This document shows positions 1 to 53,601 of a stretch of DNA of 53,601 nucleotides, one piece after another. This stretch comes from Gammaproteobacteria bacterium (GTDB lineage: Bacteria; Pseudomonadota; Gammaproteobacteria; GCA-001735895). The notes beneath the pieces are model-generated. The model had not been told where the DNA came from. It ran no database searches and worked only from the letters and a program-made list of their open reading frames with translations. Each line of letters starts with the position of its first letter. Position 1 is the stretch's first letter. The stretch is taken from positions 1 to 53,601 of the forward strand of contig JAAESG010000355.1 of the NCBI GenBank assembly GCA_024229615.1, given 5' to 3'. The translations under genes were made by a program, and so were the position numbers.

Positions 1-1
1 A

Positions 2-1201
2 GAAGATCCCGAAGATCAGACCCGCATACCGTTTCTGCGCGGTATCCTCATTCATAGTCTGCAGGATGCCGGGCTGGATTTTAAGCAAGCTTCACTGATC
101 GCATCTGAAGTTAGAAATCAGCTCGCCGACACATCACTGATTTCAACCGATGAACTGAACTGTATGGTGCTCGAAAGCTTGAGATCCTATCGGAGTGAGG
201 ACACCGTTTATCGTTACGAGAATCGCAATAGCCCACTGATGATTCAAGTTGAGCAGCAGTGCGGACGTCTTAATCCGTTCTCTCGTCTTAAATTTCGCCA
301 TAGTCTCGAAACGATTGGGTTGAAAACCCGCGAATCCGAAGCCGTCGTGCAAATGCTGCAGGATCACCTCAGTAACAAGTCAATTCAAACCATCAAATCC
401 AGACATTTGGCGAGGCTGATCTACCGCTATCTGCGCCAATCGAGCGAACTCGGACCGGCAGTCGCGCATCGCTGGTTGGTCTGGCACGATTTTATCAATA
501 GCGGTCGTGAACTGATTTTTCTGATTGGCGGCACCGCCGGCTGCGGCAAAAGCACCACAGCAAACACACTCGCGAGTCGCCTCGATATCGTACGCACGCA
601 GTCGACGGATATGTTGCGTGAGGTTATGCGTACGATGATACCTGAAGGGCTGATGCCGGTTTTACACCAGTCATCCTTCACCGCATGGAAAGGCCTGCCC
701 GGTCAGAATGAGACCAAATCCGGGGTTTCAGAGGCGCTACTGGAACAGGGTTACCGGAGCCAGGCCGATTTACTGTCGCTGGCGATCCAGGCCGTCATGG
801 ACCGCGCGACACGCGAGCACGTGTCACTGGTGCTGGAGGGTGTGCATATTCATCCCGCCTTCATGGAAAAGCTACAGGCCGAAACCGATGCCGTAGTCAT
901 TCCGATTATGCTGGGTTTGCTGAAACGCAAGCACCTGCAACAGCGCATTAAAATGCGTAGCACCAACGTACCGGATCGGGGTGCCGAGCATTACCTGCAA
1001 TATTTTGACGAGATCTGGCGTCTGCAGTCCTACCTGTTATCGGAAGCTGACGGGGCCAATATCCACATCGCCGTCAACGAAAGCCGGGATAAGGTATTTT
1101 CGGAGATCATGCGCTTTACCATCACCACCCTCGCCGAGAACTTTGACAGCACGCCGGAAAAAGTCTTCGGCGAAACAGATTTTGTAGATGACAGGGACTG
1201 A
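2..1201 (+). CDS. ATP-cone / 2-phosphoglycerate kinase-like protein (5' partial)
   Basis: The frame is open from the first bases of the window, so the true start lies upstream; the first internal ATG (164) would cut off an ATP-cone-like segment (FLRGILIHSLQDAGLDF, codons just after base 30). The C-terminal half is a P-loop kinase with Walker A GGTAGCGKST, a STDMLREVMR segment and a VLEGVHIHP strand, the arrangement of 2-phosphoglycerate kinases (COG2074 type), which phosphorylate 2-phosphoglycerate to 2,3-bisphosphoglycerate in methanogens. Bacterial members are functionally vague, so the substrate is not certain. The convergent neighbour is a histidine phosphatase of the phosphoglycerate mutase superfamily. 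The stop is TGA at 1199-1201. Confidence 0.75.
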   Translation, partial: EDPEDQTRIPFLRGILIHSLQDAGLDFKQASLIASEVRNQLADTSLISTDELNCMVLESLRSYRSEDTVYRYENRNSPLMIQVEQQCGRLNPFSRLKFRHSLETIGLKTRESEAVVQMLQDHLSNKSIQTIKSRHLARLIYRYLRQSSELGPAVAHRWLVWHDFINSGRELIFLIGGTAGCGKSTTANTLASRLDIVRTQSTDMLREVMRTMIPEGLMPVLHQSSFTAWKGLPGQNETKSGVSEALLEQGYRSQADLLSLAIQAVMDRATREHVSLVLEGVHIHPAFMEKLQAETDAVVIPIMLGLLKRKHLQQRIKMRSTNVPDRGAEHYLQYFDEIWRLQSYLLSEADGANIHIAVNESRDKVFSEIMRFTITTLAENFDSTPEKVFGETDFVDDRD

Positions 1202-1265
1202 GTCAGCAATCCTGTCGGCGGGAATGGCTTCCAGGTCCCCGCTGTGATCTCAAACCTTCAGGGAG

Positions 1266-1904
1266 TTAACAAGTCCTGGTAAAAGGAATTTCGACAACTC
1301 CATCCTGCACAAAGCCGGATGGTTGACCGAGTTCGTCGTAGCGCAGGCATTTTTTTCCGTCAAACAGAAAGTCCCCAATATATTGGAACGGCACGCGATG
1401 TTTGAGGCTGGCGGCATACTCCAGCCCGAGAAAATGGCTGATGATTCCCCGAATCACCCCGGCATGAGAGACGATTAGAATCGTATCCTGTGGATGCGAC
1501 AATACGAGCGAGGAGAGGCAAGAAACACTACGCTGCTGCATTTCGCGAAAACTCTCACCACCGGGATACACCAGGTCAGGATTTTTCTTGTGGTGTGGGT
1601 AGTGATCGAAAATCCAGCTCTTTTCCTTGGTCTGCAAGCTGCCATAGTTGATTTCCTTGAGATTGGCAATATCGATAACTTCAGTTATGCCGAACGAATT
1701 TGCATATGCTTTGGCGGTTTCGCGAGCGCGTTCCAGGTCGCTTGAGTAAATGGCATCGAAGCGGAGACCCTTTTCCCTTAACTGTTTGTCGATGAAATCG
1801 ACATCGTCTTTCCAGTCGGCGCAAGGAGGCGAATTACCCCAACCCAGAATCCGCCCTGCCGCATTGGATTCGGTCTGGTAGTGTCTGGTGAGAATGACGC
1901 GCAT
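1266..1904 (-). CDS. Histidine phosphatase (phosphoglycerate mutase superfamily)
   Basis: A 212-residue protein of the histidine phosphatase superfamily. The phosphate-accepting histidine sits in an N-terminal TRHYQTESN (H8), and the second conserved histidine is in SHAGVIRG. The usual RHG motif reads RHY, a conservative oddity that leaves the histidine intact. SSDLERARETA and the PGGES loop match the acid/base and substrate regions of small-molecule phosphatases (cobC/gpmB-like). The specific substrate cannot be told. It converges on the 2-phosphoglycerate kinase-like gene and is followed upstream on the same strand by the dUTPase gene about 90 bases away. Confidence 0.8.
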   Translation of the reverse strand: MRVILTRHYQTESNAAGRILGWGNSPPCADWKDDVDFIDKQLREKGLRFDAIYSSDLERARETAKAYANSFGITEVIDIANLKEINYGSLQTKEKSWIFDHYPHHKKNPDLVYPGGESFREMQQRSVSCLSSLVLSHPQDTILIVSHAGVIRGIISHFLGLEYAASLKHRVPFQYIGDFLFDGKKCLRYDELGQPSGFVQDGVVEIPFTRTC

Positions 1905-1997
1905 CCCGGCAGCATAGTCATTTATTCGCGACTTGCAAAGCGGGGCCGACAGGAGGTAGTAGCAAAGCAGGGTCCCTTTGTTGCTTGAGTTCGATGA

Positions 1998-2615
1998 TCA
2001 ACCGGGATAGCGCTGCTGCAACCCACGGTAGACATCTTCGCGAAAACCGGCAGTTTCACTGTCGAGACTGGCAAGCACCTCAACCAGGTGCTCATTGTCT
2101 TCTCTACCCTGCCAGATCTTGGTATAGCTACCATCCTTGTAACCATGATCCTGACGGAAAAAATTCAACACATTTTTACCAATATAGCTGCGATATAGCT
2201 GATCAAAATCCATACCTATCAAGGCCATGATGTTAGCGAAGTCGGAGAAATGCATCGATTGCTGCGCGATCGTGCTCTGCGCCATGGTTTCGATCGCGAC
2301 CCGAATATCTTCACAGTGCCGCGGGGAGAGGAGTTCATCGGCAATACGTGAGCCTACGAGATCGATGTCCGCTTCCTGCAGCAGGTAATCACTCATCGCA
2401 AAATGCATGATATCGACCAGTTCAAGCTGCACCTGTTCGAGGTCCGGCTGCTGATGCTTCCACCACTTCCAGCCATAGTGATCGAGCATTTCCGCACATT
2501 CGGTCCAGATCGCGCGATACCAGGCATTACCAGCCTGTCGCCAATCGGAATTGACCCGGGTGTTCATCGCATCCTGCATTTCCAGCATTACCAGCAACCG
2601 CTTTTTCATAATCAT
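1998..2615 (-). CDS. Dimeric dUTPase (MazG-like all-alpha NTP pyrophosphatase)
   Basis: A 205-residue protein resembling the dimeric dUTPase family (dUTPase_2, COG4508 type), which hydrolyses dUTP to dUMP and pyrophosphate. The N-terminal MLEMQDAMNTRV, the WTECAEMLDHYGWKWWK helix and the ELVDIMHF helix carry the acidic Mg-binding residues typical of this all-alpha fold. The first ATG (2615) is followed by another at 2609 giving MKKRLL; neither has a strong ribosome-binding site, so the start is uncertain by two codons. It lies 33 bases downstream of the SLC13-type carrier gene on the same strand and could be cotranscribed with it. Confidence 0.8.
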   Translation of the reverse strand: MIMKKRLLVMLEMQDAMNTRVNSDWRQAGNAWYRAIWTECAEMLDHYGWKWWKHQQPDLEQVQLELVDIMHFAMSDYLLQEADIDLVGSRIADELLSPRHCEDIRVAIETMAQSTIAQQSMHFSDFANIMALIGMDFDQLYRSYIGKNVLNFFRQDHGYKDGSYTKIWQGREDNEHLVEVLASLDSETAGFREDVYRGLQQRYPG

Positions 2616-2648
2616 TCAATCGGCAAAAACGCAAGTTTACCGAACCTG

Positions 2649-4487
2649 TCACATACCGTATAGCCAGGGAAGCAAAAAGCTTAACAGTGCCCACATCAAT
2701 ACCACCAACGGCATTCCCACGCGCACAAAATCGGTAAAGCTGTAGTTGCCGGCGTTCATGACCAGGAGGTTGGTCTGGTAGGCCATCGGAGTAGCAAAAC
2801 TCATGTTGGCGCCAAAGATCACCGCGAGTACGAAGGGCTCGGCCGGCTGCCCGAGCTGATGCGCGATACCGATCGCAATCGGGGTACCTATAACCGCAGC
2901 AGCATTGTTCGAAACCACATTGGTCAACAACGCCATCAGAGCCAGTAGTCCACTTAGAATTAGTGTCGGTGAGAAATCGGATGTCAAGCGGACATATGCG
3001 CTTGCGATCATGTCAGCACCACCAGTTTCGACCATTGCGGTACCCATCGCGAGGCTGGTCACGATCAACAGGATCACCGACGCACTCAGTGCTCGGGTTG
3101 CATCGAACCATTTGATACAACCGGTCAGCAAAAGCATCATGACACCACACAGTGCACTCACAGATATCGGTAGCAGTCCAAATGCGGCCATGACGATGAT
3201 CCACAGCATGATAATCATCGCCAGGGGTGCTCGGGACGAGATTGGCAATGCCGATTTGGCATCCAGCACCAGCAGATTTCGGCTCGACTTGAGACGCTTG
3301 ATATTTTTCACTGATCCCTGCACCAACAACACGTCACCCGAATGCAGACGTGTTTCTTCGGTATGCTGAGAGCCTTCGTGACTAACCCATTTATTGGAGC
3401 GAAACAACGCCAGTACCATTAGTTGGTAACGCTCGCGAAAACGAATATTAGCCAGTGTACGACCATCCAGCGTTGAGCCAGGCACAACCACGACTTCGGC
3501 AATCTGCTGGGTTGCATCCTGCAGCGGATGCTCTTCATCGACGCGCTCGTCACCCGAAAACAGGCTAGCACCAAGCACGGTTTCGAGCTCCTTGAGTCGA
3601 TCCGGGGTGCTCTTTACGACAATTCGATCGCCACTGCGTAAAACCATGTCGGGTAGCGCCACCAGGCTGTTGTTTTCAGCGCCGCGCAGGATATTGACGA
3701 CTTCGAGATTGCCACCGCTGAGCTGGATGATCTCGGACAAATGCTTTTGATTGGCGATACTGTCGTCATGGATTCGAAGTTGTGCCGTAAACAGACGTGG
3801 CGACGTGGTCGGTAAACGCGCTTCCCTCGACGGTAGTATTTTTGGTGCCACAAACCACAGGTAGAATATACCGACAATGCCGGCAATCATCGCCGGAAAT
3901 GCAAAATCAAACATACCCAATTCGCGCAGGCCGAGATCCGCAGCAACAGCGACCACGAGCAGATTGGTAGAGGTACCGATCGTGGTTGCCATGCCGCCAA
4001 TCGAGGTTGCCAGGCCCATCGGCATCAACAGATCGGAAGCGGGTGTTTTCGTTTTCAACGATACGCTGATCAGTATCGGTAACAACAGGATAACGACCGG
4101 AGTATTATTGACGAAGGCACTCAACACCCCTCCGATAACGAGCGTCGCGAGAAAGGTCAACATCGGGCTACGCGACCACCAGCGTGCGAGTTGTCGCCCA
4201 ATTGGATCCAGCGCGCCGGTTCGAACCAGCGCCTGTCCGGCAATCATCAGGCAACAGACTGCAATCAGGGCCTGGTGCCCAAAGCCGAGAAACAGGTGAC
4301 TGGCACGTAACTGTCCGCCCGCACCATGAAAGGGGAAAACCTCGAACAGCAGTATCAGCAGTACCAGGACTAACAGGCTCGAGGTGGCGATCGGTACACG
4401 CTCACTGGCAAACAGGACCAACGCCAGTATCACCAGCGCCATCACAATATAGGCATGAAACCCGGATTCGGTCACTATTGCGTTCAT
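2649..4487 (-). CDS. SLC13-family carrier with two TrkA-C domains
   Basis: A 612-residue integral membrane protein of the divalent anion/Na+ symporter (SLC13, DASS) superfamily. The N-terminal hydrophobic half (about residues 10-210) contains the FVNNTPVVILLLP hairpin and the C-terminal half contains NVVSNNAAAVIGTPIA, the paired SNT-like motifs of the family. Between them lie two RCK_C/TrkA-C-like regulatory domains (roughly 215-295 and 310-390, ending in RSGDRIVV and HSGDVLLVQG). Substrates in such architectures range from sulfate to dicarboxylates and are not decided here. A GTG at 4505 would add six residues; the ATG at 4487 is preferred, but the ribosome-binding evidence is weak for both. 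Confidence 0.82.
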   Translation of the reverse strand: MNAIVTESGFHAYIVMALVILALVLFASERVPIATSSLLVLVLLILLFEVFPFHGAGGQLRASHLFLGFGHQALIAVCCLMIAGQALVRTGALDPIGRQLARWWSRSPMLTFLATLVIGGVLSAFVNNTPVVILLLPILISVSLKTKTPASDLLMPMGLATSIGGMATTIGTSTNLLVVAVAADLGLRELGMFDFAFPAMIAGIVGIFYLWFVAPKILPSREARLPTTSPRLFTAQLRIHDDSIANQKHLSEIIQLSGGNLEVVNILRGAENNSLVALPDMVLRSGDRIVVKSTPDRLKELETVLGASLFSGDERVDEEHPLQDATQQIAEVVVVPGSTLDGRTLANIRFRERYQLMVLALFRSNKWVSHEGSQHTEETRLHSGDVLLVQGSVKNIKRLKSSRNLLVLDAKSALPISSRAPLAMIIMLWIIVMAAFGLLPISVSALCGVMMLLLTGCIKWFDATRALSASVILLIVTSLAMGTAMVETGGADMIASAYVRLTSDFSPTLILSGLLALMALLTNVVSNNAAAVIGTPIAIGIAHQLGQPAEPFVLAVIFGANMSFATPMAYQTNLLVMNAGNYSFTDFVRVGMPLVVLMWALLSFLLPWLYGM

Positions 4488-4892
4488 CGAACTTGAGTTT
4501 AGCACTCCGTGAGAATTCAGACGTCATTCCGACAGCTCGGACAACCTCGAAGGCTGTAATCCTGCTCAGTCAGGGTTGATGCATCGGAATCTGGCAACAC
4601 GCCAACCTGCAAAGTCCCAGCTCGAGAGCCCACAACTGTCCAGGATAAAAGACCGTTCGCGGAAACAAACCAGAGAAATCAACAATACTCGCTTTTTTCG
4701 CATTGAACTGACTTGTTTTCGAGAGAATCCCGGGAAGAAACCGGAAGAGTCCCTCGCGACCGGCCGATTGGTCTGCAACTTCCCGAAAAAGGCCTGATTT
4801 CAGATGTTTGAAACGGCCCGATATACGTTACTCTTGTTTGCAGTGGACCCGAGAACCGGGACAGCAATATATGGTAGCTGAACGTTAGTTTC
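4488..4892. other. Gene-free stretch between the carrier gene and lysS
   Basis: About 390 bases with only short, overlapping open frames on both strands, none with a convincing start or recognisable sequence. It would hold the promoter of the leftward carrier gene and the 3' end of the lysS transcript. A weak CCCG/CGGG hairpin near 4848-4860 has no T-run, so no terminator is called. Confidence 0.5.
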
Positions 4893-6371
4893 TTACTCGT
4901 GGCGCATATGCGGAAACAGAATAACGTCGCGTATGCTCGGAGAATCGGTGAGTAACATCACCAGACGATCAATGCCAATACCCTCGCCCGCCGTTGGAGG
5001 CATTCCGTACTCAAGCGCACGCACGTAGTCGGCATCGTAGTGCATGGCTTCCTCGTCGCCTGCATCTTTCTCCTCCACTTGATGTCTGAATCGGGCGGCC
5101 TGGTCTTCAGGATCGTTGAGTTCGGAAAAACCATTGGCCAGTTCACGACCGCCGATAAAGAATTCGAAACGATCGGTCACAAACGGATTGTCGTCATTGG
5201 CACGCGACAATGGCGAGACTTCGGTGGGGTAGGCTGTAATGAAAGTCGGTTGTTTGAGTTCTTCCTCGACGGTTTTCTCGAATATTTCGATTTGAATTTT
5301 GCCAGCGCCCCAACTGTCTTCAGGCTTGATGCCGAGATCTGCTGCCGCCTGACGACAATAATCGAGGTCTTCGAGTCGGGAAGCATCGAGCCCCGGATTG
5401 AACTTGATGATGGCGTCGGCCACGCAAATGCGGGCAAAGGGTTGCTCAAAATCAAATTCCTCACCCTGACTGACCAGCTTGCTAGAGCCGATCACTTCCC
5501 GTACCAGCTGGCGCATCATATCTTCGGTCAAATTCATGAAGTCTTCGTAATCGGCATAAGCCTGGTAAAACTCGAGCATGGTGAACTCGGGATTGTGTCG
5601 GGTCGATAACCCCTCGTTGCGAAAATTACGATTGATTTCGAAAACCTGCTCGATGCCGCCGACCACGAGACGTTTCAAGTACAGTTCGGGTGCGACTCGT
5701 AAATACAATTCCATATCCAGTGCGTTGTGATGGGTGATGAACGGGCGTGCCACGGCACCACCGGGAATAACCTGCATCATCGGAGTTTCTACTTCGACAA
5801 AACCCTTGTTGATCATGTAATTGCGAATGAAGTTCACCGCCTGGCTACGCATAGAAAACACGCGCCTGGATTCCTCGTTCACGATCAGATCGACATACCG
5901 CTGGCGGTACTTGAGTTCCTGGTCGGCCAGACCGTGAAATTTTTCAGGCAAGGGGCGCAATGACTTGGTCAACAGTTCGAGTTTGCTCACCTTGATACTG
6001 AGCTCATCCGTATTAGTCTTGAAAACAAGCCCACTGACGCCGAAAATGTCGCCGATATCGCAGTGTTTGAAGGCATCGAAATCGTCTTCGCCGATGGCGT
6101 CCTGACGCACGAAGATCTGAATCCTGGCGGACATATCCTGCAGATCAGCAAAAATGACCTTGCCTTTGTCGCGCTGCAGTAACATGCGGCCAGCGAGTTT
6201 CGCAGTGACACCGAGCGCTTCCAGTTCCTGCTTGTTTTTGGAGTCGTATTTTGCGTGCAAGTCAGCAGCCAGGTCCTCGCGCTTAAAATGGTTCGGGTAG
6301 GCCGGCCCCTGCTCACGCAAACGAGCCAGTTTTTCGCGGCGTTGTTCGATATAACGATTCTCGTCGTCCAT
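4893..6371 (-). CDS. lysS: Lysyl-tRNA synthetase, class II
   Basis: Charges tRNA-Lys with lysine. The 492-residue product has the N-terminal OB-fold anticodon-binding domain (about 50-150), class II motif 2 ([18 protein letters not shown]) and motif 3 (GIGIDRLVM), and ends in the family-typical DVILFPHMR. The frame is open to 6410, but the ATG at 6371 giving [16 protein letters not shown] matches the usual LysS N terminus, so the longer start is rejected. The gene follows prfB by 28 bases on the same strand, the conserved prfB-lysS pair of gammaproteobacteria. Confidence 0.97.
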
Positions 6372-6399
6372 TGCTAATACCTGTATAAAATCTTGTATT

Positions 6400-7501
6400 T
6401 CAAGCGCCACTCTTCAGGCTGGCTTCGATAAACTGATCCAGACTGCCATCTAGCACCGCCTGTGTGTTTCCGGTTTCAACCCCGGTGCGTAAATCCTTGA
6501 TGCGTGACTGATCGAGTACATAAGAACGAATTTGGCTACCCCAGCCGATGTCCGATTTCAGATCCTCGATACTTTGCGCCTTGGCGTTTCGGACCTGGAT
6601 TTCAAGCTCATACAATTTTGCTTTGAGCTGCTTCATCGCGGTCGCCTTGTTCTTGTGCTGCGAGCGATCGTTCTGGCACTGCACGACGACATTGGTTGGC
6701 AGATGCGTAATTCGCACCGCCGATTCCGTGCGGTTGACATGTTGCCCTCCGGCGCCACTGGCACGATACACATCGATGCGCAGGTCTGAAGGATCGATAT
6801 CAATATCGATGTCATCGTCAATTTCCGGGGATGCAAAAGCGGAAGCGAATGAAGTATGACGCCGGTTGCCCGAGTCGAACGGGGACTTGCGCACCAGCCG
6901 ATGCACACCGGTTTCAGTACGCAACCAGCCAAACGCATATGGTCCTTCGAACCGCACCGTGGCACTTTTTATTCCGGCCACGTCCCCATCAGAGACTTCG
7001 ATCAGCTCGGTTTTAAAACCTTTCGATTCGCCCCAGCGCAGGTACATGCGCAACAGCATATCAGCCCAGTCCTGCGCTTCGGTTCCACCGGCGCCAGACT
7101 GAATATCGAGAAAAGCATTATTTTCATCCATCTCGCCTGAAAACATGCGTCTGAATTCAAGTTCGGCGACTTTTTTCTCAACTCGCGCGAGATCGAGTTC
7201 TATCTCACCCACAGTGGCTACATCGTCTTCACTGATGGCGAGATCTAATAGTTCGGAGGCATCATCCAGCGCTTGCTGACCCTGATCGAGACCAATAACT
7301 ACTGCTTCCAGGCTGGCTTTTTCCTTACCGAGTTGCTGGGCCTGCTCGGGATTGTTCCAGACATCCGGGTTTTCCAGTTCAAGCATGACCTCTTCCAGTT
7401 TTTCGCGTTTCTGGTCGTAGTCAAAGATACCCCCGTAGCGAATCGACCCGTGATTTCAGGTCGTCAATCTGCTGAATAACTGGATTCGTCTCCACTGTCA
7501 T
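6400..7501 (-). CDS. prfB: Peptide chain release factor 2, with programmed +1 frameshift
   Basis: RF2 terminates translation at UGA and UAA. The main frame begins after an in-frame TGA, and the complete protein (366 residues) needs a +1 shift: codons 7501-7424 give [15 protein letters not shown]...RGYL, then one T (7423) is skipped and reading resumes with GAC at 7422. The product carries the stop-codon recognition tripeptide SPF (in [12 protein letters not shown]) and the peptidyl-hydrolysis motif GGQ (in [12 protein letters not shown]). The upstream zero-frame alone is 26 codons. Low RF2 levels favour the shift, giving autoregulation. It is followed by lysS. Confidence 0.97.
7417..7434 (-). 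promoter_or_regulatory. prfB programmed frameshift site
   Basis: Read on the minus strand the site is CGGGGGTATCTTTGACTA: a Shine-Dalgarno-like GGGGG, the slippery CTT and the TGA stop followed by C. It is nearly identical to the Escherichia coli prfB site, which has A in place of the first C. The stop occupies 7423-7421. Confidence 0.96.
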
Positions 7502-7627
7502 GGCCCATTCTTTGAAAAACGCGCATTCTACCTGATCTAAGCCGATAATATCACCCGCTTTGCTCTATTTTTCCGCGCCATCATGGGCTAGAATATGCCG
7601 CCAATTTTCCTGACTTTGAGGTAACAA

Positions 7628-8365
7628 GTGTCACAAGATGTTGATATCCAATTGCAGGTCTGGAAGGACCTAGCGATCAGCAAACAAATACTGATGGGTG
7701 CCGCCGCAGACGCGCTTGGACTGGATGCCGAATGCAGTACGACTGAACTCAAGACCGCCCTGGACCAGGCAATCGAACGCGCACGTGACGCCGATCTCAA
7801 TATCCAGGAAACCCGTAGTCAGGCTGAATCTCAAATCGCGGACTTCAAACAACGCACTGAATCCGCTGAGCGAGCCCGCGCCGAAGCCGAAGAACAGGTG
7901 ACCGTGGCGACGAAGGCACGCGAGCAGACTGAACGTCAACTTGCCAACGGCAAGGCCGATAACGCCGAAGCATTGAGAAAGGCTCGTGCAGAAGTGACCG
8001 ACAAACAGAACAAACTCAAGGCAATTTCGAAATCTCTTGCCGACACCCCGGAAAACGTGGTCCGCAAACTGAAAACACTTAAAAAACAGAAAATGGACGA
8101 AGCCAAACTGCGTGGGCAAGCAGAAACACGCCTGCAGTCGATGCGCAAGGAAAAATCCACTCTCGAAGCAACCATCGAATCACAGAAAAACAGCCTCGAC
8201 AGTGCCGCCAAACTGCTCGCGCAGGCCAGGGCTATTCATGAAACCTGTTTGCAGGCCGACGCTGCGATCAAAAATCTCAGCGACAAGAAAAAGGATCATC
8301 TCAAGATCCCTGATTTTGACCTGGCTGCCCTGGAAGAGTTCGAAAAGGTACTGACCGAGAAATAG
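7628..8365 (+). CDS. Coiled-coil protein of unknown function
   Basis: A 245-residue soluble protein with no recognised enzymatic motif. The start is GTG at 7628, preceded by a good GAGGT ribosome-binding site at 7618-7622. Residues 1-45 look like a small folded head; from about 45 to 215 the chain is strongly charged and alanine/glutamate/lysine/arginine-rich with heptad character, i.e. a long coiled coil. The C terminus (KIPDFDLAALEEFEKVL) is again compact. No signal peptide or membrane segment is visible. It is divergent from prfB with about 125 bases between them. It is probably real from its length, start signal and coding character; no function is proposed. Confidence 0.7.
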   Translation: MSQDVDIQLQVWKDLAISKQILMGAAADALGLDAECSTTELKTALDQAIERARDADLNIQETRSQAESQIADFKQRTESAERARAEAEEQVTVATKAREQTERQLANGKADNAEALRKARAEVTDKQNKLKAISKSLADTPENVVRKLKTLKKQKMDEAKLRGQAETRLQSMRKEKSTLEATIESQKNSLDSAAKLLAQARAIHETCLQADAAIKNLSDKKKDHLKIPDFDLAALEEFEKVLTEK

Positions 8366-8375
8366 ACCCGCGGTC

Positions 8376-8868
8376 TCAACTTCGGGTTGCTCGATACGGA
8401 ATCTCGAACAGGATTCTGCTTCTCCGGCGTTGATTACTTTCAGCCCAGATACGTCCCTGATGCAATTCGATTATCTCACGACAGACCACGAACCCCAGGC
8501 TCGTACTACCCGTTCTGCATCGAGCTCCCAGAACCATTCTCTCGATGTTTCGGCGTACTGATGAAAACAATCCTCGGTGTTTCTCAAATCCGAGGTGCTC
8601 TTGTCGAACTGATCCTGCAATTCTCTGCGCAGGGTATCCAGTCGCTGTTGCCATAGCCTGGAAAGCAAAAGGCTTAATGCAAAATCCAGCAAAAACGGGG
8701 GATCAGGCTTAACGCATTGAGGGCTTCGAAACCACCAGTAATCCCCTGTAGTGCGCCGGCGATCAGCATCAAAATGATTCCGCCAGCAATAGCGACGATT
8801 ACCGGGGGATACCTGAAAGCCTGAAAATTACCTGCCCACGACATGAGTGTCTGGATTTGCCGTAGCAT
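8376..8868 (-). pseudogene. Decayed PAS-type membrane histidine kinase
   Basis: Three frames on the minus strand together resemble one histidine kinase. Segment one (8868 to about 8700) encodes a hydrophobic helix (PPVIVAIAGGIILMLIAG). A change in the run of five G at 8697-8701 breaks the frame; adding one base would join it to a second hydrophobic stretch (LLDFALSLLLSRLW), a linker helix and a PAS-like beginning (ETSREWFWELDAE). The text then jumps, in another frame, to the end of a HATPase domain (LGFVVCREIIELHQGRIWAES). The rest of PAS, the phospho-accepting HisKA domain and most of the ATPase domain are missing. It starts 24 bases after the decarboxylase gene, suggesting it was once its operon partner. 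Confidence 0.75.
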
Positions 8869-8892
8869 TGGAAAGGTGGCTGTTAAAAAAAT

Positions 8893-10053
8893 CTACTGTG
8901 GCAGCAGCGGTGGCGACTCCACCGAGACGAAAGTTTCCGGAAAAAAACCGTTGAAGCGAGTCGCTGCCGAATTGCTGTAGGCCCCGGTTTGACCGATTTC
9001 GATCCAGTCGCCTTCTTCGGCATCGATCGGCAGGAAAAACGGCGCCGGTAAAATATCCAGATTGTCGCAAGTAGGCCCCAGAATAGTGAAATCCTGGCAC
9101 TCGGTGGTAATTTCACGGGTCGGGTTGATCAGCCGTGCCGGCAGCTTCATCTTGCCCATCAAGGTTTCGGACAGGCTTTGATAAATGCCGTCGTTGATAT
9201 AGAGCTTATTGTCCTTGCGTAATTGAATCTGGGTCAACAAGGTACAACCACTGGCCACCAGCCCCCGCCCCGGTTCGCACATCAACACGCAGTCTCGTCG
9301 CAGCCGGGACTGGTCGAAGGCCTGTTGAATCGCGCCGAAATAGGCGCTGAGCTCGGGCGGGCGATCGTCTTCGTAGAGGGCAGGAAAACCGCCGCCTACG
9401 TCGAGGTAGTGTACCGGCACGTTGGCCCGTTCGATCACGTCGAGTGCGGTGTTAATGCCATCGACAAAAGCCTGCGGGTTACGGCACTGCGATCCCACGT
9501 GGAAGGCAACCCCTGATTGAAAATTCGCCTTGTGGACTTTTTGCAGCAGTTCCGGCGCGTCCTCGGCGGCGATTCCAAACTTATCCGAGAGTTGATACTG
9601 GGCGTCATGCACCGGGGTCACAATCCGTACCAGAACTACCTTGCCGTCGCCACCTCCGGTCACCTCGATGATCTTGTCGAGTTCCTTTTCGTGATCGATC
9701 ACGAAATGATCCACGCCGTATACCTTGTGCGCAGTCATGATTGCAGCACGTGGCTTGACCGGATGCATGAAATAGGCGTCGGCCTGCGGCAAATGTTCAC
9801 GAACCAATGCGATTTCAGCCAGCGACGCGGTATCGAAATGACGGATACCGGCATCGTATAAAGCCTGCAAAACGATCAGGTGGGGATTGCATTTGACCGC
9901 ATACATGACCCGTCCCGGAAAAGAATCGAGGAAATAACTGGCCTGGCGCTTAAGCTCTGCCGGGCGCAGGCAGTAAATCGGATAGCCGGGTTTCAATTCT
10001 TCGACAACGTCTTCGACGGTCGCGAAATTGGGTATTTGAATTTGAGATGACAT
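8893..10053 (-). CDS. Fold-III PLP-dependent ornithine/lysine decarboxylase
   Basis: A 386-residue alanine-racemase-fold decarboxylase of the eukaryotic-type ornithine decarboxylase group, making putrescine or cadaverine. The PLP lysine is K54 in YAVKCN; HVGSQC, the glycine loop GGGFP, the phosphate-binding EPGR and the catalytic-cysteine segment GPTCDNLD are all present. The open frame reaches 10086, but the ATG at 10053 (MSSQIQIPNF) fits the family N terminus better. Ornithine versus lysine specificity cannot be decided from motifs alone. The decayed histidine kinase follows it closely on the same strand. Confidence 0.88.
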   Translation of the reverse strand: MSSQIQIPNFATVEDVVEELKPGYPIYCLRPAELKRQASYFLDSFPGRVMYAVKCNPHLIVLQALYDAGIRHFDTASLAEIALVREHLPQADAYFMHPVKPRAAIMTAHKVYGVDHFVIDHEKELDKIIEVTGGGDGKVVLVRIVTPVHDAQYQLSDKFGIAAEDAPELLQKVHKANFQSGVAFHVGSQCRNPQAFVDGINTALDVIERANVPVHYLDVGGGFPALYEDDRPPELSAYFGAIQQAFDQSRLRRDCVLMCEPGRGLVASGCTLLTQIQLRKDNKLYINDGIYQSLSETLMGKMKLPARLINPTREITTECQDFTILGPTCDNLDILPAPFFLPIDAEEGDWIEIGQTGAYSNSAATRFNGFFPETFVSVESPPLLPQ

Positions 10054-10112
10054 AGTTGTACTCGTGAAGTTGCGATATTCTCGCACAGTATCCGGTTAAA
10101 GAATATCCTCGA

Positions 10113-11147
10113 TCAATACTCAGACGCCTTACCTGACCAGCTACCCAGGTTCCTGGGTTTTCGCCAGAACTTCAGTGCGGCGCCTGGCTTCATCTCGAAA
10201 TCAAGTTTGTATCCGGCCCGCATCAGCAAGCGCGCACGATGCCTAGCCGACCACAACAACGCCGGCCTCAACAAGTTGGAGTCTACTTCCATTAGTAACC
10301 GCATCAGGTCCCGATCAGACCCCGATTTCAGTGCTTCCAGCAAACCTAGCTCAACCACAATCAACTGCTCAAGATTATCGGCAGCACCGATTTCGGTACA
10401 GGCTTTGGTCGCGTGGCCTAGGCTTTCAGCAAATCGATTCAGCAGCGGATCATCGCAAAACCATGCCAGCCTCTGCTCTGGTGTCGGTAACCGCTCTCCC
10501 GCCCCCCAGAACCAGAAGCTGTTGATAGCCAGCAAACCACGACTTGTCCTGTCCCGGTTAACTTCATGCTGATGCATGAACATCTGTATTTCGTTGAGCA
10601 GTTTGTACCACGGCAGTATCTGTCGACTTTGTTCGATATAGGGATTGGCGGATTTTCCAAGTACAGAAAGGATATGAGGATAGTGGGTGGGTGCATCAAA
10701 ATCCTTAAGCAGCATCAGGAACAGGCCTTCAATCACTTCGCTGATATAACAATTTACATTAAATATGTTATTTAAATCTTTGATTATGTTACATATATCT
10801 GTGTTATTTTTTTGATTATTTTGAATTGGCAGGATCACCGTGCCATGCATGCCTGCCTGCAAATGGATGGCTTGTGTCAGCAATAGACGATGCGTATCAT
10901 GCCCTCGGTCATGTGCAAAAGCCTGGGTCAGGGGTAGACCGGTATGGGTCTTTGTTGATTCCAGATCCAAATTCAATGCATCGCGCAAAATAGCATCGAT
11001 ACTGTAGGACTGATTCGGCAAACCGCTTGCCAGGCGCAGTATTTGATTCAGGTTCGGTAATCTACCCTGAAGATCCGCATCGAGTTCTTCGAGCGGCAAA
11101 TCGAATAATCCGGGCAGGATGATTTGTGCCGTTGCGGGCATGAACAA
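10113..11147 (-). CDS. RpfE-like (COG4255-type) conserved protein
   Basis: A 344-residue protein that I match to the RpfE/COG4255-like family of beta- and gammaproteobacteria, mainly from the segments LPWYKLLNEIQMFMHQHEVN and INSFWFWGAGERLP, which are the family's best conserved blocks. These proteins are annotated as distant relatives of cofactor-independent phosphoglycerate mutase, but no activity is established to my knowledge. It starts three bases after the pepN stop on the same strand, so the two are probably cotranscribed. Bases about 10740-10830 are conspicuously AT-rich and encode an Asn/Ile/Lys-rich stretch, but the surrounding text still aligns with the family, so this is not an obvious insertion. 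Confidence 0.65.
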   Translation of the reverse strand: MFMPATAQIILPGLFDLPLEELDADLQGRLPNLNQILRLASGLPNQSYSIDAILRDALNLDLESTKTHTGLPLTQAFAHDRGHDTHRLLLTQAIHLQAGMHGTVILPIQNNQKNNTDICNIIKDLNNIFNVNCYISEVIEGLFLMLLKDFDAPTHYPHILSVLGKSANPYIEQSRQILPWYKLLNEIQMFMHQHEVNRDRTSRGLLAINSFWFWGAGERLPTPEQRLAWFCDDPLLNRFAESLGHATKACTEIGAADNLEQLIVVELGLLEALKSGSDRDLMRLLMEVDSNLLRPALLWSARHRARLLMRAGYKLDFEMKPGAALKFWRKPRNLGSWSGKASEY

Positions 11148-11150
11148 ACA

Positions 11151-13769
11151 TTAATCCTTGAGACTGGCGGTCAGCAACTCGTTTAAATCATTGGACATAT
11201 CGCCGCTGGCGAGCATGTCTTCTACCTGAGATTTCATCAAATTTCCTTGCTCTGCAACCAGCTTACGCCAATGCACGAAAGGATTAGCGAGCCGGGCTGC
11301 CACCTGCGGATTGATCGCATCGAGCTGCAGAATTTTTTTGGCGGTAAACGCGTAACCCGCCCCATTGACCTGGTGGAATACAGAAGAATTCGCAATGGTT
11401 GATCCCAGCAGGGAGCGTGCTCGGTTAGGGTTGTTAAGGTTATAGGCCGGGTGATCGAACAACGGTTTGATTTCATCAAGTGCATTGTCGAGGCCGCTTG
11501 AACCCAGCACACTAAACCACTTGTCGACCACTAGCGCGGTATTCTTCCATTGCTGATAAAACTGCGCCACTATTTGATCACGTAGCGGGTGACGGTAATG
11601 GACCACCATCTGCAGGCAGGCCAGTTGATCGGTCATGTTGCCAGTATTCGAGAATTGTCTTTCACAGCGCTCGAAATACTCCTCTTTATCGAGGTGCAAC
11701 AGGTAGGTCAAGCCAATATTCTTCAGCCGACGTGTGGCGATCGATTGCGGATCGAGGTGATATTCGTCGGCATCGACACAGGCTTCTTCATAGTGCCCCA
11801 GTAACAGGTCTTCGTTATCCGCTGCGATTTCGAATTTCAATGCTTCACGCACTGCGCGAACCCTATGTACGTCCACCTGTTCGAGCATTTCCGCAAGGTA
11901 CTTCTCTCCCGGCAATACCATCATTTCGGCCACCAACGCTCGATCCAGCATGGATCCCGACAACACGTTTTTGACCGCGCCCAGCAAAGGTTGCTGTAGT
12001 TGCGACCACTGCACGCTCTCCTGATCCAGCATTGCCAGCATGGTCCGGGTCGCTAACTGCTGGCTTGCATCCCAACGATTGAAAGGATCACTATCGCAGA
12101 CCATCAAACTGGCAAGCTCATCGTTGTCCTGATCGGTACTCAGGATAATCGGCGCAGAAAATCCACGAAAAGCGGAAACCATGACCTGTGGTGGCATATC
12201 CTTGTAGTACAGCAAGGTTTCAGGTTCCTTGATATCCACGATTTGCTCGAAACTTTCTACCTTGTCCAGCATTAGCGCCTGTCCTTGCTGATCGAACAGG
12301 GCCAGGCGCATCGGCATATGAAAAGGACGATTGAGTTCACCTCGGGTGGTGCCCGCATGTTGCATGATCTTGAGCGTAAGCACCTGACTGGTGGCGTCGT
12401 ACTCCCGCTTAATATCGATACGTGGAGTACCGGACTGCTCATACCAGCGTCGAAAATGCTGCAGGTCTACGCCGGAAGCATCCTGCATTGCGGCGCGAAA
12501 ATCATCGGTGGTCACCGCCTGCCCGTCGTGTCGCACGAAGTATAAATCCATGCCTTTACGGAAGTTATCCACGCCGAGCAGGCAATGCATCATGCGCACT
12601 ACCTCGGCACCCTTGTTATACACGGTTGCGGTGTAAAAATTATTTATTTCCTGATAAGACGCCGGACGCACCGGATGCGCCATCGGGCCTGCATCTTCAC
12701 TAAACTGGTGGTTGCGCAAAACCCGCACATCGCTGATCCGCTGGATCGCCCTGGAACATACATCGGCGCTGAATTCCTGGTCTCGAAAAACCGTCAGACC
12801 CTCCTTCAGACTCAACTGGAACCAGTCCCGGCAGGTCACCCGGTTACCCGTCCAGTTATGGAAATACTCGTGTGCGATAACGCTTTCGATCGCGAGGTAA
12901 TCGTCGTCAGTGGCGGTCTGATTGTTGGCGAGAACATACTTGGTGTTGAAGACATTCAGTCCTTTGTTTTCCATGGCGCCCATATTGAAGTCATCCACGG
13001 CAACAATCATGTAAAGATCGAGATCGTATTCGAGACCATACACCTCTTCGTCCCAGCGCATTGCTTTCTGCAACGAAACCATCGCATGTGCGCATTTATC
13101 CTGGTTATGGTGTTCGGTATATATTTGCAGCAGTACTTCGCGCCCCGAACAGGTGGTAAAACCGTCCTCGATACAGGCCAGATCTCCAGCCACCAGGGCG
13201 AACAGATAGCTGGGTTTGGGATAGGGATCATGCCAGCTTACCCAGTGTTGTTGTTCATTCTCCCCGGCATCCAGTCGATTACCGTTAGATAGCAGTATCG
13301 GATAGGTACTCTTGTCCGCGTGGATTTCGACATGAAAAACCGACATCACGTCGGGACGATCGAGATAGTAGGTAATATAGCGAAAACCTTCAGCCTCGCA
13401 CTGGGTACAGAAATTACCGTTGGACAGATACAGGCCTTCAAGCCGGGTATTCGCCGCTGGGTCGATTTCGACTTCACAGCGCAATTCGAATGCATCGGGA
13501 ACCGTCTTGATGGTCAGTGATTCCTCGCCCAGGCTGTAATCATGTTCTTGCAGGGATATCCCGTCCAGAGTTAGACCAATCAGTTTCAATTCACTTCCGT
13601 CAAGAACCAGATCTGCTTCTTTGTCGGCCGTTAATCGCTGTAGTTGCAGCGTGCTCGACACGCGCGTACTGTTAGCCTGCAGATCAAATACCAGTCGGGT
13701 TTCCCTAATCCCGAAATCGGGTTGCCGGTAGTCCTTTAAGTGCTTACGCAAGTGCTGATCGATTTTCAT
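11151..13769 (-). CDS. pepN: Aminopeptidase N (M1 zinc metallopeptidase)
   Basis: Broad-specificity cytoplasmic aminopeptidase of 872 residues, close to the E. coli length. The exopeptidase signature GAMENKG lies near residue 263 and the zinc site HEYFHNW near residue 300, followed by the third ligand in LKEGLTVFRDQEF. The C-terminal helical domain of M1 alanyl aminopeptidases is complete to the stop at 11151. Start ATG at 13769 gives MKIDQHLRKHLKDY, a normal N terminus. The gene is divergent from ndk; the RpfE-like gene follows after three bases. Confidence 0.96.
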   Translation of the reverse strand: MKIDQHLRKHLKDYRQPDFGIRETRLVFDLQANSTRVSSTLQLQRLTADKEADLVLDGSELKLIGLTLDGISLQEHDYSLGEESLTIKTVPDAFELRCEVEIDPAANTRLEGLYLSNGNFCTQCEAEGFRYITYYLDRPDVMSVFHVEIHADKSTYPILLSNGNRLDAGENEQQHWVSWHDPYPKPSYLFALVAGDLACIEDGFTTCSGREVLLQIYTEHHNQDKCAHAMVSLQKAMRWDEEVYGLEYDLDLYMIVAVDDFNMGAMENKGLNVFNTKYVLANNQTATDDDYLAIESVIAHEYFHNWTGNRVTCRDWFQLSLKEGLTVFRDQEFSADVCSRAIQRISDVRVLRNHQFSEDAGPMAHPVRPASYQEINNFYTATVYNKGAEVVRMMHCLLGVDNFRKGMDLYFVRHDGQAVTTDDFRAAMQDASGVDLQHFRRWYEQSGTPRIDIKREYDATSQVLTLKIMQHAGTTRGELNRPFHMPMRLALFDQQGQALMLDKVESFEQIVDIKEPETLLYYKDMPPQVMVSAFRGFSAPIILSTDQDNDELASLMVCDSDPFNRWDASQQLATRTMLAMLDQESVQWSQLQQPLLGAVKNVLSGSMLDRALVAEMMVLPGEKYLAEMLEQVDVHRVRAVREALKFEIAADNEDLLLGHYEEACVDADEYHLDPQSIATRRLKNIGLTYLLHLDKEEYFERCERQFSNTGNMTDQLACLQMVVHYRHPLRDQIVAQFYQQWKNTALVVDKWFSVLGSSGLDNALDEIKPLFDHPAYNLNNPNRARSLLGSTIANSSVFHQVNGAGYAFTAKKILQLDAINPQVAARLANPFVHWRKLVAEQGNLMKSQVEDMLASGDMSNDLNELLTASLKD

Positions 13770-13850
13770 TCTCGGAGCCTGAAAAAATGTCGCATAAGTG
13801 TACCCTAAGGAGTATCATTCGCGGCATTTTTCATCCCCGGAGATTCACAA

Positions 13851-14282
13851 ATGGCGGTCGAACGCACTCTTTCTATTATCAAACCCGACGCAGTTGCCAA
13901 GAACGTAATTGGCGAGATTTATAATCGCTTCGAAAAAGCCGGACTGCGTATTGTCGCGGCTCGCATGGAGCACCTGAGCGCGGAAAAGGCCGGTGAATTT
14001 TACGCAGTACACAAGGAACGCCCTTTTTATGGCGACCTCGTCGAGTTCATGACCTCTGGCCCGGTCATGGTCCAGGTCCTCGAGGGTGAAGATGCAATCG
14101 CGAAGAATCGTGAAGTGATGGGTGCCACTAATCCCGCCGATGCCGCAGCGGGCACCATACGCGCCGATTTTGCGCAAACGGTCGACGAAAACGCGGTACA
14201 TGGCTCCGATGGAACCGATACTGCCAGCGTCGAAATCGCCTTCTTTTTCGGTAGCGACGGCGTCTGTCCGCGCACCCGCTAG
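13851..14282 (+). CDS. ndk: Nucleoside diphosphate kinase
   Basis: Transfers the gamma phosphate between nucleoside triphosphates and diphosphates. The 143-residue length is exactly that of E. coli Ndk. The phosphorylated histidine is H117 in NAVHGSD, and [12 protein letters not shown] starts the ferredoxin-like fold. A GGAG ribosome-binding site precedes the ATG by about seven bases. It is followed by a strong intrinsic terminator, so it is probably monocistronic. Confidence 0.98.
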
Positions 14283-14293
14283 ACATCCCCCTG

Positions 14294-14322
14294 AAGCAGC
14301 GCGGTCAATCGCGCTGCTTTTC
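14294..14322 (+). terminator. Rho-independent terminator of ndk
   Basis: A perfect ten-base stem AAGCAGCGCG/CGCGCTGCTT around a six-base GTCAAT loop, followed by a short T stretch, starts 12 bases after the ndk stop codon. Confidence 0.88.
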
Positions 14323-14362
14323 GGGTACAATCGAGCTCCCGGTTGATGTGTGAGGATTGACG

Positions 14363-14953
14363 ATGAACGCTAACTATCAATGCCTGGCGCATGATTTACT
14401 AGCCCCCGAAACCTCTATACAGCAAAACCGTCATACCGAAAATCGAACGATATCACTTAGCGACAAGGCCGAGCTGGTGTACACCGATTTTGCCTACAAC
14501 AGGCCTTTTTCAATTAAATCCACCGCTAGCCTCGAGCAGATTAACGATAAGATGGTCGCCTGTGGCGTTCGCCTGCTATTTGTTACCGAAATCCATGGTC
14601 TGTTGCAGGGACTGGTAACCTTTACCGACCTTTTTGGTGAAAAGCCGGTGCGCTACATCCAGGAACACGGTGGCACGCGAGAAGACATTCTGGCACAGGA
14701 TATCATGACGCCGCTGGTTCAGCTGGAAGCCCTGCAAATAAAGGATGTGCTGAGAGCGAGTGTCGGTGACATCGTTGAAACCCTCGCGATTGCAGGCCGT
14801 CAACACATGCTGGTTAGTGATACCAATGACAAGGGTGAACAAACGGTAAGCGGTTTGTTTTCATCAACCCATCTTGAACAGTCACTCGGTATAAAAATCG
14901 AACTGTCACCGCGGGCACATACCTTTGCCGAGCTGGAACGCGCATTGACCTGA
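14363..14953 (+). CDS. CBS-domain-pair protein
   Basis: A 196-residue soluble protein whose residues about 45-190 read as two CBS motifs: one around PFSIKSTASLEQINDKM...GLVTFTDLFG, one after DILAQDIMTPLVQLEAL. CBS pairs bind adenosine nucleotides and usually regulate a partner; none is fused here. The start is taken at ATG 14363 because GAGG at 14352-14355 is well spaced from it; a TTG at 14357 is less likely. It converges on the HAD phosphatase gene with eight bases between stops. The specific role is unknown. Confidence 0.78.
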   Translation: MNANYQCLAHDLLAPETSIQQNRHTENRTISLSDKAELVYTDFAYNRPFSIKSTASLEQINDKMVACGVRLLFVTEIHGLLQGLVTFTDLFGEKPVRYIQEHGGTREDILAQDIMTPLVQLEALQIKDVLRASVGDIVETLAIAGRQHMLVSDTNDKGEQTVSGLFSSTHLEQSLGIKIELSPRAHTFAELERALT

Positions 14954-14961
14954 AGCACTGC

Positions 14962-15774
14962 TTATGGCGTCCTGTCCACGGCTTGCCTCCACCACGAGGG
15001 TAGATCTGCAAACGAGTCGAGCAATGCATATGGTTTGATTGGGCCGTCCAAATCGGCTTCACGAAACTTGCCGGTCCTGACCTGTATGCCCCGAATGCCA
15101 CAGTTTTGTGCGGCATCAATATCGCCGACAATATCATCTCCGATCATAAAAGCCTGCTCGGCATCACATTGTAATTTCGCCAGTGAAGATTCGAAGAAAG
15201 CCGCTGCGGGTTTCCCAAGGACTAGGGCCTCACAACTGGCGGCATGCTCCAGCGCCTTGATAAAAGGTGCAACATCAAGACGCAGACCATTCTGGTCGCG
15301 CCAGTAACGGGTCATTCCGAGCGCAATCAATGCTGGCTGGGGGTCCTGCATTAAAAAACGAAAGGCGCGATTCAATAAACGATAATCCCAGGCTTCTCCC
15401 AGGTCACCGATAACCACCGCATCGACAGTGGCTTCCCGATCCAGTGAAACCGATTCGATATCACCAAAATCTGCCTGTGTCACCTCAGGCACGAACAATG
15501 CGACTTTATGCAATTGCCGGGATTGCAACCACTGCGCTGCGGCAACGGCCGGTGTTACGAGGTCTTTCAGGGTCGCGCTAAATCCCAGGGTCTGGAACTT
15601 GTCCAGCAAGGCTGCGCAACTACGCGATGTGGTATTGGTGACATAAAGATGGGGGATTTTTTTTCGACCGATCCATTCAAGGGTCTCGAGCGCACCGTCA
15701 AGCAGGTGCTCACTCTGGTAGATGACACCATCCAGGTCTATCAATAATGCGTTACGGGCCTTGTCAGCCTGCAT
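14962..15774 (-). CDS. HAD-superfamily IIA phosphatase (LHPP-like)
   Basis: A 270-residue haloacid-dehalogenase-type hydrolase. Motif I is LIDLDGVIYQ (nucleophile D13, acid/base D15), motif II includes VTNTTSRS, motif III is the lysine in LGKPAAAFF and motif IV is MIGDDIVGDIDAAQ. The tail GIRGIQVRTGKFREADL is characteristic of the TIGR01458 group that includes mammalian phospholysine phosphohistidine inorganic pyrophosphate phosphatase (LHPP). The bacterial substrate is not established. It stands alone, convergent with the CBS protein and divergent from guaC. Confidence 0.85.
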   Translation of the reverse strand: MQADKARNALLIDLDGVIYQSEHLLDGALETLEWIGRKKIPHLYVTNTTSRSCAALLDKFQTLGFSATLKDLVTPAVAAAQWLQSRQLHKVALFVPEVTQADFGDIESVSLDREATVDAVVIGDLGEAWDYRLLNRAFRFLMQDPQPALIALGMTRYWRDQNGLRLDVAPFIKALEHAASCEALVLGKPAAAFFESSLAKLQCDAEQAFMIGDDIVGDIDAAQNCGIRGIQVRTGKFREADLDGPIKPYALLDSFADLPSWWRQAVDRTP

Positions 15775-15917
15775 TTCAAGTTGCCCTGCCGCTAGCGCTC
15801 GCGAGCCAGAATACCCCTCTAACGAAGTCCGATCAACAATAGCCTGACGATCTGTTCCAGCTTTCGAAATCGTGCTAAGGTCCTTGGCTGTTTGATTATC
15901 TCGAAGCGCGGCAAACC

Positions 15918-17033
15918 ATGAGAATCGAAGACGATAGCAAACTCGACTACAAGGATGTTCTGATACGCCCTAAACGCAGCACGCTGGGCAGCCGCAAGGA
16001 TGTGGAACTAAGCCGTGAATTCACCTTTCGCAACTACCAGTCCGATAGCGAAGATCACTATCGAGGGATTCCAATCATGGCATCCAACATGGATGGCGTC
16101 GGTACCTTCGAGATGGCGGACACCCTGGCCAGTCTGGGATTGTTTACCTGTCTGGTAAAAAACTACGAGGCCGATGAGCTGATTTCGTTTTTCAGTGCGG
16201 AAAACTCCAGTCGTCGTGAGAATGTCGCCTACTCGACCGGTATTACGGCTCAGGATTTTGAAAAATTTGAGGCCGTAAACAAACAGACTGGATCGAATCT
16301 GAAATATGTTTGTGTCGATGTCGCCAACGGTTATTCGGAGCGATTTTCCGATTTTATCAAGCAGTTACGCGACGCCTATCCCGGCATCGTCATCATCGCC
16401 GGCAATGTCGTCACCGGAGAGATGACCGAAGAACTGGTGCTGAGTGGTGCCGATATCGTCAAGGTCGGTATTGGGCCCGGCAGTGTCTGTACAACTCGAA
16501 TTCAGACTGGTGTCGGTTTTCCCCAGCTTTCGGCAGTAATCGAATGCGCCGATTCCGCTCACGGCCTCGGCGGGCACATTATCGCTGATGGTGGCTGCAC
16601 CTGTCCCGGAGACCTGGCCAAGGCTTTCGCTGCCGGTGCCGATTTCGTCATGCTGGGAGGAATGCTGGCCGGACATGATGAAGGTGGTGGCCAGGTGATC
16701 TCCCGCTACTTTAAAACCGGAGAAGTCAGACGGAACAAAAACGGCGACCTTGAAGATATCGTCGAGGAGAGAAAATTCGTCAACTTTTACGGTATGAGTT
16801 CGAGGGCGGCGAACGAAAAACACTTTGGTGGACTGAAAGAATACCGCTCATCCGAGGGTCGTGAAATTCAGGTTCCCTACCGTGGTGAAATTGAAAACAC
16901 GATCCAGAACCTGCTCGGTGGCGTGCGTAGCACCTGTACTTATGCTGGTGCGAAGAAACTGAAGTGGTTGAGCAAATGCACGACTTTCGTCAAAACCAAT
17001 CAACAATTCAACTCGGTGTTCGCCGATAAGTGA
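15918..17033 (+). CDS. guaC: GMP reductase
   Basis: Reduces GMP to IMP with NADPH in purine salvage. The 371-residue TIM-barrel protein begins [16 protein letters not shown], typical of GuaC, and has the catalytic cysteine C191 in [11 protein letters not shown]. It contains no CBS insert, which distinguishes it from IMP dehydrogenase. Its length is slightly above the roughly 347 residues of E. coli GuaC. The stop lies inside a small TGACGCC/GGCGTCA hairpin (17031-17048) that lacks a T-run. Confidence 0.94.
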
Positions 17034-17185
17034 CGCCGCCAGGCGTCATCCCGGTCTCCGAGACAGGATCTTGCAACAATTTACTACTCTCGAAATCCCT
17101 GCTTATACAGCGGCCCGACGTATCGAGATGGCACAAGTAGCTCGTCACCTCCCTTTCCGTACCAAGGTCTCGCCAATTTACAGAT

Positions 17186-19318
17186 TCAGGATTTACGGCG
17201 CCATTTGTGAAATCTGGCAACCCATTCGAGCAGGCGTTCCGGAACATGCGCTCGCTTCCATTCTCCAGCGGCATACTTGTTCGCCTCGGCCAGCGTGGGA
17301 TAAATATGAATCGTACCGAGAATTTTATTGAGGCCGAGACCGTGCCGCATCGCCAGCACATATTCCGCGATCAGATCCCCAGCATGCTCACCAACGATGG
17401 TGACACCGAGAATTCGATCCTTGCCGGGTGCGGTTAACACCTTGACGAACCCATGCGCCTCGCTGTCGGCAATCGCGCGATCAAGATCGTCAATTCCATA
17501 GCGAGTTACCTCGTATACAATGCCCTGCTCCGTGGCATCGCTTTCGTTCAGACCGACCCTGGCAATTTCAGGCTCAACGAACGTTGCCCAGGGAATGACC
17601 GAATAGTCCGCTTTGAATCGCTTGACGATGCCAAACAATGAATTGACCGAGCCATACCATGCCTGGTGAGCAGCGACATGTGTAAACTGGTAGGGCCCGG
17701 TAACGTCACCGCAGGCGTAGATGGTCGGAATGCTGGTCTGCAGGAATTCGTTTACTTCGATAGTACGATTGGGATTCAGTCGCACGCCGATATCTTCAAG
17801 ACCAAACCCGCTGGTTCTGGGTGAACGCCCTACCGCGACGATCAGAGTATCGAATTCGACCTCGACTTCGGTATTTTCAGTTTCAGCGACCAGGTAATCC
17901 TTACCCTTGCGTTTAATAAAACGCTTCGCAGTGTGTCCAGTTAGTACCCGTACTCCTTCCGCCGTCAATTTCTGTCGTACCAATTCGGAAACTTCGGGGT
18001 CTTCACGTAGCAGGATACGCGGCAGCATCTCGACCTGTGTGACTTCAACACCGAGGCGCGCAAAAGCCTGTGTCAATTCTGAGCCTATAGGACCGCCTCC
18101 GAGAACGGCAAGCTTGCCAGGTTTATCACGCATGTCCCAAAGATTATCAGAAGTGTAATAGTCAACCTGATCGATGCCTTCGATGGGAGGTACGAACGGT
18201 TGACCGCCAGTCGCAACCACGATATTGGGAGTGCGAATGGTTTTGCCATCGACTTCCACGGTCCAGGGTGAGGTAATACGTGCCTCACCGGTCACGACAT
18301 CGACCCCGAGACCACTATAGCGCTCGATCGAGTCGTGAGGCTCTATCCGCCTTATAATTCCCTGAATGCGTTCCATCACTTCGGCAAAATCAAATTCGGC
18401 AGAAGCCTTGCCAATACCGAATTCCCGACTGCGGGCGATGTGCGACATAAATTTTGCCGAACGGATGATCGCCTTCGAGGGTACGCAGCCATAGTTCAGG
18501 CAATCGCCACCCATTTTGTGCTTTTCGATCAATGTGACCCTGGCCTTGACTGCAGCAGCAATGTAAGCAGTTACCAGTCCCGCCGAGCCCGCCCCGATCA
18601 CAACGAGATTGGTATCGAAGGTCTCCGGTTTGTCGAAGCCTTGCAAGGCTTTTCGATTAGTGATGAGCGCTACAATCTTGCGTCCGATAAAGGGTAGGAT
18701 TGCCAGCAACAGAAACGATATCAGGATACCGGGACTGAAAATTCCACTGGCTGACTCAATCTGCGCCAACTGTGTACCGGCGTTAACGTAGACCACGGTG
18801 CCGGCGAACATTCCCAACTGGCTAACCCAGAAAAAGGTCCATAACCGCAGTGTGGTCAAACCCATTACCAGATTGATCACAAAAAATGGGAATGCAGGTA
18901 CCAGGCGCATCGCGAAAAGGTAAAACGGGCCATCTTTTTCTATGCCGTCATTGATTGACTTCAGGAAGCTCCCAAAACGGGACTGCACCGCGTCTCGGAA
19001 CAGATATCGCGACATCAAAAACGCCAATGAGGCGCCTAAGGTACTGGCAAAGGATACCAGTACCAGGCCCGTGAGCAGACCGAATACAGCGCCGCTCGCG
19101 AGGGTCAGCACGGCCGCACCCGGCAACGAGGCACCGGTAATAATGACATACAAAACAAAGAAAGCGATCAGCGTAAGCGCAGGATTTTCCAGGTAAAACT
19201 GGCCTATGATTTGCTGCTGCGTTTTTACATACTCAAGCGTTATATACTGGCCCAGCTCGAAATGAAAAAACACCAAGACGACGAACGCCAAAAAGCCCAG
19301 TATTAGCAATTTTTTCAT
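17186..19318 (-). CDS. TVP38/DedA-like membrane domain fused to a mercuric-reductase-like flavoprotein
   Basis: A 710-residue two-part protein. Residues 1 to about 215 form a TVP38/TMEM64 (SNARE-associated, DedA-related) membrane domain with the GASLPGAAVLTLASGA and FPFFVINLVMGLT segments. Residues about 235-700 are a class I pyridine nucleotide-disulfide oxidoreductase: FAD motif GAGSAGL, redox-active disulfide GGDCLNYGCVPSKA, NAD motif GGGPIG and the second FAD segment IYACGDV. The C-terminal interface reads TIHIYPTLAEANKY instead of the lipoamide dehydrogenase HAHPT. It is therefore unlikely to serve the 2-oxoglutarate dehydrogenase complex encoded further on. The physiological electron acceptor is unknown. 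It is transcribed alone, convergent with guaC. Confidence 0.88.
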   Translation of the reverse strand: MKKLLILGFLAFVVLVFFHFELGQYITLEYVKTQQQIIGQFYLENPALTLIAFFVLYVIITGASLPGAAVLTLASGAVFGLLTGLVLVSFASTLGASLAFLMSRYLFRDAVQSRFGSFLKSINDGIEKDGPFYLFAMRLVPAFPFFVINLVMGLTTLRLWTFFWVSQLGMFAGTVVYVNAGTQLAQIESASGIFSPGILISFLLLAILPFIGRKIVALITNRKALQGFDKPETFDTNLVVIGAGSAGLVTAYIAAAVKARVTLIEKHKMGGDCLNYGCVPSKAIIRSAKFMSHIARSREFGIGKASAEFDFAEVMERIQGIIRRIEPHDSIERYSGLGVDVVTGEARITSPWTVEVDGKTIRTPNIVVATGGQPFVPPIEGIDQVDYYTSDNLWDMRDKPGKLAVLGGGPIGSELTQAFARLGVEVTQVEMLPRILLREDPEVSELVRQKLTAEGVRVLTGHTAKRFIKRKGKDYLVAETENTEVEVEFDTLIVAVGRSPRTSGFGLEDIGVRLNPNRTIEVNEFLQTSIPTIYACGDVTGPYQFTHVAAHQAWYGSVNSLFGIVKRFKADYSVIPWATFVEPEIARVGLNESDATEQGIVYEVTRYGIDDLDRAIADSEAHGFVKVLTAPGKDRILGVTIVGEHAGDLIAEYVLAMRHGLGLNKILGTIHIYPTLAEANKYAAGEWKRAHVPERLLEWVARFHKWRRKS

Positions 19319-19599
19319 GCACTAGTTTCCGTTATATACGTCCGCCTAAGACGATGTTGTTGGGGCCTGTTAACACCATTTGAATATCGCTGCTGGTAGC
19401 CATTTTTTGACCAACCAGGCGAAGTGAGCGCCGTATAGTAGCTCAATACAATCGACCTTCAACACCGTTGAACGGAAAAATGGCCCCAGCCCCGACCCAT
19501 ACAGTTTAGATGAGGGGGTTGCGCCGGAAAAGGCGCGCCTTGACTTGTATCATCTGGCTAGCTCTGAATCCGTCTATATCACCTTGAAAGAGCACTAGT
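19319..19599. other. Intergenic stretch without a supported gene
   Basis: About 280 bases between the flavoprotein fusion and selU. It contains a TTCAAC/GTTGAA palindrome at 19458-19472 and a GCGCC/GGCGC hairpin at 19521-19536, neither followed by a T-run. No open frame here is convincing. It presumably carries the promoter of the flavoprotein gene and the end of the selU transcript. Confidence 0.45.
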
Positions 19600-20703
19600 T
19601 CAACTGGCGCAATACTCGTCGGCCCATTGCAGAAACTCTGCCTCCGGGCCTTCAAAGATTATTTCAGGTTGTTTGTTCTGTATCTGGTAACGGTACATCG
19701 GATCGTAATATTGTTCGAGTAATATTTTGATCCCTGGATAAAACTCCGCCGCACTGCCGTCCTTGAAGAAGCACTGCAAGGCTTTCTCGAAGCACTGTTT
19801 CACCTGTTTGTAGCGCTCCCCACCTAAACGTTTTTGAATACGCGCCAGGTTATCCAGAACAAAACGGCTGAACTCCGCTTCGGCGGCATCGGCATAAGCC
19901 CGCTGGTAAGCAGGCCAGCTATGCAGAATGTAATCCTCTGTGATCAAGTTGATACGAGTTTCGGTCCCGACCTGCAAAATGGCTCTCGGCGCTCTCGTCA
20001 GTGCCGCAAAAAGATACTCCGGCATGTTAATGCGTCCGATGCGTCGGCCTTCGTCTTCGACAAACATCGGCTTGCCTGGAAACCAGCTCCTATGTTTGAG
20101 CAGTTCGATCGACACACGGTTTTCCCAGTTGATCACGGTCGGCTGGGTATCGAGTGGATCCTGGCCAAAGGCAGAGCCCCGGTGATTGGCGAATCCTTCG
20201 AAATCAACATGGTTTCGAATCTGCCTGAGTATCCTGGTCTTCCCGACACCGGTCAGGCCGCCGACACAGATCAAAGGTACCTCCCTGGCCGATTGCTGCA
20301 TTTCATCGATCAGAAAACGCCGCATCTCCTTGTATCCTCCGCTCACCAAAGGATAGTTGACCCCCTGTTCGCGCATCCATTGCTGGGTGGTACGAGAGCG
20401 TAATCCGCCACGAAAACAATACAGAAACCCCCGCGGATTGTTGGCGTGATAGTCCAGCCAGGCAGACATCCGCTGCTCGCGAATTTCAACTGTAGCCAGT
20501 TCCAGACCGAGACGTATCGCTTCGTCCTGACCGGCACTCTTGTAACGGGTGCCAACCTGCTCGCGTTGCAGATCATCGAGCAAGGGGATATTACTCGCAG
20601 TCGGGAAAGCCCCCTGGTTGAACTCGACCGGTGCGCGTACGTCCATTAACGGCACATCATTCAGAAATAATTGCCGGTAATCGCTGGTATCCTCTCTCAT
20701 CAC
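19600..20703 (-). CDS. selU: tRNA 2-selenouridine synthase
   Basis: Also called mnmH/ybbB; replaces sulfur by selenium at the wobble 2-thiouridine of some tRNAs through a geranylated intermediate. The 367-residue protein has an N-terminal rhodanese domain with the active cysteine in YCFRGGLRSR and a C-terminal P-loop domain with GGLTGVGKTRIL, the family's diagnostic pair. It starts seven bases after the rlmL stop on the same strand, so both RNA-modification genes are probably cotranscribed. No selD is present in the window, so selenium supply cannot be judged from here. Confidence 0.94.
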   Translation of the reverse strand: MMREDTSDYRQLFLNDVPLMDVRAPVEFNQGAFPTASNIPLLDDLQREQVGTRYKSAGQDEAIRLGLELATVEIREQRMSAWLDYHANNPRGFLYCFRGGLRSRTTQQWMREQGVNYPLVSGGYKEMRRFLIDEMQQSAREVPLICVGGLTGVGKTRILRQIRNHVDFEGFANHRGSAFGQDPLDTQPTVINWENRVSIELLKHRSWFPGKPMFVEDEGRRIGRINMPEYLFAALTRAPRAILQVGTETRINLITEDYILHSWPAYQRAYADAAEAEFSRFVLDNLARIQKRLGGERYKQVKQCFEKALQCFFKDGSAAEFYPGIKILLEQYYDPMYRYQIQNKQPEIIFEGPEAEFLQWADEYCAS

Positions 20704-20710
20704 CTTTTAC

Positions 20711-22912
20711 TCAAATCTTGTGTCCAATTTCCCAACAACGGTGAATCTTCGGGTTACGCTTAAAGTCCTCGGGCAGAGTCTGATGACTAATATCGCGCAC
20801 TTCGTGGTATTGCAGAATATCATCGTCTAACTTGAAACCTCGTCGGTTGGTCGAGAATAGCAGCATGCCGTCGCTAGTCAGCAATTTCATTGCCTGTCCG
20901 ATTAAAGCGGAGTGATCGCGCTGGATATCGAGAGTTTGCTGCATTTTGCTCGAATTGGAAAAGGATGGTGGATCGAGGAATATCAGATCAAAATCAGACT
21001 CGATTGAATACCTGTCCGGGTGATCCAGCAACTCGATGATATCGGCGCGTAAAAACCGATACCTGGCCTCATCATCGAGGCCGTTAAGGCGATGGTTTTC
21101 CTGCGCCCACTTGAGGTAATTGGCAGATAAATCAACGTTTAACACCGAGCTCGCACCGCCCAGGCCGGCCTGTACGCCGATCGAGCCGGTATAACAAAAC
21201 AGGTTAAGTACGGACTTATCGTGCGCGCCTCGATAGATTATATCGCGGGTAATTCGATGATCGAGAAACAGTCCTGAATCGAGATAATCGCTCAAATTGA
21301 TGAGTAGAGAAGCCGATGCTTCACGCACCTGGTAAAACTCATTCTGACTATCCTGTTTTTGATATTGCTCCGTGCCGCGCTGTCGGCGCCGGGTTTTACA
21401 GAACAATTGCTCATCCGGTATCGAAAACAAGTCCTTGATTACGTCAACCGCGACACGGATTCGATGTTCAGCCTTTTTTTTATCTATCGTTGCCGGTGCC
21501 TGGTACTCCTGCAGGTGAAACCACACCACCTCAGGCGCGATCTCACTTTGGTAGCGATCAAGTGCAAATGAAAATTCCGGTAAATCGGCATCGTAAACAC
21601 GGTAACAACTGACCCCGTTATTTCTTGCCCAGCGTTGCAGATGCTTGCTGTTCTTGTTGAGTCGATTACGCAAGGGCATCGCGATTTCATCCACTGCGGC
21701 CCTCGGCCGGGTGTCGATGTCGTGCTCGCTGATGGCATTGGCCTGTTTGCCCTCGACCGTTTCGAAAATCGCAAACAGGCATTCGATCGGTCCATTCCTG
21801 ACATTCTTTCGACTGATGCGTTTCAGCTTCAGGCGATGCAGCAAATCCGGATTGGCGGAAATAATAGCAAGCCTTGCCGGTGCCAGGCGTTGCGATGCAT
21901 CTCCGAGATCGGCATAGAGTTGGGCCAGACCCTGCTCGCTCTGCAGTCGCTTGCCATAGGGTGGATTACAGATCACCAGATTCTCAGACGATGTCGAAAA
22001 CGCCATCGCAGGCTTCTCCAGATCGGAGAGTTGCTGATGAGAAAATTCGATCAGCTCCAAAACCCCGGCCCGACTCGCGTTGGCACGGGCCGTCTCGAGG
22101 GCTTTGGCGTCGTAGTCAGCTGCATAGATCAGGATTTCATCCGGTTTCCTTACCGCTTCCTGTGCCTGCTGCAAACATTGTTGCCACAGCTCCGGTTGAT
22201 GAAGCAGCCATTTTTTGAACCCGTAGTATTCCCGCTTGAGACCGGGTGCCATCCCTGCGCTGATCATCGCCGCCTCAATTGCAAAGGTCCCGGAGCCGCA
22301 CATCGGATCGATCAGGCAACTACCACGAGAACCGTCCCAGCCCGCCTGCACCAACAGAGCTGCAGCGAGATGTTCCTTTAAAGGCGCCCCACTGTGCTCG
22401 AGTCGATAACCTCGCCGATGCAGGCTTTCTCCAGACAAATCAAGGCTGATGCTAGCCTGGTTATGATGAACGTTGATATGGATCTGAATGTCGGGCTGAT
22501 TTTTTTCAACAATGGGGCGACTGCCACAGATTTCACGTAAACGATCAACGATGGCGTCCTTGGCTTTAAGTGCTACAAAATGACTATGATTCAATTTCGA
22601 CCGGGACAGTGTTGCCGAAACAGCAATGCTGTTGCGTGCGCTGAAATGAGATTCCCAGGGTATTTGGTGAACCGCCTGGTACAACTGGGTCTCATCCTCG
22701 ACCGGCAGCTGGGCGATCTCACAAAATACGCGGTTGCCAAGTCGTGAATGCAGACACACTTGATACGCGGCATCAATTCCCGCGTTGATTTCGACACCAC
22801 CGTACTTTTTGCTTAAAACAGCGGCGGATGAACCGAGTATATTGCGCAGTTCATGAAACAACAGGGTTTCGAAGCCCTTGTGGCCTGTAACAAATAACTT
22901 CAGATTTTGCAT
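20711..22912 (-). CDS. rlmL: Bifunctional 23S rRNA methyltransferase (m2G2445 / m7G2069)
   Basis: The RlmKL fusion protein of gammaproteobacteria, about 733 residues. The N-terminal THUMP domain (about 45-155) is followed by an RlmL methyltransferase with GSGTFAIEAA and the NPPYG catalytic motif, and a C-terminal RlmK domain with FCYTGSIGVQAGLGG and DPPSF. The ATG at 22912 (MQNLKLFVTGHKGFE) is preferred over a TTG three codons upstream because a GGA lies at a suitable distance. selU follows directly. Confidence 0.95.
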   Translation of the reverse strand: MQNLKLFVTGHKGFETLLFHELRNILGSSAAVLSKKYGGVEINAGIDAAYQVCLHSRLGNRVFCEIAQLPVEDETQLYQAVHQIPWESHFSARNSIAVSATLSRSKLNHSHFVALKAKDAIVDRLREICGSRPIVEKNQPDIQIHINVHHNQASISLDLSGESLHRRGYRLEHSGAPLKEHLAAALLVQAGWDGSRGSCLIDPMCGSGTFAIEAAMISAGMAPGLKREYYGFKKWLLHQPELWQQCLQQAQEAVRKPDEILIYAADYDAKALETARANASRAGVLELIEFSHQQLSDLEKPAMAFSTSSENLVICNPPYGKRLQSEQGLAQLYADLGDASQRLAPARLAIISANPDLLHRLKLKRISRKNVRNGPIECLFAIFETVEGKQANAISEHDIDTRPRAAVDEIAMPLRNRLNKNSKHLQRWARNNGVSCYRVYDADLPEFSFALDRYQSEIAPEVVWFHLQEYQAPATIDKKKAEHRIRVAVDVIKDLFSIPDEQLFCKTRRRQRGTEQYQKQDSQNEFYQVREASASLLINLSDYLDSGLFLDHRITRDIIYRGAHDKSVLNLFCYTGSIGVQAGLGGASSVLNVDLSANYLKWAQENHRLNGLDDEARYRFLRADIIELLDHPDRYSIESDFDLIFLDPPSFSNSSKMQQTLDIQRDHSALIGQAMKLLTSDGMLLFSTNRRGFKLDDDILQYHEVRDISHQTLPEDFKRNPKIHRCWEIGHKI

Positions 22913-23067
22913 CGATTCCAATCTTGCGGATACCCCCGGCAGCGGTCGATTTTACGCCTTCTATCAGAATCTTGCTAAAAAACGAATTTATATAAATAAG
23001 TCGCAGGATTTAAGGCCGGAAATCGCCTATATTAAACCCACTAAAACCGATTTGAAACGCCCTTCCA

Positions 23068-25065
23068 ATGACGCCCTCCGACCAGCATCCAGATACTGAT
23101 TCGAAATCAGGTGAGGATGTTTATGCCGAGATCAGCAGTATCAGTAAAAAAATGATCACTGAAATGCTGGTACGCATGATCGAAAGTGCTGAGGATTATC
23201 GTAGCTGGAGCCTGTCCGATCAGGATGGTAGTCGCATGATCAAACTGGTTAAGCACAAACAACGCATCATCTGCTCTGCTTTTTCGTTCCAGCTTAACAA
23301 ACACTTTTCAGAATTCAAGGCAGGCAACCTGTCTCTAGCACAGGAAAAGGGCGCACGTGACTGGCAGAAACTGGGATTATCCGGCGCCAATGAAACAGCG
23401 GAAACCGATGTGCTACAGGATATTACGGATCGCTACAACAATGCATTCAAAGAATTCGACCGGACTATTCTGAAACGCCTGCAGGCCTGTCTCAAACGTT
23501 CCCGCGCAAGCCTCTATGAAAATCCCTTACAGGTAAAAAGGCTTTGTGAATCCTATCAGTATGCGATCGACAGCCTCAACCTCGAAGTCAGTTACAAAAT
23601 TGCACTTTACAATCTTTTTGCCGACCGCTTTATCGAGGCACTCGGCCCCTTGTACCGATGTATCGACCAGGTCCTGATCAAAAATGGCATGTTGCCGGAA
23701 ATCCCGGCCGCGCGCATTCACCTGCGCGATATCGAAGGCCTCAGCGAATCGAACCCGCCGCAATCATTCAGTCCGGACCAAAGCGGCTGTCGACTGATGA
23801 TTTTACAGCGTTTCAAAGAACAATCACGCGCCCCATCGAGTGATTTCAAGAATCTGTTTCCGGAACTGAAACAGGTTTTCAGCGAGAATGACCTCGTCGA
23901 CAACGACGAGCAAATCGATCAACTCAACCTCATATTTAAATTAATATTTGAAGATGAGGACTTACCTTCGCCTGTCAAACAGCAACTCGCTCGATTACAG
24001 ATTTACGTCTTTATCACCGCGATACAGGAAGACGGTTTTCTGCGACGTTCCAGTAATCCGGCACGTCGGTTGCTGGATAGCATCATCAGCAGCGAAGTTG
24101 AGATAGCCAAAGCAGGCGACACGGATTTTTCGGGTATAGATTTTATACGACAGCGTATCGATGCCATCGCGAGCCATGAATTCATCACCGTTGATAGCTA
24201 CGCCGAGATGCTCGACGCCTACCAGGTATTTCTGAATGAAAACGAAATCGCGGTGCGCAAAGCGCGCAAGATGGAAGCAACGCAAAAAGTTTTACCCCTG
24301 GTGAAAAGTCGACTCAACGAAATCACTCAACCTCTCAAAATTCAGGGCACCCAACTGATTCTGTTTGAAAAGGTCTGGTTACCATTAATGGTACAGATCG
24401 CTTTGCAGCAGGGAATGGACTCCGATCCCTGGCACAAGTCTATCGCCATGGTTCAGAAACAGGTCTGGTCGCTGATTCCCAAATCGAATACTGAGGAGCA
24501 GGAGGAACTGCGCAAGTTACTGCCGACTGTCGCACATTCCCTGCATCGTGCGATGCGCAGCCTCAAGCTGGCTGAGCCCTTGCAACAATCGCTGCGCGAC
24601 TATCTCAAGCTCGAACAACAAAACGTGGCCGAAAAAACCGCGCGCAACATCATCGAAGCCAAGCGCAAAACCCGCTCACTGGGACAACAGTCATTCGATA
24701 ACCTCGAAAATACGACCGAGTTTGATGCAATGATGCAAACCGGCGTGTTTCAAATCCCAAAAGATACGCTTGAGGCCTTCAAGTCAGTTAAATCAGAGGA
24801 ACCGAAAAAAATCAATCAGGTCGAGGCGCTCGCTACCGGCGACTGGGTAAATATGAAACGGGATGGAATTAAGTTGCTAGCCAAGGTCGCCTGGAAATCC
24901 GAAGATTCCAACCTTTTCATTTTCGTTGACCGCGACGGTAAACGAATCTGCGAAGTGGATGCGGGTAAACTCGAGCGGCAATTTGAATCGAGCGAGGTTT
25001 CGCTGATGGACTCGGTTTCTACCGATTCGGAAAAGACTCAGTTCAGCTTCATGAAGAACCTGTAG
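23068..25065 (+). CDS. DUF1631-family protein
   Basis: A 665-residue protein matching the DUF1631 family, often mis-annotated as thymidine phosphorylase. It is largely helical and charged. The C-terminal region (about 575-640, LATGDWVNMKRDG...KVAWKSEDSNLFIFVDRDGK) looks like the small beta domain seen at the end of this family and recalls PilZ-like folds. No catalytic motif is apparent and the function is unknown. The ribosome-binding site upstream of the ATG is poor. It is divergent from rlmL. Its stop codon TAG abuts the sucB stop on the other strand with no base between. Confidence 0.8.
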   Translation: MTPSDQHPDTDSKSGEDVYAEISSISKKMITEMLVRMIESAEDYRSWSLSDQDGSRMIKLVKHKQRIICSAFSFQLNKHFSEFKAGNLSLAQEKGARDWQKLGLSGANETAETDVLQDITDRYNNAFKEFDRTILKRLQACLKRSRASLYENPLQVKRLCESYQYAIDSLNLEVSYKIALYNLFADRFIEALGPLYRCIDQVLIKNGMLPEIPAARIHLRDIEGLSESNPPQSFSPDQSGCRLMILQRFKEQSRAPSSDFKNLFPELKQVFSENDLVDNDEQIDQLNLIFKLIFEDEDLPSPVKQQLARLQIYVFITAIQEDGFLRRSSNPARRLLDSIISSEVEIAKAGDTDFSGIDFIRQRIDAIASHEFITVDSYAEMLDAYQVFLNENEIAVRKARKMEATQKVLPLVKSRLNEITQPLKIQGTQLILFEKVWLPLMVQIALQQGMDSDPWHKSIAMVQKQVWSLIPKSNTEEQEELRKLLPTVAHSLHRAMRSLKLAEPLQQSLRDYLKLEQQNVAEKTARNIIEAKRKTRSLGQQSFDNLENTTEFDAMMQTGVFQIPKDTLEAFKSVKSEEPKKINQVEALATGDWVNMKRDGIKLLAKVAWKSEDSNLFIFVDRDGKRICEVDAGKLERQFESSEVSLMDSVSTDSEKTQFSFMKNL

Positions 25066-26268
25066 CTAGACTCCTAGCAGTAATCTGGTCGGATCCTCCA
25101 GAATATTCTTGATCGTCACCAGGAACTGGACCGCTTCTTTACCATCGATAATACGGTGATCATAGGTTAAAGCCAGATACATCATCGGCCGAACCACAAT
25201 CTCTCCGTCAATAACCACGGCACGCTGCTGGATCGAATGCATACCCAGAATCGCCGATTGTGGGGGATTCAGGATAGGAGTTGACAACATCGAGCCGAAG
25301 ATTCCACCGTTGGTAATGCTAAAGGTACCGCCGGTTAACTCTTCTATGCCGAGCTTGCCATCACGGGCACGCAGCCCCATGTCACGAATCGTTTTTTCTA
25401 TATCGGCATAGCTCAATTGATCGGCATCGCGCAGAATCGGCACCACCAGACCACGGTCCGAGCTAACCGCAATTCCAATATCGAAATAGTCGTGATAAAC
25501 AATATCATCACCGTCGATCGACGCGTTTACGGCTGGAAAGCGTTTTAACGCTTCTACCGCCGCGCTGGTAAAAAATGACATCATGCCAAGTTTTACATCA
25601 TGGTTTTTTTCGAACGCGTCGCGGTATTGAGCACGCGCATCCATCATCGGTTTAAGATTGACCTCGTTGAAGGTTGTCAACAAGGCCGCGGTATTCTGTG
25701 CCTGCTTGAGGCGTTCCGCTATTTTGGAACGCAAGCGGCTCATCGGCACGCGACGATCGTTGCGCCCCGTAGACGGTATAGCCGCGGCCGGGGGTGTAAC
25801 CATGGCCGGCGCTTCAGTGCTGACAGCCGGTGCTTCGGCTTTGACCTCCGCATTCTGTTGTTGCAAATGCTGTTCGACATCTTTTTTCAGGATTGCGCCC
25901 TTCTTTCCGCTGCCCTGAACATCATCGATATTGAGGTTATTTTCGTTGAGCAATTTGCGCACTGCCGGGCTGGCCCTGTTCGCCACGGCACTGTCTTCAG
26001 TTTGCACCTCAGCAGCGGGTTCAACTGCTGCTTCTGTATTTATCACACCCAGCACATCGCCATTTTTTACCGTGTCACCGGATGCAAACGCGATCGATTC
26101 AATCACGCCGGCGGTACTGGCCACAATTTCAAGCACGACCTTGTCTGTTTCGAGATCGACGATGTTCTCCTCGACTGAAACACTGTCCCCGACCTGCTTG
26201 TGCCAGTCCCCGAGAGTTCCCTCGCTTACCGACTCGGGTAATACGGGTACCTTTATTTCTACCTGCAT
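25066..26268 (-). CDS. sucB: Dihydrolipoyllysine succinyltransferase, E2 of 2-oxoglutarate dehydrogenase
   Basis: A 400-residue E2 subunit that transfers succinyl to CoA. One lipoyl domain at the N terminus has the lipoylated lysine in ETDKVVLE. It is followed by an Ala/Glu-rich linker, a short peripheral-subunit-binding domain ([12 protein letters not shown]...[13 protein letters not shown]) and the catalytic domain ending in [12 protein letters not shown] with the HxxxDG active site. A GGAG ribosome-binding site precedes the ATG. It lies 62 bases downstream of sucA. No lpd follows: the next gene is convergent. Confidence 0.96.
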
Positions 26269-26330
26269 TGTTTGCTCCAGTGTTTTCGCTTTTATATATG
26301 TGAAGAATCTCTGTACCTTGTCGAGATTCT

Positions 26331-29156
26331 TTACTCGAGTCTATCCGAATACTCGGCTTCAAATGCAGCCTTGACCAACGCCGTTTCCTGTTTCTGGTGT
26401 AAGGCCATGTAACCCACTGCGGGTGATGCCGCCGAGATCCGACCTGCGTATTGTACCTGTAACGGTGTAAAGATCTCGTTCAGGCGGCTCTTGAATTCCC
26501 GGAACATCCCCTGATTCCGAGGCTCGTCCTGGCACCAGACAACATTTTCAAGCGCCGGGTAACGATCATGAATCGCCTTCAGGTCCGTTTTTGGAAAAGG
26601 ATACAGCTGTTCGATTCTGACGATCGCGGTGCTGTGATCGTATTGCTGTTCACGCGACTCGTAAAGTTTGTAGTATACCTTACCACTGCACAGAATCAGG
26701 CGCTTGACCTTGCTGTCGTCGGCTTTATCTACTTCGGGAATCACTTTCTGGAACTCACCTTCGCTGTAGGCACCAAGCGGCGAAACCGCGAGCTCGTGAC
26801 GCAACAGGCTTTTCGGGCTCATGACAACCAGGGGCTTACGAAAACCGCAGGCCATCTGGCTGCGTAACAGGTGAAAGATCTGTGCCGGCAAGCTTGGTTG
26901 AACTACACGCATATTGTGTTGCGCGCACAATTCGAGATAACGTTCGATGCGCGCCGAGGAATGTTCCGGTCCCTGACCCTCATAGCCATGCGGTAACAAC
27001 ATAACCAAACCACTGAGTCGACCCCATTTCATTTCGCCCGAGCTGATGAACTGATCTATAACCACCTGTGCGCCGTTGGCAAAATCGCCAAATTGGGCTT
27101 CCCAGATGACCAGTGTTTTCGGATCAGTCGAAGAATACCCGTATTCGAAGCCGAGTACCGCTTCTTCGGATAAGAACGAATTGATGACTTCGAAGCGTGG
27201 CTGATCCTCGGCGATATGTTTGAGTGGTTTATAAATACTGCCACTATTTTGATCATGCAAAGCAGCATGGCGATGGAAAAAAGTGCCACGTTCACTGTCC
27301 TGCCCTGACAGACGAATGCCATAACCGTCATCGAGTAGCGTGGCATAGGCAAGATTTTCCGCAAATCCCCAGTCGCCCGGAAGTTCACCGTCGAGCATTT
27401 TTTGCCGGTTCTCCATGATCTTGTCGACGCGCGGATGCATTTTAAAGTCTTCCGGCAGGGTTAATATGCTTTGACCCAATCGTTGAATTCTGTCCGTATC
27501 GACCGCGGTACCGGTTACCGAATTGACATCACCCTCCTGCAAACCCGCCCAATCACGCGCCGCCGTGGGTTCGAGTCCGGATATAACATTGAGGGCAACG
27601 GCTCCACCCTCATCCAGTGCGCGTCGATAGTCGGCGATCATTTCATCTACTTTTTTACGCGTCGTAAAACCCTCATTTATCAAACGTTCGGCGTGTAACT
27701 CGGCTAGTCGTGGGTGTTTGCGCACGGCCTGGTACATCAATGGCTGAGTAACCGCAGGCTCATCCGCTTCGTTATGACCGTAACGACGGTAGCAAACCAT
27801 ATCGATGACAACATCCTTCTGGAAAGTTTCACGATACTTGACCGCAATTTCGGCGATAAACACACAGGCTTCCGGATCGTCTCCATTAACATGAAAAATG
27901 GGTGCCTGTACGATGCGTGCAACCTCGGTGCAGTAGAGCGAGGAGCGCATATCACGCGGATTGCTGGTGGTGAATCCGATCTGGTTGTTGACAATAATGT
28001 GGATAGTGCCACCGGTGCGGTAGCCCCTGGTTTCACACATATTGAAGGTTTCCATGACCACACCCTGACCGGCGAATGCCGAGTCACCATGAATCAGTAC
28101 CGGCAATACATCGTTCGTGGTGCGGTCGCTAAAGCGACGTTGGCGCGCCCTCACCGAGCCTTCTACAACCGGGTCCACAATCTCAAGATGTGAGGGGTTA
28201 AATGCAAGTGCCAGGTGCATCGGTCCGGAATCCGTATATATATCGGATGAAAAACCCTGGTGATACTTGACGTCGTGGTTGTAACGTTCGTCAAAATCGA
28301 CGTTGCCTTCGAATTCATCGAACAGGTCACTCGGCATTTTGCCGAAGATATTGGTGAGTACGTTCAGACGGCCCCGATGAGCCATGCCGATGACAACCTC
28401 GTGGGTATTGGTAACGCCGGCCTGTTGCACGACTCGATCGATAATCGGGATCAAAGATTCCCCGCCTTCCAGTGAAAAGCGTTTTTGGCCGATGTATCGC
28501 GTATGCAGGTGTTTTTCCAGATATTCTGCGGCGATAATCCGGTCTAGAATTCGATTACGGCGACCTTCCCGGAAGTTGGGTGTTGCCATTGTGGTTTCGA
28601 TCTGTACCTGGATCCAGCGTTTTTGCGCCCGATCCTCAATGTGCATGTACTCCGAACCTATCGCGCCACAATAAATTTTTTCGAGGCGTTCGATAATTTC
28701 CCGTAACGGTGCTTCTTCGACACCAAACAGTGAACCCGTGTTAAAAACCGTATCGAGATCCGCTGCCGACAGGTTGTTGCCTTCGAGTGTCATGTCCTTG
28801 ATTTCGGGAATCCTGAACAGATTCAGCGGATCCAGGCGTGCTTTCTGATGACCCTTGACCCGATATACACTGATTAACTGCAACACCCTGACCTGCTTGG
28901 CGTCATGCTCGTGCAAGTCGCCGCTACTGATGCCATTACCTGCCTTCTTGTTGCGCACCGCGGACTTCATCTGCGCCTGGATTTCAAGGTGATCCTGATC
29001 CGCAGTCAACGCTCCATTTTTCAATTCAGCGAACCAGTTGCGCCAATTTTCATCGACACTGGATTCATCCTTGAGATATTTAGAATAGAGTTCTTCGATG
29101 AATGCAGCATTGCTCCCGTGAAGGTAACTTTGTTGCTGCATTTTTTTCATGCTCAT
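26331..29156 (-). CDS. sucA: 2-oxoglutarate dehydrogenase E1 component
   Basis: The thiamine-diphosphate-dependent decarboxylase of the TCA cycle complex, 941 residues, close to the E. coli length. The N terminus ([16 protein letters not shown]) matches the E2-binding region; [23 protein letters not shown] and [16 protein letters not shown] mark the ThDP and substrate site. An ATG two codons downstream (29150) is an alternative start; an AAGGT motif favours 29156. sucB follows in the same operon; succinate dehydrogenase and lpd are not in the window. Confidence 0.97.
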
Positions 29157-29408
29157 GATGGCTTACCTTTAGGCTGATTCATCGGCCGGAGAAATAGACA
29201 TACTGTTCACATAATAGCCGAAGTTCAGTGATTAATAATGCAAATTATTCAGCATCGATACGATGCGAAGAATCGGAACAATTGTCAATATCAATCTGTG
29301 CTGCTCCTATATACCGCAGGAAGCTGTTTTTAATCCCACCAGCACTGTTAGAATACCTGCATTCTCAACCTGCACCCTAAGATATTTCATTGAAGGAGTA
29401 CTCGCAGT

Positions 29409-31082
29409 ATGGCGCAATATATTTTCACCATGAACGGGGTGGGCAAGGTCGTCCCCCCGCAAACCGAAATTCTGAAAAATATTTCGCTCAATTTTTTCCC
29501 GGGCGCAAAGATCGGGGTGCTGGGTTATAACGGCGCCGGAAAATCCACGTTGCTGCGTATCATGGCGGGAGTCGATACCGAACACAGCGGCGAAGCCCGA
29601 CCACAGGCCGGCACCAAGATCGGGTACTTGCAGCAGGAACCTGAGCTCAACGCGAACCTGAATGTACGCGGCAACGTCGAACTGGGCGTCGCCGAAAGCA
29701 AGGCCCTGCTCGATCGCTTCAACGAAATCAACCTGAAATTCGCCGAGCCCATGTCCGATGATGAAATGAACGATTTACTCGCGCAGCAAGCCGAGATGCA
29801 GGAGAAAATCGATGCTGCCGGCGCCTGGGATCTGGAGCGCAAGCTGGATATCGCTGCTGACGCCTTGCGATTGCCTGCCTGGGATGCCGAGGTTGAACAT
29901 TTATCCGGGGGCGAAAAACGGCGCGTCGCCTTGTGTCGCTTGCTGTTGTCGAATCCCGACATGCTGATACTGGACGAGCCCACCAATCATCTCGACGCGG
30001 AATCGGTGGCCTGGCTGGAACGTTTCCTCAAGGATTTCCCGGGTACAGTGGTGGCGGTGACCCATGACCGCTATTTCCTCGATAATGTTGCCGGCTGGAT
30101 TCTTGAACTCGATCGCGGGCATGGAATTCCGTGGGAAGGTAACTACTCTTCCTGGCTTGAGCAGAAACAGAAACGCCTCGAGCACGAAGAACGCTCCGAA
30201 AAGGCACGTCAGAAATCAATGCAGGCAGAACTGGAGTGGGTACATGCCAATCCCAAGGGACGCCAGTCGAAGAGCAAGGCACGCCTCAAACGCTTCGAGG
30301 AACTGTCTTCGCAGGAATACCAGAAACGTTCAGAAACTCGCGAGCTTTACATCCCACCCGGGCCACGCCTCGGCGACTTAGTCGTCGAGATCGAAGGCGG
30401 TAAGAAGTCCTACGATGACAAACTGCTCTACCAGAACCTGGAGTTCAAGCTGCCGCGCGGCGGCATCGTCGGCATTGTCGGTCCAAACGGAGCGGGAAAG
30501 ACCACGCTGTTTCGCATCATGGTTGGTCAGGACACCCTCGATGAAGGCTCGATCAAAATCGGTGAAACCGTGAAAGTCGCCTATGTCGATCAGTCGCGTG
30601 ACGACCTCGATGGTAGTAAAACTGTTTGGCAGGAGCTCTCCGACGGGCTTGATAACATCGTGGTCGGCAGCTACGAAGTGCCATCACGAGCCTATGTATC
30701 ACGTTTCAACTTCCGTGGCGCGGCGCAACAAAAGTTTGTCAAGGATCTCTCCGGTGGTGAACGCAATCGCCTGCATCTGGCCAAGCTATTGAAGAGTGGT
30801 GGAAACCTGTTGTTACTCGACGAGCCGACCAATGACCTCGACGTCGAAACCCTGCGAGCACTCGAAGAAGCGATACTCGATTTCCCCGGTTGCGTGGTCG
30901 TTATATCGCACGACCGCTGGTTTCTGGACCGCATCGCAACCCATATCATCGCGTTTGAGGGTAACAGCGAAGTCTATACTTATGAAGGCAATTACAGCGA
31001 GTACGAGAGTCATCGCAAGCAACGCCTGGGTCAGGAGGCCGATCAGCCGCACAGAATAAAATACAAGAAGCTCGAAGTCTAA
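29409..31082 (+). CDS. ettA: Energy-dependent translational throttle protein (ABC-F)
   Basis: A soluble ABC-F ATPase that binds the ribosomal E site and couples translation initiation to ATP level. The 557 residues hold two nucleotide-binding domains: the first with GYNGAGKST and [17 protein letters not shown], the second with GPNGAGKTT and [13 protein letters not shown], and both with [20 protein letters not shown] Walker B-D-loops. The toothpick-like P-site interaction linker lies between (about 240-320). AAGGAG precedes the ATG. Its TAA overlaps the next ATG by one base, so it is translationally linked to the DUF815 ATPase. Confidence 0.96.
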
Positions 31083-31921
31083 TGTCCGATATCGAAAAAC
31101 TCTTCAAACGCCTCGACCTCCTGCTTGACCGCGTCGAAAAAATGGTGCCGGGCCAGGACGAGATCAAAACTGAACCAGGATATTCCGCCTACCGCTGGTC
31201 AGCCGGTGGACTCGACGGGATATCGCAGTTTGATCAGGTGGACAGGACTGAGCTATTGCACCTCGAGCGTCAGCAAAACCTGCTATTCAAGAACACATCA
31301 CAGTTCCTCAATCATAAGCTTGCCAATAACGCCTTGTTGTGGGGGGCTCGCGGCACCGGCAAGTCTTCGTTGATCAAGGCGCAATTAACAGAATTCAAGA
31401 ACCAGGGTCTGTGCATCGTCGAAATTCCTAAAGCTGCCACCAGCGAGCTATTCGACATCATCCACACACTGGCCGTCGATGGACGTAAATTTATTATTTA
31501 TCTCGACGACCTGTCTTTTGAAGCCAACGACGACTCGTACAAGGCGCTCAAGGCTTGCCTGGAAGGTTCGCTGCAACCACAGCCCGATAACGTCATCATT
31601 TATGCCACATCGAATCGCCGTCACCTGATGCCCGAATCGATGCAGGACAATCTGGACAGCACCATGGTCGATGGACAACTCCATCCGAGCGACGGCATCG
31701 AGGAAAAAATTTCGCTATCCGACCGTTTCGGCCTGTGGCTGTCCTTCCACCCCTTCACTCAGGAGCAGTACCTGGCGGTGGTCGAGCAAACCTTGTGCGC
31801 CAGGAAGTTGAAAATGGATGAGGAAGCGCGCCTCGAGGCAGTACGATTTGCGACTCAACGCGGATCACGCAGCGGGCGTATTGCCGTGCAGTTCGCGGCC
31901 TACTGGGAAAGCCTGCTTTAA
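31082..31921 (+). CDS. DUF815-family AAA-type ATPase
   Basis: A 279-residue P-loop protein of the DUF815 family. Walker A is LLWGARGTGKSSLIKA (about residue 85), Walker B is FIIYLDDLSFE, and a sensor-like IIYATSNRRHLMPE follows, as in AAA ATPases. Nothing is established about its biological role. The ATG overlaps the ettA stop (TAATG), indicating coupled translation. Downstream are about 110 bases before the nap operon, including the FNR-type box. Confidence 0.85.
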   Translation: MSDIEKLFKRLDLLLDRVEKMVPGQDEIKTEPGYSAYRWSAGGLDGISQFDQVDRTELLHLERQQNLLFKNTSQFLNHKLANNALLWGARGTGKSSLIKAQLTEFKNQGLCIVEIPKAATSELFDIIHTLAVDGRKFIIYLDDLSFEANDDSYKALKACLEGSLQPQPDNVIIYATSNRRHLMPESMQDNLDSTMVDGQLHPSDGIEEKISLSDRFGLWLSFHPFTQEQYLAVVEQTLCARKLKMDEEARLEAVRFATQRGSRSGRIAVQFAAYWESLL

Positions 31922-31966
31922 GCCCGGCCATGCTCGCGGTAAATTAATTCCTAATTGCAAATTAAG

Positions 31967-31980
31967 TTGATCTGGATCAA
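31967..31980 (+). promoter_or_regulatory. FNR/ANR-type operator upstream of napF
   Basis: TTGATCTGGATCAA is an exact match to the FNR half-site pair TTGAT-N4-ATCAA. Its centre is about 59 bases before the napF ATG. An activator at -41.5 would place the transcript start near 32015, with AT-rich TGAATATTAG (32001-32010) as a plausible -10 region. This predicts oxygen-limited induction of the nap operon. Confidence 0.85.
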
Positions 31981-32032
31981 CATGTCCCAGTGTTGTTGCG
32001 TGAATATTAGCAGATCTGAGCAACTAAAATTA

Positions 32033-32539
32033 ATGAACACATCAATCAGTAGGTTTGACTTCTTACAGGGAAAGTTTAGTGCAAAAAACCACCCGGTAAG
32101 ACCACCCTGGGCACTAGCCGAATCCGACTTTATCGACATTTGTAATCATTGTGGGGATTGTGTCAAGCAGTGCCCAACTAAAATAATTACCATGGGTCGA
32201 GGGCGATTTCCAGTGGTTAGTTTTGAATACGGTGAATGCCTGCTTTGTGGGGACTGTGTCAAAGCCTGTTTAACCGGCGCCTTGACACAGGCTCGCCAGA
32301 CCTCGGCCTGGGCTCTGAAAGCGGGACTTTCCACAGAGCGCTGTCTTGCCTTCAAATCGGTCGAATGTCGAAGTTGCTATGACCCTTGCGAGAGCCGCGC
32401 AATCAAAATGAAAAGCCAGATCGGCGCGGTTGCAATTCCAGTTATCGACGAATCGCTCTGTAATGGTTGTGGTGCCTGCTATGCACCCTGCCCAACAGGC
32501 GCCATTGAAATACGAAAACTACTGGAGCCAGCAGCATGA
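32033..32539 (+). CDS. napF: Ferredoxin-type protein NapF
   Basis: A 168-residue cytoplasmic iron-sulfur protein thought to assist NapA maturation. Three 4Fe-4S motif regions are visible: CNHCGDCVKQCP, CLLCGDCVKAC with the NapF-typical CRSCYDPCESRAI, and CNGCGACYAPCP. The frame is open from 31955, but the longer start would place the FNR box inside the gene; the ATG at 32033 (MNTSISRFDF) gives a normal NapF N terminus. It overlaps napD by four bases (ATGA) and is first in napFDAGHBC. Confidence 0.93.
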   Translation: MNTSISRFDFLQGKFSAKNHPVRPPWALAESDFIDICNHCGDCVKQCPTKIITMGRGRFPVVSFEYGECLLCGDCVKACLTGALTQARQTSAWALKAGLSTERCLAFKSVECRSCYDPCESRAIKMKSQIGAVAIPVIDESLCNGCGACYAPCPTGAIEIRKLLEPAA

Positions 32540-32775
32540 ATATCAGCGGTGTACTGGTGCACGCCTACCCCGAGAAGATCGCATCCGTTTCTCGCCATCT
32601 GGAAACGATAGCGGGACTCGAGATCCACGCCAGCAACGAAGCTGGAAAAATCGTGGTCACGCTGGAAGAAGCTGACGACACCAGCATGTCTGGCAAATTA
32701 CTGGATTTACAGAAGATACCCGGGGTCTTGAACGCCTCGATGATTTACCACCAATTTGACGAATTACGAGATTGA
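32536..32775 (+). CDS. napD: NapA signal-peptide chaperone NapD
   Basis: A 79-residue cytoplasmic chaperone that binds the Tat signal peptide of Nap[16 protein letters not shown] and the [12 protein letters not shown] segment are typical of NapD. The ATG overlaps the napF stop; napA follows after a strong ribosome-binding site. Confidence 0.93.
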
Positions 32776-32827
32776 GTACGTGCCGGGCACAAACCCGGGA
32801 TCCGACATGGTCTACAGGAGGCCTGAA

Positions 32828-35368
32828 ATGAAACTGAGCAGACGAGATTTCATCAAAACCAACGCCGCAGCTGCTACCGCAGCGGCAGCCGGGATTACCC
32901 TACCCGGCGTCAATACCGCTCTCGCGGCCAGCAAGGACGATATTCGATGGGACAAGGCGCCCTGTCGATTCTGCGGCACCGGATGCAGTGTGCTGGTCGG
33001 TACAAAAAACGGGCGAATCGTGGCCACCCAGGGTGATCCGGATGCGCCAGTCAATCGAGGACTTAACTGTATCAAGGGCTACTTCCTGTCGAAGATTATG
33101 TATGGCAAAGACCGCCTCACCCAACCCCTGTTACGCATGAGTAATGGTGAGTATGACAAGGAAGGCGAATTTACAGCGGTCAGCTGGGAAAAAGCCTTCG
33201 ATGTCATGGAAGAAAAATTCAAGGCGGCGTTGAAACACGATATAGAAGCCAACAAGGGAAAACCGCCCGAGAAAATCGTCTCGACCGTCGGCATGTTTGG
33301 CTCGGGTCAATGGACCGTATGGGAAGGCTATGCGGCCTCCAAGCTTTACAAGGCCGGGTTCAGATCCAACAACATCGACCCCAATGCCCGCCACTGTATG
33401 GCTTCCGCAGTTGGTGCATTCATTCGCGGCTTTGGTTCCGATGAACCAATGGGTTGCTACGACGACCTCGAGCACGCCGATGCCTTCGTACTATGGGGTT
33501 CGAACATGGCTGAAATGCACCCCATTCTCTGGTCACGCCTTACCGATACCCGCTTGACCAAACCGGGTTGCGAAGTACATGTACTGTCGACTTTCGAACA
33601 CCGCTGTTTCGACCTCGGCGACAATAACATGGTGTTTACGCCACAAACCGACCTCGCGATCCTGAACTACATCGCCAACTACATCATTCAAAACAAGGCT
33701 TATGATCAGGATTTCATCGACAACCACGTCAATTTCACCAAGACGCCAACCGACATCGGTTATGGCCTGCGACCCGAGCACCCATTACAGCAAAAGGCGA
33801 AAAACGCCAACAAAGGCAAGCTCTCGAAAATCAGTTTCGAGGAATACGCGAAATCAGTAGAGCCCTATACACTCGAGTATGCGGCGGAGCTTTCCGGGGT
33901 ACCCGAGAAGAAACTGCTCAAACTGGCAAAACTCTACGCCGATCCCAAGCGCAAAATTAGTTCTTACTGGACCATGGGATTCAATCAGCATTCCCGCGGC
34001 GTCTGGGCTAACGGTCTGCTCTACAACATACATCTGTTAACGGGCAAGATATCCGAACCCGGCAACAGCCCGTTTTCGCTGACCGGGCAACCCTCCGCCT
34101 GTGGTACCGCTCGCGAAGTGGGAACCTTTGCGCATCGCTTGCCGGCCGACTATGTCGTGTTCAAAAAGCCGCATCGCGATCTCGCAGAAAAGATATGGGG
34201 ATTACCTGCCGGAACCCTGCCGGGCAAAAAAGGCTATCACGCAGTGCTACAAAATCGCATGCTCAAAGACGGCAAGCTCAACGCCTATTGGGTGCAGTGT
34301 AACAACAACATGCAGGCTGCCCCCAACATGAACGAGGAAACCCTGCCGGGTTATCGCAATCCAGCTAATTTTATCGTGGTTTCGGATCCCTATCCGACAG
34401 TCACGGCGATGGCGGCCGACCTGATATTGCCGACCGCAATGTGGACCGAAAAAGAAGGTGCCTATGGTAACGCGGAACGGCGTACCCAGTTCTGGCGTGA
34501 ACAGGTTCAGGCTCCAGGTGAATCGAAATCCGATCTATGGCAAGTGGTTGAATTTTCCAAGCGGTTCAAGGTGGAAGACGTCTGGCCCGAGGAGGTTCTC
34601 GCTAACAAACCTGATTTGCGCGGTAAGACGCTTTACCATGTATTGTTTGCCAACGGTCAGGTCGACAAATTCGGCAAAACCTCGGTCACCGACAAGCGTG
34701 GCAACCAATACAGCAATCACGAAATGGAGGATTTCGGATTTTACCTGCAAAAAGGATTGTTCGAAGAGTATCGCCGATTTCAGTTCGAGGGTCCGAAGAA
34801 AGGCCACGAGATGGCCGATTTCGATACTTACCACGAAACGCGCGGCTTGCGCTGGCCGGTTATCGACGGCAAAGAAACCCTTTGGCGTTACCGCGAAGGC
34901 TACGACCCCTATGTCAAAGCCGGTGAAAAAGTAAAGTTTTACGGCAAAAGTGACGGTCGCGCTAATATTATCACCGCGCCTTACGAGCCAGCGGCCGAAA
35001 GCCCCGACGCAGAGTACGATCTCTGGCTGAGCACCGGTCGCGTACTCGAACACTGGCATTCGGGTTCTATGACCCGACGCGTACCCGAGCTTTACCGCGC
35101 GTTTCCGGACGCGGTGATCTACATGCATCCAGATGACGCCAAGGAGCGCGGCTTGCGCCGTGGCATATCCGCTCGCCTGGTCAGCCGTCGTGGTGAGATC
35201 AGCGCTCGTATCGAAACCCGTGGACGCAACCGGGTACCAAGGGGACTGGTATTCGTGCCCTGGTTTGATGCGAGCCGATTGATCAACAAGGTTACCCTGG
35301 ATGCGACCGACCCGCTATCCAAGGAAACCGATTTCAAGAAATGCGCGGTCAAGGTGATCAAGGCTTGA
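32828..35368 (+). CDS. napA: Periplasmic nitrate reductase catalytic subunit
   Basis: Molybdenum-bis-MGD enzyme reducing nitrate to nitrite in the periplasm, 846 residues. The twin-arginine signal SRRDFIK is followed by an alanine-rich hydrophobic stretch. The 4Fe-4S cluster ligands are C46, C49, C53 and C81 (CRFCGTGC...NCIKGY), and the molybdenum-binding cysteine is C190 in [11 protein letters not shown]. The frame is open upstream to 32756, but an AGGAGG box just before the ATG at 32828 and the Tat signal fix the start. All cofactor residues are intact, so it should be active. Confidence 0.97.
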
Positions 35369-35385
35369 TCTGATCCGAGTGGAAA

Positions 35386-36198
35386 ATGCCGATTAAAGCT
35401 TCAAAATCGGGAGTCCCTTCCCGGCAGGCCGAAAGCCGACGCAGGTTTTTGCTCGACTTGAGTCGCAGTGCTACCGGGGTGACGCTATTGAGTCTCGGTG
35501 TGGGCCTGTATTCGCGTCAATCAGCGTCGATGCCCGCGGAAGCCATCCGACCTCCCGGCGCACTCGAAGAGGCAGAGTTCGCTTCGGCCTGTATTCGTTG
35601 CGGTCTGTGCGTGCGTGCCTGCCCCTTCGACACGCTGGACCTCGCGCGACTGGGAGATGGCATTACCACTGGTACACCTTATTTCACGGCACGCGATGTG
35701 CCCTGCGAGATGTGCGACGATGTTCCCTGCGTTCAGGCTTGCCCTTCGGGGGCGCTCGACCCCGAATTGAAGCAAATCGATGAGGCACGAATGGGGCTCG
35801 CAGTGCTAGTCGATCAGGAAAACTGCCTTAATTTTCGGGGTCTGCGTTGTGATGTCTGTTATCGCGTCTGCCCTGCGATCAATCAGGCGATTACGCTGAA
35901 ACACATCCCCAATACCCGCAGTGGCAAGCACGCCAAGTTCATCCCGACCGTGCACGCCGATGCCTGTACCGGTTGCGGCAAGTGCGAGTATTCCTGCGTA
36001 CTCGAGGAGGCGGCAATCAAGGTATTGCCGCTACATCTTGCCAGGGGTGAACTGGGCAAACACTACCGTTGGGGCTGGAAGGAAAAAGAAGCCGCTGGTT
36101 CGAGCCTGGTGACTCCGGATGGCGAGCACCGTTACAACTTGCCTTCCGGTAAAACCTATGATTTCGAAGGCGAAGGCCTGTTGGAGTCGAGCCAGTGA
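35386..36198 (+). CDS. napG: Ferredoxin-type protein NapG
   Basis: A 270-residue periplasmic iron-sulfur protein that, with NapH, passes quinol electrons toward NapC/NapAB. The N terminus has a Tat motif ([12 protein letters not shown]). Four 4Fe-4S motifs follow: [43 protein letters not shown] and [11 protein letters not shown]. It is somewhat longer than E. coli NapG (231). It overlaps napH by four bases (GTGA). Confidence 0.92.
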
Positions 36199-37103
36199 AG
36201 AATTCTCCGTTTCCCGGATTCGAAGCCACCAAAAGCAAGGGCTGGTTGATGGCGCACAAATGGTTAATGCTACGCCGAATCAGCCAGATAACTATTTTTG
36301 CACTCTTTCTCCTGGGGCCTGTTTTCGGTGTCTGGGTTGTCAGTGGAAACCTGAACTCCAGCCTGACCCTGGAAATACTGCCATTGACTGATCCCTATCT
36401 ATTAACGCAATCCCTGGCCGCTGGCCACATGCAGGAAGCGACCGCACTGACAGGAGGTCTCATCGTCGTGGTTGTTTATTTTCTGCTCGGTGGCAGGACG
36501 TTCTGTTCGTGGGTGTGTCCGGTTAACCTGATAACCGACCTCGCCTTCTGGTTGCGCCAACGCCTCGGTATTCGTGGCGCATCCAGTCTCCCCAGGTACA
36601 CACGCTACCTGCTGCTCGTGGCAACACTGGTGTTGGCTTTTGTAACAGGCAGTATTGCCTGGGAGCTGATCAACCCGGTCTCGATGTTTCACCGCGGCGT
36701 AATTTTTGGAACCGGGTTCGCCTGGCTCATATTGCTCGCTGTGTTTCTCTTCGATCTGTTCGTCAGCCGTCGCGGCTGGTGTGGCCACCTCTGTCCGGTC
36801 GGCGCTTTCTACAGCTTGCTCGGTACGCACAGCATGCTGCGAGTACGCGCTAACGCTCGCGAGAAATGTGACGATTGCATGGACTGCTACCTGGTTTGTC
36901 CGGAGCAACAGGTACTACGACCTGTACTGAATGGCAGGGACAAAGGGATAGGACCTGTCATCGTTTCCCCAAACTGTACCAACTGTGGACGCTGTATCGA
37001 TGTCTGCTCGCAGGATGTCTTTCATTTCGGACTTCGATTTTACAATGCCGATCCGCTTGGATCTGATACCAACTACCTGGCTAGTCATTCTTCGGGAGTG
37101 TAA
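36195..37103 (+). CDS. napH: Quinol dehydrogenase membrane subunit NapH
   Basis: A 302-residue membrane protein with four predicted transmembrane helices, the loop motifs FCSWVCPVN and [11 protein letters not shown], and two C-terminal 4Fe-4S motifs ([27 protein letters not shown]). It oxidises quinol together with NapG. The start is GTG overlapping the napG stop. Confidence 0.93.
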
Positions 37104-37108
37104 GCACT

Positions 37109-37558
37109 ATGAAATATCTAAAAATTTTTACCATCTTAGTTACCATCCTGGGCTTAGGGCTCGCCTTCCAGTCGAGAGCGCAGGAGGTCAATTCACTGCG
37201 TGGTCCGGTCGATCTCGACCAGGACTCAAACGCACCTGAAATGAAGAAGTACCCGAAGGATGGAAAACCGATTGCACGCGACTATGTACAACAACCCCCA
37301 CTGGTACCGCACACAATCGCGCGCTACAAGATAAACCTGAAATCGAACAAATGTTTGAGCTGCCACAGCTGGAAAAACTATCGCCAATTCGATGCAACCA
37401 AAATCAGCCAGACACATTTCGAGGATCGTGATAACAATGTGCTGGCCAACGTTTCCGCACGCAGATATTTTTGCACTCAATGCCATGTACCTCAGGCAGA
37501 TGCCAAACCGCTGGTCGAGAACGAGTTCAAACCCGTTAGTGCAATCACCGGCGAGTAA
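37109..37558 (+). CDS. napB: Periplasmic nitrate reductase cytochrome subunit NapB
   Basis: A 149-residue secreted dihaem cytochrome c that delivers electrons to NapA. An N-terminal signal peptide ends near FQSRAQE; the two haem sites are CLSCH and CTQCH. It follows napH by five bases. Confidence 0.94.
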   Translation: MKYLKIFTILVTILGLGLAFQSRAQEVNSLRGPVDLDQDSNAPEMKKYPKDGKPIARDYVQQPPLVPHTIARYKINLKSNKCLSCHSWKNYRQFDATKISQTHFEDRDNNVLANVSARRYFCTQCHVPQADAKPLVENEFKPVSAITGE

Positions 37559-37588
37559 TCCTCGCCGCAGTAACACAGGAATCGCGTC

Positions 37589-38209
37589 ATGAGCAATCAA
37601 TCCGAAAATAAACCAAATTTCTTGAAATCACTGTGGCGAGTATTGAGAACTCCATCCGTAAGTTACTCGCTGGGCAGCGTGTTGCTGGTTGGATTTGTTT
37701 CCGGAATCATTTTCTGGGGCGGATTCAATACGGCCATGGAGATGACCAATAACGAGGAATTCTGCATCTCCTGTCACGAAATGGAAGACAACGTGTATGC
37801 AGAATACAAGGACACAATTCACTACAGCAACCGCACTGGAGTGCGGGCTACCTGTCCCGACTGCCACGTGCCGAAAGAATGGCAGCACAAGGTCATCAGG
37901 AAAATCCAGGCCAGTAACGAATTGCTGCACAAGGCACTCGGTTCGATCGACTCGCGTGAGAAATTTGAGGCCAAACGACTAAAACTCGCGCAAAACGTAT
38001 GGCGTGCGATGAAACAAACCGATTCGCGAGAATGCCGTAACTGTCACGACCTCGATTCGATGGATTTCGGCGAACAGGGACGTCGGGCAGTTAAACAGCA
38101 CTCGGAAGCACTGGAAAATAAGTCCACCTGTATCGACTGCCACAAGGGTATCGCGCACGAACTACCCGATATGCACGACGTCGATCCAACCAGTGTTATC
38201 GGTAACTGA
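37589..38209 (+). CDS. napC: Tetrahaem cytochrome c quinol dehydrogenase NapC
   Basis: A 206-residue NapC/NirT-family protein anchored by one N-terminal helix (about 28-50). It has four haem motifs: CISCH, CPDCH, CRNCH and CIDCH. It oxidises menaquinol or ubiquinol and reduces NapB. It is the last gene of the napFDAGHBC operon, which has the same order as in E. coli; no cytochrome c maturation (ccm) genes follow. Confidence 0.95.
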   Translation: MSNQSENKPNFLKSLWRVLRTPSVSYSLGSVLLVGFVSGIIFWGGFNTAMEMTNNEEFCISCHEMEDNVYAEYKDTIHYSNRTGVRATCPDCHVPKEWQHKVIRKIQASNELLHKALGSIDSREKFEAKRLKLAQNVWRAMKQTDSRECRNCHDLDSMDFGEQGRRAVKQHSEALENKSTCIDCHKGIAHELPDMHDVDPTSVIGN

Positions 38210-38304
38210 AAGCGTAGGTTTCATCCCGCAATCTGCACTGCAGATATCCGGGGTCTTGCTGGTTTGATTTGATTGCCGGATAAGAAAATCGTTGCGCAGA
38301 GCAA

Positions 38305-38883
38305 TTAACGCATGACGAAGGGATTTGCCATCGGTTCGCTCGAAGTATTGATCCAGACTGTCTTGGTCCGAGTGTAATCGAAAATCGTATCGACACCGCT
38401 CTCGCGATCGGGCCACTGTTTTTAGCCAGCTTTTCCAGCACCTGCTCGCGGATGCCCGACTGGATAAAGACACGGGAACCAGCAACGCAACTCTGCCCGG
38501 TGGCGCCAAAATTACCGGCGATAATGCCGTTGACGGCGCCTTCAATAACGGCGTCATCGAATACCAGGACCGGCGACTTGCCTCCCTGTTCCAGTGATAC
38601 CACGGTAAAAATTTTCTGCCGTATTGCGCACGAGATGACGCGCAGTTTCAGGCCCTCCGGTAAATGCGACCCGGGCCACATCAGGATGACTTGTCAGCAT
38701 TCGTCCGCAGGGTTCACCGTAACCGGTTTTGACATTGACTACGCCAGGTGGAAATCCAGCTTCATCAGCAATCCTGATAAACTCAAACATCGGCGCCGGT
38801 GCCATTTCAGGGGCCTTGAGAACCACGGTGTCGCCAGCCGCCTGGGCTAGAAAGTCGCAACCATAACAGGTACGCCCGGACAA
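38305..38883 (-). pseudogene. Aldehyde dehydrogenase pseudogene
   Basis: Pieces of one aldehyde dehydrogenase survive in three frames on the minus strand. From 38883: GDTVVLKAPEMAPAPM and VARVAFTGGPETARHLV (NAD-binding fold). After a frameshift near 38604-38612 (AAAAATTTT): TVVSLEQGGKSPVLVFDDA and FGATGQSCVAGSRV with the catalytic cysteine. After a further frame change and a large deletion: DYTRTKTVWINTSSEP, then the family C terminus ending at the TAA 38307-38305. The N-terminal third and more than 150 residues of the C-terminal domain are missing. It lies between napC and the cyclic-nucleotide-binding gene. Confidence 0.85.
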
Positions 38884-39001
38884 TTCGCCGCCTGTTGCGA
38901 AGAACGTGGCGTCACCGAAGGCCTTGAATTGTCATCGATCACGTGCCAATCTTTACATCTCTACCATAGCAAACGCGTGTTTTGCGTTTGGAGCACGTCA
39001 C

Positions 39002-39469
39002 TTGGACCTAGCAGAAGAAACAGATTTACTCCGCAAAATCCCGATGTTTGCCAAGATGGAAACCTCCAAATTGAAATTACTGGCCTTCGCCAGCGAAATC
39101 GTCGGCTTCCAGGATGGCGATATTGTCTTTAGTAGCGGTGACAGCGCCGATTTCGCTTACGTCATCATGGATGGCGCGGTAGATATTATTACCGAAACCA
39201 ACAGTGGCCCGATTGTCACGTCGACCCTCAGACAAAATCATCTAATTGGTGAGTTGGGATTACTCAACAATGCCCCGCGAAATGCGACCCTGGTCGCCAA
39301 CGGAGATCTTCATGCGATGAAAATAACCGCCGAAATGTTTTTCCGCATACTGCGGGAAAATTCGGAAGTTGCACTCGATGTTATTCGTATGCTGAGCAGC
39401 AAGCTGACACAATCCCATGAGCTGGTCGAAGCACTACAAAAGCAGGTAAATCAACAGGACGAGGCTTAA
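39002..39469 (+). CDS. Single-domain cyclic-nucleotide-binding protein
   Basis: A 155-residue protein that is almost entirely one cNMP-binding (CRP-type) beta barrel: FQDGDIVFSSGDSADFAYVIMDGAVDI, then the phosphate-cassette-like GELGLLNNAPRNATLVA. It ends in a helix (about 120-155) with no helix-turn-helix, so it is unlikely to be a transcription factor. The start is taken as TTG 39002, eight bases after GGAG (38990-38993); the longer open frame from 38906 runs into the aldehyde dehydrogenase pseudogene. Its TAA overlaps the next ATG (TAATG), coupling it to the HD-like hydrolase. A class III cyclase faces the pair, so ligand and cyclase may be linked. Confidence 0.8.
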   Translation: MDLAEETDLLRKIPMFAKMETSKLKLLAFASEIVGFQDGDIVFSSGDSADFAYVIMDGAVDIITETNSGPIVTSTLRQNHLIGELGLLNNAPRNATLVANGDLHAMKITAEMFFRILRENSEVALDVIRMLSSKLTQSHELVEALQKQVNQQDEA

Positions 39470-40125
39470 TGGCATCCCCCGAAGTGCAAGATATTTGCGG
39501 GATAGATCGTTTTCATTCGTTATGGCAACGTTGCCTGCTCGTCGCAATGCCGGACCACAGTGTCGCTATTCATAAGCAACTACTGTATGCATATAACGAG
39601 CCCCAACGTCATTATCACACCCTGGCGCATATCGAGCATTGCCTGGGCATGTTCGATTCCTGCGAATCTCTCGTTGACAATCCTGACGCACTCGAAATTG
39701 CCGTCTGGTTTCACGATGTCATTTATGAGCCCGAAAAAAGCGACAACGAAGCAAACAGCGCCGAGTTATACCTGGAACTCTCCGAAGGGGTCCACGCCAC
39801 CGAATTGCGTCAATTAGTGGCTCGATTAATCATCGCGACCCTGCACGATGGCAGTCCACTCGAAGACAGCGATGCCCGCTATATGATCGACATTGATCTT
39901 TCCAGTTTCGGTCTTGCCTGGGAGGAATTTGAACGCGACAGTCAAAATTTGCGCGCCGAAAAACCAGGTCTCAGTGATGCCGACTACTACCGCAAACTGG
40001 CAGATTTCAGATCGAAATTGCTGAGCAGGGGCAGGTTTTTCTACACAGAATTCTTCTGTCAACGTTATGAGCAACAGGTTCAGGATAACCTCTTCCGATA
40101 TTTCAAAAGCATTCCCGAGACCTGA
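39469..40125 (+). CDS. HD-type metal-dependent phosphohydrolase (COG4339-like)
   Basis: A 218-residue HD-superfamily protein. Metal ligands are visible in HYHTLAHIEH (about 48-57), the HD pair H82-D83 in WFHDVIYEPEKSDNE, a third histidine in ATLHDGS and the distal aspartates in MIDIDLSSFG. Family members are uncharacterised predicted hydrolases. It is translationally coupled to the cNMP-binding gene and convergent with the adenylate cyclase. A cyclic-nucleotide phosphodiesterase role is possible from context but unproven. Confidence 0.8.
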   Translation: MASPEVQDICGIDRFHSLWQRCLLVAMPDHSVAIHKQLLYAYNEPQRHYHTLAHIEHCLGMFDSCESLVDNPDALEIAVWFHDVIYEPEKSDNEANSAELYLELSEGVHATELRQLVARLIIATLHDGSPLEDSDARYMIDIDLSSFGLAWEEFERDSQNLRAEKPGLSDADYYRKLADFRSKLLSRGRFFYTEFFCQRYEQQVQDNLFRYFKSIPET

Positions 40126-40150
40126 CCTGCCCCCCAAAGACCCGGCAAAA

Positions 40151-41503
40151 CTAGTTCAGGCTCACTGTGAAAATTCTGACCGACCGATCCAGCCCGCGCA
40201 CCACAACTTCACCCAACTCACTAAACCTGAAATCGGCATTGGTAGCTTGTTTGCGAGTACTGTCGGCAACAATAATTCGAGTCCCGTAATCCTTGTTGAG
40301 TTGCTCGAGTCTGGCTGTTAGATTGACATTGTCGCCATGCACCGTGTAGCCGACTCGATCACCGGTGCCTACCAGTCCGCCGACGACAGACCCGGTATTG
40401 ATGCCGACACGTGTATTAAAAACAATACCGTCTCCAAATATGACACCCTCCAGTACCGTCTGAATTTCGAGCGCCGCTCTGACTGCGTTACTGGCATGAT
40501 CGTTGTCGGCTTTTGGAACATTAAACGTAGCCAGTACCGCATCACCCTGGAACTGACTGATGACGCCGCCATATTTGGTTATGGGACCGGCGATTAAACT
40601 GAAATAACGGTTCAGCGCTTCAATCAGTTGTTCGGGAGAAAGTGTCTGGCTGATTGCGGTAAATCCTTCGATATCGGTAAACAAGATGGTACATTCACTA
40701 ACTTCACCTTTGCCGGTGATCGCCCCCTCTTCAGACTGGATGATCTTTTGTGCCACCCCCTCGGGTACGAATCGCGACAAATCCCGAGCCGCACTGCCCT
40801 CGATAACTGATTCGAACAGCAGCTTGCGGGCACGATGCAGGGCCAGTGCAAGCACTCCGGTAACCATTAGTATCGACACGATCTTGTCAAATTCAGCCCC
40901 GATTAAAACACTGTTGGAAGTCATATACTCGATGTAATCGCGCGTGATCATATTGTCGGCCGGATTCTGAAGCAGCACGTACATCACCATTAAAACCCAG
41001 CCAATGGCCGCGCTAACACCCGTTGAAATAACGAAACGCGGATCAAAATGCAAGGCACGGATACCGATAAATATGAACAGGTAAAGCAGCGTCGGTGCCT
41101 TCAGATAGAAAGACGGCGGCTGCTCGTACTGCAGATGAAAACTCCAGATCAAACCCAGTAAAAGAATGATATCGACGATCGATGAAAGGTATAACATCCA
41201 GTCCGGTAGCTTCCTTTTGATTGCCAGTGCCAACCGGATCAGGCTGAAAATGATGTACAGCGATAAAACCCAGGGTACCGGTGCAAAATCCGCTTCCTGG
41301 GTAAAAGTCTTCGGTGCAATCGTGTAGAGCAGGCTGAAGATAAAAACGATGATCAGCTGGATCACGCTGATCAGAATTTCGCTGCGTTCCTGCTGATCCT
41401 GAATCGAGTTTCGCAGGCGCAACGGCAGGACGACATCTTTCAAATCCTGCGCCTGCAAAGACGACCGGGATGGGGGGCTTTTTTCAGTTAAATTTTGCTT
41501 CAA
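40151..41503 (-). CDS. Membrane-bound class III adenylate/guanylate cyclase
   Basis: A 450-residue protein. Residues about 45-235 contain some six hydrophobic segments forming a membrane anchor, followed by a linker helix and a class III cyclase domain (about 255-440). The two metal aspartates are D277 in FTDIEGFT and D321 in FQGDAVLATF. YTVHGDNVNLTARLE holds the usual Asp and the transition-state Asn and Arg. The lysine normally found four residues before the second aspartate is Q317, so purine specificity or activity may differ from textbook adenylate cyclases. It converges on the HD hydrolase. Confidence 0.88.
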   Translation of the reverse strand: MKQNLTEKSPPSRSSLQAQDLKDVVLPLRLRNSIQDQQERSEILISVIQLIIVFIFSLLYTIAPKTFTQEADFAPVPWVLSLYIIFSLIRLALAIKRKLPDWMLYLSSIVDIILLLGLIWSFHLQYEQPPSFYLKAPTLLYLFIFIGIRALHFDPRFVISTGVSAAIGWVLMVMYVLLQNPADNMITRDYIEYMTSNSVLIGAEFDKIVSILMVTGVLALALHRARKLLFESVIEGSAARDLSRFVPEGVAQKIIQSEEGAITGKGEVSECTILFTDIEGFTAISQTLSPEQLIEALNRYFSLIAGPITKYGGVISQFQGDAVLATFNVPKADNDHASNAVRAALEIQTVLEGVIFGDGIVFNTRVGINTGSVVGGLVGTGDRVGYTVHGDNVNLTARLEQLNKDYGTRIIVADSTRKQATNADFRFSELGEVVVRGLDRSVRIFTVSLN

Positions 41504-41656
41504 TACAGACTCCAGGAATCGTATTCAGTGTCGCGATGGTATGACAGAGTGGACAGTCAATAATTCCAATGCTGGCACACTAATTGGCTAAACGACAGTG
41601 CGTTTGGGATGAATTCAGTGTAGTCTGCGTTCAGTACTATGCCGGGCACAGGTTAA

Positions 41657-42862
41657 ATGACTGAGCGACTGGAACAGTCCAGAATACTTATCTATAGCCA
41701 TGATTCGTTTGGTCTCGGGCATTTACGCCGTTGCCGTTCGATCGCCCATTCGCTGGTTGCCCGATTCAAGGGCTTATCGGTACTGGTTTTGTCCGGATCG
41801 CCCATCATCGGCAGCTTTGACTTTAAAGCGCGCGTTGATTTCGTTCGTATCCCGGGTGTTATCAAACTGAAGGACGGGGAATATACCTCCCTGGGACTGC
41901 ATATCGATCTGGAGCAAACCTTATCGATGCGCGAATCGATCATTTATCATACCGCTGCAACCTTCAAACCGGATATATTTCTGGTAGACAAGGAACCGAC
42001 CGGGCTGCAGGGAGAAGTCACCAGTACACTCAAAATGCTCAAACAACGGGGCACCATCAATGTGCTTGGTTTGCGAGACATAATGGACGAACCGAATCAG
42101 CTCAAAGCAGAATGGCAGCGTAAAGGAGTCGAGCCGGTGCTCGAAGAGCTTTATCACGATATCTGGGTGTATGGATTACATGAGATGGGTAGTCCGATCA
42201 AGGGTCTTGAACTCTCCAGTACGGTTAAAAACAAGATTGCCTATACCGGCTACCTGGGGCGTGAAATTCCGAACCATAGAAACTGGATATCACCGGTCGA
42301 TTACGAGGAGCCTTTTATACTGGTGACTGCCGGAGGTGGTGGTGATGGTGTCGAAATGGTGGACTGGGTCATTCGCGCCTATGAGTCGTCTGATGACCTG
42401 CCGCATCGGGCTGTTATTGTAACGGGCCCGTTTATGCCCGCGACCGAACAACAGGAATTTCACGATCGCTGCGACGGGCTCTCCAATATCGAGATTCTTA
42501 CCTTTGACAGTCATATTGAATTGCTCATGGAGAAGGCGATCGCAGTCGTCGCGATGGGAGGCTATAACACTTTTTGCGAAATTCTGTCATTCGACAAGCC
42601 TGCGCTGATCATACCGAGATCGATTCCCCGGCAAGAACAATTGATCCGCGCTGAACGCGCTGTCGCGCTTGGCCTGGTGACCATGCTCGATCCAGCAGGC
42701 GAGCGCGACCCATTGCAGATGGCGGCTGCAATACAGGCCTTACCGAAGCAGCCGAATCCATCGTCTACACAAATTAACGGTTTACTGTCTGGCCACGAAT
42801 CGATCGCCGAAATCGTACGCCAGTACCTCGAACCCCCTGAAAATGAAAGCATAACCGCCTGA
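41657..42862 (+). CDS. MurG-like glycosyltransferase (COG4671 type), first copy
   Basis: A 401-residue predicted GT-B glycosyltransferase. The N-terminal YSHDSFGLGHLRRC glycine/histidine loop and the C-terminal nucleotide-sugar motif GGYNTFCEILSFDKPALIIPR, with a downstream RQEQLIRAERAVALG helix, match the MurG/GT28-like COG4671 family. Donor and acceptor are unknown. No signal peptide is present, so it acts in the cytoplasm or on the inner membrane face. It heads a three-gene run with a second copy and a deacetylase-like gene, and is divergent from the cyclase. Confidence 0.83.
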   Translation: MTERLEQSRILIYSHDSFGLGHLRRCRSIAHSLVARFKGLSVLVLSGSPIIGSFDFKARVDFVRIPGVIKLKDGEYTSLGLHIDLEQTLSMRESIIYHTAATFKPDIFLVDKEPTGLQGEVTSTLKMLKQRGTINVLGLRDIMDEPNQLKAEWQRKGVEPVLEELYHDIWVYGLHEMGSPIKGLELSSTVKNKIAYTGYLGREIPNHRNWISPVDYEEPFILVTAGGGGDGVEMVDWVIRAYESSDDLPHRAVIVTGPFMPATEQQEFHDRCDGLSNIEILTFDSHIELLMEKAIAVVAMGGYNTFCEILSFDKPALIIPRSIPRQEQLIRAERAVALGLVTMLDPAGERDPLQMAAAIQALPKQPNPSSTQINGLLSGHESIAEIVRQYLEPPENESITA

Positions 42863-42869
42863 TCCTGGA

Positions 42870-44036
42870 ATGCCGCTCAGCTCGCCAGTTCGTGCCTTGA
42901 TATATGTTCAGCACCTGCTCGGTATCGGGCACCTGCAACGTTCGCTGCGACTCGCGGCCGGTCTCGCGCAACAGGGCTTCGAAGTCGAACTCGCATCCGG
43001 TGGCAGACCCCATGCCCTGTTTAAAGCTGAATCGGTAAAACTCAGGCAACTACCCCCTGTATACAGCCCCGACGGGAGCTTTTCACGTTTGCTGGACAGC
43101 AACGATGAGGAGATCGACGAGCACTGGCGAAGCACGCGTCGGCAGCAATTGCTCGACATCTTTACAGCCTTCGCACCACAGGTTCTGATCACTGAAACTT
43201 TTCCTTTTGGACGGCGCATGATGCGCTTCGAGCTGATACCGCTGCTTGAGGCGGCTCGCAAACAGAGCCAGAACATACAGATAATTGCGTCGATACGAGA
43301 CATTCTGCAACCGAAATCAAAACCCGGGCGCAACCAGGAGGTCTGTGATCTCATCGAGCGTTATTACGACCATGTACTGGTACACGGAGATTCACAGGTG
43401 GCCTGTCTCGCAGACAGTTTCGATCTGGCAGATCGTATTGCCGACAAGGTTTCATATAGCGGTTACATCAGCCAAAGCAAAAACCAGCTAACGGCCGAGG
43501 GCGAGGGTCTTGACGAAGTGCTGGTGTCCGCGGGTGGCAGTGCGACGGGCCTGGCGATATTGAAAACCGCGATCGCGGCCCGACCTTTATCATCTCTAAA
43601 CCATCTTCATTGGCGAATCCTGGTCAGCCCTTCGATTGACGAAGTACAATTTCAGATGCTTGCTAACCCCGCCAACGAGGGAATCAGCATCGAACGCAAC
43701 CGTCCTGACTTCAGTGAACTGATGCAACGCGCCAGGTTATCGATATCACAGGCTGGCTACAATACGGTGACTGATATACTGGGCAGCAAGGTTGCAGCGG
43801 TCGTAATTCCCTATGCTGAAGCCGACGAAATCGAACAAAGCAAACGCGCAGATTTACTGCAACACCGCGGACGTCTGGTTGCACTGTCGCAGGACAGGCT
43901 ATCTGTCTCGTCTCTTTGTAATGCCATAGAACAGGCATGCAATCTGAATACGACCCTCGAAGTCAATCTGGCCGGCGCCACGAACAGTGCCAAATTGATA
44001 TACCGATGGCTGCAACAAAAGGAAACAGCCAAATGA
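42870..44036 (+). CDS. MurG-like glycosyltransferase (COG4671 type), second copy
   Basis: A 388-residue paralogue of the preceding gene, starting seven bases after it. It keeps the N-terminal YVQHLLGIGHLQRS loop and the C-terminal ISQAGYNTVTDILGSK...VIPYAE donor-binding motif. The two are clearly related but quite diverged, suggesting two successive transfer steps or a heteromeric enzyme; this is inference. It overlaps the next gene by four bases (ATGA). Confidence 0.83.
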   Translation: MPLSSPVRALIYVQHLLGIGHLQRSLRLAAGLAQQGFEVELASGGRPHALFKAESVKLRQLPPVYSPDGSFSRLLDSNDEEIDEHWRSTRRQQLLDIFTAFAPQVLITETFPFGRRMMRFELIPLLEAARKQSQNIQIIASIRDILQPKSKPGRNQEVCDLIERYYDHVLVHGDSQVACLADSFDLADRIADKVSYSGYISQSKNQLTAEGEGLDEVLVSAGGSATGLAILKTAIAARPLSSLNHLHWRILVSPSIDEVQFQMLANPANEGISIERNRPDFSELMQRARLSISQAGYNTVTDILGSKVAAVVIPYAEADEIEQSKRADLLQHRGRLVALSQDRLSVSSLCNAIEQACNLNTTLEVNLAGATNSAKLIYRWLQQKETAK

Positions 44037-44806
44037 ATTCACCGGTGACGGAAGCCTGGAGCTGGCTCGGACAGGAACTCGATCGCTGGAGTGAAGCCGA
44101 CAGAATTATCGACTTCTGGTGGCGTGACGACGACGCCACGGACAACACCGTCCAACTCGAAAAATTGCTCAAACTGAGCAAGGATCATAATGCTCCGCTA
44201 GCACTGGCAGTGATACCTTCCAGGCTCAAACCTGCGCTGGTGAACTCACTGCAAGGTCGATCATTGGTAAGCGTCCTGCAACATGGTTTTGCACACCAAA
44301 ATCATGCTGCGGCAGGTCAACGCAAGCTCGAGCTCGGTGGCACGCAAACCAGGGCGAAAACGCTTGCTGAACTGCGACAGGGGCATCAAATTCTAAGCCG
44401 GGATTTTGCAGCCAGTTTTAATCCAGTCCTGGTTCCACCATGGAACCGGATTAATGTCGAGATTTTGTCGAGTTTAAGCGACATTGGATTCAGCGGGATA
44501 TCAACCATGAAGGTACGCCGAGATGCCTGCCCGGCACCCGGTCTGCTCCAGGTAAACACGCATCTGGACCCAGTCAACTGGCGCCATGGGGGAGGATTCA
44601 TCGGTGTTTATCCCGCTATCGCAATCCTGATTCAACACCTGCAGGCTAAACGCAACGGATATCGGGACAGCGAGGAACCCACTGGCATCCTCACTCATCA
44701 CCTCGCGCACAACGACGCGGTGTGGCGCTTCGTCAAAGATCTGTTACAGTTCCTCGGTCAGCACCCCGCGGTCCGCTGGCAATCCTGCGTCACCATCTGG
44801 CCCTGA
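44033..44806 (+). CDS. Polysaccharide-deacetylase-like protein
   Basis: A 257-residue protein related to the NodB/carbohydrate esterase 4 fold. WWRDDDATDN (D32-D34) corresponds to the catalytic/metal aspartate motif, QHGFAHQNHA to the histidine metal motif and LVPPWNR to the third motif. No signal peptide is present, so it would act in the cytoplasm, unlike most peptidoglycan deacetylases; removal of acetyl from a glycan intermediate is a reasonable guess. The frame is open from 43937, but the ATG at 44033 overlaps the upstream stop and has AAGGA ahead of it. Confidence 0.75.
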   Translation: MNSPVTEAWSWLGQELDRWSEADRIIDFWWRDDDATDNTVQLEKLLKLSKDHNAPLALAVIPSRLKPALVNSLQGRSLVSVLQHGFAHQNHAAAGQRKLELGGTQTRAKTLAELRQGHQILSRDFAASFNPVLVPPWNRINVEILSSLSDIGFSGISTMKVRRDACPAPGLLQVNTHLDPVNWRHGGGFIGVYPAIAILIQHLQAKRNGYRDSEEPTGILTHHLAHNDAVWRFVKDLLQFLGQHPAVRWQSCVTIWP

Positions 44807-44845
44807 ACAGGCCATCCGGCAGTCACCCTGGTCAGCATTGGGTGG

Positions 44846-45439
44846 TCATATCGAGATTTTTTGGAGCGGGGTGGACTGATAGGAATCGAGTAGCCTGCCA
44901 TCCGCCGACAGCTCGAACTCGTGGAGTGAGTTCCAGGCGAAATCGATCGGTGACTCGCCACGCATATTCCAGTTGTAAGCCAGAGCATAGATGCAGCGGA
45001 TGATGCCTTTATGGACAATCGCCGCGCTGTTCTGACCATGGGCAGCCACTTGTTGCAACCAGGGTTGTAAACGATCCTGGACTTCGCGTGGGCTTTCTCC
45101 ACCCGGTGGACGAAAATCGAGCCCTCTGCCTTCGTTGATGCGCATTTCATCACCAAGCCTTTTACGTAACGGCTTCAGTATTTCGCCTTCCCAGTCACCC
45201 CAATGCATTTCCGTCAAGGCGTCCTCGATGGTGACGCCATTCAGTCCCAATAGTCTGGCCGTCTCGGTTGCGCGGCATAATGGACTGCAATACCAGCGCC
45301 AGTCACCCAGGCCTTTCGGCAATGCCAACGACTGAAAGAGTTCACGTCCGCAATCGCTTAGCGGCTGATCGATTCTACCCTGGATACGTTTCTCGAGATT
45401 CCATTCGGTAATACCATGACGTAATAAGGTGAGTTTCAT
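44846..45439 (-). CDS. Histidine phosphatase family protein
   Basis: A 197-residue phosphatase with the canonical LRHGITEWN (H8), SPLCRATETARLL and the second histidine in IVHKGIIRC. The PPGGES loop resembles cobC/gpmB-type small-molecule phosphatases. It is translationally coupled to the upstream GT4 gene (four-base overlap), which suggests dephosphorylation of a sugar-phosphate or glycan intermediate rather than a glycolytic role. The exact substrate is unknown. Confidence 0.85.
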   Translation of the reverse strand: MKLTLLRHGITEWNLEKRIQGRIDQPLSDCGRELFQSLALPKGLGDWRWYCSPLCRATETARLLGLNGVTIEDALTEMHWGDWEGEILKPLRKRLGDEMRINEGRGLDFRPPGGESPREVQDRLQPWLQQVAAHGQNSAAIVHKGIIRCIYALAYNWNMRGESPIDFAWNSLHEFELSADGRLLDSYQSTPLQKISI

Positions 45440-46683
45440 TCCTGCCTGCCTTTGCCAAGTGACTGTTCGAGTCTCTCAACCAGAGTATCGATTCCCCGGT
45501 CCATGGAAAATTTGCTACGCACCCTGGTGAATCCGGCCTGCGCCAGTTGTCCGCGTAATTGTGGGTCACCAATCAGCTTTTCCAGCGCCTGTGCCAACTG
45601 TTCACTATTTTTTTGTTCCACCAGCCAACCGGTCTCGGCGTGTATGATGAGTTCTGGAATACCGGAAATACGGGTTGACAGACAGGCCAGATTCTGGCTT
45701 TGGGCCTCCATCAGAACGTTAGGTAAACCGTCACGATCACCATCTGCGGAAATCTTACTCGGTAATACGAACAGATCCGCTTGTCGATACTGTGCCAAAA
45801 CTTCGGTTTGTGGCAGTGCACCGAGCCAGGTTATCCGTCCGTCAAGGCCGAGCTCTTGGGCCTGTTGCTGAAGCTGCCCAAGTAATTCACCGCCACCGAT
45901 GTGTACAAACTTCCAGTACAGCGAGGTCGGTAGTCGAGCCAGCGCCGCCAGCAGCACTTCATAGCCCTTTTTATCTACCGCGCGCCCAACACTGACCAGT
46001 TGGACGCGATTCGCTTCGTCACTGCCGTCACGCATCGATGACTCTTCATGTTTTTGATCGAAGCGTCCAAAATCGAGCCCGTGGTAGAGCAACTTAACCC
46101 GGTTTTGGTCGTCAGATAGAGAAGACAGGAATTTTTCATTCGCTCCGGTACATGTGACCACCCAGTCGGTGCTGGCAAGTTTTTCGCGCAGTTCCCACTC
46201 GGGAATCGTCCAGATGTCCTTGGCATGGGCGGATACGCTCCAGGATTGGCGATTGATCTGACTGGCGTAGTAACTCACCGATGCCGGTGTGTGCATAAAG
46301 TGGGTGTAATAGTGTTGCACCGAGGGCGGCATCTCCTGGGCCATGACGATGGCCTGGGCAAAACGCCGCAAGCGGTTGCGCGTCGGATCGCGCCTGAAAT
46401 CGCGCAGCAAGCTCAGCAGTGCGGACCATAGTCCGGGTTTAAGACAAGCCCCGAGGAAAGCGCGTAATATGCGTGCGATTTCATCGTGCACGTACTCAGG
46501 CAGATAATAAATCCTGGCTTCGATTTCGGCATGAATCGGATGGGTTGCAGGATCATAGGGATGGCGTAGAGAGAAAATGCAAAGATCGTACCCACACTGC
46601 TCCAATGCCCGGATTTCCTGGGCAATAAAAGTTTCCGACAAGCGCGGATAACCCTTTAAAATAATTGCAATCCTGGGAGGCAT
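45436..46683 (-). CDS. GT4-family glycosyltransferase
   Basis: A 415-residue GT-B glycosyltransferase. The N terminus IAIILKGYPRLSETFIAQEI is typical of group 1 transferases in polysaccharide clusters, and the C-terminal DGLPNVLMEAQSQNL...SGIPELI is the GT4 donor-binding region with its paired glutamates. The frame extends to 46770, but the ATG at 46683 gives the normal N terminus; that start lies within the untranslated leader of the divergent ABC gene. Sugar specificity is unknown. Confidence 0.86.
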   Translation of the reverse strand: MPPRIAIILKGYPRLSETFIAQEIRALEQCGYDLCIFSLRHPYDPATHPIHAEIEARIYYLPEYVHDEIARILRAFLGACLKPGLWSALLSLLRDFRRDPTRNRLRRFAQAIVMAQEMPPSVQHYYTHFMHTPASVSYYASQINRQSWSVSAHAKDIWTIPEWELREKLASTDWVVTCTGANEKFLSSLSDDQNRVKLLYHGLDFGRFDQKHEESSMRDGSDEANRVQLVSVGRAVDKKGYEVLLAALARLPTSLYWKFVHIGGGELLGQLQQQAQELGLDGRITWLGALPQTEVLAQYRQADLFVLPSKISADGDRDGLPNVLMEAQSQNLACLSTRISGIPELIIHAETGWLVEQKNSEQLAQALEKLIGDPQLRGQLAQAGFTRVRSKFSMDRGIDTLVERLEQSLGKGRQE

Positions 46684-46799
46684 ATCCCGTATTTGATATA
46701 AGTCGGCCGATGCGCGATAGTACACCGGCGTGGCTGCAGGTGCTACCAGCTCCGCACGGGGAACCTGCACTACAAAACAGAATCAAACACCGGGAGTCT

Positions 46800-49433
46800 A
46801 TGGAACCGTCGTTTTACAAATATATACTGCATCACAGCAAAAAAGACCAGATTGGTCTTGTCTTGCTATCCCTGGTTTCGCTTCCCCTGATTTATGTCAC
46901 GCTTGAGCTTCCCAAGAGAATCATCAACCTGCTCGAAGGCCTCGATATCCCGGAAAGTTTTTTCGGCCATGAATTCGATCGACTGACTTACCTGATGATA
47001 TTGAGTGTAGCCTTCCTGCTAGTTGTGTTAACCAGTGGTGGCCTCAAGTACCTGTTGAATATCTACCGTGGCTCACTCGGTGAACGCATGTTGCGGCGTT
47101 TCAGATACGAACTCTATACGCGCATTCTGCGATTCCCGCTGCCTCATTTCAAACGAATTTCGTCGGGTGAGATCATCCCGATGATTACCGCGGAAACCGA
47201 ACCTCTTGGCGAATTCATTGGTGAATCCTTCACCTTGCCGGTATTCCAGGGAGGCACCCTGCTGACCTACCTGTTCTTTATTTTTCAACAGGATGTATTT
47301 CTCGGCCTTGCGGCAATTTCGTTGTACCCGTTTCAACTGTACGTAATCCCAAGATTACAGAAACGCGTCAATGAACTGTCGAAGGAAAGAGTCGCGGTGG
47401 CACGAAACCTGGCCGGGCGTATCGGTGAAACGGTTTCTGGCATCAGCGAAGTACACGCAAATGACACCAGTCACTACGAGCGAGCGCATATCAGTCAGCG
47501 TCTGGGCAAAATTTACCTGATCCGCTTCGCGATTTACAAGCGCAAGTTTTTTATCAAGTTCCTGAACAATTTCATCGCTCAGCTGACACCTTTCTTCTTT
47601 TATTCGGTCGGGGGTTACTTTGTATTGCGCGGTGATTTGTCGATCGGCTCGATGGTGGCGGTGCTGGTCGCTTACAAGGACCTCTCCGGTCCGTGGAAGG
47701 AGTTGCTGCGCTACTATCAGCGTATGGAAGATATCAAGGTCAAGTACACTCAAATCATCCAGCAATTCAATCCGCTGAACATGATTCAAAATGACATTAT
47801 CGACCAGCGCCCCGATTCGCTGACGCTGCCGAATCGAGAGATTCAAGGTTATAACATCCGATACAGCGAAGACGGACTCTATTTCAGCATCGATGGCGCC
47901 AGTTTCAGATTTCCGCTCGATCGGCATTTTGCCGCAGTCGGAATGGGCAATAGTGGTAAGGATGAACTCGCCCTGCTGATGTCGAGACTGATCAATCCAA
48001 GCTCCGGCAGTATCAACATTGGTCACTCGAAGATGGAGGATATTCCCGAATCGATCACCGGCAAGCGCCTCGGTTATATCGGGAGTACCGCTTACATGTT
48101 TAACGGTACGGTTTACGACAATTTGTGTTATGCACTTAAACATCATCCCGTCGAGCAGCCCGCAACAGAGATGCACAAGGAGCTGGAACACGAGCGAGCG
48201 CTGGCACAGCTCGCCGGTAATTCACCACATCGTTACGACGATAACTGGATTGACCATAACGAACTGGGGTTAGACAGCCCCAACCAGTTGGCGACACGTA
48301 TTATCGAGATTCTCGGAAGCGTCGAGCTGGATGAAGAAATCTATCAGTTCGGCTTGCAATCATTCGTCAATCAAACACAAAACCTCGACCTGTCGGAACG
48401 TATCATGCAGGCACGAAACCAGCTGCGTGACAAGTTCAAGCAAACCGATATTGCACGATTGGTCGAACCCTTCGACCACGAGAAATACAATCTCAACATG
48501 ACCGTGTCGGAAAACCTGTTGTTTGGTACTGTTTATGGTGATTCCATCGATGTCGAACAGTTGATCAACAACCCGGTTATTCAAAAGATCCTGCAACAAA
48601 ACAACTTGAACGAAGCTTTTTTGGACGCCGGTGTAAAAATTGCGGAAATCATGCTTGACCTGTTTTCCGATGTCGAACCTGACAGCGAGCTTTTCGATCA
48701 GTTCAGTTTCATCGAAGCCGACGATCTGCCCGAGTTCAATAAATTGCTGCAAGATATCAAACGTTACGGTCTCGAAGATTTACCCCTGGAGGAAAAGCGA
48801 AGGCTCATTTCCCTGCCCTTTAAATTGATCGTCGCACGTCATCGACTGGGGCTGATCACCGAGCCCATACAGCAGAGTATTCTCACCGCGCGACGTCAGA
48901 TTCACGAGCTGGCGGGTAGCGAAAATCTGGGCATCGAATTTTTTGACGAAACCCGATATAACCCGCGCATTTCGATCCAGGATAATATCCTGTTTGGAAA
49001 ACTGGTCTATGGACAGGCCAATGCGCAACAAAAGATCAATGAGCTGATTGTAGACGTGGTTAAGACCCTGGGTCTGAGAAATGAAATCATCGAGGCCGGC
49101 CTCCGCTACGAGGTAGGTGTCGCCGGCGGACGCCTGTCCTCGATTCAGCGGCAAAAGTTGGGGTTGGCGCGCGCCTTACTCAAGGCGCCGGATTTACTGG
49201 TCATCAATGAAGCATTGGCCAGCCTCGATACCGCCAGTGAACGCCGCCTGATCAACAATGTCAGAGACGTCATGCAGGGTCGTGGAATACTGTGGGTACT
49301 GGGAAAGGTTCGGCTGTCCGAGCTTTTCGACGAGGTCATGGTTATGGAACGCGGCAGGTTAGCCGATAAGGGGCCCTTTACAAAGCTGCAGGAGAGTAGT
49401 GTGCACTTCCAGCAATTGCTCGCTACCGAGTAG
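46800..49433 (+). CDS. Non-canonical ABC exporter with degenerate, expanded ATPase domain
   Basis: An 877-residue fused exporter. Residues 1 to about 325 form an exporter-type transmembrane domain (ELPKRIINLL, SGEIIPMITAE, SIGSMVAVLVAYKDLSGPW). The nucleotide-binding domain is aberrant: Walker A reads GMGNSGKD (D388 in place of Ser/Thr), the Q-loop region reads GSTAYMFNG (Gln lacking), the signature reads LSSIQ (779-783), Walker B reads LLVINEA (N803 for Asp; E804 kept) and the switch histidine position is V837. About 350 residues separate the Q-loop from the signature, some 290 more than usual, and the motif NGTVYDNL recurs as VSENLLFG (about 570) and IQDNILFG (about 725). The frame opens at 46665, but GGGAG before the ATG at 46800 sets the start. 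Confidence 0.88.
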   Translation: MEPSFYKYILHHSKKDQIGLVLLSLVSLPLIYVTLELPKRIINLLEGLDIPESFFGHEFDRLTYLMILSVAFLLVVLTSGGLKYLLNIYRGSLGERMLRRFRYELYTRILRFPLPHFKRISSGEIIPMITAETEPLGEFIGESFTLPVFQGGTLLTYLFFIFQQDVFLGLAAISLYPFQLYVIPRLQKRVNELSKERVAVARNLAGRIGETVSGISEVHANDTSHYERAHISQRLGKIYLIRFAIYKRKFFIKFLNNFIAQLTPFFFYSVGGYFVLRGDLSIGSMVAVLVAYKDLSGPWKELLRYYQRMEDIKVKYTQIIQQFNPLNMIQNDIIDQRPDSLTLPNREIQGYNIRYSEDGLYFSIDGASFRFPLDRHFAAVGMGNSGKDELALLMSRLINPSSGSINIGHSKMEDIPESITGKRLGYIGSTAYMFNGTVYDNLCYALKHHPVEQPATEMHKELEHERALAQLAGNSPHRYDDNWIDHNELGLDSPNQLATRIIEILGSVELDEEIYQFGLQSFVNQTQNLDLSERIMQARNQLRDKFKQTDIARLVEPFDHEKYNLNMTVSENLLFGTVYGDSIDVEQLINNPVIQKILQQNNLNEAFLDAGVKIAEIMLDLFSDVEPDSELFDQFSFIEADDLPEFNKLLQDIKRYGLEDLPLEEKRRLISLPFKLIVARHRLGLITEPIQQSILTARRQIHELAGSENLGIEFFDETRYNPRISIQDNILFGKLVYGQANAQQKINELIVDVVKTLGLRNEIIEAGLRYEVGVAGGRLSSIQRQKLGLARALLKAPDLLVINEALASLDTASERRLINNVRDVMQGRGILWVLGKVRLSELFDEVMVMERGRLADKGPFTKLQESSVHFQQLLATE

Positions 49434-49445
49434 GTCGAATAATCT

Positions 49446-49466
49446 AGTACTTCTTGAAGGAGTACT
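49446..49466. repeat. Imperfect palindrome between convergent genes
   Basis: AGTACT ... AGTACT arms with an inner CTT/AAG pair form an inverted repeat. A second overlapping pair, AAGGAGT/ACTCCTT (49457-49477), reaches into the methyltransferase end. Neither has a T-run in the right orientation for the ABC or the methyltransferase transcript, so a terminator role is only possible. Confidence 0.5.
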
Positions 49467-50344
49467 TAGCACTCCTTAAAAAACAGGTGCGTGGTTAGCA
49501 GTCTGTCAGCCAATTCGCGTTTGAGCCCACTCCAGAAACTGTCCAGATTGATTCGAAGCGGTGGATTGAATGGTTTTAATCCTGCATTGTCGCCCAACAT
49601 GATCAGTGTGTTGCGCGTAAAGCAGTTGATATGCTCAAGCGGATGTATGGCATCGAGTGCCGGTGACCAGCCCTTCTGTCGCAGATGGCCTGCGACACCA
49701 CGCCCATCCGGAACCCGAATATAGATAAACCCACCCGGGCGTAAATGCCGGCACAGCTCCTGAAGAGTTTGCAAAGGCTCGGGTAAGTGCTCAAATACCT
49801 GATTCGCAAAGATACAATCGAAGCCAGGACTCTCGGAAGGCAGCGAATCGATAACCCTGATGCCCATCTGACGAGCATATTCTACCCGTTGTGGTGACAG
49901 TTCGTATCCGACTACGTCGAAGCCATGGGCCTGTGCCATGCGGCTCCAGTAACCCCAGCCCATACCGTACTCAAGCACACGAGTCTGATCGGGCCGCTTA
50001 TCGAATAACCGCGCCAGGCTATGGAGCTGGCCGGCATATTGCCGAAACAACTTTGTCTTGGCGGTTTGCTTCTTTTTCAGGCTCGCGTCATGATCGATCC
50101 AGTCCCGATACAAAACCAGCATTCCATTATCATCGAGGACAGGATCCTGAAAAATAAAGCCACACACACAGGCCACGATCCGGTAACTCTCGGAACCCAG
50201 AGTCTCCAGATCTACCCTGCCCTGGTAAAATGTATCCAGAAAACTCGATAGCCGGGAATTCCGGTAAGAGATTTCACTCAAAATACTGCGCTTCGGCGAT
50301 GCGCAAAGCGGACAGATTTCACGATGAAGGAATCTGATCTGCAT
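49466..50344 (-). CDS. Class I SAM-dependent methyltransferase with N-terminal zinc-ribbon-like motif
   Basis: A 292-residue protein. An N-terminal cysteine pair (CPLCASPK) and a later CVCGF suggest a small zinc-binding element, as in several sugar/lipid methyltransferases of polysaccharide clusters. The core has motif I VLEYGMGWGYWS, the acidic residue in VVGYELSP, and DCIFANQVFEHLPEP with LRPGGFIYIRVPD, i.e. a Methyltransf_23-type fold. The target is unknown. It lies three bases after the dipeptide-type permease gene on the same strand and converges on the ABC exporter, so it could belong functionally to either. Confidence 0.83.
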   Translation of the reverse strand: MQIRFLHREICPLCASPKRSILSEISYRNSRLSSFLDTFYQGRVDLETLGSESYRIVACVCGFIFQDPVLDDNGMLVLYRDWIDHDASLKKKQTAKTKLFRQYAGQLHSLARLFDKRPDQTRVLEYGMGWGYWSRMAQAHGFDVVGYELSPQRVEYARQMGIRVIDSLPSESPGFDCIFANQVFEHLPEPLQTLQELCRHLRPGGFIYIRVPDGRGVAGHLRQKGWSPALDAIHPLEHINCFTRNTLIMLGDNAGLKPFNPPLRINLDSFWSGLKRELADRLLTTHLFFKEC

Positions 50345-50347
50345 CGA

Positions 50348-51496
50348 CTACTTGTAAGGATCTGCCGCATCACGCAATCCATCGCCGAAAAAGTTGAAGG
50401 TGATAATCACCAGGATGACCGGTACTACAGGAAACAACAACCATGGATATAACGCAACCACATTTATGTTCTGAGCTTCATTCAACAAAACACCCCAACT
50501 GGTAACGGGCGGTCTCAATCCCAGACCCAGGAAACTCAACGCAGTTTCACCCAATATCATCGCCGGCACGGACAGCGTTGCCGATGCGATCAGGTGGCTC
50601 ATGAATCCGGGTAGCAAATGACGTCCGATGATACGTCCGGGCCTGGCACCCATTAATTCTGCCGCTGAGCAGTAATCTTCTTCCCGTAACGCGAGCAGCT
50701 TTGAACGTACCGCGCGTGCCAACCCGGTCCAGTCGAGCATCGCAAGAATGACGGTAATACCGAAAAAAATCAGGATGGGACTCCAGTTAACCGGCAGCAC
50801 TGCCGACAATGCCATCCACAACGGTAATTCGGGAAAAGAGCGAATCACCTCGATTACCCGTTGAACCGTGGCGTCGACCCAGCCACCGTAATAACCGGCC
50901 AGGCCGCCAATGATGATACCCATGGTAAAGCTGATCAGAATTCCGACCAGACCTATGGTCAGCGATATTCGTGCCCCGTAGGTAATTCGCGACAACATAT
51001 CACGTCCGAGGCGATCGGTACCCAGCAGGAAAAAGGTACCATTCTCGGGCGGACAAACCAGATGAAAGTCGGCCTCGAACAAACCCCAGAATTGATAACT
51101 ATCGCCGCGACAAAAAAATCTCAGGGGCTGTACCACATCTCTGTTCTCCTGATAGTTGCGAATCAGCAAGTCCATATCGAGTTGGTAACCCCAGCCGTAA
51201 ACGAAGGGGCCAATAAATTCTCCTTCGTGAAACAGGTGGATTGACTGTGGTGGCGAATATATAAATTCTGTATTACGCGTATGCAGGTCATACGGCGCGA
51301 TCACTTCACTGAACATGATCGTCGCATAGTTCAGCACCAGGATAACACCGCAGATAACCGCAAGGCGGTGGCGCCGTAACTTCCACCACATTAGTTTCCA
51401 TTGCGACGCGAGATAGTATTTCTCCTGAGCCGGGGTTAATGATTCAATCGAATGAGGATCGAAGGGTTCAAGTGAAACAAAGTGCTCGGTTCTCAT
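50348..51496 (-). CDS. Oligopeptide-type ABC transporter permease (DppC/YejE-like)
   Basis: A 382-residue inner-membrane permease. A cytoplasmic N-terminal region precedes the first helix (about 45), followed by a roughly 100-residue periplasmic loop, as in YejE-like permeases. The rest is the DppC core (GTDRLGRDMLSRITYGARISL) and the EAA loop AAELMGARPGRIIGRHLLPG that contacts the ATPase. It overlaps the partner permease gene by four bases. Probably imports peptides or an oligosaccharide-peptide; the substrate is unknown. Confidence 0.9.
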   Translation of the reverse strand: MRTEHFVSLEPFDPHSIESLTPAQEKYYLASQWKLMWWKLRRHRLAVICGVILVLNYATIMFSEVIAPYDLHTRNTEFIYSPPQSIHLFHEGEFIGPFVYGWGYQLDMDLLIRNYQENRDVVQPLRFFCRGDSYQFWGLFEADFHLVCPPENGTFFLLGTDRLGRDMLSRITYGARISLTIGLVGILISFTMGIIIGGLAGYYGGWVDATVQRVIEVIRSFPELPLWMALSAVLPVNWSPILIFFGITVILAMLDWTGLARAVRSKLLALREEDYCSAAELMGARPGRIIGRHLLPGFMSHLIASATLSVPAMILGETALSFLGLGLRPPVTSWGVLLNEAQNINVVALYPWLLFPVVPVILVIITFNFFGDGLRDAADPYK

Positions 51497-52491
51497 TTAG
51501 TAGCACTCCCGCCAAGCCGAATACGGGGGTCGAGCAACGCCAGGGCAATATCCGAAACCAGGACACCGAACACGGTCAATACGGCAAGAAACATCAGGAA
51601 AGAACCGGCCAGGTACATATCCTGACTTTGCAGGGCACTGAGCAGAATCGGCCCGGTCGTCGGTAAGGACATGACAACCGCGACGATTTCAGCACCGGAG
51701 ATTACCGTTGGCAACAGATTGCCAATGTCGGCAATGAAAAAATTGAGTGCGATACGCAATGGATATTTCACCAGCAGCTTGCCCGGTGGCAATCCCTTGG
51801 CTCGCCCTGTGGTGACATATTGCTTTTGCAATTCATCCAGCAGGTTGGCGCGTAGCCTTCGGATCATACCTGCAGTTCCCGAAGTACCGATTACGACGAC
51901 AGGAATCCACAGATGTTCGAGAATCGAAATCATCTTGCCCACACTCCAGGGCGCGTCGATATATTGTGAGTCCATAAGACCACCAATGCTGGTGCCGAAA
52001 TAGACATTAGCGAAGTAAAGCATCACCAGAGCGAGCAGGAAATTCGGCGTCGCAAGACCGAGAAATCCGAGCGTCGACAAACCGTAATCACCCCAGCTGT
52101 ACTGATGAGTAGCCGAATAAATACCAATTGGAAAGGCAACAATCCACGTGAACAGGATGGTTGCGATAGAAATAATCACCGTCAGGAAGAGCCGATCGCC
52201 AACGACCTCGGTGACCGGTAAATCGTACTCGAAGGAATATCCGAAATCTCCCTGCAGCATTCCGATGACCCAATGCCAGTACTGGTGCAACATTGGCTTG
52301 TCGAGACCGTATTGCTCGCGCAAAAACTTGATTTTTTGCTCATCTACCGATTCACCCTGGCTTTGCAGTTCAGCGATATGGCTTTCCAGGTAATCACCGG
52401 GTGGCAACTGGATGATGACGAACACCAACATACTGATCACCACCAGCGTGGGAATCATGGTCAGAATACGTCGTAGTATATAGGTCAGCAC
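51493..52491 (-). CDS. Oligopeptide-type ABC transporter permease (DppB-like)
   Basis: A 332-residue permease with six predicted helices. It begins LTYILRRILTMIPTLVVISM, the DppB N terminus, and has the EAA-type loop YVTTGRAKGLPPGKLLVKYPL. The start is GTG at 52491, overlapping the TAG of the substrate-binding protein gene by one base. It pairs with the DppC-like permease downstream; no ATPase gene lies in the window. Confidence 0.9.
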   Translation of the reverse strand: MLTYILRRILTMIPTLVVISMLVFVIIQLPPGDYLESHIAELQSQGESVDEQKIKFLREQYGLDKPMLHQYWHWVIGMLQGDFGYSFEYDLPVTEVVGDRLFLTVIISIATILFTWIVAFPIGIYSATHQYSWGDYGLSTLGFLGLATPNFLLALVMLYFANVYFGTSIGGLMDSQYIDAPWSVGKMISILEHLWIPVVVIGTSGTAGMIRRLRANLLDELQKQYVTTGRAKGLPPGKLLVKYPLRIALNFFIADIGNLLPTVISGAEIVAVVMSLPTTGPILLSALQSQDMYLAGSFLMFLAVLTVFGVLVSDIALALLDPRIRLGGSATK

Positions 52492-53600
52492 TAGCGCTTG
52501 ACCCCGTCGAACCAGAAGGTATCGGGTTTATATATTCCGAAGTAAGCGCCCGGTGAAATATCGTAGAAACCTCTATCCGGCACATTGTGCAAATGATTGT
52601 TGACCACGACCGGATGTGGCACGTGATTGACAATGCCAATGCTGAACATCTGATCGCGATTAATTTCGAGTATGCGGTGCCAGATTTCGGTGCGTTCCTG
52701 GTGGCTCAAGGCGCGAGCCCATTGGTCGTTCAACTCAACTAGTTCCCTCGCAGCTGGAAGATCAGGTGCTTCGCCGCTTTTGCCACCGGATTCGTAATAC
52801 GAACCCCACTTCGGCCACTGGTACTGGTACTTCGAAGTAGGCGCCAGCTCACTGGGACTGCTTTCGGAAGTCGACATCGCGTTCGCCAGGCCCGACCAGA
52901 TGGACATGATCGCGTCGCCCGAAAAAATCCGGTTACGAAACACTTCACGCGTCGAGGGTACGCTGTAGAGCTTGACACCCACCTTTAGCCAACTGTCGTG
53001 AATCAATTCGAGTACATCGGTTTGTTCGGTACTCTCGCCGGCGGTCTGGATCAGGATTTCGAGCGGGCGCCCATCCGGCAGCAGGCGGACACCGCGATCG
53101 TCACGTCGATCCAGGCCGAGTTCGTCGAGTAGTTCCCCGGCGTGCTGAAGGTCGTACTCGGCCCATGCGCTCTGGTATTCGGGTCTATACAGCGGGCTTT
53201 CCTCGAGCACTGTATTATTGCTTTCCTGAACCAGCCCAAAATAAACCACCTGGTTAATTTCACGACGGTGTATCGACAGAGAAAGCGCACGTCGGAAACG
53301 CCGGTCTCGCATTAGCTCACGGTATGTCTTGTCATTGGTGTTCAGATTCGGAAAAAGTGCCATATGAGCACCTTTCGCGGTCTGCCACAGGCGTACGTCA
53401 AAATCGTTCCGCTTCGACGCGGACTTGAGAAAAGTGTAATTGTCCAAGCGCAGATAGCGTGCCTGCAAATCCGATTCGCCGGCTCCGGTTTTCGCGGGCA
53501 CCAGTTTGCTGGAAGCAATATTGATCGCGATCGAGTCGATATAAGGAAGTTGCCGGCCATTTTGGTCGACGCGATGGTAATAGGGATTGCGCTTGAAGAT
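52491..53600 (-). CDS. Family 5 extracellular solute-binding protein (5' partial)
   Basis: The C-terminal 369 or so residues of an SBP_bac_5 protein; the frame is open to the window end, so the start and signal peptide lie beyond it. RNPYYHRVDQNGRQLPYID near the cut end is a family hallmark. MRDRRFRRALSLSIHRREI and GRPLEILIQTAGEST follow, and the end (FYDISPGAYFGIYKPDTFW) is complete. It is the periplasmic receptor of the two permeases that follow. The ligand is unknown. Confidence 0.92.
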   Translation of the reverse strand: MFKRNPYYHRVDQNGRQLPYIDSIAINIASSKLVPAKTGAGESDLQARYLRLDNYTFLKSASKRNDFDVRLWQTAKGAHMALFPNLNTNDKTYRELMRDRRFRRALSLSIHRREINQVVYFGLVQESNNTVLEESPLYRPEYQSAWAEYDLQHAGELLDELGLDRRDDRGVRLLPDGRPLEILIQTAGESTEQTDVLELIHDSWLKVGVKLYSVPSTREVFRNRIFSGDAIMSIWSGLANAMSTSESSPSELAPTSKYQYQWPKWGSYYESGGKSGEAPDLPAARELVELNDQWARALSHQERTEIWHRILEINRDQMFSIGIVNHVPHPVVVNNHLHNVPDRGFYDISPGAYFGIYKPDTFWFDGVKR

Positions 53601-53601
53601 A

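Follow-up and report, generated by a model that had tools for sequence, protein, structure and literature searches.

The exporter gene and its neighborhood

The window, by which we mean the whole stretch of 53,601 nucleotides that was analyzed, carries an ABC exporter gene within a cluster that also encodes glycosyltransferases, a cyclase, and a stand-alone cyclic nucleotide-binding domain (CNBD) protein (Table 1). The exporter frame opens with an ATG at 46800, just 5' of which lies a Shine-Dalgarno-like gggag, and runs to a stop at 49433 with no internal stops. Pfam finds the six-helix exporter membrane domain (ABC_membrane, PF00664) at residues 63-291 (7e-21) and ABC_tran in two separate stretches, the best of which is 365-471; NCBIfam exporter models cover the membrane domain and the N-terminal half of the nucleotide-binding domain (NBD) to ∼445-449 and pick up again at ∼725.

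The ATPase motifs of this copy are substituted. Walker A is GMGNSGKD (G381..K387-D388), which departs from GxxGxGK[ST] and retains the Lys (K387); the Q-loop region, LGYIGSTAYMFNGTV (424-438), contains no Gln; the signature is LSSIQ (779-783) as opposed to LSGGQ; and Walker B is LLVINEA (N803, E804) as opposed to hhhhDE, with the catalytic Glu804 retained here, which is not the case family-wide. The switch His is missing. A sequence-only reading of this locus had described an intact 877-residue frame with GKD, LSSIQ, and INE and with neither Q-loop Gln nor switch His, and these motif statements all hold; only the residue it assigned to the switch position, Val837, needs correcting, as alignment by eye with L067 (VILIAHRARL) and L076 (FITHTAAL) puts Gly835 there, which leaves the conclusion unchanged.

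Table 1. Features of the exporter locus, in window coordinates
Feature	Position	Strand	Evidence
Stand-alone CNBD protein, 187 aa, CNBD the sole domain found; phosphate-binding cassette GELGLLNNAPRNATL	38906..39469	+	Pfam PF00027, 1.6e-15
Adenylate/guanylate cyclase, 450 aa	40151..41503	-	Pfam PF00211, 5e-28
GT28-type glycosyltransferase, conserved cluster member	41657..42862	+	
Second GT28-type glycosyltransferase, conserved cluster member	42870..44036	+	
Putative polysaccharide-deacetylase-like protein, conserved cluster member	44033..44806	+	Weak match to DUF2334, under the Pfam cut-off
Histidine phosphatase, conserved cluster member	44846..45439	-	
GT4 glycosyltransferase (EpsE-like), conserved cluster member	45436..46770	-	
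Degenerate ABC exporter, 877 aa, membrane domain and expanded ATPase-like domain	46800..49433	+	ORF, Pfam, homologues
Type IV ABC exporter membrane domain, residues 1-330, best conserved part	46800..47789	+	Pfam PF00664
NBD N-terminal half, residues 345-450: Walker A GNSGKD; Q-loop-like copy 1, lacking Gln	47832..48149	+	
Q-loop-like copy 2, RLVEPFDHEKYNLNMTVSENLLFGT, residues 553-577, strongly conserved in family	48456..48530	+	
Q-loop-like copy 3, IEFFDETRYNPRISIQDNILFGK, residues 712-734, continuous with C-terminal NBD half	48933..49001	+	
NBD C-terminal half, with LSSIQ signature and INEA Walker B; switch His absent	49002..49430	+	
SAM methyltransferase, conserved in genus	49466..50344	-	
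Opp-type importer: oppC, oppB, start-truncated oppA (contig end); in most homologous loci	50348..53600	-	

From the window's genus to rhizobia, the same gene set recurs: two GT28-like and one GT4 glycosyltransferase, the deacetylase-like protein, the histidine phosphatase, the Opp-type importer, the cyclase, and the CNBD protein; in individual loci, some of these genes are absent or lie elsewhere. Because the fused exporter of roseobacter loci stands without glycosyltransferases nearby, a glycan role is not necessarily universal, and the roseobacter substrate may differ. The GT4 frame, as listed from a GTG at 46770, lies 29 bases from the exporter start; its conserved N-terminus suggests that the true start is ∼85 bases inside, which would leave a divergent promoter region. 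Between the CNBD gene and the cyclase gene, the genus conserves a 218-amino acid protein with no Pfam family (39469-40125), and periplasmic nitrate reductase (nap) genes (31082-38209), comprising ferredoxin-type proteins, the molybdopterin catalytic subunit, NapB, and a NapC/NirT-type cytochrome, directly precede the CNBD gene.

Occurrence, selection, and motif state of the family

Full-length homologues were found at 30-77% identity overall. Most sampled MAGs of the window's genus carry one at 64-77%, a second group lies at 44-47%, and plasmid homologues at 30-44% are rhizobial or come from Sinorhizobium, Azospirillum, Methylobacterium, and roseobacters. Plasmid records at E <1e-80 number 262, and 259 of these cover at least 80% of the exporter protein. 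In an even draw of Pseudomonadota genomes, 32 of 398 (∼8%) match at E <= 1e-60, with the genome of the window itself and a handful of partial matches included in the count. Overall, the family is found in Alphaproteobacteria and in part of the Gammaproteobacteria. Because no other genus of the window's class gave a family-level match among the matches listed in the genus and 398-genome searches, transfer from Alphaproteobacteria to the window's genus is plausible. The window's own genome also encodes, on contig C511, a 990-amino acid ABC exporter (L009) whose signature is canonical and whose NBD halves are not separated by an insert, and similar frames of 940-1000 amino acids recur within the genus.

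Across 18 gamma homologues, the membrane domain had a median dN/dS of 0.056, and the NBD halves and the insert had medians of 0.105-0.110, these medians being drawn from unsaturated pairs only, with synonymous sites near saturation in many pairs; the closest homologue pair gave 0.049/0.567. Judged by these ratios, the exporter family is evolving under purifying selection. The sequence-only reading had proposed that the altered domain is maintained, and that canonical motifs in homologues of a lone degenerate copy, or a dN/dS near 1, would instead point to decay. The outcome was the opposite: every homologue is degenerate, and dN/dS is well below 1 in all regions. That this is an ordinary exporter gene in decay is so improbable that we consider it already refuted; single copies are broken in places (as in the S. 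meliloti 1021 record), but dozens of homologues are intact and full length, and dN/dS is low everywhere. Assembly error and pseudogene status were ruled out on the same two grounds. In S. meliloti 1021 (NC_003078 841723-844390, L051), the exporter orthologue is split across two frames, and in S. meliloti ml46 (L050:7420-8590, 9886-10861), matches to both GT28-like genes lie in split pieces with no annotated CDS; the S. meliloti cluster has a partly decayed look.

In a motif census of 62 aligned family sequences, none had a complete ATPase motif set. The Q-loop Gln was absent from the aligned column (0/61), and the Walker A Lys was K in 34 sequences and A, R, G, L, or V in 27. Walker A Ser/Thr was found in 11 of the 61 sequences with a residue at that column, most members having Asp or Glu, and the motif reads GPNGSGAE or GGTSGGGE in rhizobia, GTNALALR in Azospirillum, and SKHASERS in Ruegeria. 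LSGGQ itself occurred in 0/62 members; L068 alone has LTGGQ, but without the Walker A Lys. The Walker B Asp column holds N in 44 sequences and D in 10, Walker B Glu is present in 28, and the two acidic residues occur together in few members (L086, L088, L089, L077), while the switch His, by eye, is kept in L067 and L076 only. Identical losses recur in dozens of homologues, far beyond chance, and with the losses family-wide, a pseudo-ATPase, one of the functions the sequence-only reading had offered, is the best reading of the NBD. Because individual members retain single motifs, the ancestor was probably an ordinary exporter whose motifs were then lost piecemeal. ATP binding may survive in some members, among them L046, which keeps GKS, and L086, L088, and L089, which keep GKS together with a DE Walker B; the window copy keeps the Walker A Lys. 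An active ATPase with relaxed motifs is very improbable: Glu804 would fit such an enzyme, but the signature Gly-Gly, the Q-loop Gln, the switch His, the Walker B Asp, and the Mg-binding Ser are all lost in one domain of the window protein, and homologues show further losses.

The expanded NBD and the membrane domain

The ∼290-residue expansion between Q-loop and signature that the sequence-only reading had noted is real and spans residues ∼447 to ∼725. By profile comparison, it is an internal repeat comprising three copies of a Q-loop/helical segment, a unit of the form ..VE.FD...YN...TV.ENLLFG with its following helices recurring at ∼421-446, 553-577, and 712-734. Copies 2 and 3 scored 80.4 against each other (E 5e-13; maximum in 100 column shuffles 20.2) and copies 1 and 3 scored 43.5 (maximum in 100 column shuffles 20.6); the comparison of copies 1 and 2, at 35.2 against a maximum of 31.7 in 100 column shuffles, is weak on its own. 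A foreign domain in the insert was ruled out, there being no significant Pfam domain and the profiles showing internal repeats.

A predicted model of residues 335-877 had moderate confidence (pLDDT 65.8, pTM 0.60), and we make no claim from it about the fold of the insert, most of which falls outside the NBD core that aligns to exporter NBDs. The best match of this model by VIA-align was 4q7k (Z 13.8, rmsd 2.1, 160 residues), and the NBD core fold is thus predicted to be retained. A full-length AlphaFold model built from 7 sequences was poor (pLDDT 49.5) and was excluded from use. Such a retained core, together with the Walker A Lys of 34 family sequences including the window protein, would suit an ATP-gated channel or flippase in which ATP is bound and not hydrolyzed and binding at the altered site still closes the NBDs. 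We regard this as improbable, as the Mg-binding Ser/Thr has become Asp or Glu in most members and the Walker B Asp has become Asn, and whole branches (rhizobia, roseobacters, and Azospirillum) lack the Walker A Lys.

The membrane domain is the best conserved part of the family, with a mean majority-residue frequency of 0.66 compared with 0.49-0.53 for the remainder. It carries a family-specific TM5 (K..NNF...TPFFFY, 249-268) and TM6 (AYKD..GPWKEL, 291-302), helix names being assigned by homology, and 41 positions are conserved at >=90% in the family and >=75% in four relatives without an NBD, and at <=20% in ten canonical exporters. Family-specific conserved residues include K249, K253, N256, N257, T263, and P264 in TM5, Y292, K293, D294, and E301 in TM6, and, close to where TM3 begins, E132. 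With the glutamate ladder and proton coupling of SbmA/BacA transporters in mind, the conserved charged residues E132/E134 and K293/D294 were noted in the domain.

NBD-less relatives of 399-413 amino acids (L130:8531-9730, L131:8540-9781(-), and L135:8001-9200), with a membrane domain 44% identical, sit among multicopper oxidase/cupredoxin genes (neighbor names by eye) in other Pseudomonadota and carry the same TM5/TM6 signature. Shorter ones of 315-325 amino acids and 27-29% identity (L133:8596-9543(-), L134:8398-9375) occur in two genomes of the window's genus. These proteins show that such a membrane domain can persist in a chain that has no ATPase domain of its own, though an ATPase might be supplied to them by a separate subunit. 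In a FastTree phylogeny of membrane domains, the family and its NBD-less relatives split from ten canonical exporters with support of 0.88; the four NBD-less proteins formed one clade among dead-NBD members, and we make no claim about the order of NBD loss given the weak deep support of 0.64. A further, more distant group (L091 and L092, "pABCx"; loci L127, L128), of 863-895 amino acids, matches the dead NBD and insert only; its membrane part looks different, and it has no adjacent CNBD.

These patterns bear on whether the protein transports at all. It could be a scaffold or receptor that moves no substrate and instead relays cyclic-nucleotide signals or assembles the glycosyltransferases and the Opp importer at the membrane, a view favored by the family-wide loss of ATPase motifs, the lasting linkage to CNBD and cyclase genes, and the purifying selection on the insert repeats. 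This is unlikely in our judgment, as it is the membrane domain and not the cytosolic part that is best conserved, polar residues of TM5 and TM6 included, and as the NBD-less relatives keep the same membrane signature.

Cyclic nucleotide linkage and a candidate mechanism

A CNBD is fused to the exporter C-terminus at 11 loci and encoded at 17 others by a gene directly following on the same strand (-3 to 224 bp), so that it is fused or adjacent at 28 of the 30 loci outside the main gamma group (the exceptions being L046 and L104). In the window, the CNBD gene lies 7.3 kb from the exporter, beside the cyclase gene, and this placement at opposite cluster ends is that of the genus. Pfam PF00027 matches three fused tails and one stand-alone protein, and the phosphate-binding cassette (GE.ALL...PRTAT) is kept in most of the aligned CNBDs. 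Within the genus, cluster genes are mostly co-present or co-absent: exporter, CNBD, glycosyltransferase, and cyclase are all missing together from G012, G014, and G027. Of these four genes, G016 retains the cyclase alone, G015 and G019 carry the exporter but no CNBD, glycosyltransferase, or cyclase, and G028 (a 71% complete assembly) has all but the exporter. Two domains that are fused in some lineages and encoded next to each other in others are, on strong grounds, taken to be functionally linked, and because the CNBD and the dead exporter show both arrangements, we infer such a link for them. This is a new element relative to the sequence-only reading, which had suggested a nucleotide sensor without connecting the CNBD to the exporter; the likely sensor is this separate or fused domain.

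With family-wide motif loss, purifying selection, a three-copy repeat, conserved membrane residues, and linkage to CNBD and glycan genes all visible in the sequences, our leading explanation, which we hold tentatively and put a little short of probable, is a transporter with the ABC-exporter fold and a dead ATPase, in which cyclic nucleotides gate the movement of a glycan or glycolipid and the protein's own ATP hydrolysis is not the driver. The NBD would have lost catalysis, undergone internal duplication, and taken on a regulatory or assembly role, and a homodimer would move a glycan or glycolipid made by the neighboring glycosyltransferases. Its conformational change would be driven by an ion gradient, as in SbmA/BacA, or by the substrate's own gradient. 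The cluster cyclase would make cAMP or cGMP, and the CNBD protein would read it and act on the dead NBD to gate the transporter. A bolder version, possible but rather doubtful, is that the family is a class that dropped ATP as fuel and turned its motor, enlarged by internal duplication, into a receptor platform for the CNBD. Gated by a second messenger, it would act on surface glycans as a secondary transporter or flippase, and some of its relatives would have shed the motor entirely.

The main known alternative is a heterodimeric exporter with one degenerate site, and the sequence-only reading had suggested half of a heteromeric exporter. A canonical partner encoded elsewhere would then supply one working composite ATP site. 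Such exporters are well known (PMC7756269; PMC12038006), TmrAB, BmrCD, MsRv1273c/72c, and TAP likewise having substituted catalytic residues in one NBD, and the same genome encodes other ABC exporters. We found nothing in favor of this arrangement in the cluster and rate it as quite improbable: no canonical half-exporter was seen in the window cluster or among annotated genes at homologous loci, and in contrast to the known pairs, the whole motif set is degenerate. Because this chain has changes in Walker A, Walker B, and the signature alike, neither composite site would be intact, and the Walker A Lys is missing from several members. In known heterodimeric exporters, the two genes are usually neighbors.

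ATP hydrolysis is the defining feature of ABC transporters. Like the type IV exporters MsbA, Sav1866/BmrA, and TmrAB, the window protein has a six-helix PF00664 domain followed by an NBD with both halves recognizable and, in the predicted model, the NBD core fold. Unlike them, it lacks the Q-loop Gln, LSGGQ, the Walker B DE, and the switch His, and it has the ∼290-residue insert, a CNBD fused or nearby, and the TM5/TM6 residues of its family. SbmA is a proton-driven transporter with the ABC-exporter fold and no ATP hydrolysis, and SbmA/BacA (SLiPT) proteins have been proposed to descend from full ABC exporters (PMC13316013). Their architecture, with no NBD, is matched by L130, L131, and L135, whereas the window protein keeps a dead NBD-derived domain with an insert. 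SbmA/BacA is a separate sequence family: at E 0.1, PF00664 was the only membrane-domain model that Pfam matched to the window protein, SbmA_BacA not being among the hits. By analogy, SbmA offers a precedent for how the window transporter might work, the window protein not being of the SbmA family. S. meliloti MsbA2 (SMb21191), the only experimentally studied neighbor that we considered, is likewise an ABC exporter next to glycosyltransferases, proposed to export a polysaccharide (PMC3687685, PMC12239276). We rejected it as a known relative, since the exporter at its position (pSymB ∼942 kb) matches weakly, in the C-terminal NBD (33%, E 1.7e-8), and the S. meliloti orthologue of the window exporter is a different locus, at 841.7-844.4 kb.

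A search of open-licence literature returned no description of a degenerate, CNBD-linked ABC exporter family, which is weak evidence of novelty. This plasmid- and chromosome-borne family has lost its hydrolysis motifs with its membrane domain under the strongest constraint. Alongside SbmA/BacA, it may thus exemplify another way in which primary transport became independent of ATP, and one whose intermediate stages can still be seen: some members are partly canonical, others are fully dead, and certain relatives have no motor. Given the lasting CNBD link, signal gating of export could be tested directly in rhizobia and roseobacters that can be cultured. The database label "ABC transporter ATP-binding protein" that many members carry is probably misleading.
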